From an uncultured Bacteroidales bacterium (GTDB lineage: Bacteria; Bacteroidota; Bacteroidia; Bacteroidales; UBA932), in assembly GCA_900321715.1 (NCBI GenBank), contig ONXC01000005.1, positions 1 through 64,000 on the forward strand: 64,000 nucleotides of DNA. Reading direction: 5' to 3'. Below, piece after piece: positions 1 through 64,000 of this stretch. Below the pieces are notes generated by a model, which was given only the letters and a program-made list of their open reading frames with translations, was not told the origin of the DNA and searched no databases. The position numbers and the translations under genes were made by a program. Position 1 is the first letter of the stretch. Every line of letters begins with the position of its first letter.

Positions 1-98
1 TCAAGAAACGCAGTGAAGACTGCAAGATTGTCCGGCGTAAAGGCCGCCTGTACGTTATCTGCAAGAAGAACCCCAAGTTCAAGATGCGCCAGGGTTAA
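1..98 (+). CDS. rpmJ: 50S ribosomal protein L36 (3' end)
   Basis: This is the 3' part of rpmJ, open from the window edge (frame begins at base 3) to a TAA at 96-98. The 31 visible residues carry the L36 core [15 protein letters not shown] and the ending [10 protein letters not shown]. Of the zinc ligands known in canonical L36, two Cys remain; the first Cys is Ser (KKRSEDC) and the usual His near the end is Phe, so zinc binding is probably lost. Its place just before rpsM is the usual one. The start lies outside the window. Confidence 0.95.
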
Positions 99-130
99 TT
101 AAGTGTAACTAATAAAAGTACAGATAGAAT

Positions 131-508
131 ATGGCAAGAATAGCCGGTGTTGATTTACCCAACAACAAACACGGAGTTATAGGTCTCACCTATATCTACG
201 GAATCGGCCGCAGCAGCGCCCAGAAGATTCTGAGCACTTGTGGCATCGACCCTACTATCAAAGTCGGAGACTGGAACGACGATCAGATCGCCGCTATCCG
301 TGCCCTCATCAACGAGCAGTTCAAGATCGAGGGTGAGCTCCGTTCCTCAGTCCAGATGGACATCAAGCGCCTTATGGATATCGGTTGCTACCGTGGTATC
401 CGCCATCGTGCAGGTCTCCCTGTGCGCGGCCAGAGCACCAAGAACAACGCCCGTACCCGTAAAGGTAAGAAGAAGACCGTTGCCAACAAGAAGAAAGCAA
501 CCAAGTAA
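131..508 (+). CDS. rpsM: 30S ribosomal protein S13
   Basis: S13 of the small-subunit head, 125 residues, the normal length. It starts [19 protein letters not shown] and ends in the basic tail typical of the family ([20 protein letters not shown]), which contacts the P-site tRNA and 16S rRNA. It is followed after 11 bases by rpsK in the standard alpha-operon order. No strong Shine-Dalgarno is visible, as is normal for Bacteroidota. Confidence 0.98.
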
Positions 509-519
509 TCTGACTAGCT

Positions 520-909
520 ATGGCAAAGAAAACAACAACTACCAAGAAAAGAGTTGTGAAGGTAGAGGCTTATGGCCAGGCTCATATCTCCTCCACTTTC
601 AACAACGTGATCGTGTCCCTGACCAATGCTCAGGGCCAGGTGATCAGCTGGTCTTCTGCCGGCAAGTGCGGTTTCCGTGGTTCCAAGAAGAACACTCCGT
701 ACGCCGCCCAGATGGCAGCAGAAGATGCCGCCAAGACCGCTTTCGATGCCGGTCTTCGCAAGGTTAAGTGCTATGTAAAGGGCCCGGGTGCAGGACGTGA
801 GTCCGCCATCCGCACCATCAATAACGCAGGTATCGTGGTAACTGAGATTATCGACGTAACCCCTATGCCGCACAATGGTTGCCGTCCCAAGGGTCGCCGT
901 AAAGTTTAA
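520..909 (+). CDS. rpsK: 30S ribosomal protein S11
   Basis: S11 of the 30S platform, 129 residues. It has a Lys/Thr-rich N-terminus ([19 protein letters not shown]), the conserved [18 protein letters not shown] segment, [12 protein letters not shown], and the C-terminal [18 protein letters not shown] that binds 16S rRNA. The call is unambiguous. It lies between rpsM and rpsD with short gaps, so it is co-transcribed. Confidence 0.98.
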
Positions 910-930
910 TTATTTAATTGAAAAAGAATT

Positions 931-1533
931 ATGGCAAGATATACTGGTCCTACCACTCGTATCGCCCGTAAATTCGGCGAACCCATCTATGGCCCGGACA
1001 AGGCCTTTGAGAAGAGAAACACTCCTCCCGGACAGCACGGTCTGGCTGCAAAGCGCAAGAAGCAGAAAGAATACGGCACCCAGCTCAAGGAGAAGCAGAA
1101 AGTCAAGTACATGTACGGTGTTCTGGAGCGTCAGTTCCGTAACACTTACGCCCGCGCTGCCCGCATGAAGGGCCAGACCGGTGAGAACCTCATCCTTCTG
1201 CTCGAAAGCCGCCTCGACAACCTCGTGTACCGTCTTGGCTTCGCTCCTTCACGCCCCGCTGCCCGTCAGCTTGTCCTCCACCGTCATATCACCCTGGACG
1301 GCGCAGTCTGCAACATCCCTTCATGCCAGGTGAAGCCCGGCCAGGTGATCGCAGTCCGCGAGCGTTCCAAGAGCCTTGAGGTTATCCAGGCTTCCGTAGC
1401 ATCCGCTACCAAGTACTCCTGGCTTGAGGCCGATATGAACGCCCTTTCCGGCAAGTTCCTCAATGTTCCCGCCCGCGAAGAAATTCCCGAGACCATTAAC
1501 GAACAGCTCATCGTTGACCTCTACTCCAAGTAA
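931..1533 (+). CDS. rpsD: 30S ribosomal protein S4
   Basis: S4, the primary 16S-binding assembly protein, 200 residues. The N-terminal globular part ([20 protein letters not shown]) is followed by the S4 RNA-binding domain at about residues 90-150 ([20 protein letters not shown], then [13 protein letters not shown]). It has no Cys4 zinc motif, so it is the zinc-free form. In many bacteria S4 also represses translation of the alpha operon; I did not identify a leader site for that here. Confidence 0.98.
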
Positions 1534-1556
1534 TAGAATTTAACACCGTAAAACTT

Positions 1557-2564
1557 ATGGCAATCTTAGCATTTCAGAAACCCGACAAGGTGATTATGCT
1601 CGAAGGCACCGACACCGTGGGACGTTTCGAGTTCAGACCTCTTGAGCCTGGCTACGGACAGACCATCGGCAACGCTCTCCGCCGCATTCTCCTCGCCTCA
1701 TTGGAGGGATTCGCCATTTCTCAGATCAAGATCGAGGGTGTCCAGGATGAATTCCAGACCATCCCCGGCGTGATCGAGGGAATGCAGGACATCATCCTTA
1801 ACCTCAAGCAGGTCCGCCTGCGCAGGATGGTTGACACCGTAGACTCAGAAGTGGCTTCTATCACAATCAGCGGAAAATCCGAATTCACCGCTGAGGACAT
1901 CTCCAAAGGATTGTCTTCTTTCAAGGTGTTGAATCCTGAGCTTCACATCTGCTCGCTGGAGCCTTCCGTAAAGATCGTCATTTCCCTTACAGTCACCAAG
2001 GGCCGTGGATTCGTGCCCGCAGAGGAACAGAGGGATGAGAATACGCCCATCGGCACAATTCCCGTGGACGCCATCTACACCCCTATCCGTAAAGTCAACT
2101 GGACCGTGGAGAACTACCGCGTGGAGCAGAAGACCGACTACGAGAAACTGAACCTTGAGATTGTAACCGACGGTTCCATTTCCCCGGAGGCCGCCCTGCA
2201 GGATGCAGCAAATATCCTCATCTATCATTTCAAGCTCTTCACCGACGACAAGAAGATCGCCATCGAGTCTGCAGTGGAAACTGACAGCAAGGAGCTTGAC
2301 GAGGAGTCCCTGAGGATGCGTCATCTCCTCCTTACCAAACTCTCCGATATGGGCCTCAGCGTTCGCGCATTCAACTGCCTGAAGGCTGCCGATATCGACA
2401 CTTTCGCAGACCTTGTGTCCTACAGCCGCGCAGAACTCATGAAGTTCCGCAACTTCGGCCGCAAGTCCCTCAACGAAATTGACCTCCTGGTAGAGAAGAT
2501 GAAGCTTTCCTTCGGTATGGATGTCACCAAGTACAATATTGAACCTAAGAAAAAGATCGTTTAA
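1557..2564 (+). CDS. rpoA: DNA-directed RNA polymerase subunit alpha
   Basis: RNA polymerase alpha, 335 residues, full length. The N-terminal assembly domain has the family segment [20 protein letters not shown] followed by RILLASLEG. The C-terminal domain (about residues 255-325) has the helix-hairpin-helix motifs [20 protein letters not shown] and [12 protein letters not shown], which touch UP elements and activators. It lies between rpsD and rplQ, and rplQ starts 2 bases after its stop codon. Confidence 0.98.
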
Positions 2565-2566
2565 CA

Positions 2567-3064
2567 ATGAGACACAATAGAGCAGTCAATCATCTTGGTC
2601 GTCAGAGCGGTCATCGCAAGGCCATGCTCGCAAATATGGCATCCTCCCTCATCCTGAAGAAGAGGATCACCACCACCGAGGCTAAGGCAAAGGCCCTCAA
2701 GCCCTACCTTGAACCCCTCGTGACCAAGTCAAAAGAAGATACAACTCACTCCCGCCGCGTTGTCTTCAGCTATCTGAAGGACAAAGAGGCAACTGCAGAA
2801 CTCTTCCGCACCATCGCTCCCAAGGTGGCCGATCGTCCCGGTGGATACCTCCGTATCCTCCACACCGGCTTCCGCCAGGGTGACGCCGCAGAAATGGTTC
2901 TTGTAGAATTCGTGGACTTCAACGAGGCAGCACTTGCTTCCGGCAAGAAAGAGGCCAAGAAGACCACCCGCCGCAGCCGCGCAAAGAAGGCCGAAGCCGC
3001 TCCCGCAGCAGAGGCCCCCGCAGCAGCTGAAGCTCCTGCAGCAGAAGCTCCCGCAGCAGAGTAA
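2567..3064 (+). CDS. rplQ: 50S ribosomal protein L17 with Ala/Pro/Glu-rich tail
   Basis: L17, 165 residues. The first ~120 residues are the canonical domain ([37 protein letters not shown]). The last ~45 residues are a basic linker followed by repeated APAAE units, a low-complexity extension seen in many Bacteroidota L17 proteins and dispensable for the fold. It is the last gene of the operon; a strong hairpin terminator follows. Confidence 0.97.
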
Positions 3065-3080
3065 GAAAACCTTTTCGGTA

Positions 3081-3114
3081 AAAAAGTCCGGTTCCTTGAG
3101 GGGCCGGACTTTTT
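3081..3114. terminator. Bidirectional intrinsic terminator between rplQ and the GH43 fragment
   Basis: A run of A is followed by AGTCCGGTTCC, the loop TTGA, GGGGCCGGACT and a run of T. Allowing two G:T pairs, the stem is 11 pairs plus flanking A:T. The T run serves the rplQ transcript. The A run becomes a U run on the other strand, so it can also end the converging minus-strand catabolic operon. Confidence 0.9.
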
Positions 3115-3123
3115 ATTTGCCTC

Positions 3124-3426
3124 TTACCTTGAATACAAGTGCGGTGTGAGGTATTCGGAGCTGGGTTTAAGTATCAATTGTCCGTCTTCTATCACTTCCT
3201 CAAGCGATGTCCTGGATTTGGCTTTCCCTTTTACCTGCACCCAGTGCTCAAGGTCTTCCGAGCGGTAACAGCGAAAACCATCGTTGGATTCGGTTCCAAA
3301 GGCATAATAGGTGTCCCCTTCCAGATAAATGAAAGGATCGGCCAGATTCATCTGCCCCAAAGGCTGCCCGCTGACTACCATGGCAGCCAGCGGGAGTAAC
3401 AGAAGTATTATTGATAGTTTTCGCAA
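3124..3426 (-). pseudogene. Truncated GH43-type five-bladed propeller protein (first blade only)
   Basis: A 100-residue frame with a clear signal peptide (about residues 1-20, LSIILLLLPLAAMVVSG) and then NLADPFIYLEGDTYYAFGT and GFRCYRSEDLEHWV. That is the first blade of a GH43-like glycosidase, with the catalytic-base Asp position in ADPF. GH43 domains are ~300 residues; here the frame stops after the first blade and the rplQ terminator follows, so both other catalytic acids are gone. The only available start is TTG at 3424-3426, with an in-frame stop two codons upstream. It begins 3 bases after the FucP stop, so it is translated, if at all, by coupling. Most likely a decayed end of the operon; a small secreted carbohydrate-binding relic is possible. 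Confidence 0.65.
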
Positions 3427-3429
3427 TTG

Positions 3430-4863
3430 TTATGCTTTTAGCTTTTCCTGCTTGCGGCAGAAGACTGCGGCATAGTAGAATATAACTGCGAAAGCGATTG
3501 CCGGGACTATATAGGCCAGGGCGATACTGCCGGATTGGTCGGACAGAATACCTTCAATCTGTGTGAGCACGCTTGCACCGGCGATGGCCATGACCATGCC
3601 TGATCCTCCAAGCTTGGTGTCTTCACCAAGGCCCTCGCAACCCAGACCGTAGATGGTGGGGAACATGAGGGAGAGGCAGCCGCTGATGCACATGAGGCAG
3701 TACACTCCAAAGAAGCCTTTACCAAGCACTGTACCAAGGCAGAAGGCAACTCCCAGACCGGCCATGATAGAGAGCAGACGGCGGGGGCTCACCCATTTCA
3801 TAAGCCATGTGCAGACGAAGCGCATTATCACAAAGAGCACCAGTGACATGATGTAATATGTTGCGCCGGCTTGTTCGGCCGTACGGGGCAGAAGGACATC
3901 CAGCCCAACGGCGTCACAGATGTTATAGAACCCGGCTGCAATGGGCTCCACTCCGCGAAGGGCTCCAATGATCTGTTCTGTGGAAGCGCCGGGGCCGAGT
4001 GAAGAGATTACATCGTCAAAATGCAGGTTCTGCATGGCGTAGCGTATGGTATATGACCACACGGCTATCTGTGCGCCAATGTCAAAGAACTGAGCCACCA
4101 CGCCCCATACATAATTCTTGTTCTTGATAAGGCGTTTACCTGAACCCTTAAGGTTCATGGGGCCGCTCTCCTCCTTGAGGTTTGGCATCTTGGTCAGGTA
4201 GATGGCCAGGAGAATGGCCAGCATAACAACGCCAAGGATGATGTATGTAGTGGTTACGGCATTCAGCTCTCCCATCTGGATGGAGGCCAGTTCACTTTCA
4301 CTGAGCTGGGCTCTGGCCGATGCAGTAAGAGTGTTGAGCTGTGAGAGGATGAAAATCTGGGATATCACCACTCCGGTAATGGCTCCGAAAGGATTGAAAG
4401 ACTGCGCAAAATTGAGGCGGCGCGTGGCTGTATCGGCAGGACCCAGGGCAAGAACATAAGAGTTGGTTGCCGTCTCAAGGATGGATAGACCTGCAAACAG
4501 CACCAGTATGGCAAACAGGAACATCATGTAGCCCACGGTATTGTTTGCTACAGCCACCCTGGAAGCAGGGAAGAACAGGAAAGTGCCCAGGGAATACAGC
4601 GCAAGTCCCAGCATTACGCCAGACTTGTATGAATATCTCTTGATGAATATGGCACCCGGGATTGCGAAGCATCCATATCCCAGCAGGTAGCATACAACCT
4701 GAATCCAGGCTGTCTTTGAGTCGGACAGGCTCATTATCCGCTTGAAGGCGGCAAGCATGGTGTCCGTGAGGTTGTTGGGGACGGCCCATGCGAAGAACAG
4801 GCAGGTCAGGAGTATAAAAGGCCAGACTATGCCTTTAGGAACAAGTCTTGATTTTTCTGCCAT
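3430..4863 (-). CDS. fucP: FucP-type sugar:H+ symporter (predicted D-arabinose importer)
   Basis: Inner-membrane MFS transporter of the fucose-galactose-glucose:H+ symporter family, 477 residues, about 12 membrane segments. It aligns well with E. coli FucP from memory: FFAWAVPNNLTDTM contains Asp34 (E. coli Asp46), LSILETATNSYVLALGP contains Glu130 (E. coli Glu135), both needed for proton-coupled transport, and RRLNFAQSFNPFGAI follows. E. coli FucP carries L-fucose, L-galactose and D-arabinose, which share stereochemistry. The absence of fuculose genes here, and the ribokinase and arabinose-5-phosphate isomerase upstream in the same operon, argue for D-arabinose. It starts 6 bases after the DUF6786 gene. 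The family call is sure; the substrate is inferred. Confidence 0.88.
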   Translation of the reverse strand: MAEKSRLVPKGIVWPFILLTCLFFAWAVPNNLTDTMLAAFKRIMSLSDSKTAWIQVVCYLLGYGCFAIPGAIFIKRYSYKSGVMLGLALYSLGTFLFFPASRVAVANNTVGYMMFLFAILVLFAGLSILETATNSYVLALGPADTATRRLNFAQSFNPFGAITGVVISQIFILSQLNTLTASARAQLSESELASIQMGELNAVTTTYIILGVVMLAILLAIYLTKMPNLKEESGPMNLKGSGKRLIKNKNYVWGVVAQFFDIGAQIAVWSYTIRYAMQNLHFDDVISSLGPGASTEQIIGALRGVEPIAAGFYNICDAVGLDVLLPRTAEQAGATYYIMSLVLFVIMRFVCTWLMKWVSPRRLLSIMAGLGVAFCLGTVLGKGFFGVYCLMCISGCLSLMFPTIYGLGCEGLGEDTKLGGSGMVMAIAGASVLTQIEGILSDQSGSIALAYIVPAIAFAVIFYYAAVFCRKQEKLKA

Positions 4864-4869
4864 TGCACA

Positions 4870-6084
4870 CTATTTTGATGAAAAAACACTTGCTATCTTG
4901 TCCAGGCTTACTCCAAAGACTTGCTCAACTATTGAGGAAAGCAGGGCGGGATCTCCCTGGATGTGGATGGTATACTGGACGTGGGTGAGGCTCTCTCCGG
5001 GGGCCAGGGCGGCACCGGGTGAGGACGTTTCTATCTCATAGAAAGGACCCTGGACGAATCCTGTCTCGGTGGGACCGTCGTTGTAGGAATTGATTACGTC
5101 ACCGCCAAAAGGATTGTCCTGGTGGCCCCACTGGCCGTTTACATAATCTACATCGCCTTCGGGAACGGTATATTTCAGGATATTCAGAACGCCCTGGGCG
5201 GAGTCGTAGCTGCCGCATATGTCCTTGGCGCTTCCCGAAGGAAGGCCGATCTTGGACCGGTATTCTCCGTCAATCTTGAAATAGAACATTCCATCTTCGT
5301 AGACCAGACGTTCTGAGGGGACCTTGCCAAAATACTCATCGTTTATTTTCCTGCCTTGGAAGTCCGGATTGCAGGGGATGAACACTGTTGTTGTGGGGGT
5401 GGGATTAAAAGAGCCAAGCAGCCACACGGAAGGCATACCCGTCTCTTTGGTCCAGGCCGATTCACCCTTGTTGGTAAGAGTGTTCTCAGTCTTGTAGGCC
5501 AGGGATTTCAGTTCCTTGGGAATGTCTACTCCAAGGAGGTCTTTGAGCTCTGAGGCATCTACAAGGGACACGGTGCGGAGAACTCCGATGCGGAAACAGT
5601 TGTCTGAAGCGTTAACGGCATCAAAGTCCTTTGAGAGGACAACCTTGCTTTGGGTTTGCTCCAGGATGTCATAGGGATCTGTGTCTATATAGGAGGGAAC
5701 TTTCCAGTTTTCATAGACCTGTTCCTCTCCCTTCCGGAAATACCAGGAAAAAGGCCCTCCTTCCGGGCCGATCCAGAAACGTTCCTCCCCGCCGAATGGA
5801 TTGAACTGGGGGCTGACCTTGCCGGCATCAATGAAGCGGTAGTTGGTCCAACCGTAGCTTGTGCCTTCATTTCCGTCTGTGGTGGAAGTCTGGATGCGAC
5901 CCTGCCATGCAGGAATGACCATCACTTTGGATTGACCGTCCACGAGCTCCACGATGCCTATGCCGTGCTTGGCGAAGTAGGCGACGTCATAACCATAAGT
6001 ACCCATCTTGTAATCATTGTTGTTACAGCCGGCGAAGCAGCATAGCGCAGCTCCTAGGGCAATAATTTTAAATACCTTTTTCAT
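4870..6084 (-). CDS. DUF6786-like lipoprotein, mutarotase-like fold suspected
   Basis: A 404-residue lipoprotein; signal peptide with lipobox CFAGC, Cys at about 20. The body begins GTYGYDVAYFAKHGIGIVEL and contains VMVIPAWQGRIQTST and FNPFGGEERFWIGPEGG, which I recognise as the DUF6786 type common in Bacteroidota. The pattern of a strand that handles an aldose-like ligand recalls galactose-mutarotase (aldose 1-epimerase)-type beta-sandwiches, but I see no proven catalytic pair. It lies between the isomerase and the symporter genes (12 and 6 base gaps), so it belongs to the same sugar pathway. A periplasmic mutarotase or sugar-binding role before FucP is inference. Confidence 0.6.
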   Translation of the reverse strand: MKKVFKIIALGAALCCFAGCNNNDYKMGTYGYDVAYFAKHGIGIVELVDGQSKVMVIPAWQGRIQTSTTDGNEGTSYGWTNYRFIDAGKVSPQFNPFGGEERFWIGPEGGPFSWYFRKGEEQVYENWKVPSYIDTDPYDILEQTQSKVVLSKDFDAVNASDNCFRIGVLRTVSLVDASELKDLLGVDIPKELKSLAYKTENTLTNKGESAWTKETGMPSVWLLGSFNPTPTTTVFIPCNPDFQGRKINDEYFGKVPSERLVYEDGMFYFKIDGEYRSKIGLPSGSAKDICGSYDSAQGVLNILKYTVPEGDVDYVNGQWGHQDNPFGGDVINSYNDGPTETGFVQGPFYEIETSSPGAALAPGESLTHVQYTIHIQGDPALLSSIVEQVFGVSLDKIASVFSSK

Positions 6085-6096
6085 TTTTATTGTAGT

Positions 6097-6699
6097 TCAT
6101 TTCATCTCTCCCAACTTGCCTCCGGGATGGCATCTGTGGTATTTTTCCTTGTCCCAGTCCTTCTCTACCTGAAGGAGGACGCTCAGTGCCTGGAGGGCTA
6201 TCATTTCCGCGTTCACGGAATTGCGGGGTGCACGGCCCAGCGGGCCGCCTTCTTCATCAACACCTGCAAAAATGGTGCTTTCTGAATGCTCAGAAAGCCA
6301 GCTGTTGGGATTTCCGGTTACAGCTATCACCTTGCATCCGTTGGCATGGATGGCGTTTACTGTGGCCTTCAGCTCAGCGGTCTCTCCGGAATTGGAAATG
6401 GCTATCACAACGTCTCCTTCCACAAGCTGCCCGCAGGATCCGTGGACGGCTTCGGTGCCGTGGAGAAAACAGGCCGGGTTGCCGGTAGATGCCAGCAGGG
6501 AAGCCACATACGCCGCCACATGGGCGGGCTTCCCGATACCTGTCACATGTATCCTTCCGCCCCGGGCCTGGGAATCCAGGATTATATCGGCCGCCTTGCA
6601 GCAGGAATCCAGATTGAAACCGTCTATGTACGCAGCCGTACTTGCCTTTGCCTTACGGAGGAAGGTCTCCGTAGCCTTAATGCTCTTTTCCTGTATCAT
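6097..6699 (-). CDS. Arabinose-5-phosphate isomerase, SIS domain only (KdsD-like, no CBS)
   Basis: A 200-residue SIS-domain sugar-phosphate isomerase interconverting D-arabinose 5-phosphate and D-ribulose 5-phosphate in the cytoplasm. Key residues match E. coli KdsD with a constant shift of two: Lys57 (KdsD Lys59) in GIGKPAH, His86 (88) in EAVHG, Glu109 (111) after SNSGET, Glu150 (152) and His191 (193) in HPGGKLG. The CBS pair of KdsD is absent, as in short arabinose-5-phosphate isomerases known from Bacteroides. Those serve KDO synthesis; here the gene sits inside a glycan-utilization operon behind a ribokinase, so a catabolic direction is likely. Its ATG overlaps the ribokinase stop (TAATG), implying translational coupling. 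GutQ-type or other SIS isomerase activity is the alternative. Confidence 0.88.
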   Translation of the reverse strand: MIQEKSIKATETFLRKAKASTAAYIDGFNLDSCCKAADIILDSQARGGRIHVTGIGKPAHVAAYVASLLASTGNPACFLHGTEAVHGSCGQLVEGDVVIAISNSGETAELKATVNAIHANGCKVIAVTGNPNSWLSEHSESTIFAGVDEEGGPLGRAPRNSVNAEMIALQALSVLLQVEKDWDKEKYHRCHPGGKLGEMK

Positions 6700-7679
6700 T
6701 ATAATAAGTTTAGCAATTGATTACATCCGCGTTCTTCAAGCAGCTCCTTGACCTGCGCCATTGTGGGAAGTGAAGGTATGGCTCCAAAGCCGCAGACTGT
6801 TATTGCAGCAGTGTGCACTGCCAGCAAGATGGCCTTGTCAATTGAAAGGCCGCACACATATCCTGCGCAGAAAGCTCCAACAAAGGAGTCTCCGGCGGCT
6901 GTGGGGTCCTTTACATCGGTCATCTTTACACAGGGGACATGAATCAGGCTTTCAGGCGTGCATAAGGCTGCACCTTCGTCGCCAAGGGTGATGATTACAT
7001 TGGGAACGCCCTTGCCCATAAGGATTGATGCTGCTTCCTTCAGCGCCTCCTCAGAGAGTCTTCCCTGCCCGTCTGTCTTTACGCCGGACAGGAGCGATGC
7101 CTCTGTCTCGTTGGGAGAGATGAAAGTGACGCAGGATAGTAATTGGGCCGATAGTGGAGCTGCCGGGGCAGTGTTCAGCATGACCGGAACGCCGGCGTCC
7201 TTGGCAACGCGTGCAACGTATTCAATGGTGGGCATTTCCAGTTCAAGCTGCATTATCACCATGTCATAGCCGCCTATCTCATCCTTAAGCCATCCAAGGT
7301 CTTCAGGTTTAAGGTCAAAATTGGCCCCGGGAACCACTATGATGCTGTTTTGAACTCCGGACTCTCCAGTCTGGATGCGTATATGTCCTACGCCCGATGG
7401 ATGCTCATGGCTTATCTTTACGTGCCGAGTATCCACTCCGGAAGAATTCAGGGCCTGAAGCATAACCTGTCCGTACATGTCATCTCCGACACAGCCTGCC
7501 ATATGGGTTTCAACTCCCAGCCTTGCAGCCTGTACAGCCTGGTTGGCTCCCTTGCCTCCAGGAGCAGTCTTAAATGAGTTGCCAATTACGGTCTCGCCCA
7601 TATTGGGCACCCTGTCAGCCGTGGCAACAAGGTCCATGATGAAGCTGCCGACGACCAGTATTTTGGGTTTCTTGTTCAT
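6699..7679 (-). CDS. rbsK: Ribokinase-family (PfkB) pentose kinase
   Basis: Cytoplasmic PfkB-type kinase, 326 residues, phosphorylating the C5 hydroxyl of a pentose with ATP. It has the N-terminal signature GGKGANQAVQAARLG (residues 41-55), NETE near 190 and the C-terminal DPTAAGDSFVGAF with catalytic Asp264. I take the ATG at 7677-7679 (MNKKPKILVVGSF), 13 bases after the susD1 stop; a longer in-frame extension runs back into susD1 and has no family match. Ribose is the usual substrate, but the coupled arabinose-5-phosphate isomerase gene makes D-arabinose a good candidate, giving D-arabinose 5-phosphate. Closest to ribokinase rather than fructokinase by the two signatures. Confidence 0.88.
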   Translation of the reverse strand: MNKKPKILVVGSFIMDLVATADRVPNMGETVIGNSFKTAPGGKGANQAVQAARLGVETHMAGCVGDDMYGQVMLQALNSSGVDTRHVKISHEHPSGVGHIRIQTGESGVQNSIIVVPGANFDLKPEDLGWLKDEIGGYDMVIMQLELEMPTIEYVARVAKDAGVPVMLNTAPAAPLSAQLLSCVTFISPNETEASLLSGVKTDGQGRLSEEALKEAASILMGKGVPNVIITLGDEGAALCTPESLIHVPCVKMTDVKDPTAAGDSFVGAFCAGYVCGLSIDKAILLAVHTAAITVCGFGAIPSLPTMAQVKELLEERGCNQLLNLL

Positions 7680-7692
7680 GACATTCCATTTA

Positions 7693-9549
7693 TTACTCAG
7701 TTCCTCCGTCTCCGGCAGTGACTGTTGTCCAACCTGTATTCTGCAGAAGGAGGTGTTTATTGTTTTTGTCAACCTCAGACTGGGGTATAGGGAAGAAATA
7801 GTGCTTGGGGGATTCAAACACGCGGTTCTCTACGAATATCCTCTTGTAGAAGGCGGGATCCTGCTGAGATGTGCCTTCCCAGATGTTCATGGAGTGGATG
7901 GGGCCGCCTTCGCCGTCTACGGTCTTCCATCGGCGTACATCAAACCAGCGATGAACTTCAAATGCCAGTTCAATCCTGCGCTCATGATGAATCCTCTCAC
8001 GCATCTTGTCCTTGTCAAGACCGGCATCAAGGCCGGGAAGGCCTGCGCGTGTGCGGATGGCATTCACATAGTCATACACTGTTGTTGAAGGACCGGAATA
8101 CTCGTTGAGGGCCTCTGCGTAGTTCAGATAAATCTCACCCAGACGGATATAAACCCAAACCTGATTAGGAGTATACTGCCAGGGAATATGCGTGGGATAA
8201 TGGAATTTTTTCATCAGATATCCCGTCTTGCAGTAGTCTGATCCGGCGTTATTCTTGCCGTCAATTCCGGTGAACCAGAATTCGTTGACGTGTGGAGCCG
8301 TCCAGTTGCTGGCGCGGGAAGTCTTCCATATTCCGCCGGCAAAGTTGATGGAGGCATAGAAACGGGGTTCTCTGTGGGTGTACATATTGGATACGCCCAC
8401 TTCCCACCTGCCGGCCTTGGAATCTGTGGAGAATCCGGCTTCTACATATCCTGAAGCGGGATTGATAATAGGAGTGAGACCATTGTTGGTGTAGCCCGTT
8501 ATGGGTGTGGAGCCATCTTCCATCTCATAGGCGTCAACCATTTCCTGTGTGGGGTCAAAAATGGAATAGCAGCCAAAGGATGTAGGGTCGCTACAGTTTA
8601 GCCAGTGATCTGTAGCGCCGTTGTTACGGCCCCATAATACTTCCTTGTTCCAGTTGTCATTGAAGATGTTCTGGTAGTTTTTCACAGGGTCTGCGGGCAG
8701 ATCCTTGTCATAGAGGCCATGCCCGGCAGCCTCGGCGGCGTCTATGCACTCCTTTGCCGCATCTGCCGCGGCTTTCCATTTCTCGGGGTCATATGTCTGG
8801 GAAATAAGGTTTTCTCCAGTAACAAGATCCTTGAGCTCTGCAAAGTCAGGGTTGCCGTTGTACAGAGGGGAGGCGATATACAGCAGGACTCTGCTCTTGA
8901 GGGCAAGCGCAGCAATCCTGGTAGCCCTGGCCTGGTCTTCAGAAGCCCAGGAGTCCTTGTCAATCAGATATTCGGCCGCCATGTCGCAGTCATCGGATAT
9001 GAATTTGGCAACATTGTCTGCAGGAGCCCTGGTTATGGAGGCTATATCTTCATTGATATCAAGAACATGATCAATAATGGGGATGGGGCCGTAAGCGCGG
9101 AATATCATAAAATGATAGAATGCCCTGAGGAAATAGGCTTCACCTTTCATCCACCTTATTTCATCGGCCGTAGCCTCCGAGCATCTGTCTACGTTTTCTA
9201 TGACCATGTTGGCCTTACGGATTGCTTCGTACATGGTATTCCAGATGTGTGCGGCGAAGTCGTCAATGGGGGCCCATGCGCCACTGCTCATGGCATGGGA
9301 GACGTGGCCGCCGAATGCGATTTCCATCTCATCGCATGCTCCGGTGAAGTTGTTGTCCCACGCCATATCGGCATGGAAAGGAAGATAGGAATATGTATTT
9401 GCAAGGAAGGCCCTGGTTTGCAGGCGGTTGGAGAAAACGTCGTCAATTGTGAGGTTCTCATCCGGTGACATGTCCAGGAATTTCTCGCATGATGAAGCGC
9501 AAGCAAGGATCACTGCGGTTGCTGAGAAAATGTATAATATCTTTTTCAT
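7693..9549 (-). CDS. SusD/RagB-family glycan-binding lipoprotein 1
   Basis: Outer-membrane, surface-facing SusD-type lipoprotein of 618 residues that caps the SusC1 barrel and binds the oligosaccharide. Lipobox CASSC at about 21, then the typical EKFLDMSPDENLTIDDVF; TPR-like helices in the middle (GEAYFLRAFYHFMIFRAYG) and the SusD C-terminal segment (IRLGEIYLNYAEALNEY; MRERIHHERRIELAFE; FFPIPQSE). It starts 17 bases after the susC1 stop and shares most of these motifs with SusD2 at 24442-26364. Second gene of the uptake and catabolism operon. Confidence 0.95.
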   Translation of the reverse strand: MKKILYIFSATAVILACASSCEKFLDMSPDENLTIDDVFSNRLQTRAFLANTYSYLPFHADMAWDNNFTGACDEMEIAFGGHVSHAMSSGAWAPIDDFAAHIWNTMYEAIRKANMVIENVDRCSEATADEIRWMKGEAYFLRAFYHFMIFRAYGPIPIIDHVLDINEDIASITRAPADNVAKFISDDCDMAAEYLIDKDSWASEDQARATRIAALALKSRVLLYIASPLYNGNPDFAELKDLVTGENLISQTYDPEKWKAAADAAKECIDAAEAAGHGLYDKDLPADPVKNYQNIFNDNWNKEVLWGRNNGATDHWLNCSDPTSFGCYSIFDPTQEMVDAYEMEDGSTPITGYTNNGLTPIINPASGYVEAGFSTDSKAGRWEVGVSNMYTHREPRFYASINFAGGIWKTSRASNWTAPHVNEFWFTGIDGKNNAGSDYCKTGYLMKKFHYPTHIPWQYTPNQVWVYIRLGEIYLNYAEALNEYSGPSTTVYDYVNAIRTRAGLPGLDAGLDKDKMRERIHHERRIELAFEVHRWFDVRRWKTVDGEGGPIHSMNIWEGTSQQDPAFYKRIFVENRVFESPKHYFFPIPQSEVDKNNKHLLLQNTGWTTVTAGDGGTE

Positions 9550-9566
9550 AATTATCCTCCTTTTCT

Positions 9567-12500
9567 TTAGAATCCTACTTCAATGCCGATGGTAGCCGCC
9601 AGCTGGGTAGGGTAGGTGCTGGCTCCAAGGTGGTTGGACTCGGGGTCTACTATGCCCTTCAGGCCGTCGAAGCAAAGAAGGTTGTTGCCATTGATGAATA
9701 AACGGAGTTTCTCAAGCCCTATCCTGGATGTGATCTTCCTGGGGAAAGAGTATCCGACTTCGGCCGTCTTCAACTTGAGGAAAGAAGAGTCGTGCAGGTA
9801 GAGGGTGTTAATCTGGTAGTTGTTGGTAGAGGTTCCGTTATGCACAACCGGATAGAGGGCGTTGGTGTTATCGGCCCCGGGGATAAAGCGGTTGTCATAG
9901 TATTCACGGTAGATGTTATATCCCGGATAATCAAGCTGGAAAGGCCACATGCCTGCAGCATCCAGAAGTATGGTTGCGTTGGCTGCACCGGTGAAATTGG
10001 CCGATACATCGAAGCCTTTCCAGGCCACGGTAAAGCCAAATCCATACATTATCTCCGGCTCACGGGCGTACCCTATGAATACTCTGTCGTAGGGATTGAT
10101 TACGCCATCATTGTTGACATCCTTGTATTTTATGTCGCCCACGGTATACGTGCCCAGCTCCTGCTTGGGGCTGTTGTCAATTTCTTCCTGAGACTGGAAC
10201 AGCCCGAGGGCTATATATCCAAGAGGGATCCCGATGGACTTTCCGCGGGTGTTCTGGTAGCTCCATAAGGCCTGTGCTGTGTCGTCTTCTATGACAGTGT
10301 TATGTGCGTAGGTCACATTACCGCGAATCTGGTAATAAAGCCCATAGGATGTTGTGTTGGTAAACTCAATGTTGGCATCAAAACCGGTATTGTCCATTAT
10401 GCCGATATTGGAAAGCGCCAGCTGATTTGACGCAAGACCTATGGTTCTGGGGACGGACCCTCTTTCCAAAAGGATATTGGTACGGTGCTCATAGAAATAG
10501 TCTCCTGACAAACGCAGTTTGCGGTCAAACATCTCCAGATCAAGGCCTACATCGGCCTTATTGGAGACTTCCCAGGAAGCCAGAGGGGAGCCCATCCGGG
10601 ATTCGGCCACGCCTCCAATTCCTTTGGACTGATCATAACTGAAGGTGTAACCGTTAGCATTCTTGTTGATTGTAGACATGTAGAAGAAACGCTGAGCATT
10701 GAGGGAGTCGTTACCTACAGTTCCATAAGAGCCCCTTATCTTAAGGTGATCGATGAAACTGACGTTCCACCATTTTTCTTCTGAAGGAACCCAGCCGGCA
10801 GACACAGCAGGGAAGAAGCCGTATCTATGACCGGGGGCGAAGTTTTCGGAGCCGTTGTATCCGGCGTTGACTTCAAAGAGGTAGCGCTGCCTGTAATTGT
10901 ATGCAAGTCGGCCGGCGAACCCCTGACGCCTGTAAGGCAGCTGGGCGGTGGAATTCCCTGCGGTAAGGTCTGAATAGTCCCTTAAGTTAGCCATAAGGAG
11001 GGCCGATACTCCATGACCATTGAATACGCGGTCATAATTGATTCGGGCATCGGCATAGTAGGACCTGTTGGAAACATTATAGGCCAGATAGTAGCCCATG
11101 GTTCCCTCTTCCTGAATCACATTGTAGCGGTCTTCACCCGTAACGGGATCAGGCCCCAGGTATTTCTTCAGCTCAGGTTGTTTGCGGCGGGTTGCCTCAA
11201 CACTGTAATAGTGGTCATAAGCGAAGTTGCCTTCAATCACAAGGCCCGGAGTAATCAGTGTCCCCAGATCCCATTTGGCGCCAAAAGTGCCCTGGGTTGT
11301 GGAGCGGAACTGTTTTGAGAAGCCATTATTGGTGGTAAGGACATACGGACTGTTCTTCTCATAAGATGTATTGGATGAACCAAAGGAGCCGTCCGGGTTA
11401 CGGATGGGATAGGTTATGGGATTGACAACCTTGAGGGACCAGAATATGTCTCCTGCAGGTGTTCCGGGATATGTCCTGTTCTCCACTATTTCCGCAAGGC
11501 CAAGGGTTAGGGTGAAGTTCTTGGTAACATTCACGTCCACATTGGTGCGGAAGTTATATCTCTGTGACAGGGAGTTGGTCCTGTAATTATATGCAGGGTC
11601 TTCCTTGAAAAGGCCGCTTTCTGAAGAGAATCCGGCGCTGACATAATAGCGGACTATTTCATTACCGCCGCTTACGGATACTGTGTTTATGGTCTGGAAG
11701 GCATTCTTCTTGAGTACGGCATCCGTCCAGTCTACGCTGGGATAGTTGTAGGGGTCCGAGCCATCCCTGAAGAGTTCAATCTCTTCATCGGACCATGGCA
11801 AGGCAACTCCACCTGTTTCGCAGGCTTCATTCATAAGGGTGGCAAACTCCCAGCCTTTGATGTAGTTGGGGAAGCGAAGGCCGTGAAGCAGGGAGGATTC
11901 TGACCTGAAGGAGACACGGGGCTTTCCGGCCGTTCCTTTCTTTGTGTTGATAAGGATAACGCCGTTAGCTCCCCGCATACCGTAAACTGCGGTTGCAGAA
12001 GCGTCTTTGAGGATTGAGAAAGACTCTATTTCATCAGTGTTGATAAGGTTGATATCTCTCTCGATGCCGTCCACAAGGACAAGCGGACTGGAATTGAGCC
12101 ATGTCCCCGCTCCACGGATAAGGAGGGTGGCGCCGTCATAGCCGGGCTCTCCGGATCTCTGGCGGGAGATTATGCCCGGGACAGTGCCGCCCAGCGCATT
12201 TGCAAGGGTGGGCGTGGTGGCTTTACCTACAATCTCCGTGTTCACCACGGTAAGGGCTCCCGTGACCGTTGCTTTCTTCTGGGTGCCGTAGCCAATGACA
12301 ACGGCATCTTCAAGGGATTCCATGTCAGGCTCCAGGGCCACGTCAATGGTGCTTCTGCCGTCAATCCTGATTTCCTGGGTCTTGTAGCCTATGGCCGATA
12401 TTACCAGAATTCCCTTGGAGTCGTTGACCTTGATAAGGTAGGTACCGTCCAAATCCGTTATTGTTCCAACATTGGACGCCTTGAGCATGACTCCAGCTCC

Positions 12501-12668
12501 AATAGAGGGCTCTCCTGTTGATGCATCGGTTATGGTACCGGATACAGTAATTGACTTTTTCCCCTGTGCGTTTACGCTCAAGGGAAGCGCAAGCATTTCC
12601 AAAGCAAGGAGTGAGAACAGGACCAGACGCCCTATGGAAACGCCGCGGATTTGGGTCTTAATTGACAT
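9567..12668 (-). CDS. SusC/RagA TonB-dependent outer-membrane transporter 1
   Basis: A 1033-residue TonB-dependent transporter. Signal peptide (about 1-35), carboxypeptidase-regulatory-like domain (KKSITVSGTITDASTGEP...), TonB-box region VVIGYGTQKKATVTGALT, plug domain with GANGVILINTKKG, and a 22-strand barrel ending in the aromatic residue of IGIEVGF. Forms a bin-like complex with SusD1. It heads the operon that ends with FucP, so it imports the oligosaccharide whose monomer FucP and the kinase handle. About two-thirds of its N-terminal half matches SusC2 by eye, suggesting a duplication. A -33/-7 promoter lies at 12843-12873 and two operator-like sites flank the leader. Confidence 0.96.
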   Translation of the reverse strand: MSIKTQIRGVSIGRLVLFSLLALEMLALPLSVNAQGKKSITVSGTITDASTGEPSIGAGVMLKASNVGTITDLDGTYLIKVNDSKGILVISAIGYKTQEIRIDGRSTIDVALEPDMESLEDAVVIGYGTQKKATVTGALTVVNTEIVGKATTPTLANALGGTVPGIISRQRSGEPGYDGATLLIRGAGTWLNSSPLVLVDGIERDINLINTDEIESFSILKDASATAVYGMRGANGVILINTKKGTAGKPRVSFRSESSLLHGLRFPNYIKGWEFATLMNEACETGGVALPWSDEEIELFRDGSDPYNYPSVDWTDAVLKKNAFQTINTVSVSGGNEIVRYYVSAGFSSESGLFKEDPAYNYRTNSLSQRYNFRTNVDVNVTKNFTLTLGLAEIVENRTYPGTPAGDIFWSLKVVNPITYPIRNPDGSFGSSNTSYEKNSPYVLTTNNGFSKQFRSTTQGTFGAKWDLGTLITPGLVIEGNFAYDHYYSVEATRRKQPELKKYLGPDPVTGEDRYNVIQEEGTMGYYLAYNVSNRSYYADARINYDRVFNGHGVSALLMANLRDYSDLTAGNSTAQLPYRRQGFAGRLAYNYRQRYLFEVNAGYNGSENFAPGHRYGFFPAVSAGWVPSEEKWWNVSFIDHLKIRGSYGTVGNDSLNAQRFFYMSTINKNANGYTFSYDQSKGIGGVAESRMGSPLASWEVSNKADVGLDLEMFDRKLRLSGDYFYEHRTNILLERGSVPRTIGLASNQLALSNIGIMDNTGFDANIEFTNTTSYGLYYQIRGNVTYAHNTVIEDDTAQALWSYQNTRGKSIGIPLGYIALGLFQSQEEIDNSPKQELGTYTVGDIKYKDVNNDGVINPYDRVFIGYAREPEIMYGFGFTVAWKGFDVSANFTGAANATILLDAAGMWPFQLDYPGYNIYREYYDNRFIPGADNTNALYPVVHNGTSTNNYQINTLYLHDSSFLKLKTAEVGYSFPRKITSRIGLEKLRLFINGNNLLCFDGLKGIVDPESNHLGASTYPTQLAATIGIEVGF

Positions 12669-12697
12669 AGCAGTTCAAATAAAATGTTCCGTATAAC

Positions 12698-12713
12698 GCT
12701 AAATCGTTATAGC
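12698..12713 (+). promoter_or_regulatory. Operator-like palindrome O1 (susC1 leader)
   Basis: GCTAAATCGTTATAGC, a near-perfect dyad with central CG, about 30 bases upstream of the susC1 start codon and downstream of its predicted promoter. It shares the left half-site GCTAAA with five other sites in the locus and has the shape of a LacI-family operator. The LacI gene at 36657 is the likely binder. Assignment is by motif sharing only. Confidence 0.6.
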
Positions 12714-12842
12714 TTTTAAAGCAAAAAAGAAACCTGAAACTGTCAGGGTAAACAACTTAAAAATTTGCCTTACTAATTGGGTTTCAATAACTTGGTTAAT
12801 GGTAGCAACAAAAATATGTCGGGCTTTTCTATGTTGCTGTTG

Positions 12843-12873
12843 CAAATATATGTACTTTATTCTGGAAAAACAA
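12843..12873 (-). promoter_or_regulatory. Bacteroidota promoter of the susC1 operon
   Basis: Read on the minus strand: TTG (12873-12871), 20 bases, then TATATTTG (12850-12843), which fits the Bacteroidota TTTG/TAnnTTTG consensus. The predicted start is near 12836, giving a leader of about 170 bases before susC1. Confidence 0.6.
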
Positions 12874-12880
12874 GGGATTT

Positions 12881-12896
12881 GCTAAAACAATTTAGT
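12881..12896 (+). promoter_or_regulatory. Operator-like palindrome O2 (upstream of the susC1 promoter)
   Basis: GCTAAAACAATTTAGT, one copy of the shared dyad. It lies 7 bases upstream of the susC1 -33 element and just after the GH183 stop codon. O1 and O2 are about 183 bp apart centre to centre, a distance that would allow looping by a tetrameric LacI protein. Confidence 0.6.
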
Positions 12897-12900
12897 TTAA

Positions 12901-14343
12901 TTATAAACCTTTAATGTCTAAAGACATGAGATAGGTATTGTATGGTAGCCACATGGACATTATGAAGTACAGCTTCCCGCCTTCCTGCTTGGACAAGGGG
13001 TGGATGAATGAGCCATAAAGCTGTGGATAACTCCAGCCGGAAGCCACGGTGAGAGGGTCGCTCCAGGGGCCGGTTATTTTGTCGGCATAACGCATGGTAA
13101 TCTCATACCTGGGCCCGTTGAAATACAGTATGACCCATTTCTCGAATTCCGGGAGATACTCAACCGATAGTTCACCTGCTATGTCGTCAATCAGGGTTGT
13201 AGCCTCCTTCTCCTGGCCCTTTTTCCAGTCGGCACCATTCCAGAACTCATACTGGGACTGACTCTCGATGCCCGATTCCTTGACTCTGGCGAGCTTGGGC
13301 TTGGAATCCCTTCCGGACTGAGTACCTACCATATAGACGTATCCGTCGCCGATATTGCAGAATCCAACCTGGCCGAAGAAACTCTCGCCGCCCCAGCTGA
13401 TGCCGTTAACCTTGTCCCATGTGCCGCCGCCGTCCATTGAACGGTACATGCCGGAATAGTTTGTAACCCACCCATCCCAGGTTTTGATGTTGAAGTAATG
13501 GACGTAATCACGGTTGTTGGCGTGGACGGCCGATGTGGGGATGGAGGTGTAGTCTCCAAACCCGTTGGTGACGTGGGCGCTGTATATTATCTGCCTTGCA
13601 CGGCCCCCCTGGTCCATAGCCGCGCCGGATATCCTCAGGCCGTCTTCAAGGTTTGTGTCGTCAGAGTATAGCAGCACGTTGCTTCGCCAGGAACCGCCAT
13701 TAGGACCAGGAGCGCTGAAATTTGGATTGAAATCGGCCCCGAAAGTGTCTCCAAAGAAGAGACCGTAGTAGCCGGAAGATATTTCCCACACTATTCCCAG
13801 GTCTGTGCCGCCCACATTATATTTGGTGTCGGTGCCGTTATTTACGGTGTATTTCACGGCTGGAAGACCGTCGTGACCGTTGTTCTCCTTGCCGGTGACG
13901 CGGGAAACCATTTGAAGGTTGGAGATAATGAGCCTTGAGTATTTTCGGCCTTCTGTATCCTTCTGATTATCTACAATAGCCACAGCAGTTTCACTCTTGG
14001 CGCCGTCTATGCCTACCAGGGTGAATTCAAAACGGAACTGGGCATCGTCCGTGGGAAGCATGGTGTAGTTATATGTATACTCCTTGCTGAGAACTCTCGG
14101 GTAATAGTTGATACTCTGCACGCCAACCGAAGTGATCTTATCTATGGTCATATACTTTGTCTGTTCAAGACCGCTTATGGTCATAGATATGGCAAGTTTG
14201 CCGTTTACGGGATAGACGGTCTGCTCCAGGGGAGTTATGCTCAACTCCTCTGGAGGCAGCTCAGGCTCTGCCGACGGCTTCTGACAAGCCACCAGAGCCA
14301 TTGCTGTCAGGCTTAATGCTATGGCTAAATATTTAATTCTCAT
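12901..14343 (-). CDS. GH183 (DUF4185) lipoprotein, predicted endo-D-arabinanase
   Basis: A 480-residue lipoprotein (lipobox LVAC, Cys20). Residues ~30-135 form an N-terminal beta domain; from ~170 a DUF4185 propeller begins: GTDLGIVW, GLFFGDTFGADF (FGDTF at 197-201), SWRSNVLLYSDD (218-229), MYRSMDGGGTWDKV, GYVYMVGTQSGRD, FEKWVILYFNG. DUF4185 was assigned as GH183, endo-acting D-arabinofuranases, from work on mycobacteria and D-arabinan-degrading Bacteroidota (from memory). Its start overlaps the stop of the upstream gene by 4 bases (ATGA). The partner GH172 two genes upstream gives the matching exo activity. Likely surface-exposed, cutting D-arabinan into oligosaccharides for SusCD. Family call good; activity inferred. 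Confidence 0.82.
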   Translation of the reverse strand: MRIKYLAIALSLTAMALVACQKPSAEPELPPEELSITPLEQTVYPVNGKLAISMTISGLEQTKYMTIDKITSVGVQSINYYPRVLSKEYTYNYTMLPTDDAQFRFEFTLVGIDGAKSETAVAIVDNQKDTEGRKYSRLIISNLQMVSRVTGKENNGHDGLPAVKYTVNNGTDTKYNVGGTDLGIVWEISSGYYGLFFGDTFGADFNPNFSAPGPNGGSWRSNVLLYSDDTNLEDGLRISGAAMDQGGRARQIIYSAHVTNGFGDYTSIPTSAVHANNRDYVHYFNIKTWDGWVTNYSGMYRSMDGGGTWDKVNGISWGGESFFGQVGFCNIGDGYVYMVGTQSGRDSKPKLARVKESGIESQSQYEFWNGADWKKGQEKEATTLIDDIAGELSVEYLPEFEKWVILYFNGPRYEITMRYADKITGPWSDPLTVASGWSYPQLYGSFIHPLSKQEGGKLYFIMSMWLPYNTYLMSLDIKGL

Positions 14344-15404
14344 TTGATTCTGTTTATTCGTTTGATAATCTTTGCGGGTTTATCCGGGTCTATCCCAAAA
14401 TAATATACGGCTCCCTGGCGGAAAGGCTCCACAAGTTCGAAGTTCTCGAAGGCGATGCCACCGGGGATTGTCTTCAATATGGCCCAGTAGGTGTATCGGC
14501 CATTCACTACACTGTACATCTCATCCTGGGGAAGGGGGCAGTACCAATACTGAGTGGCGGGGATGCCTTTATAGTCCCAGCCTTTGAAGGTGCCTTCCTC
14601 ATATACGGCGTTCTGGTAGTCCGCTTCTGTTTCGGTTGGGTAGGCAAGCACCCAGGCTCCACCATTGCGGTCACGGACCATATCCTTAAGGAAGGTGTAC
14701 TCATAGGGAGTAAACCATTTATCCCTGTAATCAGGCCAGAGGTCATAGGAGAGTTTTGTTACTCCATCCGCGGCATAAAGGCGTCTGAGGCGCATTTTAT
14801 TGCCCATCGTGGCGGTCAGTATGAATTTATCAAGAGGGGCCGATTGGGCGGAAGCGAAAGCCTGGAGTTCAAACTGATATGGACTGCCCTCGATAAAGCG
14901 CAGGCGGACGTAGACATCGGCACCGTTGTCAAACTTCTCGCAGAAAATCCATACGGTAAGAGTCTGTTTCCCGTCCTCTACGGCAACAGTGCCGCGGGCA
15001 GGATGGAGCTTGTCCCAGGTTGCGGGCCTTTCGGGAGTGTCGCTGCTGCGGAATTGCTTTCCCTGAACTCCATCCAGAGCGCTGCTTTCCAACTCTGAAT
15101 AGCCCCGGTTCTGCGAGGATGCTACTATTGGCTCCATGGCGATAAAATTGATTATATTCATGTCGCCGGCTCCAAGATATGGGGCGTAGATATCCAGAAG
15201 ACCACGGGGGCGGCCGGGAGGGTTGATGCCCACCCTTATTCCGTCGGCAAAGCCCCAAACGGCCATGGACGGTGTGTCCTGGGCAGGACGGACCCATATT
15301 CCGTCCTGCCGGGGAGGCTCAAGCCGCACTCCGTCTATGACCATCTGTGCAAATGCCACTGTGCAGCATAGGATTGAGCACAGGAAAGTTGCGGTCTTTT
15401 TCAT
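14340..15404 (-). CDS. Secreted protein of unknown family between GH172 and GH183
   Basis: A 354-residue protein; I start at the ATG 15402-15404 (MKKTATFLCSILCCTVAFAQ), a good signal peptide cut after AFAQ; the longer frame adds nine residues with no value. No lipobox follows, so it is periplasmic or secreted. I do not recognise the family. It looks beta-rich, with ordered motifs GLLDIYAPYLG, MNIINFIAMEPIV, GYSELESSALDGVQGKQF, VRLRFIEGSPYQFELQAF, YDLWPDYRDKWFTPYEYTFL, AWVLAYPTETEADYQNAVYE and GWDYKGIPATQYWYCP. The gene is tightly packed: 2 bases after the GH172 stop and a 4-base overlap with GH183, so it should act on the same D-arabinan-type substrate, as an accessory hydrolase or binding protein. 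Confidence 0.7.
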   Translation of the reverse strand: MKKTATFLCSILCCTVAFAQMVIDGVRLEPPRQDGIWVRPAQDTPSMAVWGFADGIRVGINPPGRPRGLLDIYAPYLGAGDMNIINFIAMEPIVASSQNRGYSELESSALDGVQGKQFRSSDTPERPATWDKLHPARGTVAVEDGKQTLTVWIFCEKFDNGADVYVRLRFIEGSPYQFELQAFASAQSAPLDKFILTATMGNKMRLRRLYAADGVTKLSYDLWPDYRDKWFTPYEYTFLKDMVRDRNGGAWVLAYPTETEADYQNAVYEEGTFKGWDYKGIPATQYWYCPLPQDEMYSVVNGRYTYWAILKTIPGGIAFENFELVEPFRQGAVYYFGIDPDKPAKIIKRINRIK

Positions 15405-15406
15405 AA

Positions 15407-16567
15407 CTAGTTCACTTCCAGTTCCTGCCATGAAGGGAAGGCGGGGAATTTACCGTGAGGCTCGGCCTGGTACCAGAACACTGTGGCCGATATGTCGGAG
15501 TGCTGGGCCAGGTATCGGCCATCGTGCCTCCAGCCAAGGTCCTGGATGGTTACCTTCAGGTTTTTCTCAAAGCGGATAGGGTCCATTATATGCCAGCGGT
15601 ACAGGCCGAAGCGCTCCTGGGAGCGGTATGTGCCGTCCGGGCGTATGACCTGGCATAGTCCGGCGTAAGGGGTGCAGAACTCAATGAATCGGCCATTACG
15701 GTCAAAGTTATATGAGCCGCAGAAATAGTCTTCCGTGCCGGTGCTGCAAATGGTGGGGAACTGTTTATCGTCGTCGATGAAGAACTTGATCTCTCCTTCT
15801 CCCCACCAGCCGTTGTTGTGCAGGCCCCAGGCAAGATAGACGCCCACATACTGGCCCTTGCCCTTGATTCCGTCTATGATGGTGAAATCCGAAGTCTCGT
15901 TATAGGGGGTCCTTCTGAACTGGGCGTGGAAATAACCGGCGTCTTCCGGGACCTCCGTGAGAGTGTAGTCTATCTGATAATAGAGGGTCATTTCGTCGCG
16001 GTCATTGACGTTCTCCATGGTAATCTTGCACTTCTTGCGGAAAGGCATCTGCCAGTAGCAGTTGAAGGCGCTGCCGGGATTAACGCACACTGGCAGTGAT
16101 ACCAGAGGGGCATACTCGTTCCAGCCCATGCAGAAGAAGTCCGCTATGGGGCATTCCACAGAAGGAGTTGTTTCGTCGTCCCAATAGATGCGGATAATGG
16201 TCCAGCGCCAGACACCTGTAGGAGTCATCCAGATGTGCTGGATGGCACCGGGACCCTCTATTTCCGCTATGGTGACGGTTTCTCCGGAGGCTATCCTGAT
16301 GTATGGATTGACCTTCCAGCCTTTGCCAAGGTCACGGGCGGCCCAGGATGCGTTATTGACGTTCCGTGTGTTGGGAAGGGCTACATCGGCCATTCCGCCC
16401 TTTCCCTTTTCACCGGTGAAATTTTCCGGGGAGATTGAGCGGGATTTTGCGTCTGAAAGCCTGGAGAGGTTACCCATGTTCATGTCAAGTCCGTTGAACT
16501 TCTGGGCATAAGAAACAGTAACCGCTAAAAACACGGTTAACGCAGAGAGAATAATACCTTTTTTCAT
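15407..16567 (-). CDS. GH172 (DUF2961) glycosidase a, predicted exo-alpha-D-arabinofuranosidase
   Basis: A 386-residue secreted enzyme; signal peptide 1-21 (SYAQ). The DUF2961 body runs from ~30: RSISPENFTGEKGKGGMA, GPGAIQHIWMT, RIYWDDETTPSVECPIADFF, WWGEGEIKFFIDDD and STGTEDYFCGSYNF. By analogy with the characterised alpha-D-fructofuranosidase of this family, the catalytic pair is Glu257 (WWGE) and Glu279 (GTEDY). GH172 members act on alpha-D-arabinofuranosides or the stereochemically similar alpha-D-fructofuranosides. It has its own promoter with an operator between -33 and -7 (16620-16650) and leads a three-gene transcript with the unknown secreted protein and GH183. Confidence 0.88.
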   Translation of the reverse strand: MKKGIILSALTVFLAVTVSYAQKFNGLDMNMGNLSRLSDAKSRSISPENFTGEKGKGGMADVALPNTRNVNNASWAARDLGKGWKVNPYIRIASGETVTIAEIEGPGAIQHIWMTPTGVWRWTIIRIYWDDETTPSVECPIADFFCMGWNEYAPLVSLPVCVNPGSAFNCYWQMPFRKKCKITMENVNDRDEMTLYYQIDYTLTEVPEDAGYFHAQFRRTPYNETSDFTIIDGIKGKGQYVGVYLAWGLHNNGWWGEGEIKFFIDDDKQFPTICSTGTEDYFCGSYNFDRNGRFIEFCTPYAGLCQVIRPDGTYRSQERFGLYRWHIMDPIRFEKNLKVTIQDLGWRHDGRYLAQHSDISATVFWYQAEPHGKFPAFPSWQELEVN

Positions 16568-16619
16568 ATTGCCATTTGTTATTTATCAAATGATTGGCAA
16601 CATGGAAAAACCCGACGTG

Positions 16620-16650
16620 CAAAATTACTAAATTGATTTAGCATTTGCAA
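16620..16650 (-). promoter_or_regulatory. Promoter of the GH172a-GH183 operon
   Basis: Minus strand: TTG (16650-16648), 20 bases, TAATTTTG (16627-16620). The spacing and both boxes fit the Bacteroidota sigma-ABfr consensus. The whole spacer is filled by operator O3. The start would be near 16613, 46 bases before the GH172a ATG. Confidence 0.65.
16627..16642 (-). promoter_or_regulatory. Operator-like palindrome O3 (inside the GH172a promoter)
   Basis: Minus strand GCTAAATCAATTTAGT; its core CTAAAT-N2-ATTTAG is a perfect inverted repeat. It sits between the -33 and -7 elements, a position where a bound repressor would block RNA polymerase. Shares 8 or more positions with the other five sites. 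Confidence 0.7.
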
Positions 16651-16686
16651 GAGCGGTGATTAAAAATTGCCAAAAGATGGTATAAA

Positions 16687-18531
16687 TCAGGGTAAAGGCA
16701 TCCCAAAAATCTCTTTCAGGCGCGAAGAATCATATTTGACTCTTCGGTCGAAGTAGTAGATGCCGTTCTGCTCCTGCTGGACATCGGTAAGCTGTGTATA
16801 GCAAAAACCCCATACGCTGTCGCTGAGTTCTATCAGGGCACGGACCTGGCCTTCAAGGCGGGCATAGAACTCTTCCTTTGTCTGTGGAGCTGAACCGTAT
16901 CCCCATGCGCCGTCTTCCGGAGGATTCACTTCCATACAGCGTATGCCGCCGAATTCGTCCACAATGTAAGGGGCGCTGCCGTCATATTCCGGGAAATTGG
17001 AAGGAGTATCCAGTTCCGGACGGTTGTAACCTACATTTCCGCGGTAAAGAAGCTGGCGCTCTCCGTTGTAGAGGAACATCTTGCCGTCATTCCATATTAT
17101 CTCCTTGAGCCGGGCGGGATCCTGCTCATAGTGGTGTACGGCCCAGATGTCGGTCTTTATTATGACTCCGCCGCTGACGGTGTTTATGGGACGGGTGGGG
17201 TCAATGCTCTTGGTTATGTCGTATACATCGGCAATGAATCTGGGATACTGGACGTTGTCGGGCCAGAACTCTTCGTTGAAAGGGGTCCAGGTAACGATTG
17301 AGGGATGGTTCATGTCACGTGAGACCACGTTTGTCCATTCGCTGAGATAGTTTCGGGCGGCAATTGGGTCGTTGCAGTCAAGTCCCCAGCTGGGGCACTC
17401 TCCCCAGGTTATATATCCCAGTTTATCGGCCCAATAGTGAAAACGCTCCTCAAACACTTTCTGGTGCAGGCGGGCGCCGTTGAATCCCACTTCCATGGAC
17501 ATTTCTATGTCGTGACGGAGTGCTTCGTCGGAGGGCGCCGTCCATATTCCGTCGGGATAGAATCCCTGATCCAGGACAAGGCGCTGGTAGAAGGGCTCGT
17601 TATTGAGGAAAATGCGATTTCCCTCAATATGTATCTTCCTCATGCCGAAATAGGATTTCACCTTGTCAACCACCTGTCCGTTGGCATCAACCACTTCAAA
17701 TACTACGTCGTAGAGGAAGGGGCTGGAGGGGCTCCAAAGCCGGGCCTTCTTTATGGGGAGGGTGAAAATGGATCCGTCAGCAGCGGCTCCGCTTTGTCTG
17801 GCCACCAGTTTGCCATCGGCATATACCATTATATTAAGGGTTGTGGCCGATGGGTTCCGGAACCAGGTCTGGAAGCTCACCGCAGAGCGGTCTATGTCTG
17901 TGGTGGTCTTTACACGGTCAAGGCCCTGATGAGCCACGGCTTCCATCCACACCGTTTGCCATATTCCGGTTGTGCGTGTGTACATGCACTCGAAGTTATC
18001 GGCACGGAGAGACTGCTTTCCGGCCGTCTGACGTTTGGAGCGAAGGTCGCTGGTGGCGTTGACGACAAGAGTATGGGTGTTACCTGGGGTAACGAAGCGC
18101 GTGATATCTACGCCAAAGGAGTCGGAGCCGCCAAAATGCCGGCAAACGAAACGTCCGTCAATATAAACCTCCGAGCAGTAATAAACCGCGCCGAAGTTAA
18201 GGACTATGTCCTGGCCGGCCCAATTGGCAGGAATTGATATTTCCTTCCTGTACCAGATGCTGGGGATGAATTCCTTATACTCCACACCGGATAGTTTGCT
18301 TTCCGGAGCAAAGGGAACCAGTATCTTTCCGTCCGAAAAATTTCCGGCGGCCAGCCCCCGGTCCCATCCGGTAGAGGCGGGGTCTATGGAATAATCCCAT
18401 TCTCCGTTGAGGTTGATCCAGCTTGTGCGCTCAAATTGAGGACGGGGATATTCCGCCCTGGGGAGAGCTTTTGCGCCAATGCCCATAAGCAGTATGGCAA
18501 GGGTGGCCAAAATGGTTGCAATCTGTTTCAT
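16687..18531 (-). CDS. GH2 glycosidase a (compact, secreted)
   Basis: A 614-residue GH2 enzyme with signal peptide (cleavage near 22, AKALP). Order: jelly-roll sugar-binding domain (RTSWINLNGEWDYSID ... SIWYRKEISIP), Ig-like domain (~200-295), TIM barrel (~300-614). Catalytic acid/base Glu420 in WTPFNEEFWP and nucleophile Glu526 in YIVDEFGGI. It lacks the C-terminal domains of large beta-galactosidases. It follows GH43 by 19 bases. GH2 includes beta-galactosidases, glucuronidases, mannosidases and galactofuranosidases; in a D-arabinan locus a galactofuranosidase would fit arabinogalactan, but the sequence alone does not decide. Confidence 0.85.
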   Translation of the reverse strand: MKQIATILATLAILLMGIGAKALPRAEYPRPQFERTSWINLNGEWDYSIDPASTGWDRGLAAGNFSDGKILVPFAPESKLSGVEYKEFIPSIWYRKEISIPANWAGQDIVLNFGAVYYCSEVYIDGRFVCRHFGGSDSFGVDITRFVTPGNTHTLVVNATSDLRSKRQTAGKQSLRADNFECMYTRTTGIWQTVWMEAVAHQGLDRVKTTTDIDRSAVSFQTWFRNPSATTLNIMVYADGKLVARQSGAAADGSIFTLPIKKARLWSPSSPFLYDVVFEVVDANGQVVDKVKSYFGMRKIHIEGNRIFLNNEPFYQRLVLDQGFYPDGIWTAPSDEALRHDIEMSMEVGFNGARLHQKVFEERFHYWADKLGYITWGECPSWGLDCNDPIAARNYLSEWTNVVSRDMNHPSIVTWTPFNEEFWPDNVQYPRFIADVYDITKSIDPTRPINTVSGGVIIKTDIWAVHHYEQDPARLKEIIWNDGKMFLYNGERQLLYRGNVGYNRPELDTPSNFPEYDGSAPYIVDEFGGIRCMEVNPPEDGAWGYGSAPQTKEEFYARLEGQVRALIELSDSVWGFCYTQLTDVQQEQNGIYYFDRRVKYDSSRLKEIFGMPLP

Positions 18532-18550
18532 ATCTGTCTTTTATATTGTT

Positions 18551-19642
18551 CTAGAATTTTGGCATATAATCTTCTCCAACAGGCTTGCCTCCATCGAAAT
18601 AAGGCCAGCCGTCCTTATCCCAGAATATCCGCTGCAGGAAGGTATAGCGGGCTTTGGTACCGCTGGAAGCGTCGTGGCAATGGTAAAACACGTACTCCTG
18701 GCCTCTCTGGTCCGTGAATATCTCTCCGTTGTGCCCGGGGCCGTAATAATTGTCGCCGCTCTGGCTTGTCAGGATTTCTGTGGCAAATCCGTCAAGCATC
18801 TTTTTCCCGTCTTTACTTAGAAACTCGCCTTCAAGAGAAGTGCTGCGCCCAACCTTGATCCTGTACGAAGAGTTCCCATAATTGCCGGAACTGACAAACA
18901 GATACCAGTAATTGCCGTGACGGTAGAGGTAAGAGCCCTCGAATACTTTTTCGCGGGATTTGTCCTGGCTGTATGTGAGCCCGGCAACCTTTATATATTC
19001 TGCGCCGGGAGCTACACTGCATCCGTCCTGAGAGAGTAAAACGCGGTGGATACTGCCGATGCTGCCAAAAAACAGCCAAAGCTTTGAGCTTTCCGGGTCA
19101 TACACCACTTCAGGGTCTATGGTATCCTGTATTCCGGTATCTGAACTATGCGTAATAATCCCTTCCCATTCAAAGGGGCCGGAAGCGGAGTCTGATGAAA
19201 AAGCGGCAATCCCGCAGTTGTCGGCAGAATTGTAGCAGGTGAGATAAAGCATCCATTTAGAACCTACTTTCACAACATCCGGAGCCCAGAAATTTGACCC
19301 GTGCGTACGGGCCTCATTCCTTGCCGCAATGCTCAGGGGAGTAGAATTCATCTTGTACCAGTGAACCATGTCTTTACTGGCGAAAATGGAACCGATGCCG
19401 GTAGAAACCGTATAGAAACGGTTGCCGTCATACCATATGGTTGGGTCTGGCCAATCGAAAGAAATCACGGGATTATGGTATTTCTCAATTGGCTCCTCTT
19501 TCTGTTCTTCTTTCGGTTCTTCTCCCTCTTCCTGTGGGGTTTGTGCGGGGGCTTCCCTGCCATTATCCTGACTGGCGCATGAGAACAGGCATAAAGCAAA
19601 GGCGGCGCTGAGAAACAGGGCCAAGGTAATAAATCTTTTCAT
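18551..19642 (-). CDS. GH43 glycosidase lipoprotein
   Basis: A 363-residue lipoprotein (Cys22 in LFSC), then an acidic Glu/Pro/Lys linker (~26-52) that would hold it off the membrane, then a complete five-bladed GH43 propeller. The three family acids are present: Asp66 in FDWPDPTIW, Asp176 in IDPEVV and Glu235 in VFEGSYL. The usual FWAPD motif is at ~118-122. GH43 enzymes are arabinofuranosidases, xylosidases and, in some subfamilies, galactofuranosidases. It sits between two GH2 genes on the minus strand, 98 bases after GH2b and 19 before GH2a. Furanoside hydrolase is the likely role; exact sugar open. Confidence 0.87.
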   Translation of the reverse strand: MKRFITLALFLSAAFALCLFSCASQDNGREAPAQTPQEEGEEPKEEQKEEPIEKYHNPVISFDWPDPTIWYDGNRFYTVSTGIGSIFASKDMVHWYKMNSTPLSIAARNEARTHGSNFWAPDVVKVGSKWMLYLTCYNSADNCGIAAFSSDSASGPFEWEGIITHSSDTGIQDTIDPEVVYDPESSKLWLFFGSIGSIHRVLLSQDGCSVAPGAEYIKVAGLTYSQDKSREKVFEGSYLYRHGNYWYLFVSSGNYGNSSYRIKVGRSTSLEGEFLSKDGKKMLDGFATEILTSQSGDNYYGPGHNGEIFTDQRGQEYVFYHCHDASSGTKARYTFLQRIFWDKDGWPYFDGGKPVGEDYMPKF

Positions 19643-19740
19643 CTTTTGACTAACTGGTCATAATAATGGATTCTTCCCACAATTCGCTGCATTCACATTT
19701 GGGCGCAGCGTAGTCTGCAAGCAGATCTGGTCTTTGGTTG

Positions 19741-22173
19741 TCAGTTTTCATTTGTTATGTCAATGGTTGTTGTAGTCGGTTTGAGTCCTGCACTCCTGGC
19801 TTTCACCACCAGTTTCCCAGGCTCGTCAGCAGCCTGCAGGACCAGCAGGGTCTTCCCCATGAAAGCCTTACTGGAGAGACTCTGGTTGGGATTCCAGTCG
19901 AGGATGTCTCCATTCTCTACACCCACAAGTCGGTAGGGGCCGGAGACCTCATATTCTACGAGGTTGGAGGCTCCGGGGACGAGACGTCCGGCCGCATCCA
20001 CGATATCCACGGTAAAGAATACTACGTCCCGCTGATTGGCGGACATGGTCTTTCTGGAAGGAGTGACACGGATTGCTGCCGGAGCACCGGCGGTGGAGAC
20101 AGTCTCGGTCGCCACTTTCTTGCCGTTTCTGTAACCCACGGCTTTCAGCGTGCCTTTACGGTATTTCACGTTCCACAGAATCTGCAGGTTCTCCTGGTCG
20201 AAAGGCTTGCGGCCAAGGGACTTGCCGTCCTGGAACAGCTCGACCTCATCGCAGTTTGTCCACGCCACGACGGGAATCGTGACTCCCTCCATCCCCGGCC
20301 ATGTCCAATGCGGCAGGAGATGTATCATGGGTTCGTCGGTCCACAGACTCTTGTAGAGGTAGTACGGGTCCTTCGGGAACCCGGCGAGGTCAATAATGCC
20401 GTAATTGTTGGTGCGGGCATTATCACCCCAGGACTCGCCGAGATAGTCGAAGGCGGTCCATCTGAACTCCCCGATGAAATAAGGATATCTCAGGACCTGT
20501 TTCCACTCTTCGCGGCAGGTCGCCTTGCGGGGCTGATTGTCATAGCCGGATGCATAGCGAGGATCGAACTGGGTGAATATCTCCTCCTCGGTATAGCTGT
20601 CGATGGGATAATAGTTGGCCCTGTCGGACGGCTTCACCGCCACCGAATCTATCCAGGGACGGACGCGGCCGATGGTGTTGTAAACGCCACGGGTAGCCCT
20701 CGTGTGGGGGATTTCGGTGCCTATGGATACCTTGGTCGGCTGATTTATATGGAACTTTTCGATATCTCCCCTGCCTTCACCGTTCATATTGAAACCGGCT
20801 ATATCGAGGTATTCTCCGAGCGCCCATGCCTGAGTGGTAGGGCGGGTCGGATCCAGTTCATGATAGGTACGCTGAATGAGGAGCTGGAGGTACTGGTGGT
20901 TCTCCCACTTCCAGACCTCGTTGCCCTGACTCCACATAAATATGCAGGGGTGGTTACGGTCGCGCCTGATAAATTCGCGAAGGTCCCGCTCCCACCAGTC
21001 AAGGAAATAGTAGGAATAATCATAGTCGGCCTTACCGTACCCTTTCCATTTGAACCATCCGTCCCAGGGCTCGTCCATGACGAGAAATCCCATCTCGTCG
21101 CACATATCATAGAACTCGGGGGCGAAGGGGTGGTGCGTGGTCCTTATGGCGTTGCACCCCATGTCCTTCAGGATCAGAAGCCTGCGCCGAAGCATATCCG
21201 GATAGACTGCAATCCCGGCAGGTTCATCGTCCTGATGGATGCAAACACCCTTGATGAGCATTTTCTCGCCGTTGAGTTTGAAACCCTCGTCCACGGAGAA
21301 TTCCAGTGTCCTGAATCCCAGAGGGGTACGGTAATCGTCCACCAGGACATCTCCGTCGTACACCTCAGTCAGGATGCTGTACATATTGGGAGAGTCCGGA
21401 GACCAAAGCTTCGGGGACGCGACACTCTGGGTGGTGGAGAACACCGTGGTCCCGAGTTCGGCCGTCTTCGAAGCGATACTGTGGGAAACGACGTTGCCGG
21501 AAGCGTCGATGACGCTGTTGAGAACGGACAACTGTGAAGCCGAGCCGCTTTCATTGACGATTTCGACATCCGTAGTCACTTCAGCGCTCCCTTCAGTGAT
21601 GACAGGAGTCCTGACACAGGTTCCGTCTCCGGCCACGTGAATGGGAGAAGTAATCACGAGGTTTACGGGGCGGTAAATACCTGATCCCGTGTACCATCGT
21701 GCAGACGGCTGGAGGCTGTTGTCCACCTTGACTTTTATCACATTGGTACCTTCATGGAGGAAGGGGGTGATGTCATAGCGAAGTGTGAGGTAACCATTTG
21801 GGCGATAACCGACCTCGTGGCCGTTTACCCACACAGTGCTGTTCATACATACGCCATCGAAAACGATGTTGACCCTGCGGCCCTTCCAGTCGGGATTCCA
21901 TTCGATGGTCCTGGCATACCAGCCGATGCCTACGGGAAGATAACCCTGCTGCTTGACTGCGGGATTGTCCTCGGAATACGGTCCTTCTATGCTGAAATCG
22001 TGAGGGATGTTGAGCTGTCTCCAGCCGGAGAAAGCCGCTGTCTCCCCCGCTTCGATGTCGCCTTTGTGGAAATACCAGCCGAAATCGAGATTTACCGTCT
22101 CTCTGCGGGCCGCCTGCCCGGCGGCCTGAGATAGCAGCAGCAAAGATGCTAAAATAACTGTCAGTTTTTTCAT
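19741..22173 (-). CDS. GH2 glycosidase b (beta-galactosidase-like, five domains)
   Basis: An 810-residue secreted GH2 enzyme; signal peptide to about residue 20 (LSQAAGQA). Sugar-binding domain (FGWYFHKGDI ... VGIGWYARTIEW ... STVWVNGHEVGYRPNGY), Ig-like domain (~180-285), TIM barrel with acid/base Glu419 in MWSQGNEVWK and nucleophile Glu487 in KVSIGTEIPHT, a DUF4982-type domain (MEGVTIPVVAWTNCDEVELF) and a C-terminal Ig/GH2_C5-like domain. This build is common among Bacteroidota beta-galactosidases. It is the first gene of a minus-strand GH2b-GH43-GH2a group and faces GH172b across a 107-base divergent region. Confidence 0.9.
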   Translation of the reverse strand: MKKLTVILASLLLLSQAAGQAARRETVNLDFGWYFHKGDIEAGETAAFSGWRQLNIPHDFSIEGPYSEDNPAVKQQGYLPVGIGWYARTIEWNPDWKGRRVNIVFDGVCMNSTVWVNGHEVGYRPNGYLTLRYDITPFLHEGTNVIKVKVDNSLQPSARWYTGSGIYRPVNLVITSPIHVAGDGTCVRTPVITEGSAEVTTDVEIVNESGSASQLSVLNSVIDASGNVVSHSIASKTAELGTTVFSTTQSVASPKLWSPDSPNMYSILTEVYDGDVLVDDYRTPLGFRTLEFSVDEGFKLNGEKMLIKGVCIHQDDEPAGIAVYPDMLRRRLLILKDMGCNAIRTTHHPFAPEFYDMCDEMGFLVMDEPWDGWFKWKGYGKADYDYSYYFLDWWERDLREFIRRDRNHPCIFMWSQGNEVWKWENHQYLQLLIQRTYHELDPTRPTTQAWALGEYLDIAGFNMNGEGRGDIEKFHINQPTKVSIGTEIPHTRATRGVYNTIGRVRPWIDSVAVKPSDRANYYPIDSYTEEEIFTQFDPRYASGYDNQPRKATCREEWKQVLRYPYFIGEFRWTAFDYLGESWGDNARTNNYGIIDLAGFPKDPYYLYKSLWTDEPMIHLLPHWTWPGMEGVTIPVVAWTNCDEVELFQDGKSLGRKPFDQENLQILWNVKYRKGTLKAVGYRNGKKVATETVSTAGAPAAIRVTPSRKTMSANQRDVVFFTVDIVDAAGRLVPGASNLVEYEVSGPYRLVGVENGDILDWNPNQSLSSKAFMGKTLLVLQAADEPGKLVVKARSAGLKPTTTTIDITNEN

Positions 22174-22211
22174 ATCGCAGGTTTTTGACTATATAAAATC
22201 CCTTATGCTTT

Positions 22212-22219
22212 CAAAGATA
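22212..22219 (-). promoter_or_regulatory. Possible -7 box for the GH2b-GH43-GH2a group
   Basis: Minus strand TATCTTTG matches TAnnTTTG, 38 bases upstream of the GH2b ATG. I see no good -33 TTTG at the right distance, so the call is weak. Confidence 0.4.
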
Positions 22220-22227
22220 ATAATTAA

Positions 22228-22260
22228 TTGGGGATTAATTAAAATAATACACTATATTTG
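22228..22260 (+). promoter_or_regulatory. Promoter of GH172b
   Basis: TTG at 22228-22230, then 22 bases, then TATATTTG at 22253-22260. The predicted start near 22267 falls inside operator O4, leaving only ~14 bases of leader before the ATG at 22281. Confidence 0.5.
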
Positions 22261-22261
22261 T

Positions 22262-22277
22262 GCTAAATCGTATTAAG
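22262..22277 (+). promoter_or_regulatory. Operator-like site O4 (over the GH172b start)
   Basis: GCTAAATCGTATTAAG. The first ten bases are identical to O1 (GCTAAATCGT); the right half is degenerate. It overlaps the predicted transcription start of GH172b. Confidence 0.55.
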
Positions 22278-22280
22278 TCA

Positions 22281-24407
22281 ATGAGAAAAATGATCTTTTC
22301 GTCTTGCGTTTTCTTATGCAGCGTCATATTCTGCATGCTGCCTTTCACCTCATGCTCTGAGAGCAGGGAGCATGTGGGGCCGGATGACACCCGGGCTCAG
22401 GTTACTATCGGCACCCTTCTGGATGAAATGACTGATAGGGACGCAGTTGCACGCTATCCGGAGCTGGAGTACAGGTCTGCGTCATTCAGCAGTTATGACC
22501 GCAACTCCACCTCCAAGGACGGGGACTGGTTTGCAAATGGAGACAATAACTGGTTCCTCCGCCATGAGAAAGTTTCAAACAGGGAAGAATTCGTTCTCTT
22601 TGAGGCCGATGGCCCTGGCGCCGTCACGCGTTGGTGGATGACTTTTGCCGGCGTAAAAGGAGGTCAGGGGTATTTACGCGTATATATAGACGGGGCCGAT
22701 ACTCCCGTAATAGCCGGCACCCCGTTCCAGATCCTAAGCGGCAACAACGTCACCATTGCCCCGTTGGCCGGTTCCGTGTCGCAGCTGACTCCCGTGGAGC
22801 AGCGCGGACATAACCTGTTCTACCCCATACCTTACCACAAGCACTGTAAGATAACATACTGTTCATACAACCTTAATCCCGACGGAGACATGCATGTCAT
22901 CAGCGATGAATGCATCTACTACAACGTAGAATACCGTACGTATGCCCCCGGAACGGTGGTGGAATCATATTCGGATAAGGCTGCGGCTAAATATGCCGAT
23001 AAAGCAAAGGCCGTAGCTGGCGCCCTCAGCCATCTACAAACGGTATCATTCTCATCGGAAAGCAAGCTTGACTGCACGCTTGACCCCGGAGCGGATTTTG
23101 AGGTGAAACTTGAAGGCCCGGCGGCTATCCGTGAAATTGCCATGAAGCTGGAGGCCGGGGATGTGAACCAGGCTCTGAGATCAACGGTCCTCGAGATTTC
23201 CTTTGACGGAATCAGCACCGTTTTTATCCCCATAGGAGAATTCTTTGGAATTGGTTATATGCCTCTTTACACCAATATGTGGTACGTGGACGCCAACGCC
23301 AGGAATGCCATGACTGCCCGTTGGGTTATGCCGTTTAGCCGTGAGGCAAACGTCAGAATCATAAACTACGGTAATCAGAAGGTGAGCCTCAGCAGTGCGC
23401 ATGTTGGGTATTCAAGTTGGAATTTTGACAACCGGTCCATGTATTTCCACGCAATTTGGAAGATGTATCCACGGCTTGATACCCGCATGGATCCCGTCAC
23501 GGGCAAGTCCTGTGAGCATTACGACCTAAACTTTGTTACGCTGGAAGGAAAAGGAGTATATATGGGAGATTCCATGAGTATCTTCGACACCTCTTCCGGA
23601 TGGTGGGGAGAAGGAGATGAAAAGATCTATATAGATGACGATACCTTCCCCTCCATTTTCGGCACTGGAACCGAAGATTATTACGGCTATGCATGGTGCC
23701 ATCCCAACACAATAGTGGATCATCCCTTTACCTCACAGCCATCAGGACTTGGCAATCTTTCCCCCGGATACACCTTTGATTCACGGCATCGCTGCCTGGA
23801 CCGCATCGCTTTCACCACAAAGCTTGTCTTTGATATGGAAATGTGGCACTGGAATCACTCCACCATGGATTTGGGGATATCCAATTATTTCTATATGCTT
23901 CCCGGCGGTAAAGTCATGAACCAGCGAGATTTATCTAATGTCAGCGCAAAGACAGTCCTGTCTCCTATTGAATTCGTTGATATGACAGAAGATAAAATGG
24001 ACATAGAAGCAGAATACATGACCCTAGAGAAGATTACAGGCGGCAACTATGAAACCCAGAGTGCGTTCGCTGAGCATTGGAGTAATGGCGCTCAGGTTTT
24101 CTGGAGTAATGCACCTGTTGGCTCGGAAATGACACTTTCCTTTGACAGTCCATACGAAGGGAGCTACAAGCTGAAGATGTTATATGCGTTCTCCTGGGAT
24201 TACGGCATTTTTGACATCTGGTTCAACAACGGAAAGATAGAGACAAACCGGAACCTTTATGATGCCGATCTCCATACGGAATGGACCGACTACGGTGTGG
24301 TTCAGGTGTCACGTGGCAAGAATACAATAACTGTAAAGGCCATTACTCCTCATCCAGGTATTCCAAACTGCTTCTTCGGTTTGGACCGGGTGGTTCTGGA
24401 AAGGTAA
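22281..24407 (+). CDS. GH172 (DUF2961) glycosidase b with C-terminal binding domain
   Basis: A 708-residue lipoprotein. I use the ATG at 22281 (MRKMIFSSCVFLC, lipobox FTSC, Cys25); an upstream GTG frame overlaps the -7 box and the operator and is unlikely. GH172 core at ~45-590: GDWFANGDNNWFLRHE, GPGAVTRWWMTFAG, then WWGEGDEKIYIDDD and GTGTEDYYGY with the catalytic pair Glu444 and Glu465, 21 apart as in the characterised family member. The last ~120 residues (AEYMTLEKITGGNYETQSAF ... FGLDRVVLER) form a CBM35/6-like beta-sandwich. Much longer than GH172a, so probably different linkage preference on the same glycan. Monocistronic, with a terminator right after the stop. Confidence 0.88.
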   Translation: MRKMIFSSCVFLCSVIFCMLPFTSCSESREHVGPDDTRAQVTIGTLLDEMTDRDAVARYPELEYRSASFSSYDRNSTSKDGDWFANGDNNWFLRHEKVSNREEFVLFEADGPGAVTRWWMTFAGVKGGQGYLRVYIDGADTPVIAGTPFQILSGNNVTIAPLAGSVSQLTPVEQRGHNLFYPIPYHKHCKITYCSYNLNPDGDMHVISDECIYYNVEYRTYAPGTVVESYSDKAAAKYADKAKAVAGALSHLQTVSFSSESKLDCTLDPGADFEVKLEGPAAIREIAMKLEAGDVNQALRSTVLEISFDGISTVFIPIGEFFGIGYMPLYTNMWYVDANARNAMTARWVMPFSREANVRIINYGNQKVSLSSAHVGYSSWNFDNRSMYFHAIWKMYPRLDTRMDPVTGKSCEHYDLNFVTLEGKGVYMGDSMSIFDTSSGWWGEGDEKIYIDDDTFPSIFGTGTEDYYGYAWCHPNTIVDHPFTSQPSGLGNLSPGYTFDSRHRCLDRIAFTTKLVFDMEMWHWNHSTMDLGISNYFYMLPGGKVMNQRDLSNVSAKTVLSPIEFVDMTEDKMDIEAEYMTLEKITGGNYETQSAFAEHWSNGAQVFWSNAPVGSEMTLSFDSPYEGSYKLKMLYAFSWDYGIFDIWFNNGKIETNRNLYDADLHTEWTDYGVVQVSRGKNTITVKAITPHPGIPNCFFGLDRVVLER

Positions 24408-24410
24408 AAA

Positions 24411-24434
24411 AAGGGCCGTGGATTCACGGCCCTT
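24411..24434 (-). terminator. Hairpin terminator of the susC2-susD2 operon
   Basis: AAGGGCCGTG, loop GATT, CACGGCCCTT: a perfect 10-bp stem. On the minus strand it is followed by a U run (seven A on the plus strand at 24406-24412), so it ends the susC2D2 transcript. On the plus strand the T run is poor, but it may still slow GH172b transcription. Confidence 0.85.
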
Positions 24435-24441
24435 GTCATAA

Positions 24442-26364
24442 TCAATCTTCTTCTTCTGTTTTCTGAGTTATCCAGCCCAGATTCTGAACCAGATATCCTT
24501 TCTGGTTCTTATTGATTTCTGTCTGGCTGATGGGGAAGAAATAATGCTTTGGCGCCTCAAATACGCGGTCTTCAATTTTGATTCTCTGATAGAAATCAGG
24601 ATCCTGCAGATTGGTACCTGCGTATATATTCATGGAGTAAACTGGTTGGCACTCCGATTTCTCCGCGTCAAGCCAGCGGCGGACATCAAAGAAACGATGT
24701 GTCTCGAAGGCCAGCTCAATACGGCGCTCGTGCTTGATCCGGTCACGCATTTCCTCCTTTGAAAGACCGGTGGGAAGATTGGGAAGGCCCGCACGGTTAC
24801 GGATGGCATTGATGGCGTCGTAGCACTCCTGGGTGGGGCCGCTGTACTCGTTGACTGCTTCGGCCAGGTTGAGGTAGATTTCTCCAAGACGGATATAAAC
24901 CCACTGAAGAAGGGGAGTATACTTCCATGGAATGCGGTCAGGGGATACCAGTTTCTTCATAAGGTATCCGGTCTTGCAATAGTCGGAACCGGCATTATTC
25001 TTTCCATCCACGCCGGTGTACCAGAATTCCAGATAATGGGGGTCATTGGTGTTGTAGTTGGGGGCATTCCATTTCCATTTTGCGCCGTTGAAATTAATGG
25101 AAGCGTAGAACCTTGGCTCACGATTCACATACATGTTGCTCACGCCTGCGGGCCAGCGGTCCATGCCGGAATTATCGGCCGCAGCGGCAAATCCGGTTTC
25201 CGTATAGATGGCTTCGGGGTTGATAATGGGTTTGAGAACCTCGACATTGCTGCCGTTTATCATTATTTTTTCCTTGGTGTAGCCGGTGATGGGGTTGACA
25301 CCCTCAGCGGTTTCATAGGCGTCTACCTGATTCTGGGTGGGGTTGAGAATGGAGTAGCAATTGAAGGAAATGGGGTCTGCGCAGTTGAGCCAGTGATCGT
25401 ATGTGCCGATATTCTTTGCCCACAGGATTTCTTCGTTCCAGCATTCCGTGAAGATGCTCTGGTAGTTCTTGACGGGATTTGTGGGATACCTGTTGAAGAG
25501 TGAACGTCCGGCATCCTTACAAGCCGTGATGCAATCCCTGGCGGCATCGGCCGCTAGTTTCCATTTCTCCGGATCATAGGTCTGGCTGATGAGATTCTCT
25601 CCGGTGACAGGGTCTACCAGGTTGGCCTGCTGGGCATTTCCGTTGTAAAGCGGAGATGCAGCATAGAGAAGGATACGGGACATCAGGCCATAGGCAGAGA
25701 GCCTGGTTGCACGGCCGGTGTCGGAATCTACCCATTTGTCTATCTGGCCCTGGGTTCCCCGGACATCATACAGAAGATCTATAGCCCTCTGGCAGTCCTG
25801 GACCATAAAATCCACGCATTCTTCTACGGAAGACCGCCGGATGCTGAGAAGGTCTTCGGAAGGGTCATAGCAGTGGTCGGCAAGGATGATGGGACCGTGG
25901 GTCCTGAATGCAAGGAAATGGAAATATGCCCTGAGGAAATAGGCTTCGCCCTTCCAGTGGCGTATCTCCTCCTCTGATGCGGGGGAATTGTCAACTCTTT
26001 CCAGGAACATATTGGTCTTGCGCAGGGCCATGTAGGACTCTTCCCAGACCTGGGTCTTAGAAATTGTGGTGGGGTTCCAGGCACCGCTGTTGATGTTGTG
26101 GCCATATGCGCCGCCGAAGGCGCACTCCATCTCATCACATCCGGCCACGAAGGGATCTCTCCAAGCACCTCCGTCATCGGCCATATTGGCCTCCGTGGGT
26201 ATCCATGAATAGATATGGGAGAGGAAATCCTTGGTGTATTCCCTGTTGGAGAATATGTCGTCAACAGTTAGGTTCTCTTCCGGGCTCTTGTCAAGAAAAT
26301 CTTCGCAGGCACACGTTGCCAACGTTGCCATCAGTATTGCAGAAAGGATATATATTTTACGCAT
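24442..26364 (-). CDS. SusD/RagB-family glycan-binding lipoprotein 2
   Basis: A 640-residue SusD-type surface lipoprotein (lipobox TCAC, then EDFLDKSPEENLTVDDIF). It has the same motif series as SusD1: GEAYFLRAYFHFLAFRTHG, RLGEIYLNLAEAVNEYSGP, MRDRIKHERRIELAFE and HYFFPISQTEINKN. Its gene follows susC2 by 19 bases. High likeness to SusD1 suggests a duplicated SusCD pair taking different oligomers of one glycan. Confidence 0.95.
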   Translation of the reverse strand: MRKIYILSAILMATLATCACEDFLDKSPEENLTVDDIFSNREYTKDFLSHIYSWIPTEANMADDGGAWRDPFVAGCDEMECAFGGAYGHNINSGAWNPTTISKTQVWEESYMALRKTNMFLERVDNSPASEEEIRHWKGEAYFLRAYFHFLAFRTHGPIILADHCYDPSEDLLSIRRSSVEECVDFMVQDCQRAIDLLYDVRGTQGQIDKWVDSDTGRATRLSAYGLMSRILLYAASPLYNGNAQQANLVDPVTGENLISQTYDPEKWKLAADAARDCITACKDAGRSLFNRYPTNPVKNYQSIFTECWNEEILWAKNIGTYDHWLNCADPISFNCYSILNPTQNQVDAYETAEGVNPITGYTKEKIMINGSNVEVLKPIINPEAIYTETGFAAAADNSGMDRWPAGVSNMYVNREPRFYASINFNGAKWKWNAPNYNTNDPHYLEFWYTGVDGKNNAGSDYCKTGYLMKKLVSPDRIPWKYTPLLQWVYIRLGEIYLNLAEAVNEYSGPTQECYDAINAIRNRAGLPNLPTGLSKEEMRDRIKHERRIELAFETHRFFDVRRWLDAEKSECQPVYSMNIYAGTNLQDPDFYQRIKIEDRVFEAPKHYFFPISQTEINKNQKGYLVQNLGWITQKTEEED

Positions 26365-26383
26365 GATACTCTGTTTTTAAAGT

Positions 26384-29300
26384 TTAGAATCCAAGCTGCA
26401 CTCCCATGGTCAGTGCTCTCTGTGTAGGGTAGGCGGCTACGCCTAAATGACCGAATTCGGGATCTATGATTTTGATTTTGTCAATGCAGAAGATGTTATT
26501 TCCATTAATGAAAATGCGCAGGCTCTCAGCGCGGATCTTGCTGCAGACCTTCTTGCTGAAATTGTAGCCTAATTCAGCCGTCTTGAGTTTCAGGTATGAT
26601 GCGTCGCGCATATACAAGGTGTTGACCGTAAAGTTGTTCGTGGTCTTGTTGGAATGCGCCACAGGATATTTCGCATTGGTGTTGTCGGCTCCTGGAATGA
26701 AGCGGTTGTCGAAATACTCGTGGTAAATGTTATAAGAAGGATAGGCAAGGGAGAACGGCCACATTCCCGTGCTGTCAAGCAATATGTTGGTATTGCCGGC
26801 ACCCGTGAAGTTGAGGGTAAGGTCAAATCCCTTGTAGGCGAACGTCATGCCAAATCCGTACATGATCTCCGGGATACGTCCAAGGCCGATGAAGCTGTAG
26901 TCATATGCGTTGATGACGTTGTCGCCGTTTAGGTCGGCATACCTGATATCACCTACGCCGTAGCTGTCGTCAAGTTCCTGCTTGGGGGCATTGTCAACTT
27001 CTTCCTGGGTTTGGAAAAGGCCGATGGCGGTAAGACCGTAAATCATGCCGGTAGAGCGCCCGCGGGTGTCCTGATAAGACCAGGTATGGTATGCGGTGTC
27101 GTCCTCCAGGACCTTGTTGCGGGCGAAGGTCATATTTGCGCGCAGGTTGTAATAGAAACCGCCGGCGGTGGTGTTTGAGAACTCGATGTTGGCATCGAAT
27201 CCACGGTTTTCCATGATGCCGATATTCGCCCAAGGGGTATCGCCCCACTGTGCGCCAAGGATATTGGGAATCTGGGCTCTCTTGATGAGGATATTGTCAC
27301 GATACTCATAGAAGTAGTCGGCGCTCAGTTTGAGCTTGCCCTTGAACATTTCAAGGTCAAACCCTACATCGGCCTTGCGGGAAACCTCCCATGTGGCTTT
27401 GGGAGAACCCATTGAAAGCTCTGCCGTTCCTCCGGTTGGTGTCTGGCTGTTGCCAAGGAGATACGGGTTGGCGTGCATGTTGACCGTTGACATGTAGTAG
27501 AAGCGCTCTGCGGAATTGGCGTCATTGCCCACAAGACCGTAGGACCCCCTGATTTTCAAGTGATTGATAGGGTTGTTTGCTCCCCAGAATTTCTCTCTTG
27601 AGGGCACCCAGCCGGCAGAGATGGCCGGGAAGAAACCGTAACGCAGGCCTTTTGCGAAGTTCTCCGAACCATTGTATCCGCAGTTGAACTCTATCAGGTA
27701 TCTCATGTCATATGAATAGTTGAGACGTCCTGCGAATCCCTGACGGCGGTGAGGGAGACGTGCGGTAGAGTTACCGGCGGTAAGATCCACGTAATCACGG
27801 CGGTTGAACATGGCAAGCGCGCCTACGGAATGCTTGTTGAAGGTCCTGTTGTAATTAAGCCTTACGTCGTAGTAGATAGCCCTGTTTGAAACCTGGGAGA
27901 AACTGAATGACATGGGCTGCTCCTCGAAGATGATATTGTATTTCCCTTCTCCGGTGACAGTGTCATAACCCAGGAACTGTTTGGTGTCCGGCACCTTTCG
28001 GCGGAAGGCCTCATTATAATTATAATAGTCAAATGACAAGTTTGCATTGAGGGACAGGCCGGAAGTTATGAGCCTGCTGAGGTCCCAGTTGAGGCTGGCG
28101 TTTGCCTGGGTGGTGACGCGGAATTGATCGGCATAACCATTGTTGGTGGCAAGGCTCCAGGGAGACCTTTGTTCATAGGAGGTGGCGCGTCCTCCGAGTG
28201 AGCCGTCAGGGTTTACGACGGGATATGCAAGGGGGGATGTGATCTTCAGTGAATTGAAGATGTCTCCTGCGGGGGTTCCGGGATAGATTCTGTGCTCCAT
28301 TATCTGGGAAAGACCCAGGGCAAGGGAGATGTCCCTTGTTACGTTGATATCCACGTTGGAGCGGAAGAAGTATCGCTGGGAAAGGGAGTTTGTCCTGTAG
28401 TTGTATTGAGGGTCTTCCTTGAGCAGGCCGTCCTGTGATGAGAATCCGAAGTTCACATAGTATCTTACAACTTCATTACCTCCGGAGACGGAGAGGTTGT
28501 TCATGGTCTGGAACGCATTCTTTTTCAGAATCATATTTGTCCAGTCATTGTTTGGATACATGTATGGGTCTGAGCCGTCACGGAAAGACTCTATTTCTTC
28601 GTCTGACCACGGAATGATGTTGCCGTCCGTGGCGCAGGCCTCGTTCATGAGGGTGGCAAAATCTCCGGCATTGATGAAATTGTCAAATCTGAGTCCGTGA
28701 AGGTTGGTAGCCTCAAGCCTAAGTGTGATCTTGGGCTTACCCATGCTTCCTTTCCTTGTGTTGATAAGGATAACGCCGTTAGCACCGCGCATACCATATA
28801 CAGCCGTTGCAGAGGCGTCCTTGAGGACGGAGAAAGATTCAATGTCGCTTGCATCCACAAGATTGATGTCTCGCTGGACACCATCTACAAGAACAAGGGG
28901 CGAGGCGGAAAGCCAGGTTCCAAGACCGCGGATAAGAAGCGTGGCGCCGTCATATCCGGGTTCTCCGCTTGTCTGGCGGGAGACTAGTCCTGGGACAACG
29001 CCGCCCAGGGCGTTGGAAAGATTGGGCGTTGCCTGATGTCTGAGCTCTTTTGCGTCCACCGTGGTAAGGGCTCCGGTGATTGTAGCCTTCTTCTGCGTTC
29101 CATAGCCGATTACTACAGCGTCTTCAAGGGAAGCGGTATCCTCTTCAAGAAAGATGTCTATGACTTTGCGCTTGGAGACCTTGATCACCTGCTCCTTGAA
29201 GCCGATGGAAGATGTGACTATCTCACATTCCTCGTTGTTCACACCAAGGACGAAATAACCGAAGGCGTCGGTTATGGTTCCGATGTTGGTAGCCTTCTGC

Positions 29301-29452
29301 ATAACCGCCACACCTTCAAGCGGTTCCTTGCTTACGGCGTCATAGACATGTCCTGTGACCGTTACCGTTTTTCTGCTGGAGTTCTGGGCGACGAGCGACA
29401 GACAGCAGGCAAAAGTCAACAGTACTGATGTAATCGTCTTAAATCTTTTCAT
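26384..29452 (-). CDS. SusC/RagA TonB-dependent outer-membrane transporter 2
   Basis: A 1022-residue SusC-type transporter: signal peptide (LTFACCLSLVAQ), N-terminal carboxypeptidase-like domain (RKTVTVTGHVYDAVSKEP), VVIGYGTQKKATITGALTTV, plug (ASATAVYGMRGANGVILIN) and barrel with terminal Phe (GVQLGF). Strongly similar to SusC1 in the plug, including LSNALGGVVPGLVSRQTSGE against the matching stretch of SusC1. Its promoter (29493-29524) has an operator between the two boxes and diverges from that of the GH183-like gene. Confidence 0.96.
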   Translation of the reverse strand: MKRFKTITSVLLTFACCLSLVAQNSSRKTVTVTGHVYDAVSKEPLEGVAVMQKATNIGTITDAFGYFVLGVNNEECEIVTSSIGFKEQVIKVSKRKVIDIFLEEDTASLEDAVVIGYGTQKKATITGALTTVDAKELRHQATPNLSNALGGVVPGLVSRQTSGEPGYDGATLLIRGLGTWLSASPLVLVDGVQRDINLVDASDIESFSVLKDASATAVYGMRGANGVILINTRKGSMGKPKITLRLEATNLHGLRFDNFINAGDFATLMNEACATDGNIIPWSDEEIESFRDGSDPYMYPNNDWTNMILKKNAFQTMNNLSVSGGNEVVRYYVNFGFSSQDGLLKEDPQYNYRTNSLSQRYFFRSNVDINVTRDISLALGLSQIMEHRIYPGTPAGDIFNSLKITSPLAYPVVNPDGSLGGRATSYEQRSPWSLATNNGYADQFRVTTQANASLNWDLSRLITSGLSLNANLSFDYYNYNEAFRRKVPDTKQFLGYDTVTGEGKYNIIFEEQPMSFSFSQVSNRAIYYDVRLNYNRTFNKHSVGALAMFNRRDYVDLTAGNSTARLPHRRQGFAGRLNYSYDMRYLIEFNCGYNGSENFAKGLRYGFFPAISAGWVPSREKFWGANNPINHLKIRGSYGLVGNDANSAERFYYMSTVNMHANPYLLGNSQTPTGGTAELSMGSPKATWEVSRKADVGFDLEMFKGKLKLSADYFYEYRDNILIKRAQIPNILGAQWGDTPWANIGIMENRGFDANIEFSNTTAGGFYYNLRANMTFARNKVLEDDTAYHTWSYQDTRGRSTGMIYGLTAIGLFQTQEEVDNAPKQELDDSYGVGDIRYADLNGDNVINAYDYSFIGLGRIPEIMYGFGMTFAYKGFDLTLNFTGAGNTNILLDSTGMWPFSLAYPSYNIYHEYFDNRFIPGADNTNAKYPVAHSNKTTNNFTVNTLYMRDASYLKLKTAELGYNFSKKVCSKIRAESLRIFINGNNIFCIDKIKIIDPEFGHLGVAAYPTQRALTMGVQLGF

Positions 29453-29492
29453 ACTAATAAATGTTTGTAATTCATGCCGATAAGAATTTCAA

Positions 29493-29524
29493 CAAAGATA
29501 TATAAACGTTTTAGCAAAAACAAA
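29493..29524 (-). promoter_or_regulatory. Promoter of susC2-susD2
   Basis: Minus strand: TTTG (29524-29521), 20 bases, TATCTTTG (29500-29493). Both boxes match the Bacteroidota consensus exactly. The start would be near 29486, about 34 bases before the ATG. Confidence 0.75.
29500..29515 (-). promoter_or_regulatory. Operator-like site O5 (inside the susC2 promoter)
   Basis: Minus strand GCTAAAACGTTTATAT, with the shared left half-site and the central CG typical of LacI-family operators. It lies between the -33 and -7 boxes, a repressing position. Confidence 0.65.
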
Positions 29525-29660
29525 GAAATAATTTTTATTTGTTAGTTTTTATATCGAAAAACAATAAAAACCCATCGTTTTAAGGATTCTTGGAGGCGTT
29601 TTTTAAAGCTTTGGGAACCGCAATTTGTCAGAAAAAATAAATAATGTGCATAAAAGTTTT

Positions 29661-29676
29661 GCTAAAATGATTTTGC
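29661..29676 (+). promoter_or_regulatory. Operator-like site O6 (over the -33 box of the GH183-like gene)
   Basis: GCTAAAATGATTTTGC, an imperfect dyad with the shared left half. Its last bases contain the TTTG -33 box of the plus-strand promoter. Confidence 0.6.
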
Positions 29677-29702
29677 AATCTGATTTTGATTCTATATCTT
29701 TG
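29672..29702 (+). promoter_or_regulatory. Promoter of the GH183-like multidomain gene
   Basis: TTTG (29672-29675), 19 bases, TATCTTTG (29695-29702); both match consensus. Start near 29709, leader of about 70 bases. Confidence 0.75.
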
Positions 29703-29781
29703 TGGAAAATTGGAATACTATTAACGTGATACTGAAACAAGAAAATCAATCAAATATTCATTATTTCTAACACTAACAAAA

Positions 29782-32079
29782 ATGAAAACAAGAACACTTT
29801 TCATCCTTGCGGCGATCGCCATCCCGCTGGTCTCTTGTCAAAAGCCGGCAAACGACAATACTCCTGCCACGCCGGACTATCAGGAGATTACCTTCAATGT
29901 GAAGGCTGCATCAGTTGAAGGCCTGGATCTGGGCTTCAGCGCAGGTGAGTCCATCTCCATCTTTGATGGTAAGGCCAATCAGAAGTTCACGGCAACTTCC
30001 GCCACAGCTATCAAGGGAACGGCCAATGCAAAAGCAGAGGCATACGCGGCTCTTTATCCTTACAACGCAGAATACAAGCGCACATCCGGTAAAGTGCCCG
30101 TAACAATTCCTTCCGCCCAGAGTCCTGACGCCGGAAAGATTGCAGCTAACGCCAACTTCCAGGTTGCATATGCCGCTTCTGCAACGGAAGAACTGAAATT
30201 CTCCTTTATGCCGGCAATTCTGAAGATGAACATTGCTGCAGATAAGAAAATCGTTTCTGTAACTATCTTTGCCGACGGTAACGAGTCCCTTACCGGTACC
30301 TGCAACCTTGAACTTGCCGCCACTCCCAAATGCGAGAAAGTGGGTGAAGGTGCAAATAAGGTCACAATTACCGGCACCGACATCAAGGGCGTTAATTATG
30401 CTGCCGTATTACCTGGAAACGTTTCCAGTTATACTGTTTCCTTAACTGCTGCGGATGACTATCATGCCGATGTAAAGGTTTCCGGTGCCGAGCTTAAGAG
30501 CGGTGCCATTACAGACCTCGGTACATTCAGCTCATTTAACTGGGTCGAGCCCGTCAACCCCAATCCTACAAACGTTGTTGGTGCTGTCATCATGAAGGCT
30601 TCTTTCGAGACCGCCGACTTCAACCTTATCGGAGATGGTGGATTTGAGGATTACCCCAGAGACGGATGGAAGTGGGAAAATCCCAATCACGTTGAATCCC
30701 TTATCGATGGACATAATTCCCCGAAGGCTCTCCGTATGGAAAGGACCAGCCCGGATGGTATGACAAACCTTCAGCAGGCTGTCGTCTATAGGGAAACTAC
30801 GGAGGTTGGCGCTGGCTGGTGGGTTATTGAATTCGACGCCCGTGTATCAAAAGACAGCAATAAAGATTTCTATTCCGGATTCTCCTTCAATGACGATTTA
30901 GGTTGCTGGTACAGGGAAGTTACCGGAGGCGTAAAGGCTCCTTCACCGGAAGATGTCAAGGAGAACGGAAGATGGTTCTTCAATGATGAACAGTGGCATC
31001 ACTACGTATTTGATGATACCAACTATCCTACCCAGGCATGGGGCTTCGTTCACCTCGGCATGTGGGGAGATCCCGATGCCAATCCCTGCTGGTCTGAATA
31101 TGACAACGTGGTGGTTTATCCCAAGGAGCTCGACATCCGTGGTATCTCAACGGCTCCCAAGGAAGCAAAGATCCTTGGATCAATTACCAATGCAACCTAT
31201 GATCAGGTTGACGGCCTTGGCAAGATTGTGGCCTGGATGGATACTGACAATAAGGTCAAACTCGCGTTCTCAGACGTTGTTATAAACGGAACCCTTATTC
31301 CTACAGCTGTGGCAGAGACTGAGTCCACGGATCCCTCATCAATCCAGATCAGCAAGTTCTACAAGAGCGAAGGTGCCATTTCTGAGATCCTCCCTGTAGC
31401 GGAAGGTGAAATTGCCGTTGTCCCTGATGATGTCTTTGTCATGGATGGAAAGACATACATGCACTATTACGGTATGACTGAATTCGATCCCAACTTCACG
31501 CTCAACTGGAAAACTGACAAATCGGGCTTCGTAGTTTCCGAAGACAATGGCAAAACCTGGGAAGCTGCTGCTAAAACCTGGGCAGCAAGTGCCTGGGCAG
31601 CCAATAATGACGGAAAATTCTCCAACGCTGCATTCGTAAACCGTGATGGTTATACCTATATGATTGGTTCACATGCAGGACGTGACAACTGGCTGTGGGG
31701 TAAATCTTATGCCGCCCGCGTTGCAGATGGCAAGGATGTCACAGACCCCGATGCCTATGACTATTTCAAGAACCCCGGCTGGACAGACGGTGGTGGAGAA
31801 TGGGCAATCAGGTTCAACCAGCATCTCCTTATGGGAGACCGCGGAACCTATGACCTTATCTGGAATCCCAAGTTTGAGGTATACCAGCTGTTCTATCGTG
31901 CCGATGCCGCTGAGGGAATCGTTTATCGTGATTCCAAGGGCCCCGATGCAGATGGTAAGTGGAACTGGTCCGGCGCCAAACTCCTCACCAAGGATGAAGA
32001 TACCGGTGTTCTCGGAAGCATCTCGGTGCTTAAGGTTGAAGAAGATGGGTCTGTAATCTTTGTGGGCTCAATCCTCTAG
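29782..32079 (+). CDS. Multidomain lipoprotein: fimbrillin-like + CBM-like + divergent GH183-like propeller
   Basis: A 765-residue lipoprotein (Cys19 in PLVSC). Residues ~30-255 resemble a fimbrillin/Mfa-like domain (FSAGESISIFDG; AYAALYPYNAEYKRTSGKVP). Residues ~265-445 look like a CBM4/9-type jelly roll (LIGDGGFEDYPRDGWKWENP; GWWVIEFDARVSKDS). Residues ~450-765 follow the GH183 pattern of the 12901 gene (SEDNGKTWEAAAKTW, GYTYMIGSHAGRDN, WNPKFEVYQLFYRAD), but FGDTF is replaced by FSDVV and the SWRSN block is missing. It may therefore be a binding protein made from a GH183 enzyme, or a divergent enzyme. Own promoter with operator O6; a strong terminator follows. Confidence 0.72.
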   Translation: MKTRTLFILAAIAIPLVSCQKPANDNTPATPDYQEITFNVKAASVEGLDLGFSAGESISIFDGKANQKFTATSATAIKGTANAKAEAYAALYPYNAEYKRTSGKVPVTIPSAQSPDAGKIAANANFQVAYAASATEELKFSFMPAILKMNIAADKKIVSVTIFADGNESLTGTCNLELAATPKCEKVGEGANKVTITGTDIKGVNYAAVLPGNVSSYTVSLTAADDYHADVKVSGAELKSGAITDLGTFSSFNWVEPVNPNPTNVVGAVIMKASFETADFNLIGDGGFEDYPRDGWKWENPNHVESLIDGHNSPKALRMERTSPDGMTNLQQAVVYRETTEVGAGWWVIEFDARVSKDSNKDFYSGFSFNDDLGCWYREVTGGVKAPSPEDVKENGRWFFNDEQWHHYVFDDTNYPTQAWGFVHLGMWGDPDANPCWSEYDNVVVYPKELDIRGISTAPKEAKILGSITNATYDQVDGLGKIVAWMDTDNKVKLAFSDVVINGTLIPTAVAETESTDPSSIQISKFYKSEGAISEILPVAEGEIAVVPDDVFVMDGKTYMHYYGMTEFDPNFTLNWKTDKSGFVVSEDNGKTWEAAAKTWAASAWAANNDGKFSNAAFVNRDGYTYMIGSHAGRDNWLWGKSYAARVADGKDVTDPDAYDYFKNPGWTDGGGEWAIRFNQHLLMGDRGTYDLIWNPKFEVYQLFYRADAAEGIVYRDSKGPDADGKWNWSGAKLLTKDEDTGVLGSISVLKVEEDGSVIFVGSIL

Positions 32080-32090
32080 AAACTATCAGG

Positions 32091-32132
32091 AAAGTTGCGC
32101 AGGCGCATGCGCGCGTCTGCGCAACTTTTTTA
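32091..32132 (+). terminator. Strong intrinsic terminator ahead of the CotH gene
   Basis: AAAGTTGCGCAGGCGC pairs with GCGTCTGCGCAACTTT across a short loop around GCATGCGC, followed by a T run. It ends the GH183-like transcript. The CotH ATG lies only 6 bases past the T run and no TAnnTTTG box fits between, so CotH and GH116 expression may depend on read-through at this site. Confidence 0.85.
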
Positions 32133-32137
32133 TATTT

Positions 32138-34039
32138 ATGCTTCGTACTGTTCGTAAAATACTGACAGTTTTATTATCGGTTCTTGCGGCGCTATCATGT
32201 GTCAGGAAAGATGAATTGGACAGTGGTCGCAATCCTTCTGCAAGACCATATAATTATACAAAACTGATTGACGCGGTCCAAGGCGGACTCTGGTATGAGA
32301 AAGCCGAAGACTTCGGTGATTACCTTGCTGTTTTCTTCGAGGACGGGACAGTTGTAAATATCCCCTACGACGAAGTAAAGACCATTGACGGAAACATTTT
32401 CGATGAGCCTAAGATTACCCGGGATAAAAACAGCGGGACATGGCTCAATAACCTTGTAAGGACAGGCCTGTATTTTGAGACTGCGGAGGATTCTGAATCA
32501 TATCCTATCTGTATCTGGTATAATAAGGATTGTGTCAAAATCTATCTCTGCAACGGTTCTGTAATAACCCGCGGCGGCAACCCTAAAGAGGTTTTCAAGT
32601 CCTTCTCCATCCTTTCATCCGACAACAGAAACCTTTCAAAGGATATTATATGTACCATTGCAAATGAGGAAATCAAGGGTACACGGCCGCAATTCTTTGA
32701 CAATCTTCTTTTCCGCCCTCGTTTTGAGATAAGCGCCAGCAGTGTTTCGGTAAATGGGGAGCTGCAGATCAGCGGAGAGTCTGTTCAGGATTTTTCCCAG
32801 CCAGTAGTTTATGACGTTAAGCTGTTTGACGGTACTTCCGTGTCTTATACCGTCACGCTGGAATGCTATGGGAAATTCCCTTCCGTTTATATCACTACGG
32901 ATAATAATCGGCCCGTAAATGACAAGGTGAATTACATCCCCGGATCAATCAGGGTGGAAGATCCGCTCAGGGAGCACTCTGACATAACTTGTTTTCAATC
33001 ACGGATGAAAATCAGGGGAAGGGGTAACTCTACCTGGTCCTATTTCCCCAAAAAACCATATCGCATCAAACTTGATGAAAAGTCAGAAGTACTTGGCCTC
33101 AAGTCTGACAAAGACTGGATAGTCCTTGCCAATTACAATGACAAATCTCTTCTGCGCAATGCCGTTGCCTTTGAACTCTCCCGAATATGCGGTTTTTCGT
33201 GGACTCCAAGCTTCTATCCGGTAGAACTGTATTTCAATAATCTGTATATGGGGGTATACGATTTTGGGGAACACAAGGAAGTTGGCAAGAGTAAAGTGAA
33301 TATAAACCCGGACGCCGGGGACGTGTATCTTGAGCTTGAGTGCTATCCCGATGAGCCGTACAATTTCTGGACATCAATGTCCGTACCTCTCACATATAAG
33401 GACCCTGACACCCCCAGCACGGAAGTGCGCATGGAGGTTGAGGGTTTCTTCCAGGCTTTTGAAACGGCTCTGCAGTCGGACTATTTTGCCGATCCATACC
33501 GTGGATATGCCGCTTACATTGACATAAAGTCCTTCGTGGACAACTATATAATTCAGGAACTCACCAAAAACTTTGACGGGAATCTCCATAAAAGTACGTT
33601 CTTCTCCAAAAAGAAGGGAGGAAAACTGGAGTTCTGTCATGTGTGGGATTTCGACCTTTCCATGGGCAACTGCAGCTTCTTTGGAAACATCCCCGGCGGA
33701 AACGGTCCGGAAGGTTTTTATGTAAAGGACTACGGTTTCCAGGGGTATGGCTGGGGATGGTATTACCGTCTTTTCCAGGACCCCAATTTCCGCAAAAAGG
33801 TAAAGGATCGCTGGAACGAGCTAAAGCCCCAGTTGCAGACAATACCGGCTTTCATTGATGAAAAAGTCGCCTACCTTGATGAGGTTTCATACAATAATTT
33901 CAAGAGGTGGAATATTCTGGGAACCAATGTTTGGTCACAGGTGGTTGTCACGGGCTCATATGAGGGGGAAATAGCTTATTTGAAAGACTTTTACACAAAA
34001 CGCCTGAAATGGCTTGACAAGGAAATAAATAAATGGTAA
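32138..34039 (+). CDS. CotH-type kinase-like lipoprotein 1
   Basis: A 633-residue lipoprotein; I start at ATG 32138 (MLRTVRKILTVLLSVLAALSC) because the longer frame begins inside the preceding terminator. N-terminal ~250 residues are beta-rich with a repeat-like GLWYEKAEDFGDYLAVFF / GLYFETAEDSESYPICIWY pair. The CotH domain (~290-520) shows RGRGNSTWSYFPKKPYRIKL, DWIVLANYNDKSLLRN, YMGVYDFGEHKEVGK and CHVWDFDLSMGN near 505. CotH proteins are known as spore-coat protein kinases in Bacillus; Bacteroidota PULs often hold secreted relatives of unknown role. It precedes GH116 by 19 bases. Confidence 0.82.
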   Translation: MLRTVRKILTVLLSVLAALSCVRKDELDSGRNPSARPYNYTKLIDAVQGGLWYEKAEDFGDYLAVFFEDGTVVNIPYDEVKTIDGNIFDEPKITRDKNSGTWLNNLVRTGLYFETAEDSESYPICIWYNKDCVKIYLCNGSVITRGGNPKEVFKSFSILSSDNRNLSKDIICTIANEEIKGTRPQFFDNLLFRPRFEISASSVSVNGELQISGESVQDFSQPVVYDVKLFDGTSVSYTVTLECYGKFPSVYITTDNNRPVNDKVNYIPGSIRVEDPLREHSDITCFQSRMKIRGRGNSTWSYFPKKPYRIKLDEKSEVLGLKSDKDWIVLANYNDKSLLRNAVAFELSRICGFSWTPSFYPVELYFNNLYMGVYDFGEHKEVGKSKVNINPDAGDVYLELECYPDEPYNFWTSMSVPLTYKDPDTPSTEVRMEVEGFFQAFETALQSDYFADPYRGYAAYIDIKSFVDNYIIQELTKNFDGNLHKSTFFSKKKGGKLEFCHVWDFDLSMGNCSFFGNIPGGNGPEGFYVKDYGFQGYGWGWYYRLFQDPNFRKKVKDRWNELKPQLQTIPAFIDEKVAYLDEVSYNNFKRWNILGTNVWSQVVVTGSYEGEIAYLKDFYTKRLKWLDKEINKW

Positions 34040-34058
34040 ACTAACATAACGGCTTCAT

Positions 34059-36599
34059 ATGAAGAAACTACTCTCCTCCCTGCTGATTCTCTGTGTCTCT
34101 ACATCGTTGATATCGGCACACAATTACAACGGGTCATACACAGGTCATGAGCTTGATCATATCGCTTTCCCTGTCGGGGGAATCGGCACAGGAATGTTTT
34201 GCTTCGAAGGAACCGGAGCCATATCAAACATGTCGCTCCGCCATTATCCTCAGCTTTTCCATGAGCCGTGCACCTTTGCGGCCATTTGCGTGAAAGGGCT
34301 TGAGAACGGCACCAAAGTCCTTGAGGCCAACGTCCCGGACTATAAGAAATTCGGCCGATTGGAGGGTGGTATGGGAGTTGGTGGTACCACCTGGGGGCTC
34401 CCGCGTTTTGACAATGGAATATTCACCCCTCATTTCCCCTTTGCAACTCTCGAGCTCTGGGATAAGGATCTTCCGCTTAAGGTCTCAATAACTGTCTGGA
34501 ATCCTTTCATTCCAAACGATGAGGATGAATCAGGACTCCCTGTGGCGGGATTTGAGTACACTTTCACCAATAGTTCAAGCAAGCCCGTAGAGGCGGTGTT
34601 CTCTTTCAATACAAGAAACTTTGTCTTTACATCGCATGAGGCTCTTTCCTGCGTTGAGGAGATGAAAAACGGGTTTGTCCTGCGTCAGGATCCTACCCCC
34701 AGGAATCCCGAGTGGGAAGGGCGCTTTGCCATCTACACAGACGATGATTCCACAGAATGTGACTACTGCTGGTTCCGCGGCGGATGGTTTGATCCTCTCA
34801 CAATGGCCTGGAACAAGGCGGCAAGCGGAGAAATAGTCCCCAATGGAACAGGAGACGGCGCACCTGGAGGTTCCCTCTATGTGCCACTTAGCCTTAAGCC
34901 CGGTGAGAGCAAGACAGTCAAGCTCCGTATGGCCTGGTATTTCCCTACCTCATTCCATCGTATCGGCCCAGAGCCCAATTGCCCCGAGGATTATGGCTCC
35001 TGCTACAATCCCGACAATTTCAAGGATCTTCCGGAGCGCTATGAGCCCTATTACAGCCGTCGTTTCAAAAATCTGGAAGAAGTGACTGAATACTGGGACG
35101 CCAACTATGACAGGCTGAAAGATGCAAGTCAGAAGTTCTCGGAGACATTCTTTGACAGTACCCTGCCAGCGGAAGTCCTTGAGGCTGTAAGTGCCAATCT
35201 TACCATACTTAAATCCACCACTGTCATGCGTCAGCACGACGGCAAATACTGGGTTTGGGAAGGCAGTGGAGACAACTGGGGCAGTTGCCACGGCTCCTGT
35301 GAGCATGTGTGGAACTATGCTCAGGCCGTGCCCCATCTCTTCCCCCGTCTGGAGCGTTCCCTCAGAGAGACAGAGTATTATATTGACCAGAACACGGAAG
35401 GTCATCAGGCATTCCGCGCCAATCTTCCTATCCGCCCCCTGCGCCATGACTTCCATGCTGCCTCTGACGGCCAGCTGGGCGGTATAATAAAGGCTTACCG
35501 CGAGTGGCGCATCAGCGGAGACAATAAGTGGATTGCCGATATGTTTCCCCAGATCAGGCAGAGTATGGATTATTGTATCCGTACCTGGGATCCACGTCAT
35601 GTGGGTGCTCTGGAGGAGCCTCATCACAATACTTACGACATTGAGTTCTGGGGGCCGGACGGAATGTGTACCAGCATATACACATCTGCGCTCAATTGCT
35701 TTGTAAAGATGGCAAAAGACCTCAAGGCCCTTAAGAAGAAGGAGATCAACTTCTATGAAGAGCTCCTTGAAAAGAGTGTCAGATTCATGGAAACAGAGCT
35801 GTGGAACGGAGAATACTTCTACCAGCAGGTAAGGTGGGAGGGCCTGAATGCCCCCTCGCCGATGGAAGTCCAGTCTTTCCAGAGCACATACAGCCCCGAG
35901 GCCCAGAAGATACTCCTTGAAGAAGGTCCCAAATACCAATATGGAAAGGGATGTATCTCTGACGGCGTCCTTGGATGTTTCCTGACAACTTTCGCGGGTC
36001 TTGAAGAACCTCTTGACCATGAAAAAGTCAGAAGTCATCTCCTATCCGTTTACAAATACAATCTCAAGCACGACTTACGTGACCACTCCAACCCTCAACG
36101 TCCGGGTTATGCGCTAGGAAATGAAGGAGGACTCCTTCTATGTTCCTGGCCGTATGGAGATAAACCCAACCTTCCCTTTGTTTACAGTGACGAGGTCTGG
36201 ACCGGCATTGAATATCAGGTGGCGGCTCATCTCATAGCGGAAGGATGTGTGGAAGAAGGGCTTGATATCGTCCGCACCTGCCGAAACCGTTATGACGGAA
36301 CCCTGCGCAATCCTTTCAATGAATATGAATGCGGATCATGGTATGGACGCGCCCTTTCAAGTTATGCACTTCTGGAAGCCCTTACCGGAGCAAGATATGA
36401 TGCCGTAGAGAAGACCCTCCATATCAACTCCAAGGTTGGAGACAACTTCCGGTCCTTCCTTTCCACCGCAACCGGTTACGGAACCGTGGGTCTCAAAGAC
36501 GGTATTCCATTTATTGAAACTGTAAGCGGAAACATTGAAGTTAAACAGTTCATAATCAACGGAAAAATTTATAAAAACCAGTCGGCCAAACGGCGTTAG
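34059..36599 (+). CDS. GH116 glycosidase, predicted exo-beta-D-arabinofuranosidase
   Basis: An 846-residue secreted enzyme; signal peptide to ~20 (STSLISA). N-terminal beta domain (~25-320; HIAFPVGGIGTGMFCFEGTG) and C-terminal alpha/alpha barrel (~360-830). Family markers: GSCHGSCEHVWNYAQA, HHNTYDIEFWGPDG preceded by Glu residues at ~519-520 (nucleophile region), and GKGCISDGVLG with Asp635 as likely acid/base. GH116 holds glucosylceramidases, beta-glucosidases and xylosidases, and also exo-beta-D-arabinofuranosidases reported from bacteria that break down mycobacterial arabinan (from memory). Beside GH172 and GH183 the latter is the best fit. Family sure, specificity inferred. Confidence 0.87.
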   Translation: MKKLLSSLLILCVSTSLISAHNYNGSYTGHELDHIAFPVGGIGTGMFCFEGTGAISNMSLRHYPQLFHEPCTFAAICVKGLENGTKVLEANVPDYKKFGRLEGGMGVGGTTWGLPRFDNGIFTPHFPFATLELWDKDLPLKVSITVWNPFIPNDEDESGLPVAGFEYTFTNSSSKPVEAVFSFNTRNFVFTSHEALSCVEEMKNGFVLRQDPTPRNPEWEGRFAIYTDDDSTECDYCWFRGGWFDPLTMAWNKAASGEIVPNGTGDGAPGGSLYVPLSLKPGESKTVKLRMAWYFPTSFHRIGPEPNCPEDYGSCYNPDNFKDLPERYEPYYSRRFKNLEEVTEYWDANYDRLKDASQKFSETFFDSTLPAEVLEAVSANLTILKSTTVMRQHDGKYWVWEGSGDNWGSCHGSCEHVWNYAQAVPHLFPRLERSLRETEYYIDQNTEGHQAFRANLPIRPLRHDFHAASDGQLGGIIKAYREWRISGDNKWIADMFPQIRQSMDYCIRTWDPRHVGALEEPHHNTYDIEFWGPDGMCTSIYTSALNCFVKMAKDLKALKKKEINFYEELLEKSVRFMETELWNGEYFYQQVRWEGLNAPSPMEVQSFQSTYSPEAQKILLEEGPKYQYGKGCISDGVLGCFLTTFAGLEEPLDHEKVRSHLLSVYKYNLKHDLRDHSNPQRPGYALGNEGGLLLCSWPYGDKPNLPFVYSDEVWTGIEYQVAAHLIAEGCVEEGLDIVRTCRNRYDGTLRNPFNEYECGSWYGRALSSYALLEALTGARYDAVEKTLHINSKVGDNFRSFLSTATGYGTVGLKDGIPFIETVSGNIEVKQFIINGKIYKNQSAKRR

Positions 36600-36644
36600 A
36601 CCGTGCCTGGAGTACTCTGTTGTGCCGTTTCCCCTAATTTTTTG

Positions 36645-36652
36645 TAAATTTG
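36645..36652 (+). promoter_or_regulatory. -7 box of the lacI-GH97-CE1 transcript
   Basis: TAAATTTG ends 4 bases before the lacI ATG. With the usual spacing the transcript would start at or within a base or two of the ATG, so the message is probably leaderless. A TTG at 36620-36622 is a possible but distant -33. Confidence 0.55.
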
Positions 36653-36656
36653 CATC

Positions 36657-37688
36657 ATGATTAGGAAGAATAATGTGTCTTTGAAGGATGTCGCCGCTGC
36701 TGCCGGCGTTTCAACATCCCTCGTGTCCTTTGTATTAAACGGGAAGCAACAGCAGTATCGTGTCAATAAGGATGTCGCGGAAAAAGTAAAGAGAATTGCC
36801 AAAGAGCTTAACTATAAGCCCAACGGACTGGCAAAAAGCTTGCGTGACGGATCATCAAAGACCATAGGGGTTATTGTCTCCGATATTTCCAATCAGTTCT
36901 TTGCGGATATAGCCCGTCATATTGAATCCGCAACTGAGGAGAAGGGATACATGGCTCTTTTCGCCAGTTCCGACGAAAATGCCCAGACCATGGAAAAGCA
37001 GGTGGAGAGGATGCTGGCCAAGGAAGTGGACGGACTTATCCTTGTTCCCTGCAACGGCTCAAGGAACACAATAGAGTGCCTCTCGGAAAGGAACGTTCCC
37101 TTTGTCCTTCTGGACCGTTATATACCGGACCTGAAATCCAACTATGTCACTCTGGATAATGTCAAGGCTGGATATGATGCCACCATGCACCTCATCCAGC
37201 AGGGTTATTCCCAGATAGCCATGGTAGGTTACAAGGGAGAACTCGTGAACATTGCCGGCCGTGAGGAAGGATACCGTCAGGCTATGCGCGATGCCGGCCG
37301 TGAGGATTTCATCTCTATCCACAATGTCCCCATGGAAGATACTGCCCGCTATTGCCGCAAAGAGGTGCGCAGCATTGTGGAAGGCGGGGCCGATGCCCTC
37401 CTTTGTGCCACCAATGCCATCACTATCCAGTGCCTCAGGCATATAAAGGACAGCGATATACGTATCCCCGACGACCTCGCCCTGGTGGGCTTTGACGGTG
37501 GCAGCGTATTTGATTTCTTCTATGCTCCGCTTACTTATTTTGAACAGCCCCTTGAAACAATGGCCCGCAAGAGCGTGGACGTTCTGGTAGAGATGCTGGA
37601 ATCAGGTCAGGGCATGATGCAGCAGATAGAAGTTGCCGGCAAACTGATTGTCCGGGAATCATCGGCCAGGAAGAAACAAAACAAATAA
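36657..37688 (+). CDS. LacI-family transcriptional regulator
   Basis: A 343-residue cytoplasmic regulator. Helix-turn-helix at residues ~7-29 (VSLKDVAAAAGVSTSLVSFV), hinge helix at ~45-62 (RIAKELNYKPNGLAKSL), then a periplasmic-binding-protein-like sugar domain (SKTIGVIVSDISNQFFADIA; PFVLLDRYIP; VALVGFDGG-type motif DLALVGFDGG). The natural ligand is probably a mono- or disaccharide from the locus glycan. It lies among the glycosidase genes and is followed with no gap (TAAATG) by GH97. The six GCTAAA-type dyads at the susC1, GH172a, GH172b, susC2 and GH183-like promoters are its likely operators. No such site lies in front of its own gene. Confidence 0.95.
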   Translation: MIRKNNVSLKDVAAAAGVSTSLVSFVLNGKQQQYRVNKDVAEKVKRIAKELNYKPNGLAKSLRDGSSKTIGVIVSDISNQFFADIARHIESATEEKGYMALFASSDENAQTMEKQVERMLAKEVDGLILVPCNGSRNTIECLSERNVPFVLLDRYIPDLKSNYVTLDNVKAGYDATMHLIQQGYSQIAMVGYKGELVNIAGREEGYRQAMRDAGREDFISIHNVPMEDTARYCRKEVRSIVEGGADALLCATNAITIQCLRHIKDSDIRIPDDLALVGFDGGSVFDFFYAPLTYFEQPLETMARKSVDVLVEMLESGQGMMQQIEVAGKLIVRESSARKKQNK

Positions 37689-39656
37689 ATGAGAATCAGA
37701 TATCTGCTCTGTTTGATAGCGGCTCTTTGTGCGTTATCCGCTACTGCTGCCTCCGTCCGTGTGACATCTCCGGACAGGCATCTTGTTTTTACTCTTTCTC
37801 CATCGGAGGGCACCCTGCAGTATAATCTTAGTTATCAACGGGAGATATTGGTTCAAAACTCCTCCCTTGGTTTTGACAGTGCCGCTATTCCCTGTTCACC
37901 TTGGAAGATCGGCCAAACAGAAAAAGGCTCTGCCGTTGAAGAATATGTCCTGCCGGTTGGAAAGAAATCCCATGTAAGGGAGTCGTACAACTATGCATCA
38001 GTGCCCGTGTATGGAAAAGGCGACAAAGAGCCTTTCATGTACGTCCACATCAAGGTGTTCAACGACGCCGCTGCTTTCCGTTATGAGTTCTGCAATACGG
38101 AAACCCTCCAGATCAGGAATGAGCTCATGGAAATCCGGCCGTCGGGGACCCCTCTTGCCACTGCCCTGTTTGTTCCTGGATTCATAAATACACATGAAGG
38201 CCCTTATACTCGCGTCCCGTTGCCTGCGCTGGAAAAGGACAGGCTCATAGACATGCCGCTACTTCTGGAGTATCCTTCCGGCCGATATCTTGCCATCATG
38301 GAGGCAAACCTTGTAGATTATGCAGGAATGTATCTTGTGTGTGGCGGCGGAAATCTGAAGAGCCGGCTCTCCCCGCGCCTGGACATCCCGGGTGTAAGTG
38401 TACTCCTTGATGCTCATGGACGTACTCCCTGGCGCGTCTTTCAGGTTGCAGACCGCCCTGGGGCCCTTATTGAAAGCACTGTACTTACAAGCCTGGCAGA
38501 CCCGTGTAAGGTTGAGGACACCTCCTGGCTCAAGCCCGGCAAGACAACTTTCCCCTGGTGGAATGACACAGCCATGCCGGATACTACATTCCAGAGAGGG
38601 AATAACTTCCTGACCAATAAATACTACATTGATTTTGCGGCCGACCATAATCTGGAGTACCACTCGGTCTATGGGTATGCCGATATGCCCTGGTATACGG
38701 ATGACGGCCCCAGTTTTGGATTGGCCGGGCCCAACGCAGACCTCACCAGGCCGGCCTCCGTGCTTGATTTTCCTGCTGTATGCCGATATGCAGCTTCGCG
38801 TGGCGTGGATATCCATGTCTGGCTGAACTGGGCAGCTCTCTACAAGGATATAGACAGGGTTTTTGACCAGTTTAATATCTGGGGCGTTAAAGGGATGATG
38901 GTGGATTTCATGGATCGTGACGACCAGGAGATGATCCGTATCCAGGAGACAATCCTAAGAAAAGCAGCCCAGCACAGATTATTCATCCAGTTCCATGGCG
39001 CAAGCAAGCCTTCCGGCCTGTGGCGCACCTGGCCCAATGAATTCACGCGTGAGGGCACACTGAATTATGAAGTCTACAAATGGGATACAGCCCGTCTGAT
39101 GGGCCCCGACCACGACATAATGATGCCTTTTACCCGTCTTTTGGCCGGTCCGGCCGATTATCATCTTGGCGGATTCCGCTCACTGCCTCCGGACAAATGG
39201 CGGGTCAGGTATACCCGCCCCTTCGTGACGGGTACACGATCCCATATGCTGGCCATGTATATAGTTATGGAGAGCTATCTGAGCATGGTATGTGATGAGC
39301 CCGATGCATATAGGGGCCAGCCCGGATTTGATTTCATAATGTCCATTCCCACCCGTTGGGATGACACGGTGGTGCCAGATGCCCGGGTCAGCGAATACGT
39401 TGCCGTTGCCAGGAAAAACGGAGAGAAGTGGTATCTGGGGTGTATAAACAATTCAAAAGAGCGTACGGTATCTATCCCCCTTTCATTCCTTGGTGACGGC
39501 AAATGGAAACTGCGCCTCTACAGGGACGTTCCACTCTGCGAAGAAGACCCTAACCTTCTGGAAGTGGAGGAATTCAATGTGGGCGCACAGGATGAACTCC
39601 CCGTCCACCTTGCTTCCGGTGGCGGCTGCGCCATGATATTGACCCCGGAAGAATAA
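37689..39656 (+). CDS. GH97 glycosidase, retaining subgroup (alpha-galactosidase-like)
   Basis: A 655-residue secreted GH97; signal peptide to ~20 (ALSATAA). N-terminal beta-super-sandwich (~22-290; VTSPDRHLVFTLSP), TIM barrel (~295-560), C-terminal beta domain. The barrel has MMVDFMDRDDQ with Asp406 and GTLNYEVYKW with Glu461, spaced 55 apart as are the nucleophile Asp415 and acid/base Glu470 of the retaining alpha-galactosidase BtGH97b. The inverting SusB subgroup has Glu catalysts instead, so this is not a SusB alpha-glucosidase. Retaining members cut alpha-galactosides and the structurally similar beta-L-arabinopyranosides. ATG directly follows the lacI stop, so they are co-translated. 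Confidence 0.88.
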   Translation: MRIRYLLCLIAALCALSATAASVRVTSPDRHLVFTLSPSEGTLQYNLSYQREILVQNSSLGFDSAAIPCSPWKIGQTEKGSAVEEYVLPVGKKSHVRESYNYASVPVYGKGDKEPFMYVHIKVFNDAAAFRYEFCNTETLQIRNELMEIRPSGTPLATALFVPGFINTHEGPYTRVPLPALEKDRLIDMPLLLEYPSGRYLAIMEANLVDYAGMYLVCGGGNLKSRLSPRLDIPGVSVLLDAHGRTPWRVFQVADRPGALIESTVLTSLADPCKVEDTSWLKPGKTTFPWWNDTAMPDTTFQRGNNFLTNKYYIDFAADHNLEYHSVYGYADMPWYTDDGPSFGLAGPNADLTRPASVLDFPAVCRYAASRGVDIHVWLNWAALYKDIDRVFDQFNIWGVKGMMVDFMDRDDQEMIRIQETILRKAAQHRLFIQFHGASKPSGLWRTWPNEFTREGTLNYEVYKWDTARLMGPDHDIMMPFTRLLAGPADYHLGGFRSLPPDKWRVRYTRPFVTGTRSHMLAMYIVMESYLSMVCDEPDAYRGQPGFDFIMSIPTRWDDTVVPDARVSEYVAVARKNGEKWYLGCINNSKERTVSIPLSFLGDGKWKLRLYRDVPLCEEDPNLLEVEEFNVGAQDELPVHLASGGGCAMILTPEE

Positions 39657-39684
39657 CATCTGCAAATTAATAACTGAATACAAT

Positions 39685-40845
39685 ATGCTGAAACGTGTAC
39701 TTTTTATTCTTCTGGCGCTTTTACCCTTAAGCCTTTTCGCCCAGCAGAATATCGGCCATAAGACAGAGACCGTACGGTCTCCGGAAGTGAACCCGGATGG
39801 ATCCGTCACTTTCCGCCTTTATGCCCCCAAGGCTCATAATGTTGGAGTGATAGGGGACTGGATCAACGGAATATCGCCCCTTACGGAGGGGGAAGGCGGC
39901 GTGTGGGAATATACCACGGCGCCGCTGCCGTCGGAGCTCTATACCTATAGGTTATATGTGGACGGGCTTATCGGCCTTGATCCCGGGAATCCCTTTACCC
40001 TGAGGGATGTGGGGTATACGTTCAGTTATTTCTACGTGGACGGGGACAAGGCTTCATATTATCAGGTTCAGGACGTCCCTCACGGCAATGTGGAGCAGAT
40101 CTGGTACCGCTCCGGTGCCACCGGGAAGGACCGTAGGCTCAGCGTTTATCTTCCTGCGGCCTATGACGGCAAGAAGAAGTTCCCCGTGCTTTATCTCCTT
40201 CACGGCAGTGGCGGGGATGAGAACGCCTGGCTGGAGCTTGGAAAGACCGCAAGGATTATGGATAACCTCATCGCAAGGGGAGAGGCCGTCCCTATGATTG
40301 TGGTTATGCCAAACGGAAATATCGGCGTGCAGGCCGCTCCCGGTGAGACTCCGGACAACCTGGCCTTCCGCCCAGTTATGTCCAACGAGATTCCAAGCAG
40401 TTATAAAAACGGCACGTACGAGGCTTCCTTCGGGGAGATAGTCTCCTTTATTGATGGCCGATATAAAACTGTGCGTAATCGCCAGTCAAGGGCCGTGGCA
40501 GGCCTTTCCATGGGCGGATTCCACTCACTGTACATATCGCTGAACCATCCGGACCTCTTCTCCTGGACCGGCCTTTTCTCTGCCGGCCTGGTGCCGCAGT
40601 TCACATCGGAACTTGACGTTTATTCAAACCGTGAGGCCAAACTTAGGGCTTATCAGAAGAAGGGCTGCAACCTTTTCTGGATAGCAATAGGCAAGGAAGA
40701 TTTCCTCTATGATGTGAATGCCGATTTCCGTACGGAACTGGACGCCCTTGGCTTCCCCTACGAGTACCACGAATCTTCCCGCGGCCACCTCTGGTGCAAC
40801 TGGCGCCAGTATCTCCTGCTGTTTGCCCCAAGGTTGTTCAGGTAA
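39685..40845 (+). CDS. CE1-type esterase with N-terminal CBM48/early-set domain
   Basis: A 386-residue secreted esterase; signal peptide to ~19 (LSLFAQ). Residues ~30-115 form an early-set/CBM48-like domain (VTFRLYAPKAHNVGVIGDWI; YTYRLYVDGLIGLDPGNPF), and ~130-386 an alpha/beta-hydrolase of the esterase-D/CE1 type: FPVLYLLHGSGGDENAWLE, nucleophile Ser275 in GLSMGGFHS, His368 in SRGHLWCNW; the acid is likely an Asp in GKEDFLYD. Such proteins remove acyl or feruloyl groups from polysaccharides. In this locus it could deacylate arabinan (succinyl or other esters are known there), which is a guess. Third gene after lacI and GH97; its stop lies 1 base from the stop of the converging regulator gene. 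Confidence 0.82.
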   Translation: MLKRVLFILLALLPLSLFAQQNIGHKTETVRSPEVNPDGSVTFRLYAPKAHNVGVIGDWINGISPLTEGEGGVWEYTTAPLPSELYTYRLYVDGLIGLDPGNPFTLRDVGYTFSYFYVDGDKASYYQVQDVPHGNVEQIWYRSGATGKDRRLSVYLPAAYDGKKKFPVLYLLHGSGGDENAWLELGKTARIMDNLIARGEAVPMIVVMPNGNIGVQAAPGETPDNLAFRPVMSNEIPSSYKNGTYEASFGEIVSFIDGRYKTVRNRQSRAVAGLSMGGFHSLYISLNHPDLFSWTGLFSAGLVPQFTSELDVYSNREAKLRAYQKKGCNLFWIAIGKEDFLYDVNADFRTELDALGFPYEYHESSRGHLWCNWRQYLLLFAPRLFR

Positions 40846-40846
40846 T

Positions 40847-43564
40847 TCAGGCCTTGTAGTCCTTGGGGGAAACCCCAAACTGGGCATGGAAACAGCGGGA
40901 GAAGTATGACAGGGAGTTGAATCCTACCATGCTTGCCACTTCCGCTATGGGCCAGGACTTTTCTGCAATAAGCTTTGCCGCCTTGTTAAGGCGGTATTGC
41001 TTTATATAGTCGTTCACGGGGATATCGGTTATTACCCTCATCTTCCTGTAAAGGGTGGACCTGCTCATATGTAGTTCGTCCACAAGGGTGTTCACGTTAA
41101 ATGACGGATTGCTGAGATTCTCTTCCATCAAATTCTTAACGCGGTCCATGAATTTGAGATTCTCAGGAGTTGCGGCGGCACGGCGGCGTTCCAGTTCCCT
41201 CTCGACGGCTTCCTGATTGAGCTTACGGATCTTGCTTGCAACAAAGCGCCCTAAGAGATATAGGAGGAACAGGATTATAATCACTTCTCCTATTATGGCG
41301 GGAGCCCTCCTATACCACGGGGGCATAATCCTGATGTCAAGGCCTTTTACGGGGTCCCCGGGTGCGGCATTAAGAGGATTGGCGCGAACTTCCAGCCTAT
41401 AACGTCCTGAGGGCAGGTTTGAAAAGCTGATAAGGTGGCTTTGTTCTATGTTTATCCAGTCCTTATCCTGCCCCAGGAGCCTGTACTGGTAAGTTTTGAT
41501 GCCGAATGAAGAATAATCCAGGTCTGCGAAACCTATGCTGAACATCTTCTGGTCCGGACGCAGGACGATGGCGTCCTTTGGCCATCGTTTTACCTCGGAA
41601 TTATAGATGTTAAAGCGACTGAAGACAATTTTGGACGGCCTTGGAGGATAATTGAATGATTCAGGCCGGAAGCTCACGAAGCCCTTTACGCCGCCAAAAT
41701 ACAGAGTCCCGTCGGGGGCCTTCATCCCGGATTTGAAATTGAACTGGTCTCCGGTAAGACCGCTCCGGTGGTCGAAGCGAATCACCCTGTCACGATTTGG
41801 TGTGAGGTGGAAGAGTCCGTGGTTGGTACTTCCCCATATCCCTCCGGAATTGTCTTCCAGGAGCATGTATATCATATTGTTGGGAAGCCCGTCTTCCTCT
41901 GTCCACCTTCTTTCAGACTCTCCAGTTTTATGGTTATAATAGATGATTCCGGAGTCCTCCGTCCCCAGCCATATGTCGTGCGCGGAATCCTCTAGCATGC
42001 AGCTTATATATGGATCCATATCGCCCAGGTTGAGCCAGATTCCCGTTTCCGGATCCAGGCGGAATACTCCCTGGCCCATAGTGGCAAACCAGAGCCGGCC
42101 GTAGAAGTCCTGAAGGATGTCATTGACGTGACTGTAGATCAGATCTTCTGCTACCCTGTAAAACCTGTCTGCTGAGGCGTTGTACTGAAAGAGCCCTCTT
42201 TCCGTTCCTATCCAGATGGTCCCGGAAAGGTCTTTGAAGATAGAGTAGGCGCTGTTTCCTCCGGGACCGCCACCTTCAGAGTCAAGGCTGTATTTCCGGT
42301 AATTCCTGCCGTTTTGGCTTAGTACAAAGAGCCCCTGCCCGTAAGACCCCACCCATAGTTTATTGTCAATTATCTTAAGTGCATGGATGTTTCCGGCGGG
42401 AAGGAAGCCTGATTCAAAACGGCCTTCATCGGGATAGAAACGGTGGAGTCCTGCGTCTTCCGTTCCTATCCAGATGCTTCCGTCACCGGCCAGACAGAAT
42501 TCACTGATGTTCTTTCCGCGGAGCCTGTTCTCCCCGGGGACAGGGACGAACCTCTGGAAAAGGGATGAATAGGGGGAGTAATAGTTAACCCCGCCAAAGT
42601 AGGTGCCTATCCATACGCCGCCGTCAATATCTTCAGTGAGGCAGAATACTGCGTTGTCGGAAATTGGATTGGAAATATCGGCTGTGTGGACAAGTCTGGT
42701 GATGCCAGAGGGGTCACTGATATGGACTCCGTTTTCTGCACCCACCCACACGCGGCCGTCCGACGCCACAAGTATGTCGTGAACAAAGTTTACATCACCT
42801 GCCCCCATCCCGTCCACGTTTGTGAAGGATTTATTCCTAAGATGAAACTTCAGTACGCCGTAGTCAACTGAACCCACAAGGAGGGTCTCGTTATCCAAGG
42901 GCTTTACCTTTGTGAACATTTGTCCGGATTTGCCCTTGAACGGGTACTGCTTTATTTTATCAAGGTCTTTTCCCTGAAGTTCCAGAAGGCCTCCGGCGTA
43001 TGAGGCTATCCATAGATTCCCGGCGCTGTCTGTCTGGAGGTCCCTTATGTTAATGCCACGTCCCTTCTCTCCCAGACTGATCTGACGGGAAGTGAAATCA
43101 CGGCCGATCCTTATAAGACAGGTGTCGGCAATGGCAACATAGGCCTCTCCTTCCGGGCCGAATTCAATATCGCGCACAAGGCCATCTATGGGATTTCCGG
43201 AGATGTCTCTCAAAGGGACAAAACGGAAAGTCTCGTTGGATGGATTGAAAATATGAAGGCCGGCGATTGTCCCAACCCAAATGTTGCCATCATGGTCTTC
43301 GTTAAGTGAACATACTCCGTCGTTGAAAAGCCCGGATCCGTCTGTTTTCTTATAAACCTTGAAGGAGTTTCCGTCATAACGGTTGAGCCCGTCCTGCGTT
43401 CCTATCCAGATATAGTCATCGCGGTCCTGGATTACGCAGTATACCATATTCTGGGAGAGCCCGTCCTCTACTTGCAGGCTTCGTAGGGTGTAGGGCTGAG
43501 CCCACATCAGATCCCCGGTGAGGAAGGCCACCAGTGAAAACATCCATATGGTAAATCTGTTCAT
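40847..43564 (-). CDS. Membrane one-component regulator: propeller sensor-Y_Y_Y-TM-AraC HTH, no kinase
   Basis: I use the ATG at 43562-43564 (MNRFTIWMFSLVAFLTG, signal peptide), giving 905 residues; the longer frame runs into the divergent promoter. Residues ~25-690 are a two-bladed regulator propeller with many repeats (DYIWIGTQDGLNRYDGNSF, NIWVGTIAGLHIFNP, GGVWIGTYFGGVNYY), then a Y_Y_Y domain (~700-750; LPSGRYRLEVRANP), one membrane segment (~755-777; AIIGEVIIILFLLYLLGRFV), a ~35-residue cytoplasmic linker and an AraC DNA-binding domain (~805-905; FNVNTLVDELHMSRSTLYRK, GFNSLSYFSRCFH). Standard hybrid two-component systems carry a histidine kinase, ATPase and receiver between membrane and HTH; none fits here. 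Divergent from the 43674 operon, which it likely controls. Confidence 0.9.
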   Translation of the reverse strand: MNRFTIWMFSLVAFLTGDLMWAQPYTLRSLQVEDGLSQNMVYCVIQDRDDYIWIGTQDGLNRYDGNSFKVYKKTDGSGLFNDGVCSLNEDHDGNIWVGTIAGLHIFNPSNETFRFVPLRDISGNPIDGLVRDIEFGPEGEAYVAIADTCLIRIGRDFTSRQISLGEKGRGINIRDLQTDSAGNLWIASYAGGLLELQGKDLDKIKQYPFKGKSGQMFTKVKPLDNETLLVGSVDYGVLKFHLRNKSFTNVDGMGAGDVNFVHDILVASDGRVWVGAENGVHISDPSGITRLVHTADISNPISDNAVFCLTEDIDGGVWIGTYFGGVNYYSPYSSLFQRFVPVPGENRLRGKNISEFCLAGDGSIWIGTEDAGLHRFYPDEGRFESGFLPAGNIHALKIIDNKLWVGSYGQGLFVLSQNGRNYRKYSLDSEGGGPGGNSAYSIFKDLSGTIWIGTERGLFQYNASADRFYRVAEDLIYSHVNDILQDFYGRLWFATMGQGVFRLDPETGIWLNLGDMDPYISCMLEDSAHDIWLGTEDSGIIYYNHKTGESERRWTEEDGLPNNMIYMLLEDNSGGIWGSTNHGLFHLTPNRDRVIRFDHRSGLTGDQFNFKSGMKAPDGTLYFGGVKGFVSFRPESFNYPPRPSKIVFSRFNIYNSEVKRWPKDAIVLRPDQKMFSIGFADLDYSSFGIKTYQYRLLGQDKDWINIEQSHLISFSNLPSGRYRLEVRANPLNAAPGDPVKGLDIRIMPPWYRRAPAIIGEVIIILFLLYLLGRFVASKIRKLNQEAVERELERRRAAATPENLKFMDRVKNLMEENLSNPSFNVNTLVDELHMSRSTLYRKMRVITDIPVNDYIKQYRLNKAAKLIAEKSWPIAEVASMVGFNSLSYFSRCFHAQFGVSPKDYKA

Positions 43565-43570
43565 TTTTGG

Positions 43571-43578
43571 CAAAGATA
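43571..43578 (-). promoter_or_regulatory. -7 box of the propeller/AraC regulator gene
   Basis: Minus strand TATCTTTG ends 6 bases before the ATG at 43564, so the message would be nearly leaderless. No convincing -33 box at the right distance. Confidence 0.45.
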
Positions 43579-43589
43579 AGAAAAATGAA

Positions 43590-43618
43590 ACAAATGTTAA
43601 AAAAAATGACACATTTGT
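43590..43618. promoter_or_regulatory. Inverted ACAAATGT repeat in the divergent region
   Basis: ACAAATGT (43590-43597) and ACATTTGT (43611-43618) form an inverted pair with a 13-base spacer, between the regulator gene and the 43674 operon. It is a candidate site for the AraC domain of the neighbouring regulator. The motif is A/T-rich, so chance is possible. Confidence 0.4.
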
Positions 43619-43643
43619 GAATTCGCCTTGAAAAACTGTTTCA

Positions 43644-43651
43644 TAACTTTG
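43644..43651 (+). promoter_or_regulatory. -7 box of the second-locus operon
   Basis: TAACTTTG matches TAnnTTTG, 22 bases before the ATG at 43674. No matching -33 box at 19-21 bases, as expected for an activator-dependent promoter. Confidence 0.5.
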
Positions 43652-43673
43652 TGTTGAACTTACCGCATAAGCT

Positions 43674-46571
43674 ATGCTTTGCCGCACATTATTCAGCACA
43701 CTGGCAGCCACTGTAATGCTTGTGGCGTGCTCTTCTCCCGTCAAAATCGGCCTTATCTCTTCCGATGAAGGCCTGAGGTCAATGCTGGAAGAGCGCGGGT
43801 ATGTATGCGAGGATATCACCCCCGGGTCACCCCTTGACGGCTATGACCTTGTATGGTGGAACCGTACGGATACAACGGCATTGACTCCTGATGAAATATC
43901 GGCCGGTCCTGCCTTTATCCGCTATATTGAAAAAGGTGGGAATGTGGTTCTGTCCATGGATGCCGTCCGTCTTGGTAATGCCTGGTGCCTGGAACCAAAT
44001 CCCGTTGAGGAGAATTCATGGGCGGCGGAAGACTACGGTTTTGGACGCAAGGTTGGATACCATTCCTACCGCAGCCACCCTCTCTTCGATGGCATGCACG
44101 GCGGCGCTTATGTGTGGCATGGCCATCAGGACAATACATGCAGGGTCCTTGGTTATTCCGGAGACAATGCCCCGCAGCGCGAAGGCACACGCATAGTTGC
44201 CACGCTCTGGGAGCTTATTTTCTATCATCCGGATTACAAGGTCATCTGGGAGCAGACAATTGGCAGGGGACATCTTCTTTCAATAGGCTGTTTCCTCTAT
44301 TATGACCGTCCCAACTACAATACAAAGATTCTTGGCCGATTCACTGCCAATGTGGTGAACTGGCTCACAGGGGGTAAGACTCAGAGTCCTGAAAGATACT
44401 GGACTTATGACCCCGCAATTGTTCAGACGGGACAGGAGGTTCCCGTTTCAGGAGTATCTTCTGCCGCTCCCTCCCGCTGGGCTCAGGCCTCAGATGTAGA
44501 TTCCCTTGTCTTTGCTCCTGCAGCCCAGGAGATAGTTGTCCCGTCGCGCAGATGTATGACCGTCTGTGACGAAAGAGGCGGCATCAAGGAAATCTGGACC
44601 CATCCTATCATGTCCCTGAAGGAGATGGGTGTCTCCGTAGCTTCCGGAGGAAGTCTCTATCCATTGAGAGATCCCGCCAGCGTGACCCTGAGGGCAGGAA
44701 GTATCTCCAGGTATTTCAATGCCGGTCCGGTACGCCTGACAGAGATCCTTACCACGGATCCTGAATCTCCTGCCGTGGTGGCACACTATCAGTGGGAAGG
44801 GGATGTTGACAGCCTTGTTGTCTCCTTCTCCTCCAACATGCGCTTCATGTGGCCGTATGATTCCAACGCCCTTGGGTCCATCCTGGGCGGATGGTCTGAG
44901 AATGCCGGACTATATGCTTTTACCGCGGCCGACGGTGAGTTTGTTTCGCTCCTTGGCGCCAACCTTCCCGGGAAGCTTCTCTCTGAAGCCCGTGCGGGGC
45001 AGCTGCTGCAGTTAAATGCGTCCATATCTCTGGATGCCTCCGGCCATCAGGCCTGTGATATCGTAATGGCCGCCGGCAGCGAAGGCATGAAGCCGGCATT
45101 ATCGGCCTATAGGAAGGCCATGAAAGACCCCCGCGCCGTATACGGGAACAACACTGATTACTGGCAGAAGTACCTTGAAAACACGGTAAGTGTGGTATCT
45201 CCGGATCCCGAATTCAACGAGGGTTACCGCTGGGCAACGGTATCGGCCGGCCAGTTCATCGCAGAGACCCCGGGAATTGGTTCCGCCCTTATGGCCGGAT
45301 ATGCCTCTTCGCTTCGCGGATGGGGAGGCGGCCACCGCGTGAGCGGCCGTCCTGGTTACGCCTGGTATTTTGGACGTGACTCTGAAATTGCCGGTTTCGC
45401 ATACCTTGGGATGGGTGATTTCAATGCCGTCAGGTCCACCTTGGAGGTGCTCTCAGACTTCCAGGGAGAGGACGGCCCCATCTTCCATGAACTCACCACC
45501 AGCGGCTCCGACCATTTTGACGCATCTGATGCCACGCCTCTCTACGTGATTCTGATGGCCGATTACCTGAGGGCTACAGGAGACACCCGTTTTGTGAAGG
45601 AGCACATGACCAACGTCTATAAGGCCATGGATTTCTGCTTCTCCACGGATACGGACGGAGATCATTTCATTGAGATCCGCCACGTGGGGCACGGCTGGCT
45701 GGAAGGAGGGGATTATTTTGCCGATAATACGGAATTCTACCTCTGCGGTATCTGGGCCAGGGCGCTCTCTGACGCCGCCTGGCTTGCCGGACTTTACGGC
45801 AATCAGGAAAAAGCAAAGGCATGGGCCGATGAATCCGTGGTTGTGACAAGGGAGCTGGACCGTTACTGGAATCCAAAGGGCTATTATAATTATGGTATAT
45901 ATAATGATGGCTCTTTCACCACTTCCCTTCTTGCCCTGGAGTCATTCCCCATCTGGCTTGGCGTGACAGACCCCGAAAAGGCGGCAAGTACGGTGAAGTG
46001 GTATTCCGGAGAGAATTTCACCCAGCCCTGGGGTGTGCGTCAGACGGGAGACCCCCGCGACGAAGAGAATGTGGGTCCCTATGACGAGAGCAACATCTGG
46101 CCGCTTCTCACAGGTTCAGTGGCTTTGGCCGAATACTGCACGGGATTCAAGGATGCCGCCTATTACCATCTTATGGGTAACCTCAGGTGCTATAGCGGCT
46201 CCACTCACGGGCGCGTTCCGGAAGTCCTAAGGGGGAACGCCTACAGAAGCGGAGGCATCACTGCATTCCAGTGCTGGTCCGAAACAGGCGTAACAGGCCC
46301 CGTGATCCGCGGAATGCTTGGCTGGAGATGTAACGCCGTTGACGGCACATGCACGTTTGCCCCGCAGCTCCCCGATCACTGGAACAGCCTTAAGGTCCGG
46401 GGCCTCCGTATGGGCCGGGATCTGATTGGTTTTGACATGACTGCAGAGGGCGATACCCTCACCTTTGACTTCACCTCTACCGGCAAACCCAAGGAACTGA
46501 CGTTCACTTATGCCGGAAAGACACAGATACTGACTTTGTACAATAACACTAAACTGGTAATTAACAAATGA
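43674..46571 (+). CDS. Lipoprotein with ThuA-like N-domain and six-hairpin glycosidase-like C-domain
   Basis: A 965-residue lipoprotein (Cys19 in MLVACSS). Residues ~24-235 look like a class-I amidotransferase/ThuA (DUF4960-like) Rossmann domain: VKIGLISSDEGLRSMLEERG, YDLVWWNRTD, FIRYIEKGGNVVLSMD. Then a beta domain (~260-480) and an alpha/alpha six-hairpin barrel (~500-900) with GYAWYFGRDSEIAGFAYLG near 567, DGPIFHELTTSG, DGDHFIEIRHVGHGWLEGGD and a short C-terminal beta tail. The barrel recalls GDE_C (glycogen-debranching) and related GH63/GH133 folds. I cannot name a GH family. First gene of the operon; its stop overlaps the GH127 start (ATGA). Confidence 0.65.
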   Translation: MLCRTLFSTLAATVMLVACSSPVKIGLISSDEGLRSMLEERGYVCEDITPGSPLDGYDLVWWNRTDTTALTPDEISAGPAFIRYIEKGGNVVLSMDAVRLGNAWCLEPNPVEENSWAAEDYGFGRKVGYHSYRSHPLFDGMHGGAYVWHGHQDNTCRVLGYSGDNAPQREGTRIVATLWELIFYHPDYKVIWEQTIGRGHLLSIGCFLYYDRPNYNTKILGRFTANVVNWLTGGKTQSPERYWTYDPAIVQTGQEVPVSGVSSAAPSRWAQASDVDSLVFAPAAQEIVVPSRRCMTVCDERGGIKEIWTHPIMSLKEMGVSVASGGSLYPLRDPASVTLRAGSISRYFNAGPVRLTEILTTDPESPAVVAHYQWEGDVDSLVVSFSSNMRFMWPYDSNALGSILGGWSENAGLYAFTAADGEFVSLLGANLPGKLLSEARAGQLLQLNASISLDASGHQACDIVMAAGSEGMKPALSAYRKAMKDPRAVYGNNTDYWQKYLENTVSVVSPDPEFNEGYRWATVSAGQFIAETPGIGSALMAGYASSLRGWGGGHRVSGRPGYAWYFGRDSEIAGFAYLGMGDFNAVRSTLEVLSDFQGEDGPIFHELTTSGSDHFDASDATPLYVILMADYLRATGDTRFVKEHMTNVYKAMDFCFSTDTDGDHFIEIRHVGHGWLEGGDYFADNTEFYLCGIWARALSDAAWLAGLYGNQEKAKAWADESVVVTRELDRYWNPKGYYNYGIYNDGSFTTSLLALESFPIWLGVTDPEKAASTVKWYSGENFTQPWGVRQTGDPRDEENVGPYDESNIWPLLTGSVALAEYCTGFKDAAYYHLMGNLRCYSGSTHGRVPEVLRGNAYRSGGITAFQCWSETGVTGPVIRGMLGWRCNAVDGTCTFAPQLPDHWNSLKVRGLRMGRDLIGFDMTAEGDTLTFDFTSTGKPKELTFTYAGKTQILTLYNNTKLVINK

Positions 46572-48580
46572 AGCGTTTGATAATCATGGCACTATCGGCT
46601 GCTGCTCTCTTTTCCTGCGCTTCCCCCAAAACGGAGGAGGGGCTGTATCAGAACAATCGCTCACCACTTGTCCATAAACCGTATATGGAACTCCCGCTGG
46701 GCGCCGTAAAACCCGACGGCTGGCTCAGGGATCAGCTTCTGCGCCAGGCTTCCGGCATGACCGGCCACCTGGACCAGATAGTCCCCAATATTATGGGAGA
46801 CCGTAACGGCTGGCTTGGAGGAGACGGCGACAAATGGGAGCGCGGTCCGTACTGGATTGACGGCCTGGTACCGCTGGCTTACATCCTTGACGATCAAACC
46901 CTGAAGGATAAGGCACAGCGCTGGATAGAATGGACTCTTTCCAGCCAGCAGGAAAACGGTTTCTTCGGACCCTCCGAAGACCTCCCCAACGTGGATGGCC
47001 TCCAAAGGGACCGTACGCATGACTGGTGGCCCCGCATAGTGGTTCTCAAGTTCCTCCAGCAGTATTACGATGCAACCGGAGATCCCAGAGTCATATCATT
47101 CATGACAAACTACTTCCGTTATCAGCTGGAAAGGCTCCCGGAAGAGCCTCTTGGACAGTGGAGCTACTGGGCTGTGGAGAGAGGAGCAGACAATATTATG
47201 GTTGTCTACTGGCTGTATAACATCACCGGAGACGCTTTCCTTCTGGACCTTGGAAAGCTTCTTGCCCAGCAGACCGCACCCTGGAAGGACCGCCTTTCAG
47301 ATCACAGCACCCTGTTCACTCGTTATGCCCTTCACTGCGTAAACCTTGCCCAGGGCTTCAAGGCCCCGGTCATAGAATATCAGGGCAATGGTGATAAATC
47401 ATATGTAGACGCTGTCATTACCGGTTATGAAGACCTTATGAAGCAGCTTGGCTGGCCCAACGGGATGTATGGCTCCGACGAACTCCTCCATAGCGGTTCT
47501 CCCACCCAGGGATCGGAGTTCTGCTCTGCCGTTGAGCTTATGTTCTCACTTGAGCGCATGATAGAGATCACAGGCCGGACGGATCTTGCCGACTGGCTTG
47601 AGAAAGTGGCCTACAACGCCCTTCCCACCCAGGCTACGGATGCCTTTGACGCCCGTCAGTACTACCAGCAGCTCAATCAGGTGGAGGTATCCCGCCGGAT
47701 GCGAAACTTCATGACCAGTTATAATGGCACGGAAGGCACATTCGGCCCTCTCACCGGTTTCCCCTGCTGTACTGCCAATATGCATCAGGGCTGGCCTAAA
47801 TTCGTGAGGGACCTCTGGTTTGCATCGGCCGATTCCGGGCTTGCAGCCATGTATTATGGCCCTTGCACCGTAACGGCAAAGGTGGCCGACGGCACGGAAG
47901 TTACCATTTCCGAATCCGGCGGCTATCCCTTCTCTGAGGCTGTCCAGTTCAGGATCGAAGCTCTCTCAAGCCCCGCCGTGTTCCCGCTTCATCTTCGCGT
48001 TCCGGGCTGGTGTGAGACCGGCACAGTGAAGGTTAACGGCGTTGAGGTAGCATCGTCCGCGGGCGGAGAAACCCTGGTTGTGAACCGTGAATGGAGCCAG
48101 GATGATCAGATAGAACTACTCCTCCCTCTGGAGATAAAGGTAACCCGCTGGTATGAGAATTCCGCAGCCATCGAACGCGGTCCCCTTGTGTTTGCCCTGA
48201 AGATGAAGGAGAACTGGACAAAGGTAGCCAACGACGGAAAGTTCGGAACCCGTTACGGAGACTGGTACTATGAGGTTCACAGCAAGGACGCCTGGAATTT
48301 TGCCCTTCTGAGGGAAGATGTGGAAGGAGATGCTCCCAAGCAGGCCTTCACTCTGGAAGAGATGCCAACGGACGCCTACCCCTGGAACGTTGAGAATGCT
48401 CCGCTTCAGATCAAGGCACGTGCGCGTATGATGAATGACTGGAAACCTTATGGCGGCTCTACCGGCCCGCTTCCTTACAGTGACCAGTATCAGGCCGATC
48501 TAGGCCCCGTGCAGGAGATAACCCTTATCCCTTATGGCTGCACAACCCTGAGGATTACCGAATTCCCTGTAACCTACTAG
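46568..48580 (+). CDS. GH127 (DUF1680) glycosidase, beta-L-arabinofuranosidase-like
   Basis: A 670-residue lipoprotein (Cys17 in LFSCASP). Alpha/alpha barrel from ~35 to 430, then beta domains. It keeps the zinc-thiolate site of the characterised enzyme HypBA1: Glu317 and Cys319 in GSEFCSA, and the pair Cys400-Cys401 in FPCCTANMHQGW, where the first Cys is the nucleophile and the second a zinc ligand. GH127 enzymes cleave beta-L-arabinofuranosides; some relatives (GH146, and enzymes acting on aceric acid) share the fold. The N-terminal WLRDQLLRQASGMTGHLDQ segment is typical. ATGA overlap with the preceding gene. Confidence 0.88.
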   Translation: MKRLIIMALSAAALFSCASPKTEEGLYQNNRSPLVHKPYMELPLGAVKPDGWLRDQLLRQASGMTGHLDQIVPNIMGDRNGWLGGDGDKWERGPYWIDGLVPLAYILDDQTLKDKAQRWIEWTLSSQQENGFFGPSEDLPNVDGLQRDRTHDWWPRIVVLKFLQQYYDATGDPRVISFMTNYFRYQLERLPEEPLGQWSYWAVERGADNIMVVYWLYNITGDAFLLDLGKLLAQQTAPWKDRLSDHSTLFTRYALHCVNLAQGFKAPVIEYQGNGDKSYVDAVITGYEDLMKQLGWPNGMYGSDELLHSGSPTQGSEFCSAVELMFSLERMIEITGRTDLADWLEKVAYNALPTQATDAFDARQYYQQLNQVEVSRRMRNFMTSYNGTEGTFGPLTGFPCCTANMHQGWPKFVRDLWFASADSGLAAMYYGPCTVTAKVADGTEVTISESGGYPFSEAVQFRIEALSSPAVFPLHLRVPGWCETGTVKVNGVEVASSAGGETLVVNREWSQDDQIELLLPLEIKVTRWYENSAAIERGPLVFALKMKENWTKVANDGKFGTRYGDWYYEVHSKDAWNFALLREDVEGDAPKQAFTLEEMPTDAYPWNVENAPLQIKARARMMNDWKPYGGSTGPLPYSDQYQADLGPVQEITLIPYGCTTLRITEFPVTY

Positions 48581-48586
48581 AAGAAG

Positions 48587-50230
48587 ATGAAAAGAAGAAT
48601 ACTCATACTCCTCATTCTTGCATGCCCCTTCCTCATGAACGGGTCATGCACGCCCACAGAAACGGCAAAGCCTGAGGATAAGACCGCGGAGGAACAGACT
48701 CCCGGCCCCAGTACTGATGTCCCCGGGCCGGAAATAGCCCTGGTGGCTCCCGCAGACGGCTTTTCCATAGAATTATGGTACAATGAGGACTATGCCTTTG
48801 AGTGGAAGCCCATGGAGGGCCAGAATTTCTACCGCCTGAATTTCAGCAGTACGGCCGATATGGCAAAGGTGTCTTCCATAGTTGTCAACGGCACGGAGGC
48901 CTCCGTGAGCTGGCGTGACCTTGACAAGGCCTTTAAGGAAATCGGCCTTGGCTCTGCGCAGACAACCGATGTCTGGTGGAGCGTTGCTCCCTGGACGGAA
49001 GGGACGGCTTATACTCCCAAAGTGCGCCGCCTGAGGGTTACCACCCTCAAGGAAGACGGTGTCTCTGAGCCAGTGACGGACCCTGTAAAGGTTAAGGTTG
49101 CCGTAGTCTACGAGGACCCTGTATACAACGATCCCTCCAATCCTTCAGACCCCCGCAACGGAAAGCGTATCCATGAGATTGAGCACTGGAACAACCCCTG
49201 GGCCCAGATGCAGGAGTATGCTGCGGCCTTTGAGGAGATCTCTCACGGCGCAGTGGACATAGAGATAGTGGAAGAGCATGATTCCGACAGGATGTTCTGC
49301 TACACCGCCTCTACAGCAAGTTCCTCCAACCGGGAATACATGACCCCCGTGCTGCTCTACAAGCGCTACCTGGACCCCGATCCCGATAGCGGAAAGGCCC
49401 ACATTGACATTGACGGAAAAACCCTGGAGTACGACTACGTGGCCATGATGGATGCCTTTGACCTTTCTGCCAAAGTAGAGGCCGGCACCATAAACGAGGT
49501 CTGGGTGTACAACCATCCCGCCTGTAAGATGAACGAGTCCCGCTTTATGGGTAAGGGAGGGTTCTGGTGCAATTCCATGCCCATAGACTATGGCGTTGGA
49601 AAGAACTACGCCCACAACAAGAAACTGGTGTGCGTGTTGTTCTGCAACTATGAACGCACCGTGGACCTTGCCCTCCACAGCTTTGCCCACAGGACGGAGT
49701 CCATAATGAGCCAGCTCTACTATCAGAATTACAACACCAAGTCAAAGACCTGGCGTGACTACAACAAGTACGGCGTGTTCACATACGTGTATGAACGTGA
49801 CTGGTTCAAAGGGACCACGCGTGACCTCAACAAGTTTGATATGTTCTTCTCCCATGGAAGCGCATATGAAAAGGTAGGGGAGAAGGGATATGCCCACATC
49901 GGCTGCTGCCATTCTCCCTGCAACACTGACATGAACTACGGGTACGAGGACACAGCCTCCATCTATTCCTTTGCCGACGAATGGGACAATTACCCTTACG
50001 TCCACGGTATAGAGGCCGATGCCCGCAAGGTCACCTGCGCGGAATGGCAGCACCCCAAAGGCTACCAATACGGCTATATGAAGTGGTTCTACAGCCATGT
50101 CCCCCACTTCAAGGGCATCAACACCTATGATGAAGGGGATCTTCACCTGAATAACTGGTGGCACTATCTTTTTGATTACTACGGCGCGCTGGAACTTGAG
50201 GCGCAGCTGAGAGCAGAAATAGGAAAGTAA
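48587..50230 (+). CDS. Lipoprotein of unknown family, paralog a (Ig-like + Cys/His-rich domain)
   Basis: A 547-residue lipoprotein (Cys21 in MNGSC) with an acidic Pro-rich linker. Residues ~45-150 resemble a SusE-type Ig domain (YAFEWKPMEGQNFYRLNFSS; TDVWWSVAPWTEG). The larger C-terminal part (~160-547) is unknown to me but strongly conserved in the next gene: NGKRIHEI, SHGAVDIEIV, EVWVYNHPACKMNESRFMG, HNKKLVCVLFCNYERTVDLA, LHSFAHRTESIMS, GYAHIGCCHSPCNTDMNYGY, FADEWDNYPY and DLHLNNWWHYLFDYYGA. The clustered His, Cys, Asp and Glu suggest a metal site or catalytic centre. Placed between GH127 and susC3, it is probably a surface enzyme or glycan-binding protein of this locus. Confidence 0.75.
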   Translation: MKRRILILLILACPFLMNGSCTPTETAKPEDKTAEEQTPGPSTDVPGPEIALVAPADGFSIELWYNEDYAFEWKPMEGQNFYRLNFSSTADMAKVSSIVVNGTEASVSWRDLDKAFKEIGLGSAQTTDVWWSVAPWTEGTAYTPKVRRLRVTTLKEDGVSEPVTDPVKVKVAVVYEDPVYNDPSNPSDPRNGKRIHEIEHWNNPWAQMQEYAAAFEEISHGAVDIEIVEEHDSDRMFCYTASTASSSNREYMTPVLLYKRYLDPDPDSGKAHIDIDGKTLEYDYVAMMDAFDLSAKVEAGTINEVWVYNHPACKMNESRFMGKGGFWCNSMPIDYGVGKNYAHNKKLVCVLFCNYERTVDLALHSFAHRTESIMSQLYYQNYNTKSKTWRDYNKYGVFTYVYERDWFKGTTRDLNKFDMFFSHGSAYEKVGEKGYAHIGCCHSPCNTDMNYGYEDTASIYSFADEWDNYPYVHGIEADARKVTCAEWQHPKGYQYGYMKWFYSHVPHFKGINTYDEGDLHLNNWWHYLFDYYGALELEAQLRAEIGK

Positions 50231-50238
50231 CACAATCT

Positions 50239-51780
50239 ATGAAAAGAATTCTTGCATACACTTTGATTCCTCTTGCGGTGCTTGCCTGTGCAGGCCCCCA
50301 GATCAACGTAGAAGAGGAAGTTGAGGAAGAGACCAAGACCTACAGCCTGGATCTGCAGCAACCGGAAAACTCAACTGTATGGACGCTGGAAGCGGACAAG
50401 ACCTATACCTTCTCCTGGCAGGCCGTCCCCGGCCAGACCAACTACAAACTGTTATTCAGCAAGAGCCAGGATCTGTCCAGCCCTTATACCGTGAGTATAA
50501 GGAAAACCTCTCAGGATCTGGACGGCAGGACCCTGGACGGTTATCTTCAGGAGCTGGGCATAGCATCTGAGGCCACGGCCGATATTTGGTGGAGCGTGCT
50601 TCCCTACAAGGAGGTGGCACATACTGAGTATACCACATTTACCCGTAAGCTCACCGTTACCCGTCTGGCCGAAGAAAAACCTGACTGGGGGCCCGTTGAG
50701 GATCCGCTGGTGGTAAAGGTGGCAGTGATCTATGAAGATCCATATTACACCAACATAAGTAATGCCTCGGACCCCTGGAACGGCAAACGCATCCATGAGA
50801 TATTCTCCTACAACGACCCTCATGCCCAGATGCTTGAATATGCCCGTGACTTCGAGGAGGTTTCCCACGGCGCCGTGGATATCCAGATAGTGCACGAGTT
50901 CTCACTAAACGACCGCCTGTTCTCATATTATTCTGAGGGTGAGACAGAAACCTCAGAGAGAAGGTATGTCACCCCTGTTGAAATCTGCAACGACTTCATC
51001 AAAGACCATAAGAACATTGACGGAGTGGGACTGGAGTACGACTATCCCGGTGTGCTGGATCATTTCGGCATTTCAGAGATGATAGATGCCGGGGAGGTGA
51101 ACGAGGTCTGGATCTACAACCACCCTTCCTGCAAGATGAACGAGTCCCGCCTCATGGGCCAGGGAGGCTTCTGGTGCAACAGCGGTCCCATTGATTATGG
51201 CCAGGACCGCTATCATGCTCATAACAAGAAACTGGTGTGCGTGATGTTCTGCAATTATGAGCGCACCGTAGACCTCGCCCTCCACAGCTTCGCTCACAGG
51301 ACGGAGTCCATCATGAGCCACCTGTATTATAATGAGAACTTCCACTGGTTCCCCAACGATTCCCATTTCTCCGGCCTGAAGAAGGACCTCCGTGCCTTTG
51401 ACAAGTTCTTCTCCCACGGCACCGCCTATGAAAAGGTAAGTGACAAGGGGTATGCCCATATCGGCACCTGCCACTCTCCCTGCAATACGGACGTAAACTA
51501 CGGATACTATGAGTATTCATACATCTATACTTACGCCGACGAATGGGATAACTACCCTTATATTGAAGATAACCCCGATAATGCCCGCAGGGTGAACTGC
51601 ACCGAGTGGAACAGTACCCAGTATGGGTATATGAAATGGTTCTACAAACATATCCCGCACTTCAAGGGTATCAATACCCATGACCCTAACGACCTCCATC
51701 TTAACAATTGGTGGTATTACCTCTTTGATTATTATGGGGCCGTGGAGTATGAACAGCGTCTCCAGAGAGAATTATTATAA
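50239..51780 (+). CDS. Lipoprotein of unknown family, paralog b (Ig-like + Cys/His-rich domain)
   Basis: A 513-residue lipoprotein (Cys17 in VLACAG), starting 8 bases after its paralog. Same plan: linker rich in Glu, SusE-like Ig domain (TYTFSWQAVPGQTNYKLLFS) and the unknown C-terminal domain with NGKRIHEI, EVWIYNHPSCKMNESRLMG, HNKKLVCVMFCNYERTVDLA, LHSFAHRTESIMS, AHIGTCHSPCNTDVNYGY and DLHLNNWWYYLFDYYGA. By eye well over half of the C-domain is identical to paralog a, while the Ig domains diverge. That pattern fits a shared activity with different glycan attachment. Function not assigned. Confidence 0.75.
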   Translation: MKRILAYTLIPLAVLACAGPQINVEEEVEEETKTYSLDLQQPENSTVWTLEADKTYTFSWQAVPGQTNYKLLFSKSQDLSSPYTVSIRKTSQDLDGRTLDGYLQELGIASEATADIWWSVLPYKEVAHTEYTTFTRKLTVTRLAEEKPDWGPVEDPLVVKVAVIYEDPYYTNISNASDPWNGKRIHEIFSYNDPHAQMLEYARDFEEVSHGAVDIQIVHEFSLNDRLFSYYSEGETETSERRYVTPVEICNDFIKDHKNIDGVGLEYDYPGVLDHFGISEMIDAGEVNEVWIYNHPSCKMNESRLMGQGGFWCNSGPIDYGQDRYHAHNKKLVCVMFCNYERTVDLALHSFAHRTESIMSHLYYNENFHWFPNDSHFSGLKKDLRAFDKFFSHGTAYEKVSDKGYAHIGTCHSPCNTDVNYGYYEYSYIYTYADEWDNYPYIEDNPDNARRVNCTEWNSTQYGYMKWFYKHIPHFKGINTHDPNDLHLNNWWYYLFDYYGAVEYEQRLQRELL

Positions 51781-51795
51781 ACCAAAAATAACACT

Positions 51796-54700
51796 ATGTC
51801 AACTAAACTCCAAAGAATCGGAACCTTCCTCCTTGGGACCGTCCTTCTCCTTCTGGCTCCGGCCATAAGGGTGGATGCCCAGAAGATGGTTACGGCCAAG
51901 GGAACGGTCATCGACCAAAACGGTGATCCCGTTCCAGCCGCCGTATTCTATGTCAAGGGGAACAAGGACAACGGCGGTGTTGCCAAGGACAACGGTACAT
52001 TCAGTATCACGGTCCCCAGAGGCGCCACCCTGGTGTTCACCAGCCTCGGTTATGCCGACGTAGAACAGACGGCGTCAGCCAACATGGTTGTCCAGATGAA
52101 GACGGAGAGCCAGATGCTTGATGAACTGGTTGTTGTTGGTTACACCAAGGAGAACCTGAGGAACATCTCCGCCGCTGTCCAGCGTGTGGATATGCAGGCT
52201 CTGGAAAACAACCAGTCAGTGTCCCTTGCATCCATGCTCGCCGGTCAGGCCGCAGGTCTGCAGACCGTTACCCGAAGCGGCGTCCCCGGTGCCTCCAACA
52301 CCGGTCTGGTTATCCGAGGCAACAGCTCCCTGTCATCGGCCAATGATATCACGGGTATCTCCAACCCGCTTTACATCATTGACGGTGTCCCTATGTCCCT
52401 CCAGGATTTTGCCGGATACAACGTGACGGATAACGACTTCCTGTCATCGCTGAACCCGCAGGATATCCAGAGCATCGACATCCTGAAAGATGCCGCAGCA
52501 ACGGCTATCTACGGTTCCCGAGGCGCTAACGGCGTTGTCATCATCACCACCAGGAAAGGTACTTCCGGAAAGGCCCGTATCACGGCCCGTGTAAGTCACG
52601 GTTTCACCGTCAAACCGGCCAAGATTCCGGTATATGTTGGTCAGGAGGAGCGCGAGGCCAAGATCGACCTCCTCAAGAAAACCTGGACCAACCTCTTCCA
52701 GGGGGCCGAATGGTACGACCAACGCACAAGCGGTAACGGCGCAACCTACGTGGAAGCCATTGCCTATCCTTCCGTGCTCTCGGATAAGTACAACCCGTAC
52801 TTCAATAACGCCTACGACTTCCAGAACATGTTTTATCAGACCGGCCAGACCGGCAATTACGACCTATCCATGGAGGGTGGTAATGAGAACAATTCATACC
52901 GCGTGTCGCTGGCTCATTACAACGAGACCGGTGTCCTTGTGGGCTATGGACTTTCCCGTACAAACCTTTCGATGTCTCTGGTTACGGATGTGAACAAATG
53001 GATCCACAACGAGGTTGTGATGCGTTACTCCTACGTAGACCGTGAAGGCGGTATGGGTGACGTGATGAAGGCCATGCCTACAAGCCCCACCAACCTCCCT
53101 TCCTCCCTGTTCTACCGTACTCCCACTGAATTGAATCAGATGTCTGGTGAGCTTGGTGACGCCTACAACAAGAACGTTTCCCATAACCTCACGGTGGGTG
53201 AAACCCTGCGTCTGAAGTTTGCCGAATGGCTCACCATGGACAATCAGGTTTCCATGGTGCTGGATTTCGGAAAGCGCGACTATTCCGTTCCTTCCATCGC
53301 GCGTACGGATAACAAGAGTATCGCCTACTCCTATGCCAGCATGACCACAACCTACAACGTGAACTCAGTCCTTAACTTCAACAAGTCTTTCGGCAAGGAC
53401 AAGAAACACACGGTAATCGCCCTGCTGGGAACGGAGGTCAACATCAATGACCTGAATACCCTGAGGGCCGAGGCCCAGTCCGGTATGTCGGATCACCTGA
53501 AGGTTATCCAGGGATACACCAAGGAGAACACCTTTGCTTATTCCGATATAGTGACCTCCAGGATGTTCTCCGTATTCGGCCTGCTTTCCTATGGCTTTGC
53601 CGGAAACCGCTACAAGATTGAAGGTGTGTACCGCCGTGACGGCTCCTCCCGTTTCGGTGCCAATACGCGCTGGGCAAACTTCCCTTCAGTGAAGGCTCAG
53701 TGGGCATTCAGTGAAGAGCCCTGGCTGAAGCCGGTTACCGGCGCCTGGCTGGATTTCGGTAAGTTACGTGTTTCTTACGGTACTTCCGGTGAAATCTACT
53801 ACGACCCCCTGCTTCAGTACAACTCCCTGGTTGCGCCCAACGGTTTTGGATCCGGTGTGCTCTGGGCATCCAGCAACAAGATGGACGTCAAGACATATGG
53901 CGGCAACCTTTCCCTGGTCTCCGACTTTGACAAGATTGCAAATAAGGACCTCACCTGGAGCTGGTCAAAGGAAGTGGACTACGGTCTGGACCTGGAGCTC
54001 TTCGGCCGAAGGCTGAACATGACCTTCGATATCTACTCAAGATACATCTCCAACCTGGTCTATACGTCACAGCTCCCCGCCTACGTTGGCTTCAACAGGA
54101 TTTCCTCCAACCTTGTGGATATGGTGGGACACGGCTTTGAGGCATCCCTCACTGCCTATCTCTTCCCCCGTACCAGCAAGGTGCAGTGGGACTGGACCCT
54201 CAACCTTGGCAACAACCACATGGTCATAGCCAAGATGGGCAACGGCGGCAAGGACTATATCAACACCGATGACAATTACGCGTTCATCCAGGGTGCCCCT
54301 GCATTCCAGTACTATATGCACGAGTATAAGGGAGCGCTTGATAACTTCTCCGACCTCCCCGTGAATCCCCTTACCGGTGAGGCTCTTACCTATTACATGG
54401 TAGATATGGGTCTTGCCCGAAACCTTCAGGGACGTATCTTCCCGGGCTGTTCCCTCTATACGGATGTTGACGGTGACTACTATCTCCGCAACGACGAAAG
54501 CGACATGAAGGTAATCGAAGGAAAGACAGCAGAACCCAAGATCACCGGCGGTCTGTCCACCGGCTTCAAGTACAAGAACTTCTCCTTCAGGATCAATACT
54601 TCATTCGCTTTCGGCCACTGGATTTTCAATACCACCCTCTACGAGCAGCTGAGCCGTCTGGATAATTCATCCGATTTCTATCAGTATGCCCTCTACAAGT

Positions 54701-55053
54701 TTGACGAGTCCAAGTTCTGGTCCGGCCCCGGAGACAACTCCTATTATCCCATGCTCTATGTGAACTACTGGGAAGGCGGCGGTGCAAGCATCTACCGTAA
54801 GTCCAGCATGTATCTGGAAAGGGGAGACTACTGGAGCATAGACAATATCAATGTCTCCTACAACCTGCCGGACAAATGGATGAGCAAGATCCACCTCCGT
54901 GGAATCAACGTCTATCTGAACGTGAGCAACGTTGCCATGTTCAAGGCCTCTTCTGTGCTTGATCCCCGCAAGGTCTCCCGTATCGGCTTCTACAATGGTG
55001 AAGGTTATCCTCTGTCCCAGACCTTCGTCATCGGCACTCAGATTCAGTTCTAA
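51796..55053 (+). CDS. SusC/RagA TonB-dependent outer-membrane transporter 3
   Basis: A 1085-residue SusC-type transporter: signal peptide (to ~29, IRVDAQ), carboxypeptidase-regulatory domain (MVTAKGTVIDQNGDPVPAAV), TonB-box region VVVGYTKENLRNISAAVQ (differing from the common GYGTQKK form), plug (ATAIYGSRGANGVVIITTRK) and barrel ending QIQF. It is clearly a different lineage from SusC1 and SusC2, matching a different substrate for this locus. It starts 15 bases after the unknown paralog b, and susD3 follows by 19 bases. Confidence 0.96.
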   Translation: MSTKLQRIGTFLLGTVLLLLAPAIRVDAQKMVTAKGTVIDQNGDPVPAAVFYVKGNKDNGGVAKDNGTFSITVPRGATLVFTSLGYADVEQTASANMVVQMKTESQMLDELVVVGYTKENLRNISAAVQRVDMQALENNQSVSLASMLAGQAAGLQTVTRSGVPGASNTGLVIRGNSSLSSANDITGISNPLYIIDGVPMSLQDFAGYNVTDNDFLSSLNPQDIQSIDILKDAAATAIYGSRGANGVVIITTRKGTSGKARITARVSHGFTVKPAKIPVYVGQEEREAKIDLLKKTWTNLFQGAEWYDQRTSGNGATYVEAIAYPSVLSDKYNPYFNNAYDFQNMFYQTGQTGNYDLSMEGGNENNSYRVSLAHYNETGVLVGYGLSRTNLSMSLVTDVNKWIHNEVVMRYSYVDREGGMGDVMKAMPTSPTNLPSSLFYRTPTELNQMSGELGDAYNKNVSHNLTVGETLRLKFAEWLTMDNQVSMVLDFGKRDYSVPSIARTDNKSIAYSYASMTTTYNVNSVLNFNKSFGKDKKHTVIALLGTEVNINDLNTLRAEAQSGMSDHLKVIQGYTKENTFAYSDIVTSRMFSVFGLLSYGFAGNRYKIEGVYRRDGSSRFGANTRWANFPSVKAQWAFSEEPWLKPVTGAWLDFGKLRVSYGTSGEIYYDPLLQYNSLVAPNGFGSGVLWASSNKMDVKTYGGNLSLVSDFDKIANKDLTWSWSKEVDYGLDLELFGRRLNMTFDIYSRYISNLVYTSQLPAYVGFNRISSNLVDMVGHGFEASLTAYLFPRTSKVQWDWTLNLGNNHMVIAKMGNGGKDYINTDDNYAFIQGAPAFQYYMHEYKGALDNFSDLPVNPLTGEALTYYMVDMGLARNLQGRIFPGCSLYTDVDGDYYLRNDESDMKVIEGKTAEPKITGGLSTGFKYKNFSFRINTSFAFGHWIFNTTLYEQLSRLDNSSDFYQYALYKFDESKFWSGPGDNSYYPMLYVNYWEGGGASIYRKSSMYLERGDYWSIDNINVSYNLPDKWMSKIHLRGINVYLNVSNVAMFKASSVLDPRKVSRIGFYNGEGYPLSQTFVIGTQIQF

Positions 55054-55072
55054 CGCTTAAAGGAAAAGTAAT

Positions 55073-56704
55073 ATGAAAAAGTACATTATAATACTTATGG
55101 CAGCGGTGATGGCAGTGTCCGTCTCTTCCTGCAAGAAATTCCTTGAGCCCACCCAGATTGACCTTATCTATAATGAAGCCTTCTGGGAATCCCAGGCCGA
55201 TGCAGAGGTTGGTGTCACCGGCATCTATTCCCTATACCGCGGCCTTATGTCTTCCGGCGCCAACTGGTACCAGAGGGCCGATGTAACTTGCGGCTTCGTG
55301 AAGAACGGCTGGTCCGGCGGTTCCAACAGGAACTACTATACCGTGGGTAACTATTCCGATGTCTCTTCCGTAGACAGGATGTGGGGTTCCATGGACAGCG
55401 CCTGCGACTGGGGCACTTTCTACAAGGTGATCGCCCAGGCCAATCTTGTTATCAGCAAGATTCTGGCAATGGACGTCAAGCAGTTCCGCAGCCAGGACGA
55501 CTATAACCACCTCCTTGGTGAAGCATACTTCCTCCGTGCACTCACGTATTTCGACATCCTGAGGGTGTGGGGTGACGCTCCGCTCATCACCGACGCAATC
55601 GAATCCTCCAGCCAGGTGATCAACAAGGATCACTCTCCCATCCTTATCGGCCGCAGCTCTGACTTTGAGATAGCCAGCCAGGTCCTTGCCGATGCAGAGC
55701 AGGCCGTGGCCCTTCTGGATTACGGCATCCCCGGCAGCGCAAGCTGGGGCATCCGCGCAAACAAGGGATCGGCCCTCCAGCTGCTGGCACATGCTAACAT
55801 GTGGGCCAACTTCCTGGCCAGGCGCGACCGCCTGCCCAATCCGCTGGGTTATGTGGCCGATGCAATCACCGCCCTTGAAGACCTCAGGGATCACGGCGGA
55901 TACTCATATGTGGATTACAGCAATGCCGATGCAGTCAAGGCCATGTTCAACGGCCAGTCCTCAGAGGCAGTCTTCGAGCTATATGTGGGCACGGAGAACA
56001 ACGAGTCTTACAGGGCCGACTGGTCTGGCGTCCAGGCCTACACCTGCAAGATGAATCCTCTTGACGACGACCCCACCCATGACCGTTCTGCCGGTATCGA
56101 CTGGATCCCCTACAGCCAGAAACCCAAGCTCTACCCCGAGTACGATTTCGCCATCGGCGGTCCGGACATCCGTCCCCACCTGTTCTTCGGCGCATGGGAT
56201 TCCACCTACAACGAGCCTTTCAACGAGACCCAGGGTTCATCCACCAACGACAGGACCAAGGTCACCTGGCTCACCAAGTGGGCTCAGCTCACGGAGGACA
56301 CGGAGCGTGAACAGGGTTCCTACATAGCCTACTTCGCAGAGTGCAATATCCCCGTTTTCCGCTACACGGATGCCATGCTTCTGCTTGCCGAGGCCTATTA
56401 CAAGAACGGCGAGGACGGCAAGGCCCTGCCCATCGTGAACGATATCCGTAACCGTGCCGGCCTGGCCGATTATTCTGGCTCAGACCTCATCTCGGAGATC
56501 ATGCAGGAGCGCGTGAGCGAACTCTTCGGTGAGGGCTACCTCTACTTTGACTTCGTGCGTAACAACTACTGGCCCAACGCTCACCTGATGGGTGCCGTGA
56601 AGTACCGCCAGAAAGGTTATTACTGGCCGGTTTCTTCCAGTGTTCTCTCTACGAATACCCTTATTGACCAGACTCCGTACTGGAATGGTAAGTGCAACTG
56701 GTAA
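55073..56704 (+). CDS. SusD/RagB-family glycan-binding lipoprotein 3
   Basis: A 543-residue SusD-type lipoprotein (lipobox SVSSC, Cys20; then KKFLEPTQIDLIYNEAFWES). TPR-like core with LLGEAYFLRALTYFDILRVWGDAP, and C-terminal YTDAMLLLAEAYYKNGEDG, NDIRNRAGLADYSG and MQERVSELFGEGYLYFDFVR. Partner of SusC3. Shorter than SusD1 and SusD2 and not closely related to them. Confidence 0.95.
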   Translation: MKKYIIILMAAVMAVSVSSCKKFLEPTQIDLIYNEAFWESQADAEVGVTGIYSLYRGLMSSGANWYQRADVTCGFVKNGWSGGSNRNYYTVGNYSDVSSVDRMWGSMDSACDWGTFYKVIAQANLVISKILAMDVKQFRSQDDYNHLLGEAYFLRALTYFDILRVWGDAPLITDAIESSSQVINKDHSPILIGRSSDFEIASQVLADAEQAVALLDYGIPGSASWGIRANKGSALQLLAHANMWANFLARRDRLPNPLGYVADAITALEDLRDHGGYSYVDYSNADAVKAMFNGQSSEAVFELYVGTENNESYRADWSGVQAYTCKMNPLDDDPTHDRSAGIDWIPYSQKPKLYPEYDFAIGGPDIRPHLFFGAWDSTYNEPFNETQGSSTNDRTKVTWLTKWAQLTEDTEREQGSYIAYFAECNIPVFRYTDAMLLLAEAYYKNGEDGKALPIVNDIRNRAGLADYSGSDLISEIMQERVSELFGEGYLYFDFVRNNYWPNAHLMGAVKYRQKGYYWPVSSSVLSTNTLIDQTPYWNGKCNW

Positions 56705-56718
56705 AAAAGGAGGATGTT

Positions 56719-57507
56719 ATGAAAAGAATAGTATATATAGTTATTGCAATGGCGGCAGCCATCTTCGTCTCCTGCAGAAAGGACGACTCTATAGGCGGCA
56801 GCGTCAACTCTACCGAGCAGCTTGACATCCCCACCTATGAGTGGATGCTCCAGACCGACGAAACCGAGGTTGTGGCTAAACTCTTCGAGAAAGCCGGCCT
56901 CAAGGACGTCATCAACGGCGATGACATCACAATAGTCGGCCCCAGCAAGTGGTCCGTAATGCGTTATGTGTATCGCCGCAACAAAGCCTTCCGTAACGGC
57001 ACTGCCCCTGAGTTCAAGATTGAGGATATAGAAGACGAGGAAGTGGCCAAGATGGGCATGTACATCTTCCCGGGCCGATGGGATTCCAAGGCTCTCAAGG
57101 AGCAGGGACCGCAGTATCTTACCTCGATTGACGGAACCCAGGAGATATACCTCTCCCTTGAAAAGGCATCGGCCGATCCAGGTGCATCCTGGAATGGTGA
57201 AGGTAATGCCGGCGCAGGTTACCAGTACGGTAACTTCATGATGTCCAACCCTGAGATCGTGTACGTGGTGTTCAAGCGCGGTACCGATTGGGAAGTGGAC
57301 GAGCGCACCGGAAAACCCGCATATCTGGCCCGCTATGCCAAGGGACTGGCCAATCCTGACTGTGATCAGGCCTATCGCATGTATCTGTCCGATGTCCGTA
57401 CTTCCAACGGTGTAGTCCACATCGTGGTCATGGGCAACGACGCCTACACGGAGCGCTATCAGTATCACACGCTCTTCTTCTATGGAGTGAGAAACGACGA
57501 TTATTAG
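56719..57507 (+). CDS. Fasciclin-domain lipoprotein
   Basis: A 262-residue lipoprotein; ATG at 56719 (MKRIVYIVIAMAAAIFVSC, Cys19), 14 bases after susD3. The FAS1-like domain begins WMLQTDETEVVAKLFEKAGL and continues ITIVGPSKWSVMRYV. FAS1 lipoproteins often follow SusCD in Bacteroidota PULs and are thought to be surface glycan-binding or adhesion proteins. No catalytic motif is seen. Confidence 0.75.
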   Translation: MKRIVYIVIAMAAAIFVSCRKDDSIGGSVNSTEQLDIPTYEWMLQTDETEVVAKLFEKAGLKDVINGDDITIVGPSKWSVMRYVYRRNKAFRNGTAPEFKIEDIEDEEVAKMGMYIFPGRWDSKALKEQGPQYLTSIDGTQEIYLSLEKASADPGASWNGEGNAGAGYQYGNFMMSNPEIVYVVFKRGTDWEVDERTGKPAYLARYAKGLANPDCDQAYRMYLSDVRTSNGVVHIVVMGNDAYTERYQYHTLFFYGVRNDDY

Positions 57508-57517
57508 CAGAGAGATT

Positions 57518-58645
57518 ATGAAAAAGTATATTCCCATAATAATCCTGGCCCTTGCCTGCCTTACTTCGTGCTTCAAGGAATCACAGCTGCAGGGCTACCT
57601 GGGCACCAACATCTACCTTCAGGGTTCCGATACCCTCATCGTTCCTATCGGCCAGCAGGTGTCCACTCAGAAAGCGTGGCTGGACAACTCCACCAAGCCG
57701 GTCAAGTTTGAGATCACGAACATCCGTGACAAGTTTGGCGAGCGAAAGGAGGAGTTCTTCAAGACGGCCCCGCTCACGGTTTGGAATGTCCCTTACGACC
57801 ACCTGACCGACACAACCCGTGCCCTGATTGAGGAAAAACTTGGAAAAGCCATCGTTTCTCCAATCATGATCAACGAGGTGAACGGACAGTTATACACCAT
57901 GCCTTCCACGGCCGATTGCGGTCTCACTGCAGGAGACATCTTCAACGTGGATGTAAGGATGTCCAACAGCAAGGGCTCCATCGATATCCCCGACTACGCC
58001 GTCATAGCCTTCGCAACCGGGTCATCGAATGACCAGTTCTTCATCGAGGACTTCGTGAACGGCATCTGCGTGGAGTATTTTGACGAGACCGAGAACCAGG
58101 TTGTGAACATCTTCCCGTTCTACGACCAGATTAACAACAGCGACCCCAACTTCGAAACCCGCCGCGCCAATGTGGTGGCCGACAACGGCAAGGAGTCTGG
58201 AATGATCTTCCACAAGATTTCCGATACCCCAGAGACCGGAGTCACCGTTTGGTATAAGATCCTGGACAAGAACGGCAAGCTCTACGATCCCTCAAAGTAC
58301 GCGAATTATACCACCACGCTCAGCTATTTCGATGTTGGAATAGACCGTGTCAACGACCCCGAGAAAGGAATGGGAGTTTCCTTCCCCATGACTCCCTGGC
58401 CAGTTCTTGACCAGCATTACTATATGAGGGGAGAGTACAACTCAGACCTTTCCAATCTGGATACGGATGCACTTCGCACCTACTATCTGTCCCATTCCGA
58501 CAAGGCTTCTGCGTCATGGTCACCAACCATATTCGACAGTACGCATTTCAGGGGCTGGTACGTGCGTCTCCGTACAAGGATCCGTATCTACGAGCCTGGT
58601 ACCTATGAACTTATCATTACCGTGCCTTTCACTACAACAAAATAG
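57518..58645 (+). CDS. DUF5007-like lipoprotein
   Basis: A 375-residue lipoprotein (Cys18 in CLTSCF). A beta-rich N-terminal part (YLQGSDTLIVPIGQQVSTQK; PVKFEITNIRDKFGERKEEF; TVWNVPYDHLTDTTRALIEE; GDIFNVDVRMSNSKGS) recalls DUF5007 proteins, which usually follow a fasciclin gene in PULs, as here (10-base gap). A C-terminal beta domain follows from ~170. Likely a surface glycan-binding accessory; the family name is from memory. Confidence 0.6.
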   Translation: MKKYIPIIILALACLTSCFKESQLQGYLGTNIYLQGSDTLIVPIGQQVSTQKAWLDNSTKPVKFEITNIRDKFGERKEEFFKTAPLTVWNVPYDHLTDTTRALIEEKLGKAIVSPIMINEVNGQLYTMPSTADCGLTAGDIFNVDVRMSNSKGSIDIPDYAVIAFATGSSNDQFFIEDFVNGICVEYFDETENQVVNIFPFYDQINNSDPNFETRRANVVADNGKESGMIFHKISDTPETGVTVWYKILDKNGKLYDPSKYANYTTTLSYFDVGIDRVNDPEKGMGVSFPMTPWPVLDQHYYMRGEYNSDLSNLDTDALRTYYLSHSDKASASWSPTIFDSTHFRGWYVRLRTRIRIYEPGTYELIITVPFTTTK

Positions 58646-58691
58646 GAAACCACTAATCACACTATTTATTAACTTTTAAACTATCAAACTT

Positions 58692-60107
58692 ATGGAATTA
58701 AATCTCAAATGGTTTGGAGTATTGGCTCTGTCCTTCTTTGTGATTGCCTCCTGCAATAAGCCGGAAGCACCCAAGGAAGAAGACAAAACCAAGCCCCAGG
58801 ACGAGGTAACAGTTCCTGACAAGCAGGAAGTCACCCTCACGGTCGGCCCCGGCGGATCGACTACCCTCACGACTGACATTGAGGCTTATGCCGATTGGAC
58901 AGTCTCTCCTGATGAAAACTACAAGTGGATTTCTGTAAGTCCCACCAGCGGCAGCAAGGGTAAGAGCACCCTTACTTTCGCGGTCTCTGCCAACAGCGAG
59001 GAAGGTGCCAAGGAGCGTTCTGCTTCCTTTGCCGTCTTCCAGGGCACGGCAGTCATCTACGACATCCTTGTAGTTCAGTCAAGTCCTGAATCCAAGGTTG
59101 CCGAAGGCGACCTCCAGTTCCTGCAGGCCATCGTGGCCGGTAAGCTCCTTGGTGATGATACTCCTACCATCACCGACTGGGTTACCGCAGAAGACGCAGA
59201 ACTGACAGCATTCCCCGGAATCGTGTTCGGCAATGACGACAACGGAAAGATCACCGTTGTGGAAATCAAGGAGGAAGCTCCCTTCGTGGCATTCCCTGAA
59301 GTTATGAGGCTTCCCAATGTCGAAAGGATCCGTCAGAACGGCAACAGCAGGCTGGCCGGTACCCTGTTCCCGAAGGAATGGGATACCCCTAAGCTTAAGC
59401 ACATCGCCCTCTCCCACACAAAGATGACGGGTGTTCTGGCCGATGGTTTCGCCGCAAGCCCCATGCTCTCTGAAATCTATTTCGATGACACCGACTTCTA
59501 TGGCGCACTGCCTCATATCTGGGCTTCCAAGGTCCTTGAGGTTGCTCTTATAAGCACCGCCCGTAACTGCACCTTCACCGGTGAGAATCCTTACGATGGC
59601 GACACAGAGTGCCCTTATCTTGGTTACATCGTCCCTGCAACCCTTGACGTTATCCTCAACTCCGAGCGCACCGCTCAGGGTGACAAGACCCAGATGAAGG
59701 TTGGAGGTGTCAAGGAAGGTCACTGGCTTGGCTTTGAAAAGGGCTGGGGTCAGGTCCGCTACGAACTCTTTGATGAGAATGCCGAAAAGGGCAACAAGGA
59801 AATCTGGAGTGACTGGCGTCTTCTTATCGGCAAGATCATCGGCGACGATGCTACCAACACCTGGGAGTGGTACTTCTCCAGCATGGGTTATGCTGCCGAG
59901 GCCGGTTACAAGACCTTCATCCCCAAGCAGATGCTTGACTGGGATCAGTCTGTGGCCGACAGGTTTACCGCAGCTGCAAAGGCCGCCCACGATGCCGGAA
60001 CGCCTATTGACATGAGCGAGTTCGGCGTTGTTGTTGAGCATCACGACGACAATATCGATCACGGCGAAGTGATCCCTATTGACGATGGCTTCTGGACTGT
60101 TCAGTAA
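58692..60107 (+). CDS. BACON-domain lipoprotein with LRR-like segment
   Basis: A 471-residue lipoprotein (Cys21 in VIASCNK). Residues ~45-130 fit a BACON (Ig-like) domain: LTVGPGGSTTLTTDIEAYADW and WISVSPTSGSKGKSTLTFAV. Residues ~135-330 have leucine-rich-repeat-like steps (KLKHIALSHTKMTGVLADGF; MLSEIYFDDTDFYGALPHI). The C-terminal part ends DDGFWTVQ; the next protein ends DPNDFWTVSLN, so the two share a terminal FWTV element. Probably a surface glycan-binding protein. The 46-base gap before it has no clear promoter. Confidence 0.65.
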   Translation: MELNLKWFGVLALSFFVIASCNKPEAPKEEDKTKPQDEVTVPDKQEVTLTVGPGGSTTLTTDIEAYADWTVSPDENYKWISVSPTSGSKGKSTLTFAVSANSEEGAKERSASFAVFQGTAVIYDILVVQSSPESKVAEGDLQFLQAIVAGKLLGDDTPTITDWVTAEDAELTAFPGIVFGNDDNGKITVVEIKEEAPFVAFPEVMRLPNVERIRQNGNSRLAGTLFPKEWDTPKLKHIALSHTKMTGVLADGFAASPMLSEIYFDDTDFYGALPHIWASKVLEVALISTARNCTFTGENPYDGDTECPYLGYIVPATLDVILNSERTAQGDKTQMKVGGVKEGHWLGFEKGWGQVRYELFDENAEKGNKEIWSDWRLLIGKIIGDDATNTWEWYFSSMGYAAEAGYKTFIPKQMLDWDQSVADRFTAAAKAAHDAGTPIDMSEFGVVVEHHDDNIDHGEVIPIDDGFWTVQ

Positions 60108-60133
60108 TGTTGAACCTCTAACAGATGAATGAT

Positions 60134-61090
60134 ATGAAAAAGATATTTGTTGCAATTCTTGCAGCCGCCGCATTACTGTTAGCAGGATGCGCCAAGACTG
60201 AGAATTCCGCTCCCGCCGTCAGCAGGACCGTCCGGGTCTCCGTAGGCGTAGATGCCACCATCTCCAAGGTGGTAAGTAGCACCACCGGCCGTTTCACCTG
60301 GAAAGCCGGTGACGAAATAGGTATCTGGACCGGAAACGGAATCACCAAGTTTACCCTGGATCCCGAGTGGGACAACTTCGGTTATGGTGAGTTCGTGGGT
60401 GAGCTTCCCGAAGGAGGCGTCATCAACGAAAACTCCTATGCCATATATCCTTATGCAGAAGGCGCCGAGGCAACGGCTACTTCCTATACTTTCCCCGCAG
60501 CAAGCAAATGGGAAATCCCTGCAGCCAACTATATGCTTTATGGTAACGGCGCGCAGGAGAAGGATGGGAAATACACTTTCACCTTCCATCATACCACAGC
60601 TTACTTCCGTGTAAAGGTTACCAACATCCGTCAGGCCGCCACGCATCTCTTCATAGAGTCTGCAGGCCCCTGCTTCGCCCTTGGCGCAACGTTGGATTTC
60701 TCCGCCGCTACTCCCGCCATCACCTATGCGATGGATGAGAACCTCATTTACGCCCTTCCTGAGCACTCCGGAGCTACGGACGCAACGCTCATCATCCCTA
60801 TTGCCGTGGATACTTTTGCCCAGCAGTGGGGTAAGGGAGGTCTCAAACTCCGTATCGTGACCACCGACGTAGGAGGCTGGTGGGGTACACCATTTGACGA
60901 TGCAGCCGGATTCCTTGGTGAGGGCGTAGGCTTCACTACCGCCGCCGGCGAGTATTACATCTTCCCGGAGATCAAGTGTGCAAACGCCAAGAATGCCGAT
61001 GACAGCGGTACCGGCGTGAACGACGGTATTGAGGATTCCAATGTTATCATTCAGGATCCTAATGACTTCTGGACTGTTTCCCTTAACTAA
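60134..61090 (+). CDS. Fimbrillin-like lipoprotein a
   Basis: A 318-residue lipoprotein; ATG at 60134 (MKKIFVAILAAAALLLAGC) preferred over one three codons upstream for the signal peptide. The body matches the fimbrillin/Mfa-like pattern: FTWKAGDEIGIWTGN, YAIYPYAEGAEATA, FTFHHTTAYFRVKVTN, TLIIPIAVDT, EYYIFPEIK. One domain of ~270 residues, the same unit that is doubled in the next gene. Likely surface glycan-binding protein of the SusE-position type. Confidence 0.65.
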   Translation: MKKIFVAILAAAALLLAGCAKTENSAPAVSRTVRVSVGVDATISKVVSSTTGRFTWKAGDEIGIWTGNGITKFTLDPEWDNFGYGEFVGELPEGGVINENSYAIYPYAEGAEATATSYTFPAASKWEIPAANYMLYGNGAQEKDGKYTFTFHHTTAYFRVKVTNIRQAATHLFIESAGPCFALGATLDFSAATPAITYAMDENLIYALPEHSGATDATLIIPIAVDTFAQQWGKGGLKLRIVTTDVGGWWGTPFDDAAGFLGEGVGFTTAAGEYYIFPEIKCANAKNADDSGTGVNDGIEDSNVIIQDPNDFWTVSLN

Positions 61091-61102
61091 TCTGATTGTA
61101 CC

Positions 61103-62668
61103 ATGAAGAAGTATATATTTTCAATTGTCGCGCTGGCAGTCCTTGCATTGATTGCCGGATGTGCGAAACAGCAGTCAGTGGATGTTGTCCCCGGCAGTAG
61201 GATCGTTACGGTTACTGCGGCCCTGGAGAATGCCACTACCAAAGTCACCACCGGTTCCGAAGTAGGCAAGTTCGCTTGGGAAAAGGGTGACGTGATTGGC
61301 GTCTGGGTTGGCGATGCATTCGTCCCCTTCACGCTTGATGATAGCTCTGTGGGAACAGTTGCCGGCAAGTTTACGGGTGAAGTTCCTGCAGGTAAGGAGA
61401 TAGACTTTGCCGTCTATCCTTATTCTGAGGCCGATACTTATGCCGATGGCGTCTACACCTCCAATTACAGCCAGGACTGGTGGGACTACAAGAACGCAGT
61501 TCATATGTATGCTCCCAAGGCAAATTCCGCCAACGAGTATAAGTTCCAGCATCTTTGCGCCTATGCCCTGATTACCATCAAGAACCTCCGTGCCGACTGC
61601 AAGTATGCATATCTTGAGTCTCCCGGCGGATCCATGTTCCTCCAGGGCGGAGAGAGCGCCAATCTTAACGATGAGTATCCCAAGTTATCCGGAGAAGCCG
61701 CAGAGCAGTGCTTTGTGGAACTCCCCGAGGATCACTCCAAGATTGTCATCTATGCTCCTATCCTTCCCGGTGAGTGGAAAGACGGCAAGGACTTCAAAGT
61801 GAAATTCTTCCGTGAAAAGGACTTTGACCAGGAATATGGCAAGAACGATCTTGAGGCCGAACCTGTTATCAACCACAAGGGTAAGATAGTTACCGGCGGA
61901 ATCGTGAACCGCGGTGAGATTATCGTATTCCCCGACATAGTGTTCGAGGGCGCTGCCGCTTCCGGTATCAGTGCAACTATCGAAGGTGGTCTTACCTGGC
62001 TTTCAGGTACAAAGATCGGCCTTTGGGATGGCACAACCCTTACTGAGAAGACCGTTGCCAGCGGCAATGTGGCCGTAGGTGAATTCGAAGGAGATGTCCC
62101 CGAGAATGCATTATATGCTATCACTCCCACCACCGGCATCGAACTGGATGGAACTTCCCTCAAGTACACCAATGACCAGTGGAATTTCGCCCCTGGTGCA
62201 TTCCTCTTCGGTACAGTTGGTGAACCCACCTCTTCTGCATACCTCAAGAGCATTGCCTTCAAGAATATGGGCGCTACCATCCGCGTAACGCTGAAGAACA
62301 TCCCCGCTGCGGCGAAGACTGTCTTCCTGGAGTGCGGTGCACGTCCGTTCTTCTTCTTCGAGGGAACTGTGAATCCGCTTGATGAGAATCCCGTGATTGA
62401 GGCTGCCGCCAAGGACGAATGGTGTGTCATGGTGCTTCCTGAGCACACAGGTGATATCGCATCCCTGACGTTTGACGTTCCCATTCTCACCGGAGCCTAT
62501 GATACTCCGCCATGGGGCTTCAAGGCCGAATGCTACTCTGAGACGGCAGATACTTGGGATTGGGGTGCAAAGGTATCCAACAAACCTCAGAGCGACGAGA
62601 TCGAGACAAACGGTACCATCAATCGCGGTGACATCTTTAACGTGACCCTCACCTTCGAGGCTCTGTAG
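61103..62668 (+). CDS. Fimbrillin-like lipoprotein b with tandem domains
   Basis: A 521-residue lipoprotein (Cys20 in ALIAGC). Two copies of the domain found in the previous gene: copy 1 ~30-285 (KFAWEKGDVIGVWVGD; FAVYPYSEADTYADG; YALITIKNLRADCKYAYLE; GEIIVFPDI) and copy 2 ~290-521 (LTWLSGTKIGLWDG; LYAITPTTGIELDG; ATIRVTLKNIPAAAKTVFLE; GDIFNVTLTF). Probably arose by internal duplication. Role as for copy a: multivalent glycan binding at the surface. Confidence 0.65.
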   Translation: MKKYIFSIVALAVLALIAGCAKQQSVDVVPGSRIVTVTAALENATTKVTTGSEVGKFAWEKGDVIGVWVGDAFVPFTLDDSSVGTVAGKFTGEVPAGKEIDFAVYPYSEADTYADGVYTSNYSQDWWDYKNAVHMYAPKANSANEYKFQHLCAYALITIKNLRADCKYAYLESPGGSMFLQGGESANLNDEYPKLSGEAAEQCFVELPEDHSKIVIYAPILPGEWKDGKDFKVKFFREKDFDQEYGKNDLEAEPVINHKGKIVTGGIVNRGEIIVFPDIVFEGAAASGISATIEGGLTWLSGTKIGLWDGTTLTEKTVASGNVAVGEFEGDVPENALYAITPTTGIELDGTSLKYTNDQWNFAPGAFLFGTVGEPTSSAYLKSIAFKNMGATIRVTLKNIPAAAKTVFLECGARPFFFFEGTVNPLDENPVIEAAAKDEWCVMVLPEHTGDIASLTFDVPILTGAYDTPPWGFKAECYSETADTWDWGAKVSNKPQSDEIETNGTINRGDIFNVTLTFEAL

Positions 62669-62688
62669 TGATTCACTGCCGGCTTTTC

Positions 62689-62717
62689 GGGCGGCGCCCC
62701 CTGACCGGGACGCCGCC
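62689..62717 (+). other. GC-rich hairpin without T run before the second CotH gene
   Basis: GGCGGCGCCCC pairs with GGGACGCCGCC (one mismatch) across CTGACC. No T run follows, so it is not a standard terminator. It may stabilise the upstream message 3' end or tune expression of the CotH gene 18 bases further on. Confidence 0.5.
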
Positions 62718-62734
62718 TGCCAGCAACGCAAACT

Positions 62735-64000
62735 ATGAATAAAAACTTTATCTGTCTTGTCCTTGTGGCCGTGGTGCTGGCTCTGCCTTCCTGTGAGAAG
62801 GCGGAAGAGCCCGCTACGGCCCGGGAGGACACGGTAGATCAACCTTCAGGCCCTAAAGTCTATCCGTACATCTCTCTTACGACGGAAGCAGAGATAGTGG
62901 GCCCCACCCGGCACGGAAAGGACGTGGATAAATCGGCCTACTATGTACGCGGGCGTATGCTGCTCAACGACCCAGACGGCTTCTATTCCGACACTCCGCT
63001 TGTGGATGCAAAGCTTAATATCCGCTGGAGGGGGCACTCCACCCTTACCTGCGAAAAGAAGTCGTATCGCATAAAGCTGGACGAAAAAGCCAGCCTCCTT
63101 GGGATAAACTCTGACCGGGACTGGTACCTCATTGCCAATCATCCCGACAAAACGCTTATGCGCAATATGGTGGCCATGCGTATCTCTCAGATCTGCGGAA
63201 TGTCCTGGACCCCCACGATGCTGCCGGTAGAACTATGGCTCAACGGGGATTTCAAGGGAAACTATATGCTCAGTGAGCATAAGGAAGTCAACGACAACAA
63301 GGTAAAGATCCATCCTGCCGGTCCCAAGGACAACGAGGGTGAAGCCCTTACCGGAGACTATTACTTTGAGATAGAGTCCGACATGGACCAGCCGGCCGGG
63401 TTCTGGACTTCAATCTACAGGGAGCCCGTGATGTTCCGTGAACCGGAAGAACCCACCGAGGCCCAGATAGAGTATTGCCGGGAGTACTTTGAAGCTATGG
63501 AGAGATCCATCCAGGACGGAGATTTCTCTGCCGGCGGCCACCGCGCATATGAGGATTATATAGACGTGGAATCATTTGTGAACCACTATATAATCCAGGA
63601 GTTCTGCAAGCCCGTGGATGTGCTCCGGAAAAGTACGTTCCTTACCAAGACCCGCGGCGGAAAACTTGCCTTCTGCCACGTTTGGGACTTTGACCTGGCG
63701 CTTGGGAACTGCTCATATCTTCATGCCGATCCCGGCGCAGAGGACGGCCCGGAGGGATGGTGGGTAAAGACCATCGCTCCCTGTAGGATGAAGACGGGAT
63801 GGTACCTCCGGCTGTTTGAGGATCCCAAATTCCGTGAGGCCGTGATAGTCCGTTGGAATGAAGTGAAGGGAGAGCTTGAGACGCTTCCCGGTTATATAGA
63901 CGGCCTTCTTGCCCTTCACAGGGAGTCGTTTGACAGGAACTTTGAGAGATGGCCTGTTATCGGCACCAATGTGTGGCCAAATTCCTGGCCTGAAGAGCAG
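62735..64000 (+). CDS. CotH-type kinase-like lipoprotein 2 (3' end beyond window)
   Basis: Open from the ATG at 62735 (MNKNFICLVLVAVVLALPSC, Cys20) to the window edge, 422 codons with no stop. The CotH domain begins near residue 95: RWRGHSTLTCEKKSYRIKLD, DWYLIANHPDKTLMRNMVAM, WLNGDFKGNYMLSEHKEV, VNHYIIQEFCKPVDVLRKST and CHVWDFDLALGNCSY at ~318. It parallels the CotH protein at 32138 (KKPYRIKLD, WDFDLSMGN, GTNVW near the end) but lacks that protein's long N-terminal region. So each of the two loci carries its own CotH gene. Confidence 0.85.
   Translation, partial: MNKNFICLVLVAVVLALPSCEKAEEPATAREDTVDQPSGPKVYPYISLTTEAEIVGPTRHGKDVDKSAYYVRGRMLLNDPDGFYSDTPLVDAKLNIRWRGHSTLTCEKKSYRIKLDEKASLLGINSDRDWYLIANHPDKTLMRNMVAMRISQICGMSWTPTMLPVELWLNGDFKGNYMLSEHKEVNDNKVKIHPAGPKDNEGEALTGDYYFEIESDMDQPAGFWTSIYREPVMFREPEEPTEAQIEYCREYFEAMERSIQDGDFSAGGHRAYEDYIDVESFVNHYIIQEFCKPVDVLRKSTFLTKTRGGKLAFCHVWDFDLALGNCSYLHADPGAEDGPEGWWVKTIAPCRMKTGWYLRLFEDPKFREAVIVRWNEVKGELETLPGYIDGLLALHRESFDRNFERWPVIGTNVWPNSWPEEQ

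Follow-up and report, generated by a model that had tools for sequence, protein, structure and literature searches.

Does a short run of genes in an uncultured Bacteroidales bacterium, which pairs a sugar kinase and a sugar-phosphate isomerase with a FucP-type symporter, encode a catabolic route from D-arabinose through D-arabinose 5-phosphate (A5P) to D-ribulose 5-phosphate (Ru5P)? A sequence-only reading had proposed such a route for the window (the whole stretch of 64,000 nucleotides analysed here), and we hold with good confidence that a D-arabinan locus with this kinase-first route is the best explanation of the genes.

Gene content and predicted substrate of the locus

The three genes behind the proposal were all found where they had been placed, namely the FucP-type symporter (positions 3430-4863, minus strand), a SIS-domain sugar-phosphate isomerase without CBS domains (6097-6699, minus; Pfam PF01380; PDB 5uqi, 3etn and 2xhz) and a PfkB/ribokinase-family kinase (6699-7679, minus, with its ATG at 7679; PF00294). 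The claimed overlap of isomerase start and kinase stop inside a SusCD operon was likewise borne out, as the two share one base within TAATG at 6701-6697 and both genes belong to one same-strand run that extends between SusC (12668) and FucP (3430) and has no gap above 17 bp. The symporter had also been named correctly, with 410 bits against TIGR00885 (cut-off 280) and a match to the fucose symporter structure 3o7q (E = 4.6e-76); D-arabinose is a FucP substrate, and the protein is a candidate D-arabinose importer. The same run encodes a SusD-like protein (7693-9549), a SusC-like TonB-dependent transporter (9567-12668) and a DUF6786 protein (4870-6084; PF20583), all on the minus strand. The last has a lipoprotein-like start by eye and a weak predicted structure (pLDDT 61) whose top Foldseek matches are galactose mutarotases, and it is possibly a mutarotase, which we offer as a suggestion only.

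The sequence-only reading had overlooked the glycosidase genes, and it is these that point to the substrate. A GH183 (DUF4185) endo-D-arabinanase relative (12901-14343, minus; PF13810) matches only the endo-alpha-D-arabinanases 8hhv and 8ic1 in the PDB (E = 2.7e-56 and 1.4e-55), while the top match of a GH172 (DUF2961) exo-alpha-D-arabinofuranosidase relative (15407-16567, minus; PF11175) is 8ic8 (2.9e-111, runner-up 7v1v at 9.8e-45) and that of a GH116 exo-beta-D-arabinofuranosidase relative (34059-36599, plus) is 8ic6 (2.3e-115, with beta-glucosidases at 2.4e-7 or weaker). Between GH183 and GH172 lies a protein without a Pfam family (14340-15431, minus), which adjoins GH183 in other D-arabinan-type loci and whose structure model gave nothing usable. 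Further genes encode a GH2-type glycosidase (16687-18531, minus), a GH43 protein (18551-19642, minus), a second GH2-type glycosidase that is GalA/GalB-like below the cut-off in a profile search (19741-22173, minus), a second, long DUF2961 protein (22260-24407, plus), a second SusD-like and a second SusC-like protein (24442-26364 and 26384-29452, both minus; 56% and 62% identical to the first), a second, long DUF4185 protein (29782-32079, plus) and a LacI-type regulator (36657-37688, plus). Taking GH183 and GH172 alongside SusCD as the mark of a D-arabinan locus, a combination that the window holds, it is by gene content a D-arabinan utilisation locus. In mycobacteria D-arabinose occurs as the sugar of arabinogalactan and lipoarabinomannan, and this gut bacterium appears equipped to eat the D-arabinan of mycobacterial cell walls.

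In the proposed pathway the outer-membrane SusCD system with GH183, GH172 and GH116 would turn D-arabinan into D-arabinose, FucP would bring this in, the PfkB kinase would phosphorylate it at O5 to A5P, and the SIS protein would convert A5P into Ru5P, which would enter the pentose phosphate pathway. Supporting this reading are the D-arabinan locus itself, a counterpart locus in genome G266 that has FucI and an FGGY kinase, the kinase with Gly98 and no Asn14, the lack of KdsA and KdsB scores over the cut-off in 36 of the 37 genomes of the genus, and the lack of a FucI match in the window's own genome. Because the evidence is genomic and conserved loops of the SIS clade are altered, we infer rather than observe the substrates of kinase and isomerase, and the same holds for the FucP substrate, the compartments and the direction of flux.

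The kinase and its gene neighbourhoods

Against the ribokinase profile TIGR02152 the kinase scored 289.5 bits, just below the cut-off of 299.65 (299.3 for the kinase of locus L057). It keeps Asp16, Gly42, Lys43, Asn46, Glu143 and Asp255 of E. coli RbsK, but differs from it in a longer lid loop and in having Ile and Gly in place of Asn14 and Ala98, so that both profile score and residues set it apart from RbsK. Position 98 (EcRbsK numbering) is Gly in all 21 kinases found in kinase-SIS cassettes, which include an L052 copy identical to the window kinase, and Ala in all 20 ribokinases compared (RbsK of E. coli plus all 19 matches of the kinase search that lie outside cassettes); position 14 is Ile, Met or Val in the former and Asn in every one of the latter. 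Both positions are among the 7 of 65 conserved columns replaced throughout the cassette kinases, for which a simple draw gives ~0.01, an approximate value that is in part post hoc, and since these kinases are mutually related the substitutions may represent one or few events. We regard the kinase as a paralogue of ribokinase whose whole clade carries substitutions at published discriminating positions. In the accessible text of PMC9604405, A98G in E. coli ribokinase raised kcat on D-arabinose 15-fold, with ribose at about half, although with A98G alone the KM for D-arabinose was still 310 mM; Asn14 made no hydrogen bond to arabinose in simulation, and removal of its equivalent in Arabidopsis left ribose activity almost unaltered. 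A5P has also been made from D-arabinose with human ribokinase, according to the accessible part of PMC11591822.

Of 61 genomes, the same 4 held both kinase and SIS homologues of more than 70% identity, side by side. The pair is seen again in Oscillospiraceae and in Bacteroidales of the ruminant gut, where the next gene often encodes an RbsD-type protein that scores best with D-ribose pyranase (~50 against a cut-off of 93). Linkage is kept in 21 of 27 loci. Cluster c38 (L072/L073) was rejected as a kinase, its copy in L073 being a PGDH-like dehydrogenase, while cluster c42 (L075) is a PTS EIIC and not a TRAP protein; given these identities, L072, L073, L075 and L077 were left out of the cassette count. 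Against the D-arabinose reading, a DUF4185 search gave no match in the cassette-bearing congeners G009, G032 and G034, and the cassette context in G032 offers no obvious D-arabinose source.

The pair could instead be an ordinary ribokinase with an accessory SIS isomerase of another pentose or hexose phosphate, carried in without a role in D-arabinose use. Ribokinase is indeed the best curated family, missed by only 10 bits, and the pyranase-like neighbour points the same way. We find this improbable, since the genome carries another, separate ribokinase, Ala98 and Asn14 are missing in all 21 cassette kinases aligned, ribose 5-phosphate is generally known to require no SIS isomerase, and linkage of the kinase to the SIS gene is so widely kept.

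The neighbours of some cassettes suggest another role, as a DHDPS-superfamily aldolase and an SSF symporter adjoin it in 5 of the 27 loci and a NAL-type aldolase lies directly upstream in the Oscillospiraceae locus L069 (278.4 against a cut-off of 281). The cassette might thus belong to a ulosonic acid pathway that releases a sugar other than D-arabinose (mannose from KDN, ManNAc from sialate), with the D-arabinan locus using it for a side sugar. However, ManNAc would require NanE/NanK-type steps, an aldopentose fits the pyranase and the O5 kinase, and the D-arabinan context itself supplies D-arabinose; moreover, the accessible text on NALs has them condensing D-arabinose and pyruvate to KDO, if only at 1 to 1.5% of the rate with ManNAc. 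We therefore regard this alternative as distinctly improbable.

A wider form of the D-arabinose reading has, in our view, an appreciable chance of being right but is put forward tentatively: a mobile cassette of O5 kinase with a natural A98G-type change, catabolic A5P isomerase subfamily and pyranase, common to Oscillospiraceae and ruminant-gut Bacteroidales, would serve both D-arabinan breakdown and, through a DHDPS/NAL-superfamily aldolase, breakdown of KDO to pyruvate and D-arabinose. The aldolase beside the cassette in some loci may, from its position, have this second function. Three results count against the KDO half, in that the L057 aldolase scored best with dapA (185 against a cut-off of 206; NAL 135), its best PDB match is named dihydrodipicolinate synthase, and the BNR protein of L057 gave no match in a PDB search, which left the locus with no demonstrable KDO-releasing hydrolase. 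If true, the mobile-cassette reading would define genes for an old kinase activity and a KDO catabolic pathway, and with the aldolase beside the cassette a route of KDO breakdown becomes open to testing.

The isomerase and KDO genes

The kinase-first D-arabinose route assigns its second step to the SIS protein, which has the SIS domain with the Lys, His, Glu, Glu and His of the KpsF/GutQ/KdsD group and scores 125.2 bits against TIGR00393 (kpsF), below the cut-off of 203.7, with the match confined to positions 1-151 of 268 in the profile. The sequence-only reading had argued from K57, E109, E150 and H191, and these are present and align with KdsD-type residues (presumably Lys59, Glu111, Glu152 and His193 in E. 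coli KdsD). However, together with H86 they are invariant in all 32 aligned family sequences (22 clade members and 10 of KdsD type) and so mark the family and not the substrate, and the four residues alone were dropped as evidence for A5P. CBS domains are absent as claimed, but this is an ordinary form and was also dropped as evidence: eight KdsD-type matches from other families of the order are CBS-less, in open frames of 200-245 aa, and 3etn, a CBS-less A5P isomerase which we take to be from B. fragilis, has 220 aa. The window protein is 51-89% identical to clade members and 30-40% to KdsD-type relatives, and the clade has HGSxGQ and PR[NAT]S loops against HGDLG and PTxS in the KdsD-type rows, so that its substrate could differ from A5P.

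KdsA was over the cut-off in 23 of 24 genomes from other families of the order, in 1 of 37 genomes of the genus (0 of the 12 with a completeness of 90% or more) and in 3 of 16 cassette-carrier genomes searched, and KdsB in 22 of 24 versus 1 of 37; in the genome of this bacterium (G000, 80.6% complete) neither exceeded it. This scarcity makes it unlikely that the isomerase serves KDO, and we rejected a KDO biosynthetic role. A second kdsD-type copy had been suggested as a check, and the window gene proved to be the only match to itself in its genome, which has two further SIS-domain genes; as KdsA and KdsB do not appear there, the objection that this might be the only copy for the KDO pathway does not apply. 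A biosynthetic or regulatory role as an A5P isomerase, for KDO supply or a GutQ-like signal, is barely plausible for this protein, as its standing as sole self-match and the family it shares with 3etn are outweighed by the missing KdsA and KdsB, its operon membership and its linkage to the kinase.

Comparison with known D-arabinan loci and D-arabinose routes

Among 393 genomes searched, three besides that of the window had a strong DUF4185 match (G266, G096 and G373). G266, a genome from the same taxonomic order as the window's bacterium, has a locus (L111-L112) similar to that of the window, with identities of 65% for FucP, 72% for GH172, 63% for GH116, 37% for DUF6786, 46% for GH183 and 47% for the 14340-15431 type of protein (in L111), but encodes FucI (1040 bits, TIGR01089) and an FGGY ribulokinase where the window has the PfkB kinase and SIS protein; no kinase-SIS pair was seen within the 40 kb examined there. 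In G096 and G373, ~40 kb from each held neither FucI nor the cassette. Conversely, the 24 window proteins covered by the Pfam scan included no recognisable FucI or FGGY kinase, and FucI had no match in the window's genome (80.6% complete). The proposed departure from the fuculose-type route agrees with this absence and with FucI and FGGY at the equivalent place in G266. As FucI is likewise missing in 22 of the 33 congeners that lack the cassette, not finding it here is not significant (p = 0.30), and mutual exclusion of FucI and cassette within the genus was set aside.

The two reactions proposed here are those of D-arabinose catabolism in Propionibacterium pentosaceum, in which Volk reportedly described a D-arabinokinase (EC 2.7.1.54) and a phosphoarabinoisomerase (EC 5.3.1.13) around 1960-62, and we know of no gene assigned to the former. 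The listings of the open-licence literature searched gave no description of a catabolic route from D-arabinose through A5P to Ru5P, and the accessible parts of related articles made no mention of the Propionibacterium work. The chemistry of the route is probably not new, and the gain would lie in the genes and their context.

KdsD, GutQ, KpsF and the CBS-less A5P isomerases of B. fragilis and C. tetani, the latter reportedly described, share the SIS family and the Lys/His/Glu/Glu/His set with the window protein, which differs from the KdsD/GutQ/KpsF type in its clade-specific loops and catabolic context; if the reading is true, an A5P isomerase, usually a KDO enzyme, becomes catabolic. The isomerase equilibrium favours A5P ([Ru5P]/[A5P] ~0.5, in the accessible text of PMC11591822), which counts against the proposed route. 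The cassette kinases offer a natural test of the A98G engineering result and are candidate D-arabinose kinases for arabinoside synthesis.

As far as the accessible text of PMC10115798 and PMC10509167 goes, PUL42 of Dysgonomonas gadei and a Microbacterium locus resemble the window in GH183, GH172, GH116 (putative in PUL42) and adjoining sugar-converting genes, which are a fucose isomerase in PUL42 and a putative isomerase and kinase in Microbacterium. The D. gadei and G266 loci point to isomerase-first use of D-arabinose, to which the window would, if our reading is true, add a kinase-first alternative with named genes.

The operon and its D-arabinan-type setting

The sequence-only reading had taken FucP, a PfkB kinase and a SIS isomerase as a route from D-arabinose through D-arabinose 5-phosphate (A5P) to D-ribulose 5-phosphate (Ru5P), and we consider it likely that this is the route of the locus. 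All three genes are present at the coordinates it gave, and the minus strand carries SusC, SusD, kinase (6699-7679), SIS (6097-6699), DUF6786 (4870-6084) and FucP in that order, with intergenic gaps of ≤17 bp. The reported kinase/SIS overlap is also real, with the kinase TAA stop and the SIS ATG start having one A (6699) in common, and the kinase most likely starts at the ATG at 7679.

A stronger clue to the locus than FucP, the starting point of that reading, is given by the GH183, GH172 and GH116 genes upstream. The only PDB matches of the DUF4185/GH183 protein (12901-14343) were to endo-alpha-D-arabinanase (8hhv/8ic1), while the DUF2961/GH172 protein (15407-16567) matched exo-alpha-D-arabinofuranosidase 8ic8 best (2.9e-111, compared with a weaker 9.8e-45 for the difructose enzyme 7v1v) and the GH116 protein (34059-36599) exo-beta-D-arabinofuranosidase 8ic6 (2.3e-115, compared with 2.4e-7 or weaker for beta-glucosidases). 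The same families are reported to act on mycobacterial D-arabinan in Dysgonomonas gadei and Microbacterium (PMC10115798, PMC10509167). The window also holds a further member of each of the DUF4185 and DUF2961 families and another SusCD pair, sharing 56-62% identity with the first, and among the 37 genus genomes searched DUF4185 occurred in one, the source genome itself.

A conserved protein with no Pfam family (14340-15431) accompanies GH183 in several loci, has a 47% identical homologue in the FucI-type locus L111, and is a candidate new D-arabinan enzyme. DUF6786, which may be a mutarotase, was found alongside FucP whether the D-arabinan-type locus had the kinase-SIS pair or FucI. Beside the ribosomal protein genes, a 100-amino acid ORF (3124-3426) with a GH43-like start, as judged by eye, looks truncated; L053 has a 314-amino acid ORF at the equivalent place, matched by position. 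Two loci that almost duplicate the window locus, L052 and L053, have an additional GH183 paralogue that shares 48-49% identity with the first GH183 and separates it from SusC; this paralogue is absent from the window (12669-12900) through either strain difference or assembly loss.

Kinase and isomerase sequences

The kinase is a ribokinase paralogue, 39% identical to the other ribokinase of the source genome on contig 13. We aligned 21 kinases of the kinase-SIS cassette (the window and 20 loci, omitting near copy L053 but including the L052 kinase, whose sequence is that of the window kinase) against 20 others, namely E. coli RbsK and 19 non-cassette matches. Using RbsK numbering, position 98 was Gly in 21/21 cassette kinases and Ala in 20/20 others, and position 14 was Ile, Met or Val in 21/21 and Asn in 20/20, respectively; of 65 ribokinase-conserved columns, seven (14, 27, 50, 98, 99, 107 and 245) were never kept in cassette kinases. 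At position 98 the top PDB match, 8cqx, which we take to be an engineered variant, also has Gly, and 6znx has Ala. Judged from this alignment, the natural cassette kinase has a known arabinose-favouring change, as A98G is reported to increase kcat on D-arabinose 15-fold and to about halve that on ribose, with Asn14 making no bond to arabinose in the simulation described (Zayats et al., PMC9604405). However, Gly98 alone would not give a good D-arabinose kinase, the reported KM of A98G still being 310 mM; loss of the Asn14 equivalent in Arabidopsis is reported to have changed little (PMC9604405).

For the isomerase, 22 SIS clade members (leaving out L052, L053, L058, L071, L077 and L078 of the 27 related loci) were aligned with ten KdsD-type proteins, and K57, H86, E109, E150 and H191 were invariant throughout. 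Two conserved loops differ, with HGSxGQ and PR[NAT]S in the SIS clade compared with HGDLG and PTxS in KdsD-type proteins. These changes are the main reason for doubt over the SIS substrate, and also why we describe the protein as belonging to a catabolic subfamily instead of simply as KdsD.

Genomic distribution and the KDO alternative

A role for the isomerase in KDO synthesis was rejected, since KdsA and KdsB are scarce in the genus genomes searched, and KdsA also in the carrier genomes. KdsA was over cut-off in 1/37 genus genomes (0/12 of those ≥90% complete) and KdsB in 1/37, compared with 23/24 and 22/24 sampled genomes from other families, respectively, and KdsA was found in three of 16 carrier genomes searched from the 27 loci (Pelosinus, Pectinatus and a Myxococcota bacterium). 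The SIS clade occurs in 4/37 genus genomes and, at E ≤ 1e-45, in 1/393 sampled across the order, the source genome. Besides the four carriers, the sole clear KpsF/KdsD-type match in the genus was a 319-amino acid open frame in G018, the genome with the KdsA hit. Only G018 of the 37 combines KdsA and KdsB with a gene of the KdsD type, and the three share a single short contig (L051, G018:C50:1-8984) that may be a relic, a transfer or misbinned.

The cassette kinase lies directly upstream of SIS in 21/27 related loci (L066 with an intervening ORF). An RbsD/FucU-type protein follows directly downstream in 11/27, one cut by the contig end; a pyranase suits an O5 kinase because free O5 exists only in the furanose form. 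GH183 or GH172 was within the fetched stretch in six loci (L052, L053, L054, L059, L061 and L074), L071 has only FucP, DUF6786 and SusCD, and five (L056, L057, L058, L060 and L062) have a DHDPS-superfamily aldolase and SSF symporter. The top-scoring family for the L057 aldolase was dapA, below its cut-off. In Oscillospiraceae L068 and L069 an aldolase is directly upstream of the kinase; that of L069 is NAL-like (278.4, cut-off 281), with tricarboxylate-type transporter genes nearby as read by eye, and that of L068 aligns with the L069 protein. NAL enzymes are reported to make KDO from D-arabinose and pyruvate, though at 1 to 1.5% of their rate with ManNAc (PMC4016182), so the aldolase may be connected with the cassette through cleavage of KDO to D-arabinose. 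In the tree, Bacteroidales cassettes formed one group (100/99) separate from Oscillospiraceae (83/73), with bootstrap not settled, D-arabinan and aldolase contexts interleaved, and L070 on a long branch.

No close cassette kinase was found in the other six loci (L072, L073 and L075-L078), L076 having a 25% identical kinase match upstream. Distant SIS relatives lie with a PGDH-like dehydrogenase and DHDPS-type protein in L072 and L073, and beside PTS ascorbate-type genes in L075 and L077; these four probably belong to other pathways.

Comparison with FucI-type and earlier D-arabinose pathways

Strong DUF4185 (E ≤ 1e-30) was detected in three genomes besides our own among the 393. One, G266, has a locus resembling that of the window, in which GH183, the unassigned family (363 amino acids), GH116, GH172, DUF6786 and FucP are accompanied by an FGGY ribulokinase and by FucI (1040 bits on TIGR01089), and no kinase-SIS pair was detected in 40 kb of this locus; near the DUF4185 of the others, G096 and G373, neither module was seen. 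Conversely, neither FucI nor FGGY kinase was recognised among 24 window proteins scanned with Pfam, and FucI had no match in the whole source genome. In Caldicellulosiruptor the fucose pathway is reported to serve D-arabinose (PMC3637100). The window differs from G266 in having the PfkB kinase and SIS isomerase where the latter has FucI and FGGY ribulokinase, and both modules would converge on Ru5P.

No paper on the D-arabinose to A5P to Ru5P pathway was found in the open-licence literature searched. D-arabinokinase and phosphoarabinoisomerase, with the same chemistry, were reportedly described in Propionibacterium around 1960, and the novelty therefore lies in the genes, in where they occur in the genome and in their taking the place of the FucI module.
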